Positions 1 through 64,000 of a stretch of DNA of 64,000 nucleotides are shown here, piece after piece. The DNA lies in the NCBI GenBank assembly GCA_012976225.1, contig JAAVVG010000015.1, positions 310,001 to 374,000 on the forward strand, in the 5' to 3' direction. The position numbers and the translations under genes were made by a program. The notes under the pieces are model-generated. The model was not told the origin of the DNA. It was given only the letters and a program-made list of their open reading frames with translations, and did no database searches. This DNA is from Golubevia sp. BC0850 (taxonomy: Eukaryota; Basidiomycota; Exobasidiomycetes; Golubeviales; Golubeviaceae). The stretch's first letter is position 1. Every line of letters starts with the position of its first letter.

Positions 1-623
1 ATGTGATTGCTCTTCATTCTGACATTCCTTCTTGATCCAATCCTTGGTCTTTCCACCGAGTCCTCCTTCTGTCCAAAGCAGGCTATGCTACTTCCAATCA
101 TTCTACGATTGAAGATATCCAAAGACATTTTCAACACTGATATGACTGTTCCTTGAGCTCTCTCGCTCCCCAATTGAAGGTAGCTGCTGCACTGCTGGCC
201 CACCCAAGTGAACAAGCCGATCTTTCTTTCCTCCCAGCATCTCCCAACTGAACTTGCCTAGAGTCATCTGGAACCCAATGATTCTACTTACATGATAACA
301 TTAGGCTTCCCCTTCTTTGGCTTATAAGGTTCCACTCCAGGATCTACTAAAGCGACTAGATGATCATAGATAGCCTTTTGAACCAAACTTCTCCTTTGAG
401 CTTGATTCAATTTCTCATTCTTTGGATCGTTTAAAGCTTCTCTCACTTGTTTCCTAACATCATCTCTAAGTTTTGATACCAATTTAACGTTAACATCGGA
501 TTCTAGTAGAGCTAAAGTGATTGACCTTAAAAGAGTATCGATAGCTGCATCGTTCACTGTTGGCACTTTTGATAATTCAGCTAAAGCTGTGTTAAGCCTT
601 CTACCTAAATCACCTAACACCAT
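1..623 (-). CDS. SRP54: Signal recognition particle 54 kDa subunit, N-terminal part (partial)
   Basis: This is the first exon (623 to 292) of SRP54, the GTPase of the signal recognition particle that binds signal peptides and targets ribosomes to the ER. The start MVLGDLGRRL and the helical N domain ending KPKKGKPNVIM are seen directly, and the family continues there into the G domain (FVGLQGSGKTT). The exon stops in phase 2 at a GTAAGT donor (291-286), which fits a split ATG codon at that place. The reading frame is open for 40 codons upstream of this ATG, but SRP54 proteins begin at MVLG. I could not find the G-domain exon in 1-290, so the intron apparently runs to or beyond the window edge, which is long for this genome. 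The gene is divergent from the Yippee gene. Confidence 0.93.
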
Positions 624-737
624 GACTTGATTTGAGAATAGATTAAGATAGGATAGGTTATAGGGATGGGAGGGTGATGAGGAGGATGGATCGAGGTACT
701 CTTCCCTCACTACCTCTACTTCTACTACTTTATCAGA
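624..737. promoter_or_regulatory. Shared divergent promoter of SRP54 and Yippee gene
   Basis: Only 114 bp separate the two start codons, so both core promoters and both 5' leaders must lie here or overlap the coding ends. I see no clear TATA box. If the Yippee protein actually starts at a later ATG, the shared region would be longer. Confidence 0.5.
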
Positions 738-1478
738 ATGCATTCGTCGCCATCATCTTCTGCATCATCTTCTCCTAATAATTCACCTTCAAGGAATCAA
801 GTGAACCAGAATGAATCATCAAGTTATCCTCACCTTTCACTGTCAGCGTTCTCATCTTTACCACTGTCATCCTCCTTATCTTCACCATCTTTGATTCCAA
901 TCAATTCACCTCCAAGAGCAAAACCTACAACGAATTACTTACCAACTTATCAGAAATCAGATCGGATTCAACTCACTTCCAGCTCCACTTCATCAAATTC
1001 GGACTTAGAACCAATCTCTTACTACGTTTGCTCAAACTGTGGAACTCATTTGTCTCAAACTGATTCTTGCATTTCAAGAGCTTTCTCTGGTAGAGAAGGT
1101 AAAGCTTACTTATTTAATACTACAATCAATACAGTTTTGGGAAAACATGAAGATAGACAATTGTTAACTGGTTTACATGTCGTAGCTGATTTGAAATGTA
1201 AAGGTTGTGAGAAATCAGTCGGTTGGAGTTACATTAAGGCTCATGAGAATACTCAGAAATATAAAGAGGGTAAGTATCAATGATCAAGGGAGGGTGTTAG
1301 GAAATTAGAAGGGAAGTAATATTCAGGAGAGATTGCCAGATTGAACAGACCCTGCTTATCAGTTCTCTACAATCGGCAGCTACCTGATCTCAACTCCCCT
1401 CTCTCCCACTCCATCTGATTTTCAGGAAAATTCATCATGGAAAGAGCAGCTCTTCACAAGGAGAACAATTGGAGCTGA
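738..1478 (+). CDS. Yippee-family zinc-binding protein
   Basis: Two exons, 738-1269 and 1426-1478, joined in phase across a GTAAGT...TTTCAG intron, give about 194 residues. The C-terminal half is a typical Yippee domain. It has paired CxxC zinc ligands (CSNCGTHLSQ near residue 97 and CKGCEKSVGW near residue 156) and the conserved string GREGKAYLF. The second exon adds KFIMERAALHKENNW, the usual family C-terminus. Yippee proteins (MOH1 in budding yeast) are small, conserved in eukaryotes and poorly understood; some act with ubiquitin ligase complexes. The first 90 or so residues are Ser/Pro-rich and absent from typical family members of about 120 residues. They may be a real extension or may reflect a start placed too far upstream. 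Confidence 0.88.
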
Positions 1479-2135
1479 ATTGCCCGAAACTTCCAGGTGG
1501 TCGGACTCATTCAGAATTCTCTCCCTCATCACCAAGCAATCTTCAAATTGATTCCCTTCTCCTTGTCCATCTGAGGTGTCATCCTATCAAGAGCTCTTAA
1601 GAATTCATCTTTCGAACGTTCTCTTCAAGTTCCAGAAAAGCCCTCCCTTCCAGCATCTTCCATCTTCAACCCACCCATCAATTCCTCCTTCTCTTGCTTT
1701 CAGATCTCTCTTCCTCTCTAATCAACATTCAAACCTTCCAAATCGATCTGGTCATTTTCAGTCCTTAGTTCCGTCTTCAAATGTCTCGCAAGTTCTTTCA
1801 TCTCTCTCGCTCTCTTAAGTTCTCTGTAAAATTCATTCTTCATTCATCCTCTCCGTTTTTCTCAAGTTTTCCCTATCATTCTCAATAACTCTGTACTTTG
1901 ATTTTCTTCTTGTTCGTCTTCAAGTATCTTCTTTTCTCTCTCATGATCTTCTCCTCTTTGTTTCGCCTCCTCGTTTCTTAATGTTCTCTTTGTTTCCTGT
2001 AGCTGTAACCATCACAACCAAACTCGTTTCATCCTTTCTTGTAATTCTTTCATTTTTCGATCTCTTCAATTCCACAGAGATCTGATTCAATTCAATTCCT
2101 TATTCAATTTCAGTCCTTCTGTGTCAACGTTCCGT
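1479..2135. other. Intergenic, pyrimidine-rich, no supported gene
   Basis: This stretch lies between the 3' ends of the Yippee gene and of secreted-protein gene A. It is rich in CT and TTC runs. A short open frame at 1576-1818 has no initiating ATG, no recognisable domain and low-complexity composition, so I do not call it. The outer end of the inverted repeat begins sharply at 2136. Confidence 0.5.
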
Positions 2136-3236
2136 GGCTGAACGATTTGAAAGAGAATCTACGTTGAGAGTTTTCGATACAAGTGGCTTTGCGACCAAGT
2201 TTAAAGTCTCGAAAGCATTCACAATCAAACAATCAACCTTCAAGCTTTACTTTGGAGCGACCAAAAAGTGAGGTACAATACAAACAGGTTGACAAGAGAG
2301 GGAAGGGTGTTGGAGAACGGGGAGACAGAGCAGATCAAGCAGACACAGGGACGTAGGAACTTCATGATTTGTTACACTTTCGACCAATTGACTGCTTTTT
2401 ATGATGGACGTCAGCAATCTGGGGCGGCTTCCTAGCCGTCGCTTAATAATCCTCGTTGGCAAGCATCCTGGCGACGAAATCACGTCCCTCGTTGGTGGAC
2501 AAGAAGTCCTCAGCTGTCAGAGTAGGAGATCGAGGTCAAAGATGTTTGGAAGAACGTCAGATACTACTTTAACGTACGAAACAATCTCTGATGACCTATA
2601 GAAGTAATGAACTAACCTTCTTTGTTCTTGTCAGTCGCTTTGATGATACCCCTGGTGGACAAGAGAAGGGGATGAAGAGAGTCAGAACAGGGGTTTCCAT
2701 TGGGTTTTCTGACTGGTCAATTGTTTTAACTTACCATGACGTTAGTCCTCCAACTCCCAAAAGTGCTGCATTGGCTAACACTGGAACTATCCAAGTCTTG
2801 AGCTCTGCGCCGAGGGCGGATCTTTGGGTAGGAGAGTCATGAAGTTCGAAGTCTTGAGCCAATTTTGATGTGAAGGCTTTTCCTTCATCACTAGCAACAA
2901 AATCCTGGGCTAGTGTAGGAAAGACGGAATCGAAGGGACAAGGAGTGGGAAGATTTGGGAAGGTCAGAAAACAGATTTGAGAAGATAAGACCGTCGACGC
3001 TTCGGTTCGAAAAGTTCAACTCACCTTCCTTGTTGCTCTTGGTTCCTTTGCTGGCGTGGAGAATCCTGAGAGTAGAGACATATATATTAAGTCGAGAGGG
3101 CAGAATAGAGTCAGTACTTTCCCACGTAAGAGAGGATTCAAAGTTGGTTCTCACCAAGCACTGAGGGCAGTGGTGACAGCGGCCGCTCCTCCCCAGATAC
3201 TAGCTCCCGTCTTGCTGAAAGGATCTCTAGCAGAGA
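2136..3236. repeat. Inverted repeat block 1, left arm (1101 bp)
   Basis: Read in reverse complement, this block matches 18076-19176, with paired coordinates always summing to 21312. I found no mismatch or indel over 1101 bp by eye, across exons, introns and about 300 bp beyond the stop codons. Similarity stops abruptly at both ends: at 2136 against 19176 in the 3' flank, and at 3236 against 18076 inside an exon coding SARDP. Confidence 0.95.
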
Positions 3237-4112
3237 TGGAACCGAAGTCATAGTCCTGGAAGACAAGTGGAGATGAGAGAGGAATCAGAAAGAGGTTTGA
3301 AGTACGGGTCGCGGTGGCTCTGAGGGTGAACGGATGTCTGTTGCCAGACCCTTCTTCTCCTTCGTGTAAGCGTATCCAGAGTGCCTGGAACTATCAGACT
3401 AGGCAAGAGGCGTCCTTCAAAGACTACCTTTCCCATGCCTTGAAATCAGAACTCACAAGAGCTGACAGGTCTCTTTTGTCGACAAGATCAGTAGCCATCT
3501 TGGAAACAAAAGCCTTTCCATCAGCGCTGTCCATAAAATCTTGGGCTAAATAGGTGGATGAGGAATTGGGAAAGGAGAGAGAGAGAAGAAGAATGGGTGT
3601 CAACTTGCTGTTCACGGTCCGAACAAAGACTTCTCGCCTTTTTTTCGACTGGAAACTTCTGACTCACCTTCTTTGCTGTTGGGATCTCTGCCAGCCGCCC
3701 AGAAGCCTCGAGGGAGCGAAAAGAAGAAGGAAGATCGAGAGGGAAAGTCAGTGCTTTGCCTAGATTAGGGGATGTTCCCAAAGCCTGTTTGACTTAACTC
3801 ACGCAGCAGCCCTGGTGGCGGAGACAAGGGCTGCAGTTCCGCCAATAGCAAGGTCTGTCTTTCTCCAGGGATCTCTAGCAGAAATCGAGTCAGACCTCTG
3901 AGGAGTGAGAAGCAATTAGAGGGGAGGACCAAGAAAGGGAGGAGAAAGAGCTGTGAGATTTTGCAGTGATGAGTGATTTTTCCCTCATCCATCCTCATCT
4001 AGCAACTTACCTGAGCTGGGCCATCTCTTGGTCCTTGGTCGACAGGAGCTCCAAAAACAGTAGAGCCCATCATGGTGACGAGAAGAGTCACAGTGATCTT
4101 GGTGAAGTGCAT
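2443..4112 (-). CDS. Small secreted protein A, unrecognised modular family
   Basis: Nine exons are inferred: 4112-4011, 3897-3803, 3687-3668, 3545-3457, 3255-3155, 3065-3025, 2909-2735, 2651-2617 and 2513-2443. All joins keep phase and give 242 residues. The protein starts MHFTKITVTLLVTMMGSTVF and then GAPV, a clear signal peptide. The rest is repeats of a unit with SARDPxxKT, a Gly/Ala-rich hydrophobic stretch and a charged motif KEAxDFxxSxxGKxFxxKxA, which occurs three times. One exon is only 20 bp. Exons 5-9 are identical to exons 2-6 of gene B (17865-18869), while the signal-peptide exon and the extra first module differ. I recognise no known family. The secretion signal and repeats would suit a surface, wall or effector-like protein, but that is inference. 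Confidence 0.8.
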
Positions 4113-4205
4113 GTTGACGCTACAGACAAGCTTGAGGTGAAAGAGTTTGAAAAAAGGGGGTTGAAAAGATACAGAGAAAAAAAATTAAACTGGCTAAAAT
4201 TGAAG

Positions 4206-4262
4206 TTGAAAAGAAGAAGAAGAAGAAAAAGAGTAAGAAGAAGAAGTAGTAGTAGTAGTAGA
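4206..4262. repeat. AAG/AGT simple-sequence repeat in 5' leader of gene A
   Basis: A run of AAG triplets passes into five or six AGT triplets, about 100 bp upstream of the gene A start. Gene B has pyrimidine tracts at the matching place instead. The repeat is probably length-variable between strains. Confidence 0.75.
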
Positions 4263-4317
4263 AGAACGAATGAAAAGAAGAGAAGGAAAGGAATTGGAAA
4301 AGAGTCAAAGAGTTCAG

Positions 4318-4326
4318 CTTATAAAA
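4318..4326 (-). promoter_or_regulatory. TATA box of secreted-protein gene A
   Basis: The minus strand reads TTTTATAAG followed closely by GAACTCT, about 206 bp upstream of the ATG at 4112. Gene B has ATAAATAGAACTCTT in the corresponding promoter position, so the TATA-like element and the adjoining GAACTCT are shared although the rest of the two promoters has diverged. Confidence 0.6.
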
Positions 4327-4423
4327 TCCTTTACTTTCCGGCCCGGGTGATTTAATGAGTGAAGTCGCCGAGTGATAGGGGTTCGCTGCCTCAGAGCTTC
4401 GAATTCAAAAGCTAAGGTGGGAG

Positions 4424-4765
4424 GAGGATAACCAATCAAAATAAGCATCATTTGGATCGAGCTCACACCGATTCATTAACAATCTCGGGGTGTCAAGCAT
4501 TTCTGAAATCTTTCTTGGTAAGATTTGGGAAATTCCAGAGGAGCTATGTTACCTGGCCCCATTTCAATCTTCCTATGTATGTATGTATTTCCCGTTCCGT
4601 TGTCCCTGTGTAGTCGATTCTCCTCATCCCTTGTTCCCAAACTTGTCTCATCTGATGATCGAAGTTTTGAAGAGTTTAACTGATACTACAAATTTACGAA
4701 CACGAATAGACTCTTTCAACCCTTTGAAGTGTCTTCACGGTGGGCATGATATCTTCTGAAGGTAA
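4424..4765. repeat. Segment repeated in direct orientation at 17166-17497
   Basis: Strings such as CATTAACAATCTCGGGGTGT, TCGGGGTGTCAAGCATT, CTCATCCCTTGTTCCC and CTTCTGAAGGTAAT recur in the same order and on the same strand in the right arm. The rest of the arm matches only in inverted orientation, so this piece has been flipped in one arm. Confidence 0.75.
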
Positions 4766-4980
4766 TATGACGGATAAAGTTTGGAAAATCCAAGTTTGAG
4801 AATGAGCTGTAAACCGAGCTTGAGATTTGAGGCTTCATCGAGAGCTGAAACGTTGAAGGCTGAAGTCGAGAGAAGCTCGATTCCTCGAGCTGTGGCACTT
4901 ATACTATTGGCCATCCAGGAAATCCTATGAGAGTAATGTTCTCGAGGGTGTCGAATGATTCGAGTATGGTTCATGTGATT
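4735..4980 (-). pseudogene. Decayed F-box/LRR-like fragment, left arm
   Basis: The minus strand codes pieces such as NHTRIIRHPREH, and its DNA matches 16565-16780 in inverted orientation at roughly three bases in four. The right copy continues into an LRR-like stretch that is missing here; the left similarity stops at the junction with the flipped segment near 4770. Assignment to an F-box/LRR-like family rests on the right copy and is tentative. No intact reading frame remains. Confidence 0.45.
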
Positions 4981-5033
4981 ACTTATAGCAGAGAGAGGAG
5001 GGGATGAGAGCAGAGAGAAGATCCCCCCCGGGG

Positions 5034-5286
5034 CTCATCCAAATCTGAGATGTAAATGGTTGTTGAACGTTGAATCTTTCCCAATCCGATCTGACACAGT
5101 TTCATTCCGAATGATCTCATAACCTGAAGTTTCCAACCAAAGCTTCGCCAATTCTGCTTTCCTTTCCATTCCTGAAGGCACGCTGAGCTTGGTTCTTCCT
5201 CCTAGTTCTTCATTTTGATGGAGTTCAATCCAAGATGGATCTAATCAGGACAGGATACTGCGAAGTCGAAAAGTTCGAAGGATAGC
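5034..5286. repeat. Inverted repeat block 2, left arm (253 bp)
   Basis: Reverse complement of 16272-16524, with paired coordinates summing to 21558. I saw only about two mismatches. The inner end is sharp after GGATAGC. The block lies 285-537 bp upstream of the NIK1 start, and its partner lies 141-393 bp upstream of the TRAPPC11-like start, so the two convergent genes share this upstream sequence. Confidence 0.92.
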
Positions 5287-5570
5287 TTGAAGAAACAGAA
5301 GAAGAGGAAGAAGAAGTTCCCTTCTTCAGCAAGTGACAGTGTTAAAGGTCCGAACCTTAAGTGGTAGGCTGTATGAATCTCCGCTACTCCTTGTCCTTCA
5401 CCTCCTTCTCCCCCCCCCCCTTGACCCTGCCCTCTCATTTCACTCTGATATAGAGAAGAAGCTCAAACCTCAACAAACCTTTCAATCCGACCACCGCATC
5501 TACTATCAGCCAGAAGGAAGCCCCTCCTCTATCCTCCTCCTACTCCCTTAAGCTCCAGCTGCTCCTCATC
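5287..5570 (+). promoter_or_regulatory. Proximal promoter and leader of NIK1
   Basis: This non-repeated stretch upstream of the ATG is strongly pyrimidine-rich, including an 11-C run at 5410-5420 and several CTCCTC tracts, as is common at fungal transcription starts. No clear TATA box is visible. Confidence 0.4.
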
Positions 5571-8500
5571 ATGGCTGCAGTAGCTGCTCCTTCAAACGAG
5601 GCAGCCAATTCTTCAGCTAATACGAGTAACTCAATTCCAATGGCAATGCCATCAACACCATCTTCTTCAACTTCTTCAACTCATTCTCATTCAATGTCAA
5701 GGACAACTTCTTCACCTCTACCAGATATGGCCAATCTACCAGATGATTTCATTGATCACTTGGTTTTAGTCACTGCAGGTCTAGCAAACTCTTTACCACC
5801 TCCAGCAATTAGAAGATTCTTAGAAACTACAACTACTTATCTTCCAACGACTAACGGCAGTAATGGTGCTGCTGCTGCTGGTGCTGGTTGGAACTCGGCT
5901 GGAGGGAATCAATCCAGAAACTTCGTAGGTCTACCTCATCAATCATCAACAGTGACAGCTACAGGAAGTGGCAATGGGAATGGGAATGATCAATCTTCTA
6001 CTGCGGCTGGAATCAAGTATATCACCAGGCAGACGGAAGAGATGAACCTCAATCAGTCCTCCAACTCCTCCAACCAACGTCACGGCCATTCTGCCTCCTT
6101 CTCCTCTGCTTTCGAAGATCAACCAGCTCCTCCTTCTCCAAGGAGTGATTATGAGACTGCAGATGGTCATATCTCAGAGGACACTTCAACAAACATTCTC
6201 TCTCCTTCAACCTCTTCATTGAATCCCTCAGATGAATCCTTCGCTTCAGCCAGCACCCCAACTCCAACCAATAGTGGTCTACCTCAAGCTTCGCAGCCTT
6301 CTCCTCAACCTCAACTTCCAAACAACGCTCATTATTCAGATCCAGGTTCAGAAGGTGTAGTCTCAATTCCATTGCCAAGGTTTCATTTCGATGGAGGAGA
6401 TTCAAGAACTCAAGAGATAGAGGCCAATATCGGTAGATTGGTGGAAAGGTTATGGAGAGCGGAAGATAAGTTGGAATCTATAGCTTTGGCTTCAAGAAGA
6501 GGTTCAACTACAACGGATAGTGGAGATAGCGTTGGAACTGCAAAGGAAGAAGGGGTGATGTCTAATTCCAGGTCTAACTCGAAGAGAAACAGTGTAGATG
6601 TTGAAGTTCAAACTGCAACTTCAAGCATTGCTGGTTTAACTTCTCCATCGTCAGCAAACAATCCTTCAAACTTGATGTCACCTCTTTCATCAGACTCTGC
6701 CAAAGAGATCAATTCATCCTCATCCACAGAGGCTACTGACAACAGTTCGGTTAACTCAAATGACAAGACTCCATTGTCGTTCTTCCGTAACTTTCCTTAT
6801 CCTCTATCTCATGCTCATCCTCAATCTTCAACTTATCCATTATCGTATCCACTTGGAATGGGTTCGGATGGTCCTGTTCTATTAACTTCTGGTGGAGATG
6901 GAACTGGCCCTGAAGGAGCTGTCGGAGCCTTCGAGAGATACAGTGACGAAAGTGGTTTGAGTGCTCAGGAGGAATTGAGATTGTTGAAAGCTCAGGTGCA
7001 AGATATCGCTAGAGTCTGTAAGGTGAGTCGTCGCGTTGTCGCGTTTCATGTCGAATCGAGTCAATGAAGGAGCGAGAGGGAGGGAGGAGCTTGATGCAGA
7101 GAACCTGATGAGCCTACACTAGAAGGAAGTAGAGCACTAGCGTTCTCCAAGATGCCTTAAAAAGAATACTGATCTTCTTCGCTCGCTCCGATCCCGTCAC
7201 TTCTATCACCTCCTCAGGCTGTAGCTTTCGGAGATCTCTCTCAGCACATTACTGTCCCTGTCCAGGGTCACGTCATGGTGGAACTCAAAGACATCATCAA
7301 TCAGATGGTAGACCGTCTTTCCAATTTCGCTGCCGATGTGACGAGGGTTTCTCTAGAAGTAGGAACTCAAGGAAAGTTAGGAGGTCAAGTCGAAGTAGAA
7401 GGAGTCGAGGGTAGATGGAAAGAATTGAAAGACGTGGTTAACAGATTAGCTGAAAACTTAACAAACCAAGTCAGGGGAGTAGCTTTAGTCACCAAAGCTG
7501 TAGCTAAAGGTGACCTCTCTAAGAAGATTGACGTCCAAGCTGATGGAGAGATTTTGGAATTGAAAGTCACTATCAATGTGATGGTAGATCAATTGAGACA
7601 TTTTGCAAACGAAGTCACTAGGGTTTCTAGAGAAGTAGGAAGTAGAGGTCAGTTAGGTGGTCAGGCTCATGTTCCTGGAGTTCAGGGAGTTTGGAAGGAA
7701 TTGACTGTCAATGTGAGTTGCGCTTCGAGTTCACTTCACTCTCTTTCGGCAAGACTTTGGTCAACTTACTTTGAATCCTCTTCCTTTCTTTGTGATCTCA
7801 ACTTCTAGGTGAACCGAATGTGTTCCAACTTGACTGAACAAGTACGCTCGATCGGAATGGTCACAACTGCCGTCGCCAAGGGAGATCTTACGAAGACTAT
7901 CGACATTGACGCAGAAGGAGAGATGGCTCAGCTTAAAGACACTGTCAATTCCATGGTTGGTCAATTGAGGATCTTTGCTAGTGAAGTAGTCAGAATGTCA
8001 ATGGAAGGTGAGTGAAAAAAAGTGAAGCTTTGGCTCTTCTTTCGTCCCAACCTTCTGACTTGATAGAATCTCCTTTCGACCCAATCTTCTGACTTGATAA
8101 AATCTCCTTTCGACTTTTTCTCATCTAGTCGGAACTTATGGAAAGCTTGGAGGTCAAGCTCACGTTCCAAACGTAGAAGGAACTTGGAAGGATCTAACAG
8201 AGAACGTAAACAAGATGGCCGACAACTTGACCTCTCAGGTCAGAGAGATTGCTAGAGTCACCAAATGCGTAGCTGAAGGGGTCTTGACGGAATTCATCAC
8301 TGTCGATGTCAAGGGAGAAATTCTGGACCTCAAGATGACTGTCAATAACATGGTCAGGCAACTCAAGACTCTGAGCGATGAGATCATCAGAGTGTCGGTC
8401 GAAGTAGGAACTGAAGGAAGATTGGGAGGTCAGGCGAACGTCGATGACGTCAAAGGTCAATGGCAGGTCAGTAACGTCAAGCTCATTTGGCAGTCGAAAA

Positions 8501-11021
8501 GGGCGCATCGCCAGGAGGCTCACATCGATTCCATTCTCTTTCCCTCCTTCCTCCAGGTCTTGACCGAAAGAGTCAACATGATGGCTAGCAATCTAACAAC
8601 TCAAGTTCGTTCTATCGCCACTGTCACCACAGCTGTCGCTCGTGGAGATTTGAGCAAGACTATCAACGTCGAAGTTAGCGGAGAATTCCTGGATCTGAAG
8701 TTAACTGTCAACAACATGGTGGAATCGCTTCGAACCTTCTCAACTGAGGTAACTCGTGTCGCCAAAGAAGTAGGAACCGAAGGGAAGCTAGGAGGAAGAG
8801 CCACTGTGCTCGGAGTCGGAGGAACTTGGAAGGATCTTACCGATTCGGTCAACACCATGGCCGCCAATCTGACTCTGCAAGTGAGAACTATCGCTCACGC
8901 TACGACTGCTGTCGCTCGTGGAGATCTAACTCAAAAAGTTACCATCTCTGTCTCAGGAGAGATTCTGGATCTAGTCAATACTATCAACAACATGATTGAC
9001 CAGCTCTCCTTCTTCGCTTCGGAGGTCACTAGAGTGGCCAGGGAAGTAGGTACGGAGGGTAAATTGGGAGTTCAAGCTCAGAAGAAGGACATCGAAGGAA
9101 AGTGGGGCGAAATCACCGACAACGTCAACATCATGGCCAACAATTTGACCTCTCAAGTACGTGCTTTCGCTCAGATCACAGCCGCTGCTACCGACGGAGA
9201 TTTCACTCGCTTCGTCACAGTCGAGGCCAGTGGAGAGATGGATTCTTTGAAGACCAAGATCAATCAGATGGTCTACTCTCTGAGGGATTCCATTCAGAAG
9301 AACACTGCTGCTAGGGAAGCTGCCGAGTTGGCTAACAGATCCAAGTCTGAGTTGTGAGTAATAGAGTTTTGAAGGGTCAGTTCGAATCCACTTCAACTCA
9401 CGATTCTTCTCCTTCCTCTCTACTCTCCAGCTTGGCGAACATGTCTCACGAGATCAGAACTCCAATGAATGGAATCATTGGTATGACTGCTCTCACTCTC
9501 GAAACCGAGCTCTCTCGAAGCCAACGTGAGAACTTGGTCACGGTCTCTACTCTCGCTGGAAATCTTCTAGCCATCATCGACGACATTCTGGATATCTCAA
9601 AGATCGAAGCTGGTCGCATGAACGTCGAGGAGATTCCATTCTCTCTTCGTGGAATCGTCTTCAGTGTCCTAAAAACTCTGTCGGTCAGAGCAACGCAGAA
9701 GAAGCTGAATCTCATGTACGAGGTCGCTCCTGACTGCCCGGATCCTCTCATCGGAGATGCTCTTCGTCTCAAGCAAATCATCACCAATCTGATCGGAAAC
9801 GCTGTCAAGTTCACTGAAGCCGGAGGAAGAGTAGCTCTCAAGTGTACTCTAGCCAAGATCGCTTCTCCAACTCAAGCCCTTTTGGAATTCTGCGCTTCGG
9901 ACTCTGGAATCGGAATCAAGCAAGACAAGCTGGACGTCATCTTCGATACATTCTGTCAAGCCGATGGATCTACCACTAGGAAATATGGAGGAACTGGTTT
10001 GGGTCTCTCGATTTCTAGGAGGCTGGTCAACTTGATGGGTGGAGATCTTTGGGTGAGAAGTAATTACGGAAGAGGTTCCGATTTCTTCTTCACTATGCTA
10101 GTCAAACTCGACGAGATCAACAAGATCCAAGTTCACGATAAGATGAGACCTTACCAAGGAAGGAACATCTTCTTCTTGGATACTCTTCACGATCAGACAG
10201 GAGTTCAACCAATGTTGGAGGAGCTTGGACTCAAGCCATTCACAGTTCATAGCGTCGAGGAAGCTACTCAACGTAAGAGAGGAATGCCAAGAATCGATGC
10301 CATCATCGCTGATTCCCTATCGGTCGTCGAAGATCTACGAACAGTCGAACATCTTCGTTACATTCCTATCAATCTAGTCTCCCCTGCTACTCTCACTCTC
10401 AACTTGACCTACTGTCTCGACCATGGGATCTCTTCTTACATCAACACTCCAACTACTCTGGCCGATCTCTACTACGCTCTTCTACCTTCGTTGGAAAGTT
10501 CTGCTGCCACTCCTTCAGAAGGTAACAATGAGGTCACCTACGACATTCTTCTGGCAGAGGACAACATCGTCAATCAGAAGCTCGCCTGCAAGATCCTGCA
10601 GAATCAAGGACACAAGGTCGATGTCGTCGACAATGGTCAGCTCGCTGTGACGGCTGTCAAGAAGAGACAGTACGATGTAGTCCTCATGGACGTGAGCAGT
10701 GAGTACCGATTCTCCTTCGTCCTCTTCCTTACTTGTGTTTCTCGCTAACCTTTTCATCTTTCCTCTTTACGTTCCCTCTCTCTAGTGCCTGTCATGGGTG
10801 GTATCGAAGCAACGATTGCTATCAGAGAATTCGAGGCTTCCTTAGGAGACGAACCAGTCCCAATCGTAGCCCTCACAGCTCACGCCATGTTGGGAGATAA
10901 GGAAAAATGTCTTCAAGCTGGAATGTCCGCCTACGTGTCGAAACCAATTCGTCGAGTGGAGCTGATTTCAACACTTCACACTCTTCTTTCCGGCAAGAAA
11001 GGTGCAGGTAACCGTGCTTAG
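5571..11021 (+). CDS. NIK1: Group III hybrid histidine kinase (Nik1/Os-1 type)
   Basis: Seven exons (5571-7022, 7218-7712, 7809-8007, 8129-8466, 8557-9353, 9431-10698, 10786-11021) join in phase to give 1594 residues. After a Ser/Thr-rich N-terminus of about 470 residues come seven HAMP units, each marked by a GDL-type motif and a KLGGQ-type linker. Then come the kinase H-box [15 protein letters not shown] with His near residue 1100, the N-box GNAVKFT, and the glycine boxes DSGIGI and GGTGLGLS. A receiver domain follows with phospho-acceptor Asp in LMDVSMPVMGG near residue 1514. Proteins of this class are cytosolic, feed the Hog1 osmotic-stress pathway and are targets of phenylpyrrole and dicarboximide fungicides. 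All catalytic motifs look intact. The gene sits inside the inverted repeat and converges with the TRAPPC11-like gene. Confidence 0.97.
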
Positions 11022-11622
11022 TCTCTGACTTCTTCTTCTATTGCCATCCTCAACATCTATGCTCGATCTTCAACTCTTCCCGGCTGCCTTAAGTATCCTT
11101 TATCGAAGTAAGGAGAGGGAGTCTTTTCTTCTGCTCTTCACTCTATTTTAAATGTATCTAGATTTTCCTAATCGCAACAGTACATAGATCCATCAGATTA
11201 AAAAAAGACAGCAATCCAAACTCAAAAAAAACCCCAACCACATAATTCAATTCAATTCATCCTCTCGAAGAGACGCAAACCAACCTAAACGCAACGACAG
11301 TATTTCTCCCCAATCTCACCAAGTCTCTCATCTCCTGTCTCCCTCGAATCCGCCCCCGCTTCCCAATTTTCTGTTTCTCGACCAGGTTTCGCCTTTTCTT
11401 TTCCAATGTTTCTTTTTGTCTTCTTTCATGACGTCGTTTTCCCCTCTTCATCTCCTCCCTTTCATCTCTTGTCCGCCCATCCTCTAATCTATCGTTCCCT
11501 TCCGATTCTGTACCATACGACGAACACTCAATCAAACAAATTCTGTCAGTTCTTTTTTGGTTGCTATGATCTCATTCGGCGAAAGAATGAAGCTATGAAG
11601 TGTCTGATGTAGATACAAGAGC
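11022..11622. other. Intergenic between convergent 3' ends
   Basis: About 600 bp separates the NIK1 stop from the stop of the TRAPPC11-like gene. It holds A-rich tracts near 11190-11240 (AAAAAAAGACAG-like and CAAAAAAAACCCC) that may be polyadenylation regions. I see no supported gene. Confidence 0.5.
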
Positions 11623-14600
11623 TCACAAAACTAAAAGAACGTCTCCGTGAGAACTTTCGACTCTGAGTTTCTTCTCTTGTCCTTCGACCTGACTTCTCTC
11701 GTGAGCTCGAATTTTTGGTAACTTTCCCTTTCCAACCATGATCGGCATCAGCCTCAGAGTGATTCTCCTTTCCGTCTCAGCCAGTAATGTTGGGATGCTG
11801 AGAGACCTTGGACCAGTGAAGATGAAGGATTCCGAGGATTCTAGAGTCAGCTGTATGCTTGAGGAGCGAGAACTTGGATTGCAGATCGTGATCGGTAGAA
11901 GGAAAGGCTCATTCAATCTAGCAGTGGAGGGTGGCGAGATGAAGACGGAGGTCTCTCTTTCTAAAATAGGAGGGAGTAAGGAAGGGAGAGGGATCGATGT
12001 CTTGAAGTACTTTGAGGATTCTAGAGACGAAAGAGCTCCTGCTCGTCTCCATTTGATCTCGTAAAATCCGATGCTTGAGGGAGACTCCCCTGAAGAATTT
12101 GGGTCACAAAGAGCCTCGATCTCGTGAATGGTGGAGTATCTGTCGCCTTCCTCCCAAGTTCCCGAAACGCTTTCCTCCTCTGGAGTGGCTTCTCCTCTTG
12201 ATGGTACGAACCATACGCCCGATCTTGGTTCCTGCAACTTGAGAGAGATCGACCGAACTTCGAGAGGTTGAGACGCTAGAGAGGAGAAGCAGGCGCAGAG
12301 GCTCCCCTTGGCACTTCGATTGACCTGAAGCATCTCTTCGTCGTCATCACTATCGGTGACGTCGTCTTCATCCTCCGGCATAGAAGAGTCCGAGTGGCTA
12401 CCAATGAGTTTGAAAGCCCTTTGAGCAGTACGTCTTCTTGCTCCAGCGTTGCGAGTCCTCTCGAGGCTCCATCTCGGCGAGATCTGGCTAGCGAAAGGTG
12501 CTCGGACCGGAAGTTGGATCTTCTTGGAGATTTCACTACTGACCGAGGCAGCTGCTGAAGAGGATCGAGTCTTGAGAGTGACGTTGATCGATCTCGAGGC
12601 TGTGTGCTGGCTTGTCGACAGGAAGAAAGAGAGACTTCCTGAAGTAGAAGCACCGAGCGTACCGAACGAGAGATCTTTCAGAAAGCCGGGATCCTTCGAA
12701 TCTTGACACGAGAGAAAGTCGTAAACCTTCCCGTCCGACCCAGATCCGGTTTCTACAAGTTCGACATCGACGTGGCAATCCAGCTCTTCCATCTCATCAT
12801 TCCTGACTTCCACTTTGATTTCGAATTCTTCATCTAAATAAGACTCCTCTTCGTGTAAGAGTCGGAGATCCACCTTGTGTCTTCGAGGCTTGATGAGAGC
12901 ACTACCGGCGTCCGATCGATGGGGAAGTGCTAGAGGGCGTGTCGAAGGCGCTGGCGACGACTTTGACTTGGTGGTGACATACCAAAGCGGCTTCTGTGCT
13001 GGCGCTAGCGAGTCGACTCGAAGAGGAGACAGTGAGATCTGAAGTGGTGCCCGATCTTCTCCAGCGAAAAGGATCGCGTGGGAGAGCTGCAAGGAGTGGA
13101 GAGATAGGGAAGGGAGGGTGAGTATCCAGAAAGCGAGGTGCCTTGGAAGCTTTCCGCTTTGACTTACTCGGACTTCTCCAGCACCGTGGGCACTCAAAGT
13201 GCCCTCAAAGATCTTAGCGCATCCTTCAGCCCAACGTAGATCAGCTTGAACTTCAGTGGGAGCGTCTCCTAAACGGATGTCGCCGAGGTGGGCCACTTCG
13301 GTCTTGACATCTACTTTCTTTTCTCCTTTCTTGATGATGGCACATAGAATCTGATCTTTTGAAGAATCTGCTTCAGCTTCTGTGACTTGCTGGAAGAAGA
13401 GCTGCAGAGAATCGAACTCTAACTGTTCGAGAGCACCGACCGATCCGTTCTCTGGAGCTGATAATTGAACTTGAAAGGGAGTCGAAGATCCGAATTCTAG
13501 CTCCTGGTGAAGAAAGACACTTTCCAGTCTGATGAAGCCAGACTTTGACGAAGTAGAGATCAGACCCTCCGCCTCTTTGTCCTTCTCGGGAAGTTCACCT
13601 AGCGAGATCTGGAAGGGTCTCTTCTCCTCTGGCAGAGAACCGGATTCCAGAAGTTCCACGAGCTGTCGAGTTGAGTCAGATCTTTGCGATGGAGATAGAG
13701 GAAGAGCTGGATCCAGGAGCTCGACTAGAGCTTTCAGCCTCGAACCGACCTCGCCTGCGCTCTTTGCGCACTCAGCTGCCATCAGGAGTAAGGAGGCTAG
13801 AGGTGGCTGCCAGAATTCTTTTCGATAGGTCTTGGCGATTCTTTCCATGAACCGGAGCGCCATTTCGAATTGGCCATTGGCATAGTAGGAGGAGGCGATC
13901 TTCGAAGCCACGAATAGAGAGAGCCGAGTTTGGTGTGCTCGCTTGAAGGATTCGTAAGCTCTAGTCAGAGCCTGATGTGAGAAGGGTGATAGGAAGAGTC
14001 AGTGATCTTGCACGCATAGAGGTCAGGATAGGATCATTCTTTCAACTCCACTCACCTCTGTAATCTGACTCAGATGATCAACCTTCTTTTCATGAAGTAA
14101 GGCTGGTTGGTTCTCCAGATAGCTCTCTTTCCCATTCGTCTCCATCTCCTTCTTCTCCATCTGCAAAAATCTCTCCCTCCTTTCGATAGAGCAAAGAGCC
14201 GAGATGTAGTAGAACCAACCCGCACCTTCGAGAAGAGCTGAGGGGGAGACGGCAGAGTTGGTCGCCATTGGACTTGGAGGATGAAGTGTAGGATAGAGGA
14301 ATCTTGGATCTAGACCTCCAGAAGCTGCCGAAGAGACCAAAAGAGGGTGAAGGATGTTTGAAGGTAGAGGCGGAGCGTGCATTGGCAGCGTAAAAGGTTT
14401 GAGAGGAGCTCCTGGAATCTCACGAGTAGCCACGTCTACCAAGTCTCCGAACATTCGGTATCTGTAATCAGAAGCGCATGGATAGGTATTGGTATCATTC
14501 AAATGCTCAGACAAACTATGCGCTGGGACCAGAAATCTACTCACTGTTTGCCCAGCCAACTCCAAAACTCGAAAGTAGCTTCTCCAATGCCCCAACCCGT

Positions 14601-16131
14601 ACTCAGTTCGACGAATCTATGGATGTGCTTCTCGAATTGCTTCTTAGCTTTGAATCCGTCGTCATTGTAAAGATGAAGTTTGCTGATCCTGATGCTCAAA
14701 GCGTCAGCCAAAACTTTGGCTTCAGCCCATCGTTTCGTCCTGGGAGGTAGATGCATCGTCGAGCCTAGCAAGCTGTTGGCAAGAATGTCATAAGCTTCCA
14801 GATAATGACCCATAGCCGTCTCATTATCACCTTGCATCTCTGCGAAGGTTGCTAACTTGTATTCGGCTCTCACTTGCCAACCTTCTCTTGAAAGAGCGAC
14901 CAGATTGGAGTTTCCAGAAGAAGGGGAAGCGGCAATAAGGATTGGCTGAACGATTGAAGGGGGAGGTGGATACCTCGGTCTTTTCCTCCTTATCCTTCGA
15001 ACGTGTTCTCGATAGAAGTCCAGAGAAGAATCATATAGAGCTCCTTGTAGAGAAGTGACGAACTCTCCGAGCTCAGGCCTTGAGACAGGAGTTAGGACGA
15101 AGAGACTGGCTTTAGAATCTAACCCTGAAGATCTTCTGAGATAGCTTAACCTAGCTTCCAATTGAGGGTTTTCTAGCATAGACCGACTAGTCAATAAGAC
15201 TACAGTCAACTTGATCCCTCTTTCCACTAAACCTCTCTTTCGTTCAGCTATCGTCTTGATTAGCTCTTCGTCTTTAGCTTTCAGTTCCTCCATGCTTGAA
15301 GCTTCTAGACCGCTTCCATCGAACTGAGCAGCTTCTCCAGGTCCTGAAACTGCAACTAGAGGAGGTGGTTCAGCTAGACAGTGGAAGGCAACGAAAACGC
15401 TGGGAACCAATTCTCGATGCTTCCTCAACCAGATTGGAGCTATGATTCCGTCTGGGAACAAGGGACTTCCAGGATGTAGAGGAGATAGAGGTGATCTAGC
15501 TGGGAGAGCTGATAATGCTGAAGTACTTGAAGAGTCTCCATTGGGATCTGCGGAAGAGATTGGTGCTGGAGGAGCTGCAACTGATTTAGGATTGGGTCGA
15601 GTCTTGCGAGGTGGAAGTCGGACGCTCTGAGATGAAAGGGAAGAAGTAGAATCTGAATAAGTGAATCAAGTTTTTCTGCCCTTCGACTGCGCTTCTAGAA
15701 TCGAAGTAGCAGCTGTGGGAGAAGAGCAAGTTTCCAGGTCTAATCTTTCCTCCTTCGACCAGTCTCGTGTCCCTGCAAGTTCGTCTCTGGATTCCTTCAG
15801 AGAGCAAATCTCAATTCTGCGGCTCTGTGTGCCTCTATCAGGCCTCTTAATCTTATCTACTCACATGGTCGACCATGACACTCTTGAACACTGCAGCCCC
15901 ACCTCTAGCTGGATCCCATACCGAGTTCTTGCCTCTGGCTCCGAAGATTTCTACCAGATCCTTTGTCAGACTGGGGAAAGAAGTTGAAGGAGGTGTAATT
16001 GAAGACTGAGATTGTGGAATGGTTGAGGTAGAAGGAGTTGACGTTGAGGTGAAAGTAGTTGGTGGAATGAGACCTGCGACCAGCATGCAGGGAAAGTGTT
16101 GATACACTAACTCGGCTGGATAAGAATTCAT
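11623..16131 (-). CDS. TRAPPC11: TRAPPC11-like trafficking protein (Foie-gras/Gryzun type)
   Basis: Five exons (16131-15865, 15626-14545, 14461-14056, 13971-13168, 13086-11623) join in phase to give 1340 residues. The N-terminus MNSYPAELVYQH, the string SVRLPPRKTRPNPK and the block FPDGIIAPIWLRKH are typical of fungal TRAPPC11 relatives. The region with WAEAKVLADALSIRISKLHL and FEFWSWLGKQ fits the Foie-gras helical domain, and the second half is beta-rich like the Gryzun region. The family acts in a TRAPP tethering complex in ER-Golgi transport. The start at 16131 has a good context; an in-frame ATG at 16182 would add 17 residues. The 81-bp intron 13167-13087 is a multiple of three with no stop codon, so retention would leave the frame open. 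Confidence 0.85.
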
Positions 16132-16271
16132 CCCAAAGCCCTCCAATCTTCTTGTATTGGGGTCGTTAGATGAGGAGATCAAGTGTTATTGGGGCTTTGC
16201 TTGGTTGGGATGAGAGAAGCTAAATGCTTCTACTGCTTCCCATCAACGCATCAACTCCAACATCCTTTCCG

Positions 16272-16524
16272 GCTATCCTTCGAACTTTTCGACTTCGCAG
16301 TATCCTGTCCTGATTAGATCCATCTTGGATTGAACTCCATCAAAATGAAGAACTAGGAGGAAGAACCAAGCTCAGCGTGCCTTCAGGAATGGAAAGGAAA
16401 GCAGAATTGGCGAAGCTTTGGTTGGAAACTTCAGGTTATGAGATCATTCGGAATGAAACTGTGTCAGATCGGATTGGGAAAGATTCAACATTCAACAACC
16501 ATTCACATCTCAGATTTGGATGAG
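16272..16524. repeat. Inverted repeat block 2, right arm (253 bp)
   Basis: Partner of 5034-5286 in reverse complement at about 99% identity. It lies just upstream of the TRAPPC11-like start codon, so it probably includes promoter sequence. Outside the block, similarity drops at once on the inner side and to roughly 75% on the outer side. Confidence 0.92.
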
Positions 16525-17510
16525 GCGGGGGAATATTCTCGCATCCCTTCCTCGCCTCCTCTCTGCAAGTACATAATCACATCAACCATACTCAAATCAT
16601 TCGACACCCTCGAACACATCACACTCATAGAATTACCTGGATCGTCAACAGAAGAAAAGTCAAAGGTCGAGTAATCGAGCTTCTCTCGACTTCAGCTTTT
16701 AACTCTCGATAGTCTCAAGCTCGGTTTACAGTTTACAGCTCGTTCTCAAACTTAGACTTTCCAACCTTTTTACCTTACTGGAGCTCAACCTCAATCCAGA
16801 TGAAGCATTGAATGCTCCTGAGACTCAGGCTGCTTTTGATCTCCTGCGGAACATCTCCAAGAAATGTTCTTCAAATCTATTGTCCATCAATTATCACAAT
16901 ATCCAACCGCCCAAGCTCCCTACTAAACAGCCTGGTTTCTCTTTCCTGAATGTTGTGGAGTTGTATCCAGGTTCTGGAGATGAGACAGCAGGAAGATGGC
17001 TCTCAAAATGGAGCTGGCCGGAACTCATATGTTTGAAATCAAGTAAGAATTTAGCTCTGGATTCATACCCTTTCTTCCCGTCAGAAAGCACAGTTAAGAG
17101 AGAAACGCGGATAAAGTCCGGAAGATAAGGTGGAAGGAGGACAAATGATCGGAACGGGTGGAGGGAAGGAATCAAAACAAGCATAACATAGATCGAGCTC
17201 AACCAGGTCAGTTCATTAACAATGTCGGGGTGTCAAGCATTCTGAATTCCTACTTCGTAAGATTTGGAAAATTCAGAAGAAACTACGTTACCTCGCCCCA
17301 TTTCAACCCTCCTATTCATCTTGTTCCCGTTCCGCTGTCCTATGTCGATTCACCTCATCCCTTGTTCCCGAACTTGTCTCATCTATGATGATTGACGTTT
17401 TCAAGAGTTGTACATATTCACAATATTCATGAATGCGAATAGATTCTTTCGACATCTTGATGGTGTGCATGATGGCTTCTGAAGGTAATAAATATGCCAG
17501 ATAGTGAGGG
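16525..17510 (+). pseudogene. Decayed F-box/LRR-like sequence, right arm
   Basis: The plus strand codes discontinuous pieces with leucine-rich-repeat character: LKSFDTLEHITLIELPG ending SSTEEKSKVE, then LLELNLNPDEALNAPETQ through NLLSINYHNIQ and FSFLNVVELYPGSG. A later piece ends SPHPLFPNLSHL. Stops and frame changes separate them and I could not build a clean spliced gene. SPHPLFPNLSHL also occurs in the left arm at 4616-4651. The ending SS-E-KSK resembles the C-terminus of the F-box/LRR-like gene at 35317-36801. The pieces are most easily read as remains of one or two F-box/LRR-like genes. Confidence 0.5.
17166..17497. repeat. Segment repeated in direct orientation at 4424-4765
   Basis: This is the right copy of the piece that lies in the same orientation in both arms, unlike the surrounding inverted similarity. 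It covers the decayed SPHPLFPNLSHL coding fragment and ends near CTTCTGAAGGTAAT. Confidence 0.75.
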
Positions 17511-17687
17511 TAGATTTAAAGGGTGTGTAGTGTAGATCTGAGGTCTGTTCCTGCGCTAGGGGTGCAACAGCAACTTTCAATATGTCATTTCCGAGCTTCC
17601 GGATCTGTGCTTCATTTGCAACCCAACTTAAAATCTAAGGCAGCGTGCCCCTATCCCCTTGGCGACTGCACTCATGCCCCGGAGAGT

Positions 17688-17697
17688 ACATAAATAG
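17688..17697 (+). promoter_or_regulatory. TATA-like box of secreted-protein gene B
   Basis: ACATAAATAG followed directly by GAACTCTT lies about 170 bp upstream of the gene B ATG. The same TATA-plus-GAACTCT arrangement stands upstream of gene A, which supports a shared promoter origin. Confidence 0.6.
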
Positions 17698-17864
17698 AAC
17701 TCTTCGTTCTTTTCATTTCTTCTTCTCCATCTCCTGCCCTTTCTTTCTCTCCTGTTCTTTCACTTCTAACTCTATCCAGTAGCCGGTCTACTTTTCATCT
17801 CTTTCTTTTTCGTCTTTTACCCCTCTTTTCAACCTTTAGCCTCAAGCTTCTTTGCAACGTCAAC

Positions 17865-18869
17865 ATGCACTTCACCAAGATCACTCTAGCTCTCCTGGTC
17901 GCTATGGCTTCGACTACTTCTGCAGCTCCTGTCCAAGACAGAGAAAGAGACTTGCAAATTGAGGTGGGTTTCAAAAACGCATCAGAGAAGGTGAACACGA
18001 CCATCAGCGCAAAGCCTCACACCTCTTTCTACTCTCTTCACTTCCGCTCACACCATTCTCAGGAATACAGCTCTCTCTCTGCTAGAGATCCTTTCAGCAA
18101 GACGGGAGCTAGTATCTGGGGAGGAGCGGCCGCTGTCACCACTGCCCTCAGTGCTTGGTGAGAACCAACTTTGAATCCTCTCTTACGTGGGAAAGTACTG
18201 ACTCTATTCTGCCCTCTCGACTTAATATATATGTCTCTACTCTCAGGATTCTCCACGCCAGCAAAGGAACCAAGAGCAACAAGGAAGGTGAGTTGAACTT
18301 TTCGAACCGAAGCGTCGACGGTCTTATCTTCTCAAATCTGTTTTCTGACCTTCCCAAATCTTCCCACTCCTTGTCCCTTCGATTCCGTCTTTCCTACACT
18401 AGCCCAGGATTTTGTTGCTAGTGATGAAGGAAAAGCCTTCACATCAAAATTGGCTCAAGACTTCGAACTTCATGACTCTCCTACCCAAAGATCCGCCCTC
18501 GGCGCAGAGCTCAAGACTTGGATAGTTCCAGTGTTAGCCAATGCAGCACTTTTGGGAGTTGGAGGACTAACGTCATGGTAAGTTAAAACAATTGACCAGT
18601 CAGAAAACCCAATGGAAACCCCTGTTCTGACTCTCTTCATCCCCTTCTCTTGTCCACCAGGGGTATCATCAAAGCGACTGACAAGAACAAAGAAGGTTAG
18701 TTCATTACTTCTATAGGTCATCAGAGATTGTTTCGTACGTTAAAGTAGTATCTGACGTTCTTCCAAACATCTTTGACCTCGATCTCCTACTCTGACAGCT
18801 GAGGACTTCTTGTCCACCAACGAGGGACGTGATTTCGTCGCCAGGATGCTTGCCAACGAGGATTATTAA
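17865..18869 (+). CDS. Small secreted protein B, unrecognised modular family
   Basis: Six exons (17865-17963, 18063-18157, 18247-18287, 18403-18577, 18661-18695, 18799-18869) join in phase to give 171 residues. The signal peptide MHFTKITLALLVAMASTTSA is followed by APVQDRERDLQIE. The mature part has SARDPFSKTG, a Gly/Ala-rich hydrophobic stretch, KEAQDFVASDEGKAF, a second hydrophobic stretch TWIVPVLANAALLGVGG, then KEAEDFLSTNEGRDF and the end MLANEDY. It is the paralogue of gene A, with one module fewer. From inside exon 2 to about 300 bp past the stop the two genes read as identical, introns included. I recognise no named family. The alternation of hydrophobic and charged segments could suit membrane contact, which is only inference. 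Confidence 0.82.
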
Positions 18870-19176
18870 GCGACGGCTAGGAAGCCGCCCCAGATTGCTG
18901 ACGTCCATCATAAAAAGCAGTCAATTGGTCGAAAGTGTAACAAATCATGAAGTTCCTACGTCCCTGTGTCTGCTTGATCTGCTCTGTCTCCCCGTTCTCC
19001 AACACCCTTCCCTCTCTTGTCAACCTGTTTGTATTGTACCTCACTTTTTGGTCGCTCCAAAGTAAAGCTTGAAGGTTGATTGTTTGATTGTGAATGCTTT
19101 CGAGACTTTAAACTTGGTCGCAAAGCCACTTGTATCGAAAACTCTCAACGTAGATTCTCTTTCAAATCGTTCAGCC
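18076..19176. repeat. Inverted repeat block 1, right arm (1101 bp)
   Basis: Partner of 2136-3236 in reverse complement with no difference found by eye. It covers most of exon 2 to the stop of gene B and 307 bp of 3' flank. Confidence 0.95.
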
Positions 19177-19470
19177 GCAGAAATGTCCAGAATCTTGGGT
19201 GACTGGAAAGAAAGTTTGAGTAGTCTTCCTGAGAGATTGCATTTGAAAAGATGTTGAGAACGGCCTTGGAGATAGCGGCTTTCGAGTTGAGAGGTCGTTC
19301 ACGTTTCATGTAGTTGAAGTAGTCACTGGTAGATATCGACTGACTGTTGGATGTTCCGATTGAAGGAGGAGGAGGAGAGAACATCATTCAGGCAACTTTA
19401 AGAATGTGTAGAAAAGGGAAAGTCTGAAGATCAATACGGTACAAAGAAGAAAGAATACAGATTTATCCAA
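19177..19470. other. Intergenic, no supported gene
   Basis: This lies between the end of the inverted repeat and the stop of the GPI-type protein gene. A minus-strand open frame at 19387-19145 (MMFSPPPPSIG) has no recognisable domain and runs into the repeat arm, so I leave it uncalled. Confidence 0.4.
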
Positions 19471-20252
19471 CTAAAGCAACAAGAAAGAAGCCCCTCCGAT
19501 GAGACCTAGAAGAACAGCTGCGGGCTGGGCGACTAAAGATAGTCCTCCATCTTTATCATCGTTCGAATCAGAGTTTAATCCTGAGTTTGATCCAGCGTCG
19601 GGAGTTTGAGTGCCACCATTGATGGTCAATGAAAGGTTATAGCATTTTCCATCTGGGAAAGAAGGGAGAGGAGATGATGAAGAGTCAGGGTCGAATTTAA
19701 GGATGAGCTTGTTCAGAAGAGTAACAAGAAAGTAGAGGAATGTGAGATGCAATAGGCTATCATTCTATCCAGCTTCGAAGGAGATCCAATCACTAGCACC
19801 TGTTCTGGCTCTCATTCACCAACCCATTTTCACTACTCACTAATCAGAGGACCATCGCAGCAGCTGTGTTCACCATTGATCTCAATGTCCGCACCACTAC
19901 TGCAAGCACTGCCTCCAGTTGAAAGCCCTTGAGTTGGATGGTTCAAAGTGATACTGGCGTACTTAGAGGATCTGCTTGCCAGAGCAGAATCCAGGGAATC
20001 AGATCGACTAGAAGCTGCTGCGCTTAAGGAAGAGCTTCTCGAATCTGCAGCCTGAGAAAGAGATTCCATACGAGTTGCGGCAGCATCTGAGGCTGAGGAT
20101 AATTTCCCATTCAACTCAGATTGAATTGAATCGCCGAGATCTTGTCTGGCTTGGATGTCAGCGACAGCAGCTGGAGTTGCGATTGGACCTGGAGCTGCGG
20201 CTACTGAAATGGCGAGAGTGATGATAGATAGAGATAGTATTGAAAGCTTCAT
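19471..20252 (-). CDS. Predicted GPI-anchored Ser/Ala-rich surface protein
   Basis: Two exons, 20252-19841 and 19652-19471, join in phase (GTGAGT donor, TTTCCCAG acceptor) to give 197 residues. The protein has a signal peptide (MKLSILSLSIITLAISVAAA, then PGPIATP). A central region repeats SRSSSLSAAASS-type units, and a short Cys-containing segment follows (SACSSGADIEINGEHSCCDG, then GKCYNLSLTING). A Gly/Ser/Asp-rich linker leads to a hydrophobic C-terminal tail ending GLIGGASFLLL without charged residues. That tail is the usual sign of GPI attachment, so the product is probably displayed on the plasma membrane or cell wall. A TATA box lies 80-90 bp upstream. I recognise no specific family. 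Confidence 0.8.
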
Positions 20253-20331
20253 GTCGAGTTAAGTGAGAGGTTGAGTTGAGTTTCAAGTTGAGTATGGGTA
20301 GGAGAAGTTCAAGTCACTGAAATCCACACCC

Positions 20332-20341
20332 CTTTTATACC
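20332..20341 (-). promoter_or_regulatory. TATA box of the GPI-anchored-type gene
   Basis: The minus strand reads GGTATAAAAGGGG, a near-perfect TATA box, about 80 bp upstream of the ATG at 20252. It is one of the clearest core promoter elements in the window and suggests regulated or strong expression. Confidence 0.7.
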
Positions 20342-21294
20342 TTTTCGCAGGAGCCGCTTGGTCTATTTTGGAGAGACACGTACGATAAGTACATTGTGGA
20401 AGATATGGCTGATCACGAAAGGCTGATACCGACTTCGATTTGTAGAGAAACCAGTGAGGCAGCTCGGCTGAAAGGTTTTGAAGCGGGTGGCAAAGTGGAG
20501 GGGTACCATGTGTGTTTCACTGGAATGAACGCCCGCAGCCCCACATGATCTCTCTACCGTCTCGCTCAAGCCAATGGCGGGTGCTATTCGGACCACAACA
20601 TGAACGAAGCAGTCTGGTGGAGACGTGGAATGACTTCAAAGGGGAGGAGACCTGAATTTGGAGGCGTAGGTTGGCAGACCTTGATAATCGTCCTCTGCCC
20701 ATGCTTCCCCAAAGTTACCAAAAGCAGTCTCAATCGAGCAACCGGAATCAAAACGGATTAAAACCTGGGTCATCGGCAAGAGACTAGAGAGACAACAACG
20801 TCGAACAAATGTAATCTTTGAGTGGCGAGGTACTACTGTAACCCTCAGCGCACGACAGTTCCATATTCCTATTTTGTATCCTCTACAAGAAGGAATCCTC
20901 AATGGGAAAAAAGGCGAGATAGGAAAACGAGTTGAAAGACAGTTTTCTACTTTCGACTTGTCTTCAGCTGATAGAATTGCAGGGAATTAAAAATGAGACA
21001 TTGCAATAGAAAAAGGGGTGTCACTAAACCGAGACTGAGAAGGATGCGAGAAGAGACAACAATGATACGGAAATAAAGTGGGATAGCAAAGGAACGAGAA
21101 GAAGCGAGGAGAAAAAGGCGAGGGAAAGAAGAAAAAGAGCAGGAGAATGTCCAAGAAAGGTTGAAGAGGGTGAGAGGAGTGAAATGCGGAGACTATGGGT
21201 GGGAGGGAGTAGAAGAAAGACCAGCTCGTGAAATAGAGTTGAAGAAGAGTGATTATCAGAACAAAGCGAATGGGAGAGGAGGTTTCAACCTAAA
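20342..21294. other. Intergenic with a possible F-box/LRR-like tail fragment
   Basis: This is about 950 bp between the promoter of the GPI-type gene and the stop of the Cep57-like gene. Minus-strand sequence around 20940-20990 codes ISAEDKSKVE, close to the ending SSAGDKSKG of the F-box/LRR-like gene at 35317-36801. The underlying DNA (ACTTTCGACTTGTCTTCAGC against CCTTTCGACTTGTCTCCAGC) is similar too. The open frames here are short and carry no domain I recognise. The part from 21000 to 21290 is purine-rich and probably 3' flank. Confidence 0.4.
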
Positions 21295-24200
21295 CTAGAC
21301 CGCAGTAGATCTAGCTCTACCATTTCTCTGGTTGTAAGGCACCTCATCATCCTCATTAGAATCGTTAACCGGAGGAGAATTGTTTCTAACAGAACCAACT
21401 CTAGTTCTTTCGCTTGGTTTCCCCTTTCCAGATTTTTTTTTAGATTTCTCTGACGGTTGTTCCTTATCTGACTGATTTAAGAAATCGAATTCATCTTCAT
21501 CATCTTCATCTTCTTCAGATCTTGAGCTTTCTAATAGTGATTCCAACTGATTTATTCTGTTAGCTTTGAATTCTAGACTCTCAACTGAATCCAATAGATG
21601 GATTGCAAAGATTCTACGCTTGGTTTTCGACATTCCAGGATCAATAGTCTTGAACTCGTCAGCTAGTTGACAATAAAGTTCTCTTTGATGTAGGAACTCA
21701 TCCAGATGTTCATCTATGATCTTCTTTAACAAAACGATTTGATGTCTATTGAGATTGAAATTAGAGGCGTTACTAGTTGATCTTGCCTTCCCTTTCGACT
21801 TGTTGCTGTTGTTAACCTTCCTCGCCTCTTCTTCTTCCTGTTCTTTGATGATCAACAAATTCAGAATTCTTTCCTCCTCTTCATCTTCTCTCAGTTTGTT
21901 CTCCTCGAATTCTCTAACTCTTTCCATTCTAGCTTTCCTTTTCTTCTCGGATTTCTTCTCTCTAGAACAAGTCGAGCAAGATTTCGCATCATGCTCAATA
22001 CCTTCATGATGGTTTCTGATCTTTCTGTTCTTTTGACTTTGTTGAGTGTTAGCGAAAGCTTTCTCAACTCTTTCGGTAGCCTCTCTAGTTAGATCTTGAT
22101 CTTCGAATTCCTCTTCTTCTTCAGATTCAGAGGCTTCCAAGTCTTGAACCATAAATCTTGGAGAGTGAGGAGGAGTTAAGAGAGAATTTGAAACTTCTGC
22201 ATGGGTTTGAGGTTGAAATTGAGCCTGAGTTGGAACTTGGAAGACTAATTTCTCTTTGGCGTTAGCACCGCTTCTAGAATTGAAGTTGGACGCGGTTTTT
22301 CCATGTCTTCCTCCTTTGATCGGTGAGGATTGGATGTAACTACTCCCAGCTCCTAGATTTCCATTCCTCTTGTGATTGTCGATGATCTCTTGCCTTCCCG
22401 GTCCGATATGAGAATTAGATCTAGTCTCATCACCATCTCCATTCGCTTCATCCTCATAGCTAACGACTCTCCTCCTTGCCCTTCTAACCACTTCTCCAGT
22501 TTCGGATCCACCAAAGATAGAAGAAGTATCCGAAGCACTGCTTGTAGAGCTACCAGTAGATCTTCTGAAAGGCGAACTTGGAACGTCACCACCATAGCTC
22601 TCTGCAAACCTCGATCTGGTAGACTTCTTTGAAGCTTTGCGATCTAACGCTTCAGTGATTGCGGAAGCAGTAGCAGAAGAGTTGGGTCTTCTGACAAAGG
22701 CTCTGTCCATTTCTGGGATTGAGACTTCTCCTAGATACATGTCTGAAGGACCAGCTCTAGATTGAGGTCGAGAGTTAGATCGAGATTGAGGTTGAGACTC
22801 AGATGCAGTCTTGGTTTTGTTTTTGGAAGAAGATCTAGAAGCTGGAACAGAGTTCTTGGAACCTTTTCCCAACTCTCTACCTCTAACATCAACCTCGATG
22901 GCCTCTTCTTCTCTTTTGTTCATCAATTCAACAAACACTACACGGTTCAACTCTCCGATTTCTCTTTCGAAGATTTTCATTTGACTTTTGATCTTCGATA
23001 ATTGAGCTTGAGTGTCATCGTTTTCACCGGAATGATGGTTGGTGGAATTCTTGGCTTGACGTGGTCTGCCGGCTCGGATTTCTTCTTCCTCTTCTGATTC
23101 TTGAAGATCTTCGGATTCCTCATCTTCAGAAGCAGAGAGATAAAGACTTCTGTAAGGGGCATTCTTGGAACGTCCATGTTGAGATTGAGCTGGAGGTTGA
23201 AGATTTGAGTTGGTTTGGACGGCAGACCTTGGTTTCGTCTGACCTTTAACTTGATTCTTCTTGCCATTCTCGATTTCCATCTCCTTTAAAAGGTCGAGTG
23301 AGGCTTCCAAGTCTCTACTCAATCTCTCCACATTTTGATTTAGCTCATTCTTGTCTTCTCTGACTCTTTCCTGTCTTTGAGTCTCTTCTGTGAAGGTTTC
23401 ATCTCCATCCTCCCCATCTACCTCCCTACTTTCTTCATCTCCGACGTTCTCACTGTCAGAACAGACAGCCACTCCTTCCTGTTTCAATCCTAATTGTCCG
23501 AGCTGCCTCCTAATACCTTCACTCAATTCCATGAACCTCTCTTCCCAGTCCATTCTACATTCCTCTAATTCCTCGACTCTCAGATCAGTGTCTTCCAATT
23601 GTTCCTTCATATTTCTTAATATTTCAATCAAATCTCTGAATTCCTTGGCTCTGTTTTGAAGGTGTTTTGACGTAGAGGATGAAGCTCTAGAATTTGAAGA
23701 ATTGATAGTTAGAGGTGAAGAAGACCTTTCTTGTTTTTGAGGTTGCGAAGATTGAGAGCTAACTCTTTGATGACTGGGTCTAGCGAAACTAAATGCTTGA
23801 CCAGGAGAAGATAAAGTAGCCACAGGATTTAAGTCGATTTCTCTGTGTTTGATTCCCAATTTTTCCTTAGCAGGAGACTCTAGACAATCCGTGATTCCGG
23901 TTAAATCAGGTAGATAAGTCTCTTTGTTTAAAGGTTTCCCTCTACCCACATTCTGACCTGAAGGTAACAGTAAATCTCCATACCTAGTCCTTTCTTTTTC
24001 TACTTCTCCCTCTCCCCTTCTGAAATGAGTTTTCAATCCACTAGAAAAGAACATGGAATCTTCTTCATCCACTTTCGTCTTGTTACTTGAATGTTGAGAT
24101 CCAGGTCCGAATCCTGAACCTGAACCTTCAGCTTCTTCTTCATTTCCAGCTTGATACTCCTCTTCTCTACCAGATCTGAAAACTGGTTCAGATTCTCCTC

Positions 24201-25789
24201 TTCTTGAAGAAGTGAAATCCTTTCTGACTGATTTCATCATGGTTGTGAAACTTCCTTGGTTTTCAGAAGGAGTTTCTTGGGATGGTCGAGCTTGATGAGA
24301 AGTAGTTGGTTGACGGTAAATGGATCTCGAAGTTTGAGGGGGTGGTATTAAGTTTGAAGATGACCTTGGGAACTAGAAAGGGATGGGCAAGGAGGTGAGA
24401 ATGAGAGGTCAGATTATGATTCAAATAAATTTTTCGAGTTCGAGGTGGAAAGGTTCTGAGGTACCGCGGGTCATCGAACCATCAAAACTCACCTCTCCTC
24501 TTTCTCTCTTCTCCATCTCCTCATCTCTCTGAACCTCTCCACCGTTTCCTTCCAACTTCTTCATCAATTCCTCAGTTCTACTGAAATCCATTGTAATGTC
24601 ATGATTCCTAAATTTAGGTCTTTGTCTATTTCCACCAACCTTTTCTCTTTCCCTTCCTTGTCGCTGACTTGGGCCAATGGAACCAAAAGGAGTAGCAACA
24701 AACACTTCATGAGCACCAGTCGAATCTCTGTTTGATAACTCTCCTCTATGATTAGAACCATAAGGATGATTTCCATTCCCCTTTGATTTAGACTTTCCTT
24801 TCTGAGAAGAAGTTTGGATTTCCTCTTCCTCAGAAGACATGATTGAAGACTCCTGTTCTGAATCTTGAGAGTCTGGATTTGAGGAATTGAAATTTGAATC
24901 GATTTCTAAGTCTTGTTGTTGCTGAGGAGCTCTTCTTAGGAGGGATGGATTGGTGTTTGTTGTGTTTGAAGGTTTAGAAGCGTTTCCACCTAATTTCTCT
25001 CCCTTTCCAGCAAAGCTTCCATTCTTGTTGATTCTATTGGATTGATTCAGTAATGAGAAATTGGTTTGATGACCTCCTATTGAATTGGTAGTCGCTCTAG
25101 TCGCTCTTGCAACTCCTGGATCGTAGGATGGTTCATCCAAGTCTTCCACTTCTTCATCTTCATCTTGTGAATGAAATGAGTCGAAGTCTTGTTGATGATG
25201 TTGATGTTGATGATGAGATTGTCCAACATTGCCTCTAAGGTTCCTATCCTCACTCCCACCACCACCATTTGCAAACTCTTGTCTCTCCCTCCTATACTGA
25301 CCCTGTCCAGCACTACTCATTCCAACATTGGCTCTCCTGTCTGGATAACCAGCTTTCCATCTCATTTCTCTCTGTCCTTTAGTCAAAGGAACTGAGTTTG
25401 TGTACTCGATTTGACTTGAATCTTGATCTAACTCATCTTCTTCACCGTGTTGCTGTTGCTGTTGCTGGTTGTGAGTGTACTGATGATAGTTATCTGATAA
25501 TTGTGAGTTTGAAAAATCTGAATTCAAATCGATTGAAGGAGGTGGAATTGAGAGTGGAAGAGTTGTAGATTGGAAAGATGAATGTTGGGGGTGGTAGATT
25601 GCTGCATGAGATTGAGGCTGACCGATGGGTCTACGACTTGGCTGCATCTGAAAGCGCGTAGGAAAGTGAATCTAATTTGAATGCTGTCAATTCAAAAGAG
25701 AAAACTTGAACGCACGAATGGGTGAGGATGAGAAGGTGGATGTGAATTTGTGAAGTTACCTCGATTTCTTTCCTAAACGCGGGTTCCAT
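21295..25789 (-). CDS. Cep57/Ppc89-like spindle pole body coiled-coil protein
   Basis: Three exons (25789-25760, 25647-24493, 24372-21295) join in phase to give about 1420 residues. Most of the chain is Ser/Gln/Glu-rich and disordered, with coiled-coil stretches such as LRVEELEECRMDWEERFMEL. Near the C-terminus HDAKSCSTCSREKK is followed by a Lys/Glu-rich helix. A helical block then runs through KKIIDEHLDEFLHQRELY and ends near NRINQLESLL. That order matches the microtubule-binding C-terminal region of Cep57 relatives such as fission yeast Ppc89, a spindle pole body protein. This assignment comes from motif memory and is moderate. Exon 1 codes only ten residues (MEPAFRKEIE), and the next exon opens with its own in-frame ATG, which gives an alternative start at 25647. 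Confidence 0.65.
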
Positions 25790-26188
25790 CGTGACACGTG
25801 ATCTCTTTCTCTCTCTATTTCTCTTGATTCTCGAGAAAAGGGTTTCATCCAGCTTTAGATTTCATTTCACAATCCAACATTCAGAATGAAAACGTGGTAG
25901 GTCAGACTCGTGACTTGGCTCCTCAACACGAATTGTCAAGCGACTTCTTCCGTCCTTAACTTTCACCCCCGTCTTCGCCGTCAAAGGAACGAAAGAAACA
26001 GCAAGGTCGGCAGACAAGGAAATTCTTCCTAATCTGGATACACTCCCAGAGGGAATATGTAGCGGAGCAAGCTTCTGGGACTCAAAACGAGGCTATGTAC
26101 GGTGTACCCCTTCCACTTTTCACTCGAAGAATCTCGTGAAACTTGTTCACTCTCCAAGAACAGTATTAAACAGAGTTTGACTTGATTT
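25790..26188. other. Intergenic, promoter side of the Cep57-like gene
   Basis: About 400 bp between the 3' end of the RRM gene and the start of the Cep57-like gene; both are on the minus strand. It contains CT tracts near the start codon and no gene that I can support. Confidence 0.4.
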
Positions 26189-27648
26189 CTAATACAGAAC
26201 CCTAGCATCAATCAAGTGCAATCTTCCGCCTCCGTCTCTTGAAAACCCGCCCCCTAACTTTTCATGTTCCCTGAACTCATCTCCATCTCTAAAATTCAGC
26301 TTAAGATCTTCTTCTTCGGTCTCTTGCTCTGCTGACCCATCTGCTTCAAATCGATCTTCGCTCTCTGACTTGTAATTTGCATTTAATCTCTTCATGCTGC
26401 GGTCTTCGTCCCAATAAGTAGAGTTCCATCTCGATACTAGCCTGAAGGCTGAGAATGGACTTTGAAGTCGTAGAAGAAAAGTCGTTGAAGGTGATTGATC
26501 ATGACTTTTGAGGAAGCAGAAAGGGGAGAGAAAGAGAGGTAGGTGGAAGATGTCAAGTAGGAGAAGGCAATTTTTTTAATTTTTTTGGAAGACTTGATCT
26601 TCTCGAATCTCTCCTCTTTTTTTTTCAAAAAGTCTGAAGTACTCACAAAGGTTCTAGACCCACTACACTTGGTAGCCTTTCTCTCGTGACTCGTCCCACA
26701 TGGTTCAAACCTTTCAATCCCATTCCGAGTCCCCAGTCTTCGATGTATCTTAGCCCGTCTCTTTCTAAACCATATCTCTCCATAATCCTTGCTAATCGCC
26801 GACTAGTCATACTAGAAGGCAAGCCTCTCAACAAAACTAGTCGACCTGAATGTGAATGAATGAGAGACTTTGAGAGTGATATCGAAGAGGATTCTGAAGC
26901 GGGTTTGAGGAGAGAGATTGTCTTCTGAGGGGAGATCTGAAAGACGTAAACACAGTTGAAAGTCGTTGTAGGTTTGGAAATCAAGGATAGAGCGGAGGAA
27001 GAGAGGCAAGGTCGGAAAGGGCTTTCTGCGAGGCCGAAAAGAATCCGCAAATTCTTTCGAAGAGTTTCTTCGAGACTGACCAGTTCAGTAGCCACCATTG
27101 AACCTCCTAGATTACTTCTAGAAGCTTTTTGGACGAAGTTGTTGGCATGAGCATTTGTATTGAAGGCTACGATGGCTTTCCCAGAGGGATGAAGATATCT
27201 GGTGTAAAGAATTCTGACTAGAAGAGAAGAAAGGGTCAAAATCGAGAGGCAACGCTGTGGACCAAACGAACACGGAAGCAGAATCGATTCACTCACTTGC
27301 AGTGATATCAGAAGCCACTTTGATAGAGAATGAAGCAAGTGAACGAATGTCCTGAGGAATGACAGTTAGAGGCAGATGAGAGATCTGAACGAATCTAGAG
27401 TCATCCGAAGAGTACTGTGGAGCTTTGTTTGATCTCTGATTATTACGATTGAGCTGGATTGAAGATATTGAAGAGCTAGGCGTTGAAGAGGAAGAGTCCG
27501 TCGTTGTTGAAAAGGATGAGGAAGAAAAGGCAGATCTGCAGATCGAAAAGCTATTCCGCCCTAAGATCGGTCTGCTTGTGATGGCTGGGTTAGATGTTAG
27601 GCTGATGATAATTCTAGACAGCTGTATCCGCGATTCAAGAAGTGTCAT
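26189..27648 (-). CDS. RRM-type RNA-binding protein, probably mitochondrial
   Basis: Three exons (27648-27297, 27217-26647, 26441-26189) join in phase to give 391 residues. The first 50 residues are rich in Arg, Ser and hydrophobic residues and nearly free of acidic ones, as in a mitochondrial presequence. An RRM-like fold follows: RFVQISHLPLTVIPQDIRSL, then YLHPSGKAIVAFNTNAHANN across the first intron. A second, weaker RRM-like start is visible in SGRLVLLRGLPSSMTSRRL. The C-terminal exon is charged (SEDRFEADGSAEQETEEED). The specific orthologue is not recognised. It lies head-to-tail with TRM1, 208 bp downstream of its stop. Confidence 0.7.
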
Positions 27649-27856
27649 GATGGTGAATGAAGAAGAAAGAGGACGACTTCTGCAGTTCTTCTTGAGTTTG
27701 GCTGACGTGTGTTTTTTCTTCGTCTCGAAGGCACACGGATGAGACGAGACCGAGTCTTCTCTGATTCAGTTGTCTTTCGAACAGTTTCAGATTGAATGGT
27801 TAAAGTTGAGGGGCAAAAAATGAATTATGAAATACACACATCTGACTCATCTCCCA

Positions 27857-30642
27857 CTATTCCCCTCCCTTCCCCTCTTTTTCTCTCTTCCTCTTTTCCT
27901 TCCCAGGAGCCACACCAGTATGACCTCTAGCAGCAGTACCAGGACCCCAATTAGGTAAAGGATTCATTTGATATCTAGTTCCGCTTCCACTACCATTGAT
28001 GACCTTCTTAGTGTCCGGATGTTCTTCCACACCTGGTCCGATCTTGACCTCGTGAACTGCTTCTTTGAGATTGATTCTATGGGACGGAGAATTAGGTGAT
28101 AGCTTATCTAGATGAACGGCATTTCCAGGTAGAGCAATGAATCGTCGGAAAAGATCATAGATGAAAGATTTTGGAGCTGTTGTTTTGATAGATCCAGCTA
28201 CGCAATGAGACCTTGAAGCTTGATATCCGGCTTGAAGGATTGCAGATCTGTGTGGAAAGGGGAAAAAAGAAGAGAAGTTGATTCGAAGAGTCAGGAAACT
28301 TGAGAAGATCAGAAACTCGATCTCGGTCTTACTCACATTACTTGGGCGATTGAAGGACAAGTACAATGAAAGACTCCAGCGAGCTTGGTCGGGGTGAAGT
28401 AAAACAGAGTGTCTAGTTCCTGAGGAAGGGAAGAACAGGGAAGAGAGGAGAAGGAGAGAGAGAGTATCAGCTTCAGCCTTCAGATTGACAAGCCTTCGAC
28501 AAGTTTCTTGTTGCCAACCAACTCACATCAGCAGCTAGACCGACCATTCCTCTAATTCTACCAGCAGTTCCGAATCTTTTCGGATCCTTTTCGAGATTAT
28601 CGATCATGTTGTCACAGAAGGATTTGTCGTGTAGAGGACCTAGGTAAAGTGGACCAGCAAGCTAGAAGGGAGAAGAAGAGCAGAAGCTCGTGATCAGATC
28701 AAAGCCAAGTCCCATCACTTAAAGGAGTTACACATTCTGAAATACCCACATGATATCTACTCTCACACTGGACGCATTTCTCCGGTACTTCCTCTCCAAC
28801 AGCCGAACTATATTTCAAATTTTTATTCACTTTCCCATCTTTCTCATTCTCTCTCTCTATGACTTTTCCAAACCTCTGTTCTCTAAAATCACCACAACCA
28901 CTACAAACATAAACCACACCATTCCTAGCCGCACAATTTTTGACTTCCATAGGACTAGTTTTAACTATCAAAAAGATTCTAACATAGAAATCGATACTTA
29001 AACTTAGAACAGGTTTGATGGTTCTACCATATCTAGCAGCAGTCATTTCTATTGAATGCAATAACAATCTTAAAGCTACTTCATGAGTGAATTCTGCTTT
29101 TACAGAAACTCCACCGTAAGAAGAGAAAGATTTTTCTGGATAATTGTGACCTGCTAGGATGGCTAGATCTGTACACGTAACACATAACAGACCATTGTCT
29201 GAAACTGCTTGGAGCGCTCCATCTAGGAATGGAACTGCTGTTCCATAAGGATCTAAATCGATCACGTCAAATCTGGTTGAAGGAGTTCGATGGGAATAGA
29301 GAATTGAAGTGGCGTCATCTTGTGAGATTTTGATTTTACACTCTGGATGGATTTTGGGTGTTGAAACCGAGGAAGTGGATCTTGAGTCTGTTTCGTTAGT
29401 TTCTGTGACTTCGACTTGAGGAGCTTCATCTTGAGGAAGTTCATTTGACTTCGGAGAAGCAGTTGAACTGATATTTGGAGGAGGAGCAGAAGTAGAAGTG
29501 GAAGCTTGATTCTCCAATTCCATCATTTCTTCTTCATCTATAGGTTTCATTGAAGTTGTAGCCGAAGAAGAACCTCCTTCTCCATCCTCTTGAGTAACTT
29601 CTTCCTGTTCTGGAGTCCATTCTTCAATCGGTTGACCATTTGAAGGGAAATTCAAAGCTACATTTCTTTTCATCGCCTCCACTGCTGTTGCTGAAATGTC
29701 ATTTGCCAGGATAGATCTTTGAAGGGAGGAGTGGGGAAGAGAGAAAAAGATCAGTCAAGTTCGATTTCGACTCGAGCATCTGGTAGAGAGCCTTCCTGAG
29801 AGGGACTAATGAGACTCGTTGGAGAATCTTAGCACCCCAAAAGCTGATCCTAATGATGTGGCTTACAATCCAGATCGTCTTTCCTGTAACTTTCAAGTCT
29901 GTTGTCTCACAACACTTCTTTGCCTTTCCTTTCTTCTCAGTTCCTTCTCAGGTTTCAACCAATCTGAACTCAAAATTTGAAAAGTGAACAAAACTCACCT
30001 AACCAAAGGAATCTCATTTGCATATCTGATACTTCTCAGACCAGTAGCAGAAAGGGCTTCAAACAAGGTGAACTTATGAGTTCTCCAAACAGGTTGAGGT
30101 GGTTGCTGAGAAGTGGTACCACCTACACCTTGCTCTCCCTCTCCATTCATTTCTTTCTCAGCTTCCACTTCCCTAATATCTTTTTCATCTACCATTTTAA
30201 CATCTCCCTCCTTCTCCTTCTCTTCTTCATCAATCTTCACTCTCTTATTGCCATTGACTAGACCACTCTTTCCCTTTCCCTTTCCCTTGGCAGCTTTCCT
30301 ATCGACCTTTTCCTGCCATTTGACTCTCCTCTGATCATCATCTCTTTGACTCCAAGTTCTAATGGCTAAAGCAGAGATATCTCTATTGAATTGTTGAACT
30401 GGATTTAAGAAAGCAGCTTCTTTTGAAGGTAAAACTATTGTAGCAGAACCTTCTCTGAAAGCTGATTCATGAGATGAAATTTTGATTTTTGAAGCTTCAA
30501 GTTGTTCAGGAGTTAAGAGAATCGGTTTGGGTGCCATCTTGATGGTAGAGGAGTGGAAGGGATGGCAATGTAGAAGAGGTAGAGGTAGAGGATGTGACTT
30601 GTAGTTGAGGTTGAATGGGATTGGTTTGAATCCTTTTCTCAT
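27857..30642 (-). CDS. TRM1: tRNA (guanine26-N2)-dimethyltransferase
   Basis: Five exons (30642-29999, 29716-28750, 28661-28527, 28419-28337, 28247-27857) join in phase to give 739 residues. Trm1 makes N2,N2-dimethylguanosine at position 26 of tRNAs using S-adenosylmethionine. Family blocks are LFEALSATGLRSIRYA, ILANDISATAVEAMKRN and DVIDLDPYGTAVPFLDGAL. A Cys-rich block (YVCSGCGDF and CVQCESRYH) runs into LAGPLYLGPLHD, and the C-terminal part has VAGSIKTTAP. A long acidic, low-complexity insert lies between the second and third blocks. A second in-frame ATG at 30537 (MAPKPILL) would give 704 residues. The first ATG has a poor context (T at -3), the second a strong one (A at -3, G at +4). The added 35 residues are basic and lack acidic residues, which suggests mitochondrial and nuclear/cytosolic forms as known in yeast. 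Confidence 0.92.
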
Positions 30643-30864
30643 AAACTGAATCTACTCGAATCAATTCAGTTCAGCTTAGAACGTTGAAGGAAAGAAAGGT
30701 GAGTGTTGTTCCCAACCAAGGAAGTATTTTTGCTTCGATCTTCTCTTCTTCTTCCCTCGACCATTGACTTTAACTTCTGCTGCTGCTCCTCCATCCAATC
30801 CATCCCAAAAGTCATCCTACTGTTCTGTAGCATTGCCAAGTATCATCTAAATTAAATTGTAATC
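30643..30864. promoter_or_regulatory. Divergent promoter between TRM1 and UTP15
   Basis: Only 222 bp separate the upstream TRM1 start from the UTP15 start. The two genes act in tRNA modification and rRNA processing, so co-regulation is plausible. I see CT-rich tracts and no clear TATA box. Confidence 0.5.
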
Positions 30865-33326
30865 ATGGATTATCAACCTATCCGACCTTCAAGCACCTCT
30901 CGAATACTTTCATCCAATACCAAATCTGAATCACTTTATTGGAGAAAGTTCAAATATCCAGTTTTCTTCAAGCATGATGGACCAATCACTTCAATTCATT
31001 ACGTTCCATTCAATCAGATCCCGATCTCAGCCAATGGTCAATTAGAGTCAGAATCAGATCAACAGTCACAGTCACAGTCGATCTTAACTCCTTCTTCAAA
31101 AAATCAATATGCAATCACTTCTTCTACAAAAGTTCAAATTTACAATTCAAGGAATCATAGAGTCAAGAAAACCATTAGTAGATTCAAGGATATCGTCAGT
31201 TGTTCTGGTTTTCGATGGGATGGAAAATTGATTGCTGCTGGAGATCATAAAGGTTTGGTTCAGGTGAGTGGAGTGGAGTGAAGTTGGTCGTGAGAAGAGG
31301 AAGGGGAGAACTACATATAAAGTCGTGGAAGGCTGAGAAAGAGGTGCAGAAGGTCATATCTCAAGAAGCGGGAAGCAGTGAAAGACAACGGATCGGTCTG
31401 GTTTCAAGTAGAAAGGCTTCAGTTCTCCAACAATTCATGGCAAAGACGCAAAGTTCTACGATTCAACTCTGCAAGATGATCCAACCAAACTCAAAAGCAT
31501 GTATTAGAGCCGCAAAGGGAGAAGAGGGTGAGGGAAAGTCTTGAAAAGGTCCAATTCTGTTCATCAAAGCTAGACCTCTCCAAGCTCCTTCCCAACCTCA
31601 CTTCTTTCTTTTCATGGCATGCAGTTTCTCAACTCACTGAAAAGGGCCGTAATTGTCCGGTCAATTTAGATTCAGATCAAAAGAAAAAGAGGCTCCTATG
31701 GAAACCTTTGAGAACTCGAGACTCTCTCCCTTTTCAAATCTCTGGAACCTGACCAACTCTTCTTTTCGTTACGATTCGTATTTCTGAAGGTGTTCGATGT
31801 CAATTCGAGAGCTATCCTTCGAACGATGAAAGGACATTCCGAGTGAGTTTTCAAGAAGAAAGGGGAGTTTGCAAGCTCTCGCTCCTTTTCTTTTCCACAA
31901 TATGCGCCTCCGCAGATCCTATCCTTCCTTTAAATCACTAAAAGACCCTTTTCTCGTCTCCTTCACTCATCCCTCCAGAGTCGTGCGAGTGTCGAAATTT
32001 TCTTCTCTTCCGACTCAACTCCTCACAGCTTCCGACGATCGAACTGTTCGATTATGGGACATTCCATCTCAAGAACCAATCCGAACTTTCACGTCTCACT
32101 TAGATTCAGTTCGATCAGCATCAGTTTCGCCTGACAATTCTTCTTTAATCCTTTCCGGATCTTACGATGGAACAGTGAAACTTTGGGATTCACGTACTTC
32201 AGAAAGAGGTGGAGAAGTCATGTCAATGAATCATGGCTCACAAGTCGAAGATACAGCAATTTTCCCAACTGGATCTGGAGGAATGGCTTTGTCAGTAGGA
32301 GGACCTGTACTAAAATCTTGGGACCTCATGATGGGTGGAAGATGTTCAAAATCAGTTTCCAATCATCAAAAAGGAATTACAAGCTTAGCTATCACAATGC
32401 ATAGCTCAGTGGATTTAATCGATGGAGGTGGAAATGGAAATGGAATGAGAGTTTTAACTGCTGGTTTAGATCATTTGGTTAAAGTTTATGATCCAACTAA
32501 AGATTTTTCTGTCACTCATACAATGAGATATCCGGGTCCGATTTTATGTTTAGGAATGAATCCGGATGAATCTCAGTTAGCTGTTGGAATGGCTGACGGT
32601 ACACTTTGTGTTAGATCAAGAGATGTAAAAGCTAGCGAAGAAGGTAGAAGAGAAGATGCTAAGAAAAATTTTCTCACTGGTTCTTATGAATATTTCATGA
32701 ATGCTCAAGCAAATCTTTCAACACATAATGATGGTGAAACTAAGGCAGTCGATTTCAAGGACGATTTAAAAGTTGATAGCGTTAGGAAAAAGAAATTACA
32801 ACCTTATGATAAATTGTTGAAAGCTTTTAGATATAGAGATGCCTTAGATAGTTCCTTAAGTCCTGGAACTAGTGCTGCTACTACTTTTGCATTACTTATG
32901 GAATTAATCAGTAGATCTCCAGGTGGAGTTAACTCTGATGGAAATTTTGGGGAAAAGGCAGATGGTTTGAAAAGAGCGGTTTCTGGAAGAGATGATGTGA
33001 CTCTTGAACCTCTACTGAAATTCTTGTTGAGACATGCTACGAATCAGAATTATACTGAAATCGTATGTGACACTTTGAATGTGGTTGTTGGTGAGTTTTT
33101 TTCGACAGTCTGGCTTCTCGAGGCCTCTCGTGGATTCTGATGCTCCTTTCTCTCCCTTTATGCAGATTGCTATTCCTCAGTCTTAGGTCAATCTCCTTTG
33201 ATTGATTCTCTATTCTCTCGTATTTGGACTAAACTGGTTGAAGAAGTTAAACTTCAATCTGAGCTTACTAAAGTGAAAGGTGCTTTAGAGATGGTTCTTA
33301 GTGCAAGTACTTTGGGAGTGAATTAG
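30865..33326 (+). CDS. UTP15: U3 snoRNP (SSU processome) WD40 protein Utp15
   Basis: Four exons (30865-31263, 31790-31842, 31979-33090, 33166-33326) join in phase to give 574 residues. The N-terminal motif TSRILSSNTKSESLYWRKFK matches Utp15. WD40 repeats follow, with LLTASDDRTVRLWDIPSQEP and LILSGSYDGTVKLWDSRTSE the clearest. The C-terminal Utp15 domain starts around LQPYDKLLKAFRYRDALD and ends ALEMVLSASTLGVN. Utp15 belongs to the t-UTP subcomplex, which links rDNA transcription with early 18S pre-rRNA processing in the nucleolus. The first intron is 526 bp, about five times the local norm. A Gln/Ser-rich stretch in exon 1 sits between the first blades. Confidence 0.92.
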
Positions 33327-33509
33327 TGCTTAAACCTTTCTCATTTTTTGTTTGTTCTTTTCTTGTTATAGATGTTTCAATAACTGTATGTCTAAATTTT
33401 CATCAACCTTTTCTACTTGACGGACCTATCTTTGCGTGAACTCCCAGAGTAGCAAGAGTGCTATCACCATCTCGCCTCTTTCTTCCCCCACCATTATCAT
33501 CATCAAAGA

Positions 33510-35034
<1,525 letters not shown>

Positions 35035-35138
35035 GGAGAGAAAACGCCTGTCAGTAACAAAGAAAGCTTGGGGATCAACTAGAATCGGCTTGTATTCACT
35101 AATAAGAGCGAACTGCGGATCCAACTTCTTCTTCAATC

Positions 35139-35163
35139 TTTTTTTTTTTTTTTTTTTTTTTTT
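35139..35163. repeat. Poly-T tract of 25 (poly-A on the minus strand)
   Basis: An uninterrupted run of 25 T lies about 150 bp past the stop of the minus-strand F-box/LRR-like gene, where it reads as A25. It could be a plain homopolymer or the trace of a retroposed 3' end. I found no convincing target-site duplication. Confidence 0.8.
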
Positions 35164-35316
35164 GCCAAGATCGTCCAAAGATCATCGTTGAGTCTATGAG
35201 AATTCTGAACTTCAAAACCGTGTCTCCAACACTGTGAATTTTGCACCCTCCCTTCCCAACCTCTCCCTTCAACCTTTCGTACCAGCCCTTCGACTCCATT
35301 TGACTCCCATCGCTCC

Positions 35317-36801
35317 TCAGTGAGAGAAAGGCGCAATTCTAGCGCGAGCTATAAGGCAGGCCTTTCCTTTCGACTTGTCTCCAGCTGATGAAATTGGAAG
35401 AGCTGGGCAAAAAGGATGCCTCAGAATCATTTCCCTGACTTTCAGTCCCTCTCCTGTTAAGAGCAGGGTCTGGCGATAGACTACCGAGTCATCTCCATAT
35501 CGCAGGAGTAGAATAGTCTTTAGAGTTGACTCACAAATTTCTCCTGGCTTCAGCAGTAGCAATTTGACTTTTCCGCTCTTGAACATTCTCAGATTCTTGA
35601 GCTCCTCTCTATTCTTTGCCCAAGGTCTGACAAAGTCGACGTTGGTGATTGGTTCATGATCGGAGTCGATAGGTTCTGCTGGCACTCCTACTTGCTTCAG
35701 ATTCGGTAGGGCTCCCTTTCTGAGTACAAAGATTAAACAGAGCTCTTCGTTATTGTGTTGATGAGAATTCGCTCCTAAGTGAATGTAGCGATTAAGATAG
35801 ATGGTGGTAAGAGTTGGTGGAAGCTCGAGTGGAGTCTGACGGGAGAGATGGATTAACGTGACCATATCTATTAGGAGAACTTTGAGGTTTTTGAAGTTGA
35901 GGTAATTTAAAGGAATCTTTCCAGGGTCTCCTCCATGAGTAATTGAGACTAATCTCAAATGCTTGAGACTGTTGAATGATTGTTCCAATCCCAAAACGCA
36001 TCGAGGATTAACCAATGATTTTTCTTCGGTTCTCTTCTGAGAGCGATCTTCGCGAGCTCAAAAGACACCAAATTTTGAGTCACTTGAATCAAATGGAATA
36101 TCGCTTCAAACTTTCTACTGTTCCCCTTCCAGCTTCTGTCTGCTTCCCATGGTAAAATCCACCAAGTCTTCCTGTCTGAATCCTTGTGAATAAACTTGAC
36201 ATCGAGAGCAAGGTGCTTCAAATTTGATAAGCCCTTGAAAGCATCATTATGATCTTTTAAGACTTTGGCGCAGTTTGTGGACATGTTGATGTAGAGACTG
36301 GCTGATTTGAGTTCTTTGCAAAAAACGAAGAGCCAGATAACCTTCTTAGCAGATAGTACTGTTTTCGAACACACAGTAGGATAGATATGAAGCTGTTTAA
36401 GAGAGTTGATTAAGAACGCTAGAGGAATTTCCTTTCCATTTGACCATTCAACGAGAGAGCATCGAAAACCATCGGTGGATTGAACGATAAGGGTTTCGAT
36501 TTTCTCCATTTGGCTGAAGTACGAGTCTATCAAATTTTGAGTTGGTTCAATACTGGATTGCGCTGGAGGTAATTCGCCCCAATTCAAGGTATGCAGTCAG
36601 CATGTTTACTTGAGAGTTGCTTGCGTCCCTCTTTTTGGCAGCTATCCTCTCTTTGTTGCTCAAAGAAAGAATGACCAAACTCTTTATGAGCTTGGCTGAC
36701 TCAAGTTGACGTTTAAAGAGTGAGACTAGAGCCTCCAGGTGAAAGGGTTCTACTGCGATGTTGGTAAGAAGAAAACAGCAATAGCTTCGGTGACCTGCCA
36801 A
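35317..36801 (-). pseudogene. F-box/LRR-like gene of uncertain integrity
   Basis: Three overlapping minus-strand frames (36801-36547, about 36577-35955 and 36015-35317) together resemble a fungal F-box/LRR-type protein. LRR-like pieces include LSNLKHLALDVKF, LNYLNFKNLKVLLIDM, LPPTLTTIYLNRYIH and LPNLKQVGVPAEP, and the end is PISSAGDKSKG. I could not join the frames with convincing introns. The change near 36015 could be a short intron or a frameshift, and that near 36560 has no good splice pair. No F-box motif is visible at the N-terminus. It may be a multi-exon gene or a decayed copy. Related fragments lie in the inverted-repeat arms and near 20950. Confidence 0.5.
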
Positions 36802-38422
36802 GGATGTGAGAGCCAGTCCATAGAGAGTGGAGTCTCTCAGTCTAGTGGTGGTAGATTCAACGTAGAAGGAGAAGATAGAGTCAGGATAGTAGCATCTTTA
36901 GGTGGAAGGAGAAACGAGAAAGTACTGACCTTCTAGCTTTCTCTCTCATCTCTTCGTCACCATCTTTTGTTTCCGTCCAGCTACTCACTTGATGAACTAC
37001 TTGTCCTGCTAATCTTCAAGAAGAGTATCCAGATTGAGCTGCACTGACTCGTATTTCTTGCTATGGTCCTGATTTTGACTTATGACTGATGAAAGAGTTG
37101 TAAAGAAGAGCAAATTTGACCAAAAGGAGGTCAAGGTTTTCGTTTTCGCATCGGGTTGGTGACCAAATCATCGAGACCCACCAATTTCGGACCCCTTCAA
37201 TTTGAATAACATTGGAGCTTTGTAGCTCGTTTAGACTTGCTTGCCTCATTGAGCTTCATCTTCACTTTCTCCCCTCTTCAGATGTGGTTTAAGAGCTCGC
37301 CCCTGATCTCAGATTTCTGGTTTTTCCTCATTGATCCTTCCTCTTTCTTTCGATCTGCAACAATCTTTTTCCTCGTCTTGGTTCTCCCTGGTCTTACTCA
37401 GAGTATCTCTCCAAGGAACAGTCGGATGAAATTCAGGTTTGAGCGAGATCAATCGATCCGAGTGAGTCGGCGGCAAGTTAGATGAACGCGAGACTCTAGC
37501 TGAGGATGAGTAGAGAATTCCAGTCTCAGCCTATATCTTTACAAAATCAGTATGAAGTCAAAGGTAAAGATCACCCGAAGTCTCCAATTTCAGATCATCT
37601 CAGAGAAGATGATTTGGAGAGAGCATTTCAAAAGTTGAAAAGCTAAGAGCATCGTTGTGTTTGATACGCTTTCTGATTTGCAAAGTCAGTCACGTATGTA
37701 TATTAGTCAGATGTTAGAAATATGCTGATGATGGTCAAGAGAGACGGGGATAGACGATGTTGGCGGCTGTCGAAACCAGCCAGATCTAGACCTGACGCCC
37801 AAATCCTCTGACAGCAAAACAATGATGTTGGGATTCTACCAACTCCTTTTCTCTCAAACACTGAGTGGTATGCACGTCCAATCAACCAGAGTGAACAAAG
37901 ATGGGTGAGGTGAGTATTTCGAATGTGTTGTGTTTGCCTCGGGGGGTCGCTGTGCTGTCACGTGTAAGATTCTCCCTTCCCAATCTCCAAGCTGAGACAT
38001 CAGACACAGACACCTCCCTGCCCTTCGAGCAATTTCCCAAAATGGACATGGACGATCCAAGCACATTTCTGCAAAACAACAAATACAGCAAGAGAAGGAG
38101 AAGGGCAAAGAAGCTGTCATTGGAAAAAGCTATCCCCATTCGTCGGCCCCTCTTGTTTACCCCTTTCCTCTCTCTCTTCTCTCTCTTTTGCCTCTTTCAT
38201 TCCCTTCGTTCAACTTGCTACACTATCATTCTCATTCACTCTCTTTTATTCCTCAACTTCAAGTCAAGGCTCGGTCACAAGTCTCTCTTCCTTCCTCTCC
38301 TTTCTCTTGCCACTCACCCCCTGCTCATCTTCCAGCAAGAGTTTCCTCTTCTTCTGACTTTGAACTTCCGCTTTCATTCCTTCTAATTACTTCAAGGTCT
38401 TCTATCAGTCACTCTGGACAGG
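36802..38422. other. Long intergenic region upstream of the RhoGEF gene
   Basis: About 1.6 kb. The part from 36802 to 37250 may hold the unrecognised 5' end of the minus-strand F-box/LRR-like gene. From 38140 to 38420 the sequence is pyrimidine-rich (CTCTCTTCTC-type tracts) and is probably the leader of the RhoGEF gene; it contains several short upstream open frames. Other open frames here show no domain and I do not call them, apart from one 46-codon frame listed separately. Confidence 0.45.
37506..37646 (+). CDS. Possible very small protein (46 residues), unrecognised
   Basis: An ATG-initiated frame starts MSREFQSQPISLQNQYEVKG and ends LERAFQKLKS. Its composition (Gln, Glu, Lys and Ser, a likely amphipathic helix DDLERAFQKLKS) looks more like protein than the surrounding sequence, but there is no homology I recognise. 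It could be a genuine small protein, the last exon of a spliced gene starting near 37240, or chance. Confidence 0.25.
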   Translation: MSREFQSQPISLQNQYEVKGKDHPKSPISDHLREDDLERAFQKLKS

Positions 38423-41400
38423 ATGTTCTCCTCTTCGCCTCGACCTAGCAACAGCAACCAGCACCTCCGCCATCCGAACAACATCAGCCATCCTCTTCAA
38501 CCTTCACCAATCAGTAGACCAACAACTCCGAATCTTCAACCTCACAATCAAAGGTCTAGAACAGTATCTGGAAATGAGAGCCGGAACTTGACTCCCATTT
38601 CGAGCCCAGCTGCTTATCATGGTCAGAGAACTCCAATTGCTTCCACTCTCAACCCTGCCTCAAGGAGTCCAAATCCTAAAAGACCAACCTCATCTCATAG
38701 AACAATCGATTCAACTTCTAGTTCAGAGTACTCGCTATCTGCAGCTGCTCCAATAGCCGGTCATGGAAGTGGGAATGGAGGAAAGAGGAATCAGCGTCAA
38801 GATGCATCGGCACAGAAGAGTGCCAATGCATTCGACATTCAACAGGAGATACTGCAGTCGTATCTGATGGGAATGGCGAATCCTGTTGGAGTTGGAAATG
38901 GGAATGGAACTAGGAATGGAGCCGGAGGAAGTCAGTCCCAACAATCCAACATTCACCAACAAGTTCTAGATGAGTATGGATTGGGATCGTCGCTGAACCA
39001 CCAGCAATATCTAGGCAGTCAGAAGGATGGGAGGAGAAAGTCATCAAGCGGGAGAGAAAGGGTTCACAGCTTCAACTCTTCTTTAGGAAATGGTGCGATG
39101 GGAGGAGGGACGGATGGTGCTAGGTACCTCAGTTCAAGTCTCAACATCAACATTTATGACAACGAGAATGGAATGACCAAGCTAGGGAAAAGAAAATCAA
39201 GATCTAGTTTCCTTCAAGATCAATTTGATGGTAACGCAAGCCAAAATCGTGCTGGAGTAGGGTCTTCAGCCTCGAGTTACTCTCAACCTCTACCTCAGGG
39301 AGATTTCAACCATTACTATGAACCTCAATTCTCCTCTCATTCGTCCTCCTCCAATGATTACTACAAGACTTCCCAGCAATCTCCAGTTCCATCTCAATCG
39401 CACTCTAAACCACCCCCTCGTAGTCCAAGGAACAAGTCGAAACCTATCAACCGGAATGGCTTCTCCAACTTCCCCTCTACTTCCGACTCTCCTCCGCCAT
39501 CTCAATCTTCTTCTAATTATTCTCAGGAGAGTAGTCTGAGTCATCATCAACAGTCCTTCGACTTCCCTCCCCCCCCGCCTCTCAATCTCGCTCATCAAAA
39601 GCAACAATTGGAACTTCAAAAGACTCGTAGAAGATCAAGGTCTCTTTCTAAGATTATAGCTCATGATGCTGCTATGGGAGAACAGTTAAGGTACACCCTG
39701 ACTCCTCCTATACCTTCGTTGGATCAAGGCCATGGTCAATTCAATTCAACAGATCGAGAGCAAAGCTACGGGAAGCAGGAGTCAGGTTTCAAGATGCTGA
39801 AGGTCAAGAAGGACAGGGATTCAAACAGGATTAGATCCATCAGCACTTCAGGACTTGATCTGGTGGAAAGCAAGCAGGAATCTTCTAGTCCAAGTTTCAA
39901 CGGTTCGACAGGGCTCTCCCATCAACAGCATCTTCTGGTAGGAGATGAGAATGGAGGTGCGGGAAGATCTTCGACTCTCAAGAGAAGATCAAGAACTTCT
40001 TCCAACCTGTCTAGGTCTCCTCATTCGAACGGTGCAGGTGGCCTCGCTTTGGAAGAGAATTCGATTCGATCTGCCGTCAGTTCCTCTGGTTTATTCCCAT
40101 CTGAAATGAATGGACTGAACTCCTTTGATCAATCTAATTCTATAATCGGTAGAAAAAGATCCAACTCACACTGTCTTTCAGCCGTAGATATCGAGCTCAA
40201 CTCCAACCAAGCTTCTATTCTCTCAACCCCAACCTCTACAGTCAAGAACAGAAAGAGCATCCAGTTGAGTCCTAGATCTTCAAACATTTCTCATCCTCAA
40301 CAAGCAGTGGTCCAACAATCTTCTTCTCAGGCCGGTGAATCTAATGATGAGAAGAGGTCGAACGGTAGAAGGTCTTCGTTCAATGGGGACAGGAAAGAAG
40401 CCAAGGCAACCATCAAGCACGAAGCGAGTACTCTAGTCACGGTATCCAACCTCAAGAAGGTAGAAATGAGAGAAAGTTTGATGGGTTCGACTCAGACGGA
40501 GGAAACAAGATTGGACTCAAGAGAACCCGAATCGTACCTGACTTCAGACCGAGTTGGTCGACCTTCTCCCAAATCCGCAATTCTAGCAACCTCAAATTAC
40601 GATTCTTCTTCCCTTGCATCGTTCTCAGCTTCAGAAACCAACCTTCCTTTCAGACCTCCAAGATCTACCAGAAGAGCCTCTACAGTTCAACCTCTCCGGA
40701 TCTTCTCCAAGCACAGCCAAAGCCAAATCGAAGGAGATCGCAAGTCAGCTCCCAACACTCCATCTCTACCCAAATCTCCGCTTTCTATCAGCATTCCAAT
40801 CAATCATTCTTCGAACTTGGACTCCTCCTCTTCAGCGTCCTATCGAAATGAATCCCAACTCAGTGCTTCTCCTCAAGTCGATGGTGGATTCAAGAGATCG
40901 ACGGACGGTTTGAACCTGGACTTGGATCTAGACAACGATTTCATCTCACATTCAACAGATCTAGAGGAGCAGAAAAGGCTGTCTTCCAACTCAATCAGAA
41001 GGAAGAAGAGAAATTCTGGTTTGAATCCCAAAGAGAGAAGGAACTCTAGTCAACAGCAGGATGAGATGAAGAAAGAAGACTTGGCTGCATTCAGGAAGGA
41101 GATCTCTGACGAGAACAAATCCAGAGTGGCGAAAGTGGAAAGAGAAGAAGCAGAAACCAGAGCTGCCGTCGAAGCTGGAGAGAGGAGTGCAGCTGCGCGA
41201 GCGACGGTTCGAGGAAGAGTCAGAAGAACTCAGATCTTCGAAACCAATGGGGCCCACGTTCAGGACTTCACCTCCAACACCACCATCACCTCTCAAGCAA
41301 TGGAACAAGTCTCTTCTACCAAACCTCTTTTGCAGTCTCAACCGGATCCAATCTCTTCAACTCCAGCCTCTTCCGAGCCAAACGAGCACCCTCATGCAGC

Positions 41401-44400
41401 TTGGCTAAAAGATCAAGAAAGACGTCTAGCTGCTGATGATCTAACCTCAATTGCTCAATCCCAAACCACTGAATCAAACAAAGCGCTCTCTGAATCAGAT
41501 GTGGAATCTGCTGATAGGATCAGGATTCATTCAGCAACTGCAAGCGAACAAGGAAGGTCAGCCTTCGACGAGGAGGAATATCTGAATCATGGTAATGGTC
41601 AATTCGATGATGTTGATGGTGGTGAAGATGGAGATGGCGGAGTGGAATGGGAAATGATGCCAAGTCCTCTCAGACAGGGGATCGATTCTGCAATCGAAAT
41701 GTGGAGGAGGTCAACCGAGAGCTTCAGGCATGAAGAGAACTTGGAGCCAGGTCACGAAGTCAGATTTGGTATGAGTAATGCTGCTGCTGCCTTGAGGAAA
41801 CTCCAGGAAGCTGAGGCGGAATCGAAAGAGGACCACCCAGAAGAGGAGGAAGAAGAAGGAATCGAAGAGACCACCCAAACTCAGATTCGGCCTCAATCTC
41901 AACTTCCATCTCAAACTCCAGCGAGAAGAATTTCAAATCAGCATCAACCCCAGATTCACCCCTCTCGTCAAGAAGAGCCAATGCAACCTGAGCTTCAACT
42001 AGAACCCGAAAGTGAAGGGTGCTTCTCTGCCAAAGTTGAGGAAACTGAGCTGGATCAGTTTGAAATGGTAGACTCCAATCATTCTAGACGCTTTCAGTCC
42101 AGTCGAAATCCTCCCCTCAAGATCCAAGAAGAAAGGAGATCCTCTGCTACGTGTCGCTTCTCTCCTTCTCCCGCACCACTTGGGGAATCTAGAAATGAGC
42201 AAGCTCAACTGGCTAGAAGATCTCTCAAGAAGGCTCAACCTTACGAGGTCTGGGCTGCTCCTGAACCTTCTATCGTCAACTCCAATTCTGGTACCACTCT
42301 CAGTCATGGTCATCCTCCTGGATCATTCCCAATGGGAGGGGAAATTCTGGACGCCTTGGATCAACCTCTTCGACTCTATCAGGCTGGGATGGGAAGTGCC
42401 TCTAGATCAACCATCACCAACGAAGAACCTGATGAGGAGGTGGATTTCAGCACAGGCCTGGGGCTCTTCTTCGACTCTACTGGACCAGCATCTTCTGCAA
42501 CCAGACTACCAGAGAAGGAAATCGCTCAGAAACCTCCTAGACCCACGAACAGGTCGGTGCGTCTGAGTTGTCACGACCTGGCAACTCTCTGCGACGCTGC
42601 TCAATTCGCAGGCTCTGACGACCAAGAGGAGGGAGAAGATGACGACAACAGTTCTTCTGCTGGATCTTTCGCGAGCGCTGAAGAAGGAGAGGACGGTGAT
42701 TGGTCTACTTCAAAAAGAGGATCTAAAGCCTCGATCGCTTGGGTTCAAGCCGCAGGGAACTTCGAGAGACAGTATCCCTCCTCGAGAGATTCAGTCAGTT
42801 GGAGAACCTCGATGGCCTTTGGTTCAAATTCACCTTTCCATTCTCACACCAACTCAGTCTCTAGCTCGGATCGCAGGAGGTCTATTCTGGCGCAAGAAGC
42901 TGCTGCCAGCATCGACCGAAGGCTCTCGATGGTAGCCAGGAACCATCACAGGGCCTCGAGACAGTTTCAATTGGCTTCTCATTACGAGGAGAGAGTTGGC
43001 GAGGAGAACCCTTTGCTGACCGAAGAGGACGATCACCTGGAAGGAGATGAGCTAGATCATCAAGAAGGATCGAACTTTGAGTTTGAAATGGTCAACGGGA
43101 AGCATCAAGATCAGGATCAAGATCGACATGAACCTGTCTTCGCCAAGGATTTGGAAAGAGAACAAGTCCCCGCTCTCTCTCGTCCTGCCTCCATTTCTAC
43201 CACTGAGGACGGAATCGAGATCCCGACTCCTTCCTTCCAGACGGTATCTCTTCCCATGTCGGACCTTCACTCAACTTCTCTAGGCCCTCGAGATCATCAA
43301 TACCAATATCAACATCACTCTCACGACCAATCGTCTATCTCGATAGGACCTGGACCTGGAGATGCCGATTCTGATCCAGAAGATTTGAGATTGAGTTCCA
43401 TCAAACCTCCTTCCGTAAAAAGACCTTCCAGCAGACGCTGGAGCGCCATGCCTCCTCCCACCTCCAATCCAATCATCAACGAACCAAGTTTCCATGACTC
43501 TCACCTGGATCAAGAGGCGACTGAGTCATACGTTCACTCTCACTCTCAAACTCAAGCGGTGGTCTTTGAAAGGGACGAATCTACTGGAATGGCCAGTCGG
43601 AGACTTTCCAGAAGAGCTTCGGTAATTAGAAAAGGAAACGAGAGGAGGAAATCTGTCCAGTCACGCAAGAGGCTCACGGCGCTGATGACGTCCATGCCTT
43701 TGATGCTAGTGGAAGCTCCAAACCACAGCTCCTGGAGGTCAATTCTGCCGGTCGAAGATTTCGAAAGCCTTCTCTCGGAATACGGACCCAAGGAAATGCA
43801 CAGGCAGGAGGTCATCTGGGAACTTATCGAGACTGAAGCCTCTTTCGTTCATACTGTTTGTGGAGTCCAAAAGGTCTTCGCTTTACCTCTCAGATATCCT
43901 GATGGAAGGTGGATTAACGGTGTACCCTCTGCGGTCGCTAGACTGTTCGATTGGTTGGAAGACATCTTTCAATTCCACTCCAAGCTCGCCGTCGCCCTGG
44001 AGAGAGCCAGGTCCTCTCAAGGTCCAGTAGCTTTGGAGATCGCCGAAGCCATTCTCAAGTTGATTCCAAAGCTGGAGGTTTATCAGCCTTACCTCATCAG
44101 ATTCGAGGCTGTCACCGCTTTGATCGAGGAGATGCTGAAGACCGAGGACAATCTCTTCGGAGAGTTCTTGAAGATTCAGATGCTCAGACCGGAATGTGGA
44201 TCTCTGAGCTTCTCAAGCTTCTTGCTGAAACCTGTGCAGAGGTTGATGAAATATCCTCTCTTCTTTAAGGTGAGTTTTTCTCGATTTTAGGATCTTCTCC
44301 TCTCCTTTGACCTTTGCTCACTTCTCTCCCCCCCCCTTCTTTCTTTTCTCAAACAGCAACTATTCGAGCTGACTCCACCGAGTCATCCCGACTACGAAGC

Positions 44401-46532
44401 AACCAAGCAGCTTCACGAGGCCACGGAGCAACTAGTCAGAGACATGAACAACGTCAAGGCTCGTGAAGAGGACTACTCAACTCTGAAGGATCTGGAGTCG
44501 CGTCTTCAAGGTCTTCCAGCTGACTTCCACATCGCCATCCGTGAGCGCAAGCTTCTTCGTCAAGGCTCACTTTGCTGCGTCTCTCTCAACGACCGTGATC
44601 AAGAAGCCCTCAACTCTGCCTCAGCTCCGGCCACTCCAAGATCTTCGCCTTCAATCTCATCTCCTATCTTGACTGGATCCTCTAGAGCTCAGTTCGATGG
44701 CGTCTCAGCTGAAGGAATGTCAAAGCTCATGCCCATCACCAACTCGGATTTCAGACCTTTGAGCTTGGTGGGAAGGAACAGCTCTTCGTCCGATCCCAGG
44801 TCTTCTTTCTCGGATCAAGCCCAACCAAGAAGTGGAAGAGACATCGCCAACGATCCAGGTCGAGTCTCCCTCTGGTCCAATGCTAGTAGCTTCTCGGCAG
44901 CCTCTTTCGCTTCCGATGCTTCTCGAAGACCATCTTCCTCAGCAGCCTCTCATACCAGACCAAACAGCTTCGTCTCTGCTGCTGGTTCAGAAAGCTCTGC
45001 TTCCATGTATGAACAACCTCAAAGGCCGGCTTCGAGGCAAAGGTCTGCAGGTCCAGAGTCGCTATCTCCTCAGCTCTACTCCCTCCCTTCTTCGCTTCCA
45101 TCTCCAACTCTCAGTAGGAGACCGTCCATGGCGAGCATTCTACTTCGTAACAGCAGCAAACATGAAAAGGAAAGGGAAAGAGAGATGAACATCCAAGCTT
45201 TCGTTTTCTCAGACATCTTGGTTCTTTGCACTTTGGAAGAAGAAGAAGTCCACGCAAAGCAGTCGAAGAGTAGCAAGAAGAACAAGATGGCCTCCTCACC
45301 TCAGTTGGAAGTCCCAAAGCCTGCTCAGAAGTACAACGTGTTGGAAGGAGTCGGGATCGGAAGAGTTCTTAGTGTCACTGATCATTCTGGCAAACTAGCT
45401 GGTGAGTGTTTGAAGTTAACTGTTTCGCTGATTGTTTGTTCTTTCACTTACCAAATTTCTAACTTCCTCCCTTTCATGTTCCTCAGATCGCCCTTACCTC
45501 TTGGAGCTCGTGATCCTTCCAATGCGACAAGAGACAGGCTCTCGAAGCCCAGGACCGACGTCTCTACTTCTCTCCTTCAAGCCTCCTGCTGGCGAGCACC
45601 CCTCCTTCCGTTCAGCGGAGCACAACATCTCTCTCTGGACCCGAGCCCTTCAAAGATCTCTAGTCACTTCACTCAAGCTAGTCAAAGAGCAGAGTTCCAT
45701 TCTCTCTCCTCAACTGAGAGGTTCAAGCGGTCGAAGCAGCGAGGACAACCTTCGAAGGAAGAGAGAAAGCATCTTGAGCTCAGGTCTCTCCATGGCTTCA
45801 AGATTTCCAACTCACGTTCAGACTGCTCATTCCGACTGGACAAGACGCTCGAAGCAGGTCACCGAGCTTGTTATGGCTGCAGCCAGAGCTGGCGACAAGA
45901 CCGGTCTCGTTGGACTTCTTCAATCTGGACTACCTTTTCCCAAGTCACCTTCTCAGCAGGATCTGGTCAGAGCTGCAAGTGAAGAGCTCAACGTCACTCA
46001 GAAGAGGAGAAATGGAGGCAACTACTCACACCAAAAATACGGTCTCAGCAGTTCTGAATCTCAACTATCTTCAACCTCAACCTCGACTTCAGTGGTAGGA
46101 GACAACGTTCTAGACGAGGTGGAAGAAGAAAGGGAGGAAAGAAAGTGGTGGGCTTTAAGATTGAGCGAAGTGAGGGCAGACGTCGAAACCGAGAAGGAAA
46201 TCGATAGAATGGTAGAGCAGTTGAGATCTGGAGCCTCTTCTGAGAGGGAAAGGGAAAAACTCTCTTCGAATTCGTCTCCTCTACTTGGTGGTAATGGAGT
46301 AGCTTCAAATCGATGGAGTAACATCAATCCTAATGGAGCTGTTTCTCTTGGCTTGAAGGGAGGTAGAAAGGTCAGAGAAGGAGTCAAGGTCGTCAAGTCT
46401 AGCTCGAGCGGAACTCCACCTCTCGGAAACAGAAGCTCAGTCAGCTACACGCAAGCAAGCAAGGAAAATTTCGGAAGCAGTTCCAATAGTGGGAATGGTG
46501 GGGGAGGTGTGTTCGCCAAGCGCAATAGATAG
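38423..46532 (+). CDS. Very large Dbl-family RhoGEF with PH domain
   Basis: Three exons (38423-44269, 44357-45401, 45487-46532) join in phase to give 2645 residues. The first 1780 or so residues are Ser/Pro/Gln-rich and disordered, with many KRRS/RRSS-type basic-Ser clusters and short acidic runs. The DH domain starts near residue 1793 (RQEVIWELIETEASFVHTV) and includes SFSSFLLKPVQRLMKYPLFF, the hallmark conserved helix, at the first intron. A PH-like module follows (NIQAFVFSDILVLCTLEEEE ... DRPYLLELVILPM), interrupted by a Ser-rich insert of about 150 residues. The C-terminus is low-complexity. DH-PH proteins activate Rho/Cdc42 GTPases in polarity, septation and actin control. The length and layout recall fungal Bud3-like or other giant GEFs, but I cannot assign the orthologue. 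Confidence 0.88.
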
Positions 46533-47047
46533 AGAAGGGAACCTTCAAATAAATCAAATCATAAGCTACTGTATTAAAAGTTATCTCGTTAGAACTCGGG
46601 CTGTCTCTCTTCCTTCTTGTCAATTCCGAATTTTCAGTCCTGTTTTTCTCAGTTTCACTGTCACGCTCCATCTCTCAATTTTTGTAATCTCCTCTTTTTT
46701 TAGACACCTTCTTAAAGGGTCGCAACTATCTAATATTCATTTCAACTTTTAAGTTTCACTTCTGCTGTTCTTGTCTGCCTGTCTTTTGCGTCTCTCAGAG
46801 GACCCAAGTTGAATGGATGAATTGAGATTGGGCCAAGGCAGGGAACGTGAATCACTTCGAGTGAAAGCTAGAAATCGACACACACGAGACACGACACCAC
46901 ATCAAACATGGGCTTGGTAGAACAGATTTCTTTATTTTTACATTAAAAACCACAGAGAGAAAACGAAAACACTGATGTTGAATTTGAGTTGACGTCTTCT
47001 TCCTCTGCTTCTTTCTCCTTCCCACTTTCAACCTTCTTCCCTTCCAT
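46533..47047. other. Intergenic between convergent RhoGEF and RPT3
   Basis: About 500 bp of 3' flank for both genes, T-rich near 46690 and A-rich near 46930. No gene is visible. Confidence 0.5.
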
Positions 47048-48920
47048 TTACTGATAGAACTCCATCTTTCCATCGTCACCTCTCTTAACCGTACTTTTCC
47101 AAGCTTCCTCAAAGTCGACCGGTAAAATGACATATCTATTCTTTCTAACAGCCTGTAAACCAGCAGCTTGGCAAATACTTGAAATCTCTGCTGAACTTAA
47201 TTTATCGGGTCTTGAGACGTAATCTTCCAAATCAACATCAGGAGCTAAATTCATCTTTGAACAAATCGTTTGGAAAATCAAACGTTTTTCTCTACGTGAT
47301 GGTAGAGGGAATTCGATTTTTCTGTCTAAACGACCTGGACGTAAGAGAGCTGGATCTAGAGTGTCTGCTCGGTTTGTGGCCATGATTACCTGGAAGGAGA
47401 AGGCAGAAAAAGGTCAATTTTTGATGAAAGGGGATATGAAGGGAGAAATTTGAGGTTGAAGTTGGGATTTTTGTGACTTATGTCTCGTCCTCTGTTCCAA
47501 GAGCTCCCACTCTCTGGCCCTTTCTCGAAGATTGAGCTTCCCCTCAAAAGATCTACTCCAGAGCTTGATTTGGAGAGTAGTATTCCCAAGAGTCCTCTGA
47601 ACCTCAAGCCTCTCTAATTCATCCCCTCCCTTCGCTCTGGACCGCAACCTCTCTCTCTCTCTCTCCTTCTCACCCCCTTCTCTTTCAGCGCCCCCTTCTG
47701 TCCATCACATCACAAAGCAACTCACTTTAACATTACTACCCTGATCAAACCCATCCATCTGATTCAACAATTCCAAAAGAATTCTCTGAACTTCTCTATC
47801 AGCCCCAGTTTGAGCGTCAAATCTCTTTGTAGCGATGGCATCGATTTCATCAATAAAGATAATGGAAGGTGAATTCTCTCTAGCTAATCTGAAAACATCT
47901 CTGACCATTCTTGGACCTTCACCTAAATATTTCTGAACGAATTCTGATCCAACAACTCTGATGAAAGAAGCTGAAGTTGCGTTTGCAACTGCTTTTACTA
48001 ACATGGTTTTTCCTGTTCCTGGAGGACCGTAGAGGAGAACCTGAAGAGGAGAAGGTGTTAGGGAGAAGGAGAGGAGAAGGAGAGGAGAAGGGGAGAGAGG
48101 TCGGAAAGGAAGGAGAAGGTTAGAGGGAGGATTTGGAGATGGAGGAAGGAAGACGTGAGAGGGAGGATACTCACTCCTCTTGGTGGATCGATTCCGATTT
48201 GTCTATATAGATCGAACTGAACTAGTGGAAGTTCTACTGCTTCTCTGATTTCTTGCTTTTGAACATCTGTGTATGGAGGGGGGAGACGATTAGTTACACA
48301 GCAGTGGAGGGCCTTCAGGGTAGATGCAACTCACCCATTCCTCCAACGTCTGCATAAGTCTCTGTCGGTTTCTCATCATCTCCCAACACTGTGAAAGGGA
48401 ATTTGAGTATTGGATTAGCTCCGAGTCATGACCAGTCCCATGCCATGCCATCTGAATCTCCCAACTCACTTGAGATACTAGAATCTGCCTCTGGAGGTAA
48501 AACATCTACCAAACTATTAGAATGCCTATGTAAAGCTACAGTTGAACTTGGCTTTAACAGCTCTCTATCTATAGTCGAAAGAATTCTAACGACATAATTG
48601 CTTCCAGTAGTTGAACCTACTATTCCAGTATGTTGATCTATTGGTTCTAAGAATTGACCAATGACTAATGGAACTGATTGAATTCTTTTAACTTCTTCTT
48701 GAGCTCTAACTAATTCCCTTTTCAAATTCCTTTGTTCATCTTTCACGTAATCTTCCATCGTCTCTAAGAAATCTAAATGTTGTTGTAATTTCTTGAAACG
48801 TAGGAAAATGTCCTCTTGAGTTGAAAGTTGAGATTGAAGTGACGCTTTGTCTGACATCGCTGCATCAAAAGTTGGCTCAAATGAACCGATTGGATTAGTT
48901 GTGATTCCCAATTCTTCCAT
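47048..48920 (-). CDS. RPT3: 26S proteasome regulatory AAA-ATPase subunit Rpt3
   Basis: Five exons (48920-48470, 48388-48335, 48266-48175, 48040-47726, 47389-47048) join in phase to give 417 residues. The protein follows yeast Rpt3 almost block for block: MEELGI start, coiled coil, [39 protein letters not shown] and [18 protein letters not shown]. These are followed by Walker A (GPPGTGKT), Walker B ([17 protein letters not shown]), the second region of homology ([20 protein letters not shown]) and [17 protein letters not shown] near the end. Rpt3 is one of six ATPases in the base that unfold substrates into the 20S core. The C-terminus MEFYQ keeps a hydrophobic-Tyr type tail (family HbYX: usually FYK or similar). 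The last intron is 336 bp, long for this genome. Confidence 0.97.
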
Positions 48921-49394
48921 ATTGGGGCTAGTTGAATGTTAAAGTCTAGGTAGAGATAGAGATGGCGATGGCGATGGCGATGGCTTGGGTTGATGCTACC
49001 TACGCGTTGGAGTCTGATCGAGTGAGGTGTGGACCTTCGAGTGCTACGTCTCCTCTTATCGGATACCTACTGAGTTCGCTCCCTCCCTCTTTGTATCCTT
49101 CTCCGTCAATTCAAGCACATCAAGATGAACCCTATTCAAGTCAACTTTCCGATCCGACAAGACAGCAGGCCGAGGAACCTATCTCCAATCCTCCCTTCCC
49201 CTTGCCCTTCCCTTCTCCGTGCCTTTGAGTGTTGGTCTCAAACCCCTGCGTTTGCTCTAACCCATCCTCCCCCCGACATCCCGTGATGTGAGAGAGCTTA
49301 GTAGTTCAGTTTGGGAACACGTTTGAATGTCCGATTTGAATTCTAGTAACATTCAACTCATCCATCAAACATCATCAACCATCCTCAAGCAGCC
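48921..49394. promoter_or_regulatory. Divergent promoter between RPT3 and tetraspanin gene
   Basis: Region of 474 bp between two start codons on opposite strands. I looked for the proteasome control element GGTGGCAAA on either strand and did not see it. A four-copy hexamer repeat lies close to RPT3. Confidence 0.5.
48961..48984. repeat. Hexamer repeat (GATGGC)4
   Basis: Four exact copies of GATGGC stand in tandem 41-64 bp upstream of the RPT3 start codon, in its probable 5' leader. On the coding strand of RPT3 it reads GCCATC repeats. It could be length-variable. Confidence 0.85.
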
Positions 49395-52300
49395 ATGCCA
49401 ACTGAATCCTACTCTTACTCTACTTCTCCACGTACACCTTCTTCTGGTCGAGCTGAATTGAATTCAAGTACTAGATTACCTTCCTCAACAGGCGCTTTAG
49501 GTGATTCATTCCTACGTAAAAGAGTCACTTCTTCAAACTTTCTATCACCAAACAACCACAACCACAATCAACAAGATCAAGATGAAGATTCAATCCAAGG
49601 TGTCACAAAAATCTTACCACCAGTTCCATCTTCAGCTCCTTCAGCTCCAATCTCAACCAACAGGAGAGAATCGGACGTAGCTCAATCTCAAGTTTCTTTG
49701 GATTTAGATGGTATCACCAGAGGGGAGGATCAAAAGGGACTGAGATCCTCAAGTTCGGCAGCTTCACTAGGAATGGGTTTGTTAGGTAGTACCATCAATT
49801 CAGTCAGATCTTTGAGTCAAGGAACTAGATGGTTCAGAGGAGTTGCGGGTCCATCTGAAGGGGAGAGGGAGAGAGAGGGAGAAGGGGATTCAAAGAAGAG
49901 AAACACTTTAGCTTTAGGTGAACCTTTTGATTTGGATGATAAGAAATCAAAGGAAAGGATCAATCATCTATCATTACCTCATTCTAATAGGAATCGGAAC
50001 GTCTCTACAGCTTCAAGATTTCAAGATGCAGAGGACGACGATTCTCAAGCTTCACTTTCTCCCTCTGGAATGGTAGGAATGGGTGGATTTGGATTTGGAA
50101 ATCAAGATTTCAGTGACAATGATTTAGATGGAGCTGAATCTATCAGAGTGATTCAATCTGGAAACATCATTTTGGAGAAAGTTAAAAATCAAGAGAGAGA
50201 GAAAGAGGGGGAGTCGAGGATGAATCATCTCAACAACCCTTTTGAGGATTCTCAGCAGATTAAAAGATCCAATAGCACTTTGGAAAGGAAACTGAATGTG
50301 GATATTGGTGTCAAGAGATCTAATAGTCATGCTTCTAATCTAAGTTCAAATGGTGGAGACGGTTTAATGTCAAACAGGTTCTTGCGACAAAGTTCTGCTA
50401 AGAGAGCTTCTTTTGATGCCAGAGAAGCTTTGAATAGGGATGGAGATGAGACTTCTTTCAATTCGATCCCTGCTTCTAGATCTTCAACTACTCTTGGGAT
50501 ATTGGAAGGTGGAGATGTTAGAAATAAATTAAAGGTGGATGATGCTGAGGTGGGAGAAAGATTTGGGTTGGTTTCTTCAACTTCAAGTGGTGCTCCTAGA
50601 AATAGTGTGGCTGCTAGGAACAACAGTATTGGTAGGAACAGTCATATGGGAAGGAACAACAGCATCAATCAAAACAATTCGATCAATAGAAATTCAAGAT
50701 TCCAACATCAGAATGGAAATGATACTCCAACTTCTCAAGACCTGGGATTCGCAAGGAGAGGTTCAGTAATCTCTTTCGATGAATCTCAAAGTGGGAAATC
50801 TGAAAACAGTCTAAGACCTGGAAGTAATAGTGGAACTGGATTGGAAGATGTTTCTATGAGCATGAAGAATCTGAATCCTTCAACTTCAACTCATCCATAT
50901 CAACAATCTTCAACTCTTTTAAATCCAAATCCAACTTCTACTTCTCTTTCAACTTCAAATCCAAACCTCTCTCAAACCTTGTTACATCCTTCATCTCATT
51001 TTTCAGTCTCCTTAAACGCTTCTCATTCATCTCTACTTTCTTCAAATTCTGCTGCTAGCACTCTTTCTGAACTAGGTGCTTCTTTGAGATGGAGTCAGAA
51101 ATTCCCTGAGGGTAAACATATGATGAGAGCTAAAAGTAGGAAAAGTTTGTTGAATCTCAATGGTGAACTTTCGAATTCATCTGGATTCGATTCAAATCTA
51201 AATGGAAATGGTAGAAGTAAATCGATTTCTTTTTCTGGAAACGTCAATCCTTCAAGTGAGAAAGTTCCGATGGGCTTGAATAGAAGATCTTCTTCCAGAA
51301 TCAAATTGGCTGAAATGAGAAATGGGTTAAGGTTTTTAGCTAAGGATCGATTTGAAGTTTTGGATGATGGTGACGAATTGAATGAAGTTGGAAAAATGGG
51401 TCATCAGGAAGATGATGGCGGTAGAAGGGCTAAATGGAATGTTTTTAAGATCTGCTTATTTATTAGTGTGGTTGTGGTGAGTGATAAAGAAATGGTACTT
51501 TGATTCTGGCAAGAACTAACCCTTTCCCCTTCGCCCCTCCCTTGGCCTCTCTCTCTCTCCGCTTTAGCTTCTCATCATTGGAACAGTCGGTGTCATTGGA
51601 GCCCTACTAACTTGGTCTAGATCTTGGGAAAGAGCTGAAGTCAGTATCGTCGCAGATACTGACATCATGATCTGTGAGTAGACTCTGAACGGGGCTAAAG
51701 GTTCAAAGTATTAACGACTCACTGATTTCGCTTTCTTGATATCACCTTCGCATCAATTCTCTCACTCAGTCTTCACGCTTTCAGTCTCTTTAATTCTTCT
51801 CACATCGGTAGTAGGTTTAGTTGGATCCATGTTAAACTCTCGACCGATTCTAGCATTATATTCATTCTTGTTATGGCCAACTCTAATCAGTATGCTAGTA
51901 GTTGGATACTCATCTTACAAACGAGCCAATTTACGTCTAGATCGAAAGCTTAACATGGCATGGTCACGTTATTTCAATGATTTGGATCGTTTACGTCTTC
52001 AATCGAACCTTCATTGTTGTGGTTTCTACACTCCACTACATCAAGCCACGTTCTCAAGAAATTGCTACCCTCGAACGATTCTTCCTGGTTGTAAAGGGAA
52101 ACTCTACAGATATGAAGGTTTAGCGTTGAGAAGGCTCTACATTACAACTTTCACTACCGTCTTCGTAGTTTTAGGCTGTATCGTTACAAGTCTTCTCGCT
52201 AGTAATCATGTTAATGAGACTTTTGGTAAAGGTTTAACTCCTAGGAAGTATAGATTAGACATGACTCACGTCAGAAGAAACGCTCTTGGGATTATGAGAA

Positions 52301-52983
52301 CCTTAGCTGAGAACTCCGAGATCAGACAGAAACAAGACGAAGAAGATAGGAAGAGGAGAGAAGAATTGGAAAGGTTTCAAAAGATGGAAAGAGAAAGAAC
52401 GGAAAGAGAAAAAGAACAATTTCGAATCGAAGAAAATGGTAGAAAAAGACAGTTTGAAAATCATCAAGATGATGAAGAAGACTTGAATGAGATTAGTAAA
52501 TCCTCCTTTCAAGAAATTGAACTTGGTGAAATCAATCCGGATAATCATAATCCTTCACATCAAGTTAACAACAAGAGGTTTTCAGCTGCTGTTCCAACGA
52601 CTTCAAATCCTAGATCTTCCCTTTATCTGAGACCAGCTCAAGCGGTCAATATTTTAGCAAAACACTTAGATCCTAGACAATATTCTTTATTCTCTCCTTT
52701 TACAGGTGGAAGTTCTCCTAAACCTTACATTCCACCAAAGTCTCCTAATAGGATGGATAGGAAAGATTGGAACGTCGAGAGAAAAAAGAAGGCAACCGTA
52801 GAAGATGCTGACGAGGATGATGAAGATGATCGGTTTGGGACTATAAGGATCATCGACACTTCTAAGGGAAATAGGCCTAGAGAGGAGAATAGAGATCAGA
52901 ATGGGACTCTCACTGGATTGGGTTTGTCGATGAAGATGAACCAGAATGATGCTTGGAAAGTCAATGGGATGAGACAGGATTGA
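49395..52983 (+). CDS. Tetraspanin-like membrane protein with long N-terminal tail
   Basis: Three exons (49395-51476, 51568-51673, 51770-52983) join in phase to give 1133 residues. About 680 Ser/Asn-rich residues precede the first membrane helix (FKICLFISVVVV continuing LLIIGTVGVIGALL). Two more helices follow (TLSVSLILLTSVVGLVGSM and LYSFLLWPTLISMLVVGY). The large extracellular loop has the tetraspanin CCG signature (SNLHCCGFYTP) and further cysteines in RNCYPRTILPGCKGK. The fourth helix is ITTFTTVFVVLGCIVTSLL. The charged C-terminal tail of about 260 residues includes an Arg/Glu-rich helix. Basidiomycete tetraspanins of the Tsp2/Tsp3 type have this CCG loop; the role of fungal tetraspanins is mainly in host penetration and polarity. 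The giant N-terminal tail is unusual. Confidence 0.82.
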
Positions 52984-53452
52984 GATTGTGGATTACTCTC
53001 TTGTTCTTTTTAAGGTGGAATCGAGATTGCTTAGGTTCTTCACCAAATAACACTCCTTTTCGTTAAATTTTAGATGAAGATGCTCGGTTTTTGTTTTGGT
53101 CTCTCCGTGGTTTCGTCGAATGCGCCCCCACCTTGTTTCCAACTGCTATTCCCCCTTTCTTTCTCTTCTCTCAACTGTACACAAAATACATATGATCGGC
53201 GCAATCGAATTGGAAACTTTTCTGTAGACTTTGAAAGGATTGGAGAGGCAGTGAAAAGGGGTATCAGTTACCACCATTTCGAATTTCAAATAGGCGATTT
53301 CTAATCTTGCGAATAGCTTCTTGCATCTTACCTCCTACCCCACACCTCCTATCCAAATTCGTCCACCAACTGTTTGAAGATCTCAAGGTAAAAGTAAAAG
53401 TTCTCCTTGCACTCCTCAGCGTCTTTTCTTCCACAACTTGAGCTTCTGTTGT
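52984..53452. other. Intergenic upstream of PAP2 phosphatase gene
   Basis: About 470 bp holding the 3' flank of the tetraspanin gene and the promoter of the PAP2 gene. It contains pyrimidine tracts and no gene that I can support. Confidence 0.45.
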
Positions 53453-55420
53453 ATGAGCAGCGATCTCAAGAATCAACGTCAACCTTCCACTTCCTCTTCC
53501 TGCAATTTGTCAAAATCTCAATCCAACAGAGCAAGACAAGAGAGACATCAAATTTCAAATTCTTATTCTGATACTCTCAACTTAGAAATCGACGACTATC
53601 GAGAACATTTCACTCAGCCTCAATACCTGACTCAAGAAACTCCAATCCCTCTGAGATTCGAATCAGACAGAGTTCATCAGGACGATCATTCAATCGAATT
53701 AGAACGTTATCCTTCTTTAACTGAAATACAACAACAGAATCAAGCTTCGGATTTCAATCAATTCACCTATCCGGAATCTGAAAATCCTTCCACCCAATCT
53801 TTCTTTCCAATGTCGAATCATCTTCCAACCAATGCTGGCTCAACTAATTCCAATGGCAACACTGCATCAAATGGATCGAATGGTCAGGGCCATTCTCTGT
53901 ATGGTCAATTGAGATGGAGCAGGCAGAAAGCACCAATGAGTTGGGACAGGAGAAAGAAGTGAGTCGCAAGCTCCAATGGTAGACGGCTCTCCTCTGGGTG
54001 CACGCATAGCAAAGAAGGATTGATGGAATTGCAGTTCGATAGATTATTCACCTGGTCTTTGGAAGGTATATCCGAGGAGAAGATTGTTGCTGACCACCAC
54101 CTCGTCATTTCCAGGCTCCTACTAAGCTACGCCCCAGATTGGATCATTACTATTGGTCTCGCTTTGCTATTGGCCTTGATCAACAACGTGTACGGATTCA
54201 GACGTGAATTCTCGTTGACGGATACGAGTATTCAATATACGTGAGAACTTGCATCTCCTTTGTCTCGTCCTTCCGAATCTCTCTGACCCCCCCCTTTCTT
54301 TTCCCCCAGATATGCTGAGACAGAAAGAGTTCCAGTCTGGCTCCTAGTCGTCATCGCCGTCATCGTTCCAATCATCCTGATCGCTGGTGAGTAGAGAGCA
54401 CGAAACCTTCTTGAAACCCAGCTTGGAGCTTTGTTCCCACCTCTTGTTCTTTTCTCACCTTGTTCTTCTTTCCTTCTTTCTCCTTGATCTGTTTTTCAAA
54501 TGTATCCCACAGCCTTCTCCCTTGGAGTAGCTCGTAGCTTCTGGGATCTACACGCTGGTCTACTCGGTCTAGTATTAGCTCACGCTCTTACTGTAACTCT
54601 GACTACTATCATCAAAGTCTCTGTCGGAAGACCTAGACCTGACTTTATTGATCGATGCCAACCTATGACTGGAGCTATGAATGGCTCGCCTTACGGTCTA
54701 GTCACTGAAAGCGTCTGTTCTACGGATCTTAATGATCATAAACTTTCAGACGGGTTCAGGTCTTTCCCCTCAGGACACGCCAGTACAAGTTTCGCAGGCC
54801 TCACATTCTTGTCCCTGTACTTTGCTGGTAAAATTCACTTATTTGGAAGAAGGGGTCATGCTATCACAGCTTGGCTAGTTCTAACGCCTATCACTGGAGC
54901 GATTCTCATTGCTATCTCTCGGTGAGTTCAATCGAAACCTCGTAGGTGAACTCTGTCTTTTTTCAATACTGAACCTAGTTGCTCTCTTTCACCCTCCTAT
55001 CTCTCTTTCAACAGCACCATGGATTATCGTCACGCGTTCAGCGATGTTTTCGCCGGAGGTATCATTGGGTTCCTTCTAGCAATCGGAGTCTATCATCTGT
55101 ACTATCCCAAGGTTAGTCGTTTGCCTGACGAGTGGTTTCCCCACTTCATCTGACTTTCCCATTCCCCTGCTTTCACTTCACAGCTCAATCACCCCGGTTG
55201 TCACAAACCTTTCGCTCCACGAATCCCTAGGGAGATGGAATCGATCTCTCGTCCTGGACACGGGCTTGGTCACGTTCACTCGGACTCGACAGCAAGCAGC
55301 GTACAAGATCTGGAAGCTGCTGCTGCTCCTCATGCCTACACTGCTACCGATCAAGAGTTACAAGATGAGACCGTCGCGAGAGGCGGCGAAGTTTCTTTAG
55401 CTGCTACCCCTCTCACTTAA
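53453..55420 (+). CDS. PAP2-family lipid phosphate phosphatase (Dpp1-like)
   Basis: Six exons (53453-53958, 54115-54240, 54310-54386, 54513-54921, 55015-55111, 55184-55420) join in phase to give 483 residues. The N-terminal 168 residues are polar and Gln/Ser/Asn-rich, longer than in yeast Dpp1. Hydrophobic helices follow (DWIITIGLALLLALINNVYG, then WLLVVIAVIVPIILIA). The three catalytic motifs are present: KVSVGRPRPDF near residue 272, FPSGHAS near 322, and SRTMDYRHAFSDV spanning an intron near 371. Such integral membrane enzymes remove phosphate from diacylglycerol pyrophosphate, phosphatidate and similar lipids in vacuole, ER or Golgi membranes. All catalytic Arg, His and Ser positions of the motifs look intact. 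Confidence 0.93.
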
Positions 55421-55920
55421 ACGTGTTCCCTTTTTAATCTGCTTCTGCTCTGTAAAGTGTAAAAATGTAAATAGCCTACTTATTGATCGACTGAGACTCA
55501 TTTCAAAGAACTTTTCACTAATTTTGACAATGTTTCCACAGGAGGTACAAAAGAACTTTGAACGCCTAGACTTTTGAGGGGCATTGTGCTTTTGCCTTTA
55601 ACTTCAAAGAGTTTCTGATCAAGCAAATTCGATCCTCAAAAGACTGCATACCTCAATTGACTGAGGAAGTTGTTCTTCTTCGCTTGCTTGTCCCACGACA
55701 AGTTCTTTTTTGTTAAACTTCCAGAAGACACAGACTTCACTTCTTTTTTGACTTTAAGCTCGATCGGCCGGACGAGTCAAATTGTGATTTTGAGTAAATT
55801 AAACAGAGCATTCGAATTATCGCTAAACAGAAAAGAGTAGCGTAGAGTAGAAGCGTGTCTGAAGGCACGTATTCGGTTCCTTCTTTTCCTTCCTTCTGAT
55901 AACCAGTCGATAGACAATTT
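55421..55920. other. Intergenic between convergent 3' ends
   Basis: About 500 bp between the stops of the PAP2 and GST-like genes. It holds AT-rich stretches and several T runs that may end transcripts. No gene is visible. Confidence 0.5.
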
Positions 55921-56911
55921 CTAAGCCTTTGATTTTCCTTTCCTTTGGGAAGCTAGAGTTCCTTCGAAAGTCGCTTTGACAGAAGGACGACTTTCCATTC
56001 TACCCAACCAAGATGAAAGGAATTCGAAATGATTTAGCACCTTTCCCTGATGATTTTTAGAATCAGAAGAGACCAGATGGAAGCAAGTCAGTTTCAGCAA
56101 GTTTTTGAAGAAGCAAGGGCCTTACTATGTACAGTATAGTACTCACCACGGGAAGACTCTTCAAATCAGCCAAAGCGGGATACAAGAACAAATCCGCCCA
56201 ACTGATTTCTCCTACGATCCAATCTTTCCCTTCTGAACTTTCTTTACACATGTTCTCTAAGATTTCTAGAACTTTCTCTAACTTCTCTAGATTACCTTCT
56301 AAAGCTACTTGAATGGTAGCTTCATCGGCTCCATTGGATTCCATTGCTAGATTAGGTTTGACTACCGCTTTTTCAACCACTTCGAACAAAGTTGAAGAAG
56401 CTATTGAAACATATTGATCGATCTTAGAACGTAGGATCACGGAAGGTAAAGCATCGGAAGTTGAAGAACTGGTTAGAGGTGGAGTTAGATGAGTTTTTGA
56501 AGTTGAGTGGTTTAGTCCCTCGTCTATGTAACGACGGATTGCGTTTGATTCGAATAAGGTTTGAACGTTTGAGGATGGGTTGAATGGACCTTGAGGTCTC
56601 TGGAAGAGAGATTGGTTGGGTTGGAATGTGGAGGAAAAAGAATGATGAACGAAAGGGAAAAGAGATGCTGGATCTGAAGAAGAATCAAAGAGATAGACGG
56701 AACTCACATGAACTAGAGAAGGTAGCAAGCCGAAAGGATTCAAGCTTTTTGCATCAGGACCATGTGGTTTGGATTCTTTGTGATGAATGAATGGAATTGA
56801 CAATTCGTGGAGACCCAAAGAGATTGAACGAGTGAAGGTTGAGAATGGAATTCCAGTCAGTTCAATCGTTCCAATGTCATCTTTGGCTGGTAGAGCGTTG
56901 GGAGTCGTCAT
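55921..56911 (-). CDS. Glutathione S-transferase-like protein
   Basis: Three exons (56911-56708, 56599-56147, 56046-55921) join in phase to give 260 residues. The thioredoxin-like N-terminal part has IELTGIPFSTFTRSISLGLH and KSLNPFGLLPSLVH, then after the intron a stretch ending QTLFESNAIRRYI, the ESxAI glutathione-site motif. The helical C-terminal domain has DWIVGEISWADLFLYPAL, with the conserved Asp of the N-capping region, and ends FLSSWLGRMESRPSVKATFE. This is a fungal GST layout of normal length. The 108-bp first intron is a multiple of three and free of stops, so retention would insert 36 residues in frame. I cannot say which GST class or substrate. Confidence 0.88.
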
Positions 56912-57150
56912 TATAAATTGGTTTGGAGGAGGAGAAGAAGGAAGGGAAGAAGGAGAATTCCAATTTCCAAGGGCGTCTCGAAGAGCAGGGCGCGTCTCGG
57001 AACGTGGCAACGTGGCGACTGTGACGCTGTGACTGGGTACTGCAAGGTCAGAGTGTGTTGCGCTATGTTGAAAGTAAACATCAGCAGATCTTGGAATTTT
57101 GCTTCTGGAAAATTGTAATCCGATGAAAATATTACAAAAGCCCATCTGGA

Positions 57151-58190
57151 TCAAGCTTGGGCATTTTTCTCTTCAACCTCTCTCATCGCCTTGTCCATCT
57201 TTCTCAGAAGCGCCTTGATCTCTTCATCACTTTCTTGGAAATCCCCAATGATCCTCAGCCTTTCCTTCCAAAAATTCCACTTGTCACCCTGAGCTTTCCC
57301 CTATTTCAGAGCAATACTCCATAGAAGTCCGCCTCCCTCCGTGGACTTTGAGCCTTTACTTTGTCTATAGATTTCAATACCAGCTTTTTCCATCCACATA
57401 GCAGCCGTCCTCAGCCAAGCTTTGAAGTGTTCACTAGAAATTGGGTTCGCTGAAATCTGTTGAGTGTAATAATGACGACGAGAACCACCCAGGCTGAAGT
57501 TCAAAGGATATCACCCCCATCGAACCCATCTTTAGATCTGTTTTGAGGGAGACACACTGTCTGCGTTGATCCCGACTAGGGCAGCTGCAAAAAAGTTAAG
57601 GCGTCTCCAGTCAGTATCTGGGGTATCACCAGGACCAATTTCTGAAGGAAGAAGGAAGGAGCACATAGCGAGAAGAGAAGGGCAAAGAGGTAAGTTTTAA
57701 GAATCAAGAGGCATCATGACTCTCAATTTTGACATGACTTTGACAATACTTGTCTCTTTGAAAACTCACGATGCCATTGATCTTCGAATTCCCCTTCGAT
57801 GAAAGGCAAGTCGCTCCAAATGAAGACTTGATCTCCATTCTTGACTTCCTTAGAGATGGTAGTAAGAGCAACGATCACTTCTCCTAACCTGTCGTGTTGT
57901 TTTCCTTCTTCAATCGGTATCTGTTTGACAGTTTGAGTTATATTCATACCTAGATCGGAACTGAAACCATCTGCAGTGATTGTTATTTCTTCTTCTTCAC
58001 TAATCTGCGTTTTAGTCCCCACATGAGCTCGTAGAAGAGAATCTATTTGGTCTGCTGAAGCTTGTGGTGTTAGATCATTTTCAAAAAGAATAGCATTTTT
58101 GAGTGCTTCGAAAACTTGTTGAGAGACAGGACCATCATCATCTAGCAATTGGAGATGTTGGTTGCCCTTCCCTTCCTGTTTGGCAGTCAT
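57151..58190 (-). pseudogene. DUF3632-like gene, apparently broken
   Basis: The first exon (58190-57770, start MTAKQEGKGNQH) and the next (from 57641, TDWRRLNFFAAALVGI) join in phase. Further on, AWLRTAAMWMEKAGIEIYRQ, GGGLLWSIALK and GDKWNFWKERL fit my memory of the fungal DUF3632 family, whose function is unknown. Two problems are seen. The frame changes between about 57560 and 57500 without a good splice pair. An in-frame TAG at 57303-57301 cuts off the conserved WNFWKERL segment, which continues in the same frame to a TGA at 57151. No plausible intron removes the TAG. Either the gene is a recent pseudogene, a shorter protein is made, or the sequence has errors. Confidence 0.6.
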
Positions 58191-58616
58191 GATGCCTGAT
58201 TTCTTTTGCTCACAAATTTGCTTGCTGTGTAAGAAAGAAATCGATAGTCAACCATTCAAGAAGTTGGTCTCTGTTGGTTGCTTTGAATCTTGTAAGGCTC
58301 CATTGGCTGCTTGTTGAAATCCCTTGATCGCCGAAGCTGGAGCGCCGATGATTTTTCAAACCACCTTGGAAAAAGTATAATAAAGAGTCCTGTGGTTCGA
58401 CAGCCAATCTACATCTTCCTTCCTCTTTCCTCCTTCTCCTTCTTCCGATTGGGTTCATTAGAAAGGGTAATTCAAGATTCATAATTAGAGTTCAAAGGAT
58501 CCAGCGTTAGCTACTCCATATCTCTCTCTCTCTCTCTCTCTTTCAAAGAGAGCCAACCCACCTTCCCTTCCTCTCCTCTCTTTCAATCCACCACTCAACA
58601 CTCTCTCACTCTCATT
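58191..58616 (+). promoter_or_regulatory. Upstream region of EF-3 with CT microsatellite
   Basis: This region between the DUF3632-like gene and the EF-3 start carries an uninterrupted TC repeat at 58521-58541 and further CT tracts up to the ATG. A minus-strand open frame at 58482-58210 (MNLELPFLMNP) has no domain and overlaps the likely promoter, so I do not call it. Confidence 0.45.
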
Positions 58617-61600
58617 ATGACTTCAGCCTCAACTTTACTAGAAGCTCTATACAAAGCACCATCTTCAGTAGAATGTTCCTTAGCAGCTGAACAGCTCTCA
58701 AACTACGTGAATCAAAAAGGTCTACGTTCTCTGCAAGAAGAGAAAATTCTAGATTCATTATTAAAAGCCACTCGAAACAAGAAATCAGGTTATGAACGTG
58801 AAGCAGGTGCAGTAGGTTTAGAATCAATCTTTACAAAAGTCGGTGGAAAGAATTCACCTTCTCCATTAGGAGCTGAACCTTGGTTGTTAGAAACCTTACC
58901 TGCTTTATTAGAACTTTACGCAGACAAGGGAGACGTGGTTAAAGAAGCTGCTATCTCTGCTGTTAATGCTCTATTCGGTTTAGCTCCTCCTGAATCCACT
59001 CCTGTCTTGTTGGAATTGATTTATGGGGTTTTAGGTGATACTTCTGCTAAATGGCAGGGCAAAGTTGGAGCTCTCAAACTTTTGGGTAGATTGAGTGAAG
59101 CTGCTAGTGAACAGGTCGCTGAACAATTGGTGGAATTGATTCCTCACTTAACTTCTGCTATGCATGAGACCAAGTCTGAGGTGAGTTCGAGAGGGAGCGA
59201 GGTCAATGGGATAGACAGGAGGGAGCAAGAGCAGCAGCAGGGCAGCAGGAGCAGGAAGAAAATCTCCCATCACACGTTCTCACCTTCCCTCTCTCTCCCT
59301 CATTTCCTTCGCCTTTGAAAGGTTTCTAAACAAGCCATCAAGACCACCACCAAAGTCTGTGGAGTCATCGATAACAAGGACATCATTCCTTTCATTCCAG
59401 ATCTAGTAGGATGTATGGCCCGTCCAGATTCAGTCCCGGAATGTATCAAGAAGCTATCCTCAACCACTTTCGTTGCAGAGGTAGCTGGACCAGCTTTAGC
59501 AGTCATGGTTCCACTATTGGTACGTGCCTTAAACGAACGTTCTCAAACAGTTCAACGTCAAACTGTAATCGTGGTTGACAATTTATGTAAATTGGTTAGA
59601 GATCCTCACGAAGCTGTTAGATTCTTACCTGCTTTAACTCCTGGAGTTCAGAGAGTCGAAAAAGGGGCTTCTTTCCCTGAAGTTAGAGATCATGCTAAAG
59701 CTGCTTTGATCACTTTGGAAAAAGCTACCGCTTCTGTTTCTGATGCTAAAGCTGAAGAAGATCCAAAGAAGGTTTTCACTCAAGCTAAAGCTGTTGCCAA
59801 AGAAAATGTCATCAAAGCCATTCAACCTTATTTGGAAGAAGAACATCAAAACGTTAAAGACGATAAATGGGCTCTAAAGGGAATTGATTATGTTTCTACT
59901 TTGGTGGTTCGTTTAGCTGATAAGAGAGTTATTCAAGCTTCTGCTTGGGATGACATGTACGTTTTACCTTACCTTCGTAGATTGGATTTAACTCCTGAAA
60001 ACGCTCAATTGGCAACTGATAATTTGAGAAACACGTATACTGAACTGGACAAGGTTAGATTCGGAGGAGATGAAGACGATGATGAAGAAATTGAAGGTGA
60101 ATGTCTTTGTAAAACTGATTTCTCTTTAGCTTATGGTGGTTTACTGCTTTTGAACCACACCAGATTAAGGTTACATCGTGGTCATCGTTATGGTATCGTA
60201 GCAGCGAATGGTTCTGGAAAATCTACGCTTTTAAAAGCTATGAGAGATGGGAAAGTTGAAGGTTATCCTCCTCCTGAACAAGTTAGAACTATCATGGTTG
60301 AACATTCTCTTCAAGGTGAAGATGCTAGTTTACCTATCTTGGACTTCGTTGCGGCTGATAAAAGTTTAACTCATAAAACTAAAGAGGAAGTTAGGAAAGC
60401 TCTTCAGGAAGTTGGATTCGATGATGAAAGACAATCTAATCCAGTTGGTTCTCTTTCTGGTGGTTGGAAAATGAAGTTGGAATTGGCTAGAGCTATGTTG
60501 ATCGGGGCCGATGTTTTGTTACTTGACGAACCTACTAATCATTTGGATGTTGGTTCGGTTGCTTGGCTAGAAAACTACCTAGGTGAGTTTCCAAATTCAA
60601 CTTCTAGATCTCTGATCTTTTTCTTTAACAATTCATTTTTCTCCTTTGTCTCTCCTTCCTCAGTCTCCAACAACCAGATCACTGTCCTTACCGTCTCTCA
60701 CGACTCGGGTTTCCTCGACAACATCTGTACCGACATCATCCACTACGAGCAGAAGAAACTCAAATACTACAAGGGTAACCTTTCTGACTTCGTAGCCACC
60801 AAGCCAGAAGCCAAATCCTACTACTCTCTAGCAGCCACTACAGTCAAGTTCACTTTCCCACCTCCAGGATCTCTAATGGGAGTTAGATCGAACACTCGTA
60901 CCATCCTCAAATTGACTGATTGTACAGTCACTTATCCAGGAATGAAGAAACCTTCACTTCAAAACGCTTCAGTAGCTGTTTCTCTTTCCTCTCGTGTAGG
61001 AGTTTTAGGTCCAAATGGAGCTGGAAAGTCTACTCTCATCAAGACCATGACTGGAGAAATCGAACCTCAAGAAGGAAAAGTTGAAAGACATCCTAATCTC
61101 AGAGTCGCCATGATGGCTCAACATGCTTTCCATCATTTAGAACAACATTTAGAGAAATCTGCCACTGCTTACATTACTTGGAGATATCAAGATGGTCATG
61201 ATCGTGAGGTTACTGAGAAAGCTACTAGGAAACTTACTCCTGAAGAACAGAAACAGTTGGAAGTTCCCATCGTTTCTTCGACTGGTGAGAAGAGACACGT
61301 CGAATACATTGTTGGAAGACAGAAGCTAAAGAAGAGGTGAGTTCCGATTTCTGTTTCTGTTTCTCGAATTTTTGTGAGCTGGTCAAAGTCCGAGTTGTCA
61401 CTGACTCCTTTGGTTTCTCACGTCTCCTTTTCCTCTCCCCTCAGTTTCCAATACGAGATCAAGTTCAAAGGAATGACTCACAAGAACAACGCCTGGATTC
61501 CAAGAGAAAGACTTCTAGAACTCGGTTTCACAAAAATGCTTCAATCTTTCGATGATTTCGAAGCTTCTCGTGAAGGAGCTGGATCTCGTGAACTCTCTCA

Positions 61601-62355
61601 AAAGTTAATTCGTAAACATCTTGAAGCTGTTGGATTGAATGGAGAAATTGCTGAACATCATGAAATGAAAGGTTTATCTGGAGGTCAAAAGGTTAAGGTA
61701 GTTTTAGCTGCAGCTTTATGGAACAACCCTCAAATCCTCTTCCTAGACGAACCAACTAACTATCTCGACAGAGATTCCCTAGGAGGTTTAGCTACTGCTA
61801 TTAGAGATTGGGGTGGAGCTGTCGTGATTATCTCTCATAACCAAGAATTCGTTTCTGCTTTATGTCCGGAAATTTGGACGGTTGAGAATGGTAGAATTCA
61901 AGCTAAGACTAAGGTCGGTGTGTCTGCTGATGCCTTCTTGGATCAACAAGAAGGTGCTTCAACTCCTGGTGCCTCTACTCCTGGAGCTACTCCAGCTGCT
62001 ACTCCAGGTGCCACTCCAGCTCAAAGTAGAACTACTAGTAGATTGGCTTCTGCTGCTGGAACTCCTAACTCTTCGATGCCAGGTACTCCAGTGGAATCTG
62101 ATGCTGAAGACGATATGAGCAAACTTAAGGGAAAGAAGGGAAAGAAGAAGATGACGAGAAATGAAAAGGTGAGTCTCGATACCTCGAAGGCGAAGCCAAT
62201 GAGTACAGATTCGTAATCTTTTGGTGACAACCACTGATTCTTGCTGCCCTCCTCTTTCTTTTACCCTCTTACAGAAAGCTCAAGAAGAACGTCGTCGTCT
62301 TCGTCTCACGAATTGGTTGGCTTATGGAGGAGAAAGAGAGCCAGATACCGATTAG
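58617..62355 (+). CDS. TEF3: Translation elongation factor 3 (fungal EF-3)
   Basis: Five exons (58617-59180, 59322-60582, 60664-61336, 61445-62168, 62275-62355) join in phase to give 1100 residues; yeast EF-3 has 1044. N-terminal HEAT repeats are followed by two ABC ATPase domains. ABC1 has GSGKST, LSGGWKMKL and LLLDEPTNHLD. ABC2 has GPNGAGKST, LSGGQKVKVVLA and LFLDEPTNYLD. The chromodomain-like insert is between ABC2 Walker A and signature (KLTPEEQKQLEVPIVSS and FQYEIKFKGM). EF-3 is a fungus-specific factor that uses ATP to release E-site tRNA and keep the ribosome translocating. The C-terminal region has an extra Thr-Pro-Gly-Ala repeat, then a basic tail (KLKGKKGKKKMTRNEK). Codons look strongly biased, as expected for an abundant protein. 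Confidence 0.97.
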
Positions 62356-63169
62356 ATGCTCTCAAATCTATCTCGAACTTTCCTCTTTTCTCTTTTCAGT
62401 CTACCTCTTCAAAACCCGGACTCCTTTACTTTCCCATCTCTCTATTTCATTCCAATCCCAAAAGCGTCTTTCAACCCCTCTACGCATCTCCTCATCTCTG
62501 TACCCTCTCTTGATTCCCGTCATTCTCTCAATGCGTTGGCACACGATCCCTCAATGGCATGACTCTCTATCTACGACCTCTCTCTGTTCTAATTTTGTCC
62601 ATCTCTTTTTGTTTCTCGTTCCCTCAAATCATAGAGCTTCTTTTGGTAATTTGCGTCGTATATCTTCAAATCTCAATCGCTTTGAAAGTGTCGAAAAACC
62701 CTCTGAAAGTGAAAGAGATAAGTAAGAATTTGTTACTTCCGTCTCCGTTGGCGATGCCGAATGATAGATGATTTGCACTTTGAGGGAGAGGAGTGTACTC
62801 GGTAGAAGAAGGAGGATGTAGATCCCTTGAAAAGCTCACGTTCTTGAGATCCATTGAGCATCTGGAGATAGTATTTTTAGAACGCACTGAGGGTGAGAGA
62901 AATCGTCACTCCGCGGAGGAAAATGGCATTTCCCTGTAAGGAGAGATGGTTATCTTCACACGACAAATTTTCTTCTTCCTTCCTTCCCTCCCACCCTTTT
63001 CTCTACCTCTTCTTCTTTCTTCCTTTTCTCCTCTACTTTTTCTCGCTGGTCGAGCTGGTCTTCACTTCAATTTTCTCCTGAATCATACTCTTTTGAAAAG
63101 AAACGAGGACTTGACGTCGACTCTTCACTAACAATCACCCGACTCTTCAATCCACATCTAACACTCGAG
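62356..63169. other. Intergenic, pyrimidine-rich, no supported gene
   Basis: About 810 bp from the EF-3 stop to the next start. Long TC-rich stretches (62360-62620 and 62960-63060) produce several overlapping open frames of low complexity in all three plus frames. None has a domain, and I judge them to be composition artefacts in 3' flank and promoter sequence. Confidence 0.5.
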
Positions 63170-64000
63170 ATGGACATTCCGGCCGCTTCGAACATGACGG
63201 AGCAACAATTCTCTGATCTTTTGGTGCAGTTGGAGCAGCTGGAAAAGACATTCACCAAAATTCAGGTGAGTTGGAGTGAGGTGACGGTTTGTTCACCTTG
63301 TGGATCGCAACTACCCTGTGGCTCAAGCTCTTTTCATTCTCCCTACATACAGCTGGCTCAAATGTTCGTTTCAATCTGGCTAGGAGCTTTGATGCTCGAT
63401 CTGATTTACAATATATGCTTCGATTTTGAGCTGATTTTCAGAGGTAAGCAATCGAAGAGAAGAGGCTTCAAGTCTCAAACCGATGTCATCTGACGACGAT
63501 CGACTGATTCTTTTCACCAATTCTCCAGTCGGAGGATGGAAAAGCCCTGCAAGAGCAGTCACTCGAGCCTCTTACATGATTGCAAGGCTTACTGGATCAG
63601 CAGCCTTGGTGCTCTTTCTGGCTTTCTTATCCTTAGAGTGGAGCGAAGAGGAATGTTTCCAGGTTCCCTTAATCTTCGAGTCTTTACTGCTCCTGTCTTA
63701 CACCTCAACGTCAATCATTCTGCTCTTCAGAACGCTGTCGCTTTACTCTGGTAACTCAAGGCTGGATAGATCCGCTCAGTGGGGAATGTCTTTTTGTCTT
63801 CTGAACTTCGTCGTTTGGACCGCTGTCCATATGAAAAGTGTCAAGGGAACTAGGCTTCCTTATACGGAAGGCAGGTGAGGACTTAAAAAGAGCTAGAGCT
63901 AAGACGGCTTTCTAGAGTTGATGTCTTCCAAGTTACATGAACTGACGTTCTCATTCTGTTTGATCTCTCAGATGTGTATATCATGAGGATAATGACGGTC
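63170..64000 (+). CDS. Multispan membrane protein, unrecognised (partial)
   Basis: Exons 63170-63265, 63353-63443, 63529-63874 and 63972 to the window edge join in phase, giving at least 184 residues. The N-terminus MDIPAASNMTEQQFSDLLVQ is soluble. Hydrophobic helices follow: FVSIWLGALMLDLIYNICFDFELIF, split by an intron after IFRG, then SAALVLFLAFLSLE, IFESLLLLSYTSTSIILLF and MSFCLLNFVVWTAVHM. The layout, with several helices and short polar loops, resembles the many fungal 7-TM-like proteins of unknown function. The 3' end lies outside the window. I cannot name a family. Confidence 0.7.

Follow-up and report, generated by a model that had tools for sequence, protein, structure and literature searches.

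The 64-kb window, by which we mean the whole stretch of DNA analyzed, contains two inverted arms that are perfectly or almost perfectly alike at their ends and strongly diverged in between, with part of the diverged middle flipped in one arm. On balance, this locus probably represents an old inverted duplication that has been partly homogenized by non-allelic gene conversion.

The arms were delineated by self-comparison of the window, with all exact repeats of at least 22 bp listed in both direct and inverted orientation. The two longest exact repeats of either kind are the tracts at the ends of the arms, the third longest measuring only 28 bp. Tract 1 pairs 2136-3236 in the left arm with 18076-19176 in the right arm, in inverted orientation and with 0 differences over 1101 bp; it can be extended to 2130/19182, giving 1107 bp at 99.8% identity with mismatches at 2133 and 2135. 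Tract 2 pairs 5034-5286 with 16272-16524, again inverted, with two mismatches in 253 positions (5054 and 5068; 99.2%), and its exact portion amounts to 218 bp (5069-5286 on the left and 16272-16489 on the right). These values bear out an earlier sequence-only reading of the same DNA, which had recorded identity by eye over 1101 bp and about 99% identity over 253 bp. The window contains 0 ambiguous bases (N). One end of each tract lies within older collinear homology. In tract 1 this end is near an exon start; in tract 2 it adjoins an older, diverged shoulder (4776-5033 on the left and 16525-16769 on the right; 82% by global alignment), such that identity climbs from 82% through 99% to 100%. 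The outer end of tract 1, where the edge is abrupt, and the opposite end of tract 2 coincide with the limits of detectable homology, a feature that the earlier reading did not record.

Between the tracts, the arms are 66-82% identical where they are collinear. Global alignment gives 71% identity for exon 1 of the left and right genes described below and 66% for the 300 bp upstream of their ATG codons, and the exon-1 stretch 4041-4159 is 77% identical to the other arm in local blastn. Elsewhere the homology is barely detectable: in the left arm, bins 3280-3929 (about 650 bp) have only 20 columns aligned to the right arm, and in the right arm, 16770-17155 (about 390 bp) finds only short, weak matches in the left. 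Hence, the claim that the DNA between the blocks is strongly diverged or unalignable holds, as does the unevenness of identity along the arm, with perfect tracts beside DNA that is 18-34% diverged; uniform identity would have favored a simple duplication. The middle also includes a feature absent from the earlier reading, namely a segment of about 350 bp at 4419-4767 in the left arm and 17156-17490 in the right arm, whose copies are 77% identical over 356 columns in the same (plus/plus) orientation. As this segment is direct while the whole arms are inverted, it has been flipped in one of them. It adjoins the relic of a leucine-rich-repeat-like (LRR-like) gene.

Each arm carries one intron-rich gene for a small protein, running outward from the spacer between the arms, together with an LRR-like gene relic. 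Our hand-built models, with GT-AG introns throughout, give a left gene at 2443-4112 on the minus strand (nine exons, 242 amino acids and three repeated modules) and a right gene at 17865-18869 on the plus strand (six exons, 171 amino acids and two modules), which match one another. Tract 1 comprises the 3' part of the left gene with its introns and about 300 bp downstream; it spans both modules common to the two genes, and of its 1101 identical bases, 697 fall outside the modeled coding exons. The remaining module of the left gene, M1 (3457-3897, minus strand), corresponds to nothing in the right gene model. The modules are mutually related, as 0 of 500 shuffles reach the observed score in each of the three pairs, and the nucleotide identity of M1 to M2 (59-65%), set against the 71% between the left and right first exons, gives a weak hint that the module predates the arms. 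To keep exon 3 of the left gene in frame, the model needs an acceptor that lies within the counterpart of the short exon found in the other modules, and an acceptor at the position homologous to theirs would shift the frame; in this hand model, either the acceptor may be real or M1 may be decaying.

Both small proteins have a signal-peptide-like start, as judged by eye. They show no convincing match to Pfam (best E = 0.54 for the left and 0.19 for the right protein), and the best match of the left protein among PDB sequences has E = 0.39. The module consists of a hydrophobic stretch, a short linker exon and a KEAQDF..EGKAF-like motif, and these modular small proteins possibly constitute an undescribed repeat family. 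The LRR-like relics, labeled as such by eye, lie on the tract-2 side of each arm with stops in their frames, and the left copy of tract 2 falls inside one of them. An LRR-like open frame at 16703-17128 (plus strand), likewise recognized by eye and without Pfam match, mostly lacks a counterpart in the left arm.

Two genes unrelated to the arms occupy the spacer. One, at 5571-10748 on the plus strand, encodes a hybrid histidine kinase with HAMP repeats, which we take to be Nik1/Os-1-like. HAMP, HisKA, HATPase_c and partial Response_reg domains were recovered in the ORFs of 7173-10748, the extent of the domain scan, and 5571-7067 is assigned to the gene by position alone; the receiver domain is cut at 10748, so the gene extends further. 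The other, at 11623-15665 on the minus strand, encodes a Foie-gras_1/Gryzun protein of TRAPP-type trafficking and was scanned as two ORFs (11623-13998 and 14541-15665). Adjoining the right arm, 19471-20258 (minus strand) specifies a serine/alanine-rich protein with a signal-peptide-like start and a hydrophobic tail, GPI-anchor-like by eye, whose gene is apparently split by an intron and whose first part has no Pfam match. Self-comparison of the window found no copy of this gene at the left arm. Farther along are a very long open frame of 1967 amino acids that ends in a RhoGEF domain (38387-44290, plus strand) and an EF3-type ABC/HEAT protein (59319-61340, plus strand). The latter, together with the HAMP-repeat hybrid histidine kinase and the intron-rich genes, makes the gene content of the window look fungal. 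A search for RNA elements gave no tRNA and nothing at the Rfam gathering score, and an RNA element was rejected on these grounds.

The mosaic departs strongly from chance when matched and mismatched columns of the alignments are shuffled. For the 4776-5286 alignment with its 489 columns, a run of at least 218 arose in 0 of 20,000 permutations, the longest being 132. A second set of 1740 columns was made by placing three collinear pieces end to end, namely tract 1, the exon-1 region, and tract 2 with its shoulder, leaving out the unalignable parts and the flipped segment. Here a run of at least 1101 arose in 0 of 5000 permutations, with a maximum of 238, against an observed run of 1103 that includes two columns added by the join. 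This result, along with the coexistence of 0% and 18-34% divergence within one unit, rejects a single duplication with even aging, in agreement with the sequence-only reading. Protein-level selection is rejected as the cause of the identity, since the identity extends through introns and downstream DNA. With both ruled out, copying between the arms is the natural reading, and one that also fits what reviews on mirror-image paralogs in flies and worms describe (PMC3924832, PMC3966223). Runs of identity longer than chance between otherwise diverged paralogs and identity at silent or non-coding positions are criteria of ectopic gene conversion, and both are found here. At one end of each tract, the position within older collinear homology is the trace expected of homology-driven copying; the other end of each stops with the detectable homology.

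We accordingly envisage a history that is pieced together from the pattern in this one genome. A unit of about 3 kb, with a small signal-peptide-like gene and an LRR-like gene, would have been duplicated in inverted orientation to flank two unrelated genes; judging from its diverged middle, this would have happened long ago. The arms would then have diverged by substitutions, indels, the loss or gain of a protein module, and the 350-bp flip in one arm. Recent homologous recombination between them, as non-crossover gene conversion or as conversion with crossover, the latter of which would invert the spacer of about 15 kb, may have transferred sequence from one arm to the other: about 1.1 kb or more at the outer end, and 218 bp or more at the inner. 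Pairing would probably fail at the heterologous middle with its extra module, flip and indels, which would thus have retained its old divergence. We infer the process, like the number and direction of the events, from this mosaic. Of the earlier proposal of repeated gene conversion or arm-to-arm exchange, arm-to-arm conversion emerges as the best-supported part, and "repeated" goes beyond what the mosaic shows.

What counts against the simplest form of conversion is that the perfect tracts are flush with the ends of the homology. In a crude simulation, two independent tracts are flush at opposite ends with a probability of 0.02, 0.06, 0.13 and 0.24 when tracts average 300, 600, 1100 and 2000 bp in length, respectively. 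The flush ends are better accommodated by a recent inverted duplication of the whole unit of about 3.15 kb (2136-5286), with the middle of one arm later replaced by sequence from a diverged donor, either an allele or a third copy located elsewhere. The repeat would then be perfect at both of its ends, the tracts would stop where detectable homology stops, and one duplication plus one replacement would suffice in place of two flush conversions. However, this scenario calls for an unseen donor with a partly flipped middle diverged by 18-34%, no further copy was found within the 64-kb window, and recombination in so diverged a stretch would be hard unless the donor had the same perfect flanks; we consider it unlikely, if worth serious attention. 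Hence, the earlier view that the arms were homogenized rather than newly duplicated is retained as favored, with the flush ends as the observation that it fits less well. A different account of the abrupt outer edge of tract 1 is that part of one arm of an old inverted duplication was recently re-copied by replication-based repair, that is, break-induced copying with end joining. The right gene model is one module short and the tract starts beside a short exon-start motif common to the left modules M1 and M2, as such an event could leave it. Against this, no trace of the replaced 3' modules or of earlier homology turned up beyond the right edge, and the introns give no clear out-of-register signature. 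Over its full length, right intron 1 resembles the left pre-M1 intron more closely (z 6.2) than the pre-M2 intron (z 3.7); taken by halves, its 3' half scores similarly against the two (the score is reached by 14 and 29 of 1000 shuffles, respectively), and its 5' half is like neither of them (308 and 524 of 1000). We regard replication-based repair as decidedly improbable; out-of-register conversion may plausibly account for the missing module in the right gene.

The absence of any difference in 1101 bp also raises the question of whether assembly or polishing wrote the tract of one arm into the other. The distinct flanks and distinct 5' ends of both genes, the two differences carried by tract 2, and the lack of any N in the window all speak against such an artifact, and identity reaches the unique flanks, where short anchored reads would be expected to preserve differences; we hold it to be improbable, only slightly less so than replication-based repair. 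Perfect inverted repeats of 1.1 kb lend themselves well to inversion, and the arms might accordingly be pictured as a working switch: the 15-kb spacer would turn around together with the histidine kinase gene in it, and the two small genes would exchange their 5' and 3' parts. Yet no recombinase family was detected among the 22 distinct proteins or ORFs scanned (a part of the ORFs of the window), the identical 3' halves imply that a flip would alter neither product, and nothing indicates that both orientations of the spacer occur, so that we give this reading the least credence of all. Nor did the same 22 yield a Pfam match to mating-type families (receptor, homeodomain or pheromone), pheromone genes being too short for the scan. 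Almost as improbable is a maintained recombination device, in which the perfect blocks would keep exchanging and the flipped, non-pairing middle would shield the 5' ends; module number would diversify in these small secreted-type proteins and the remainder would be kept uniform, and the histidine-kinase segment might invert as well.

Searches for relatives were made in collections that are a poor place for a fungus: in viral_contigs, 13 stretches matched a peptide pattern and 0 were confirmed, and genome_contigs gave no exact 29-base match. No description of this locus is apparent from the titles and opening lines of abstracts among the literature matches listed. The locus is ordinary in kind, as conversion between mirror-image paralogs is already well known. 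Read as conversion, it would provide a clean single-locus case, from a fungus, of inverted paralogs evolving partly in concert, in which a nested flip may set the limits of exchange, and gene-family trees of this small protein would blend two histories within one gene.

Among known systems, the P/R loci of Cryptococcus have pheromone gene copies in divergent orientation (PMC12510652). Unlike these, the present locus has no recognized pheromone or mating-type gene and encodes small signal-peptide-like proteins of no known family at E < 0.1. For hsp16-1/hsp16-48 and other inverted pairs of Caenorhabditis, conversion was favored over recent duplication, and in two of the early studies that the review covers, conversion tracts extended into introns (PMC3966223). 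The hsp16 modules are 416 bp apart in that account, whereas the present arms are about 15 kb apart and alike at their ends only. The Hsp70 (Hsp70Aa/Ab and Ba/Bb) and Amylase pairs of Drosophila are linked mirror-image paralogs homogenized by ectopic gene conversion, a case that, in the review, rests on comparison with orthologs and on shared polymorphisms and not, as here, on one genome (PMC3924832). The present arms differ from the Drosophila pairs in their separation of about 15 kb, the two unrelated genes between them and the partly flipped middle, and resemble them in being linked paralogs in mirror-image orientation (PMC3924832).
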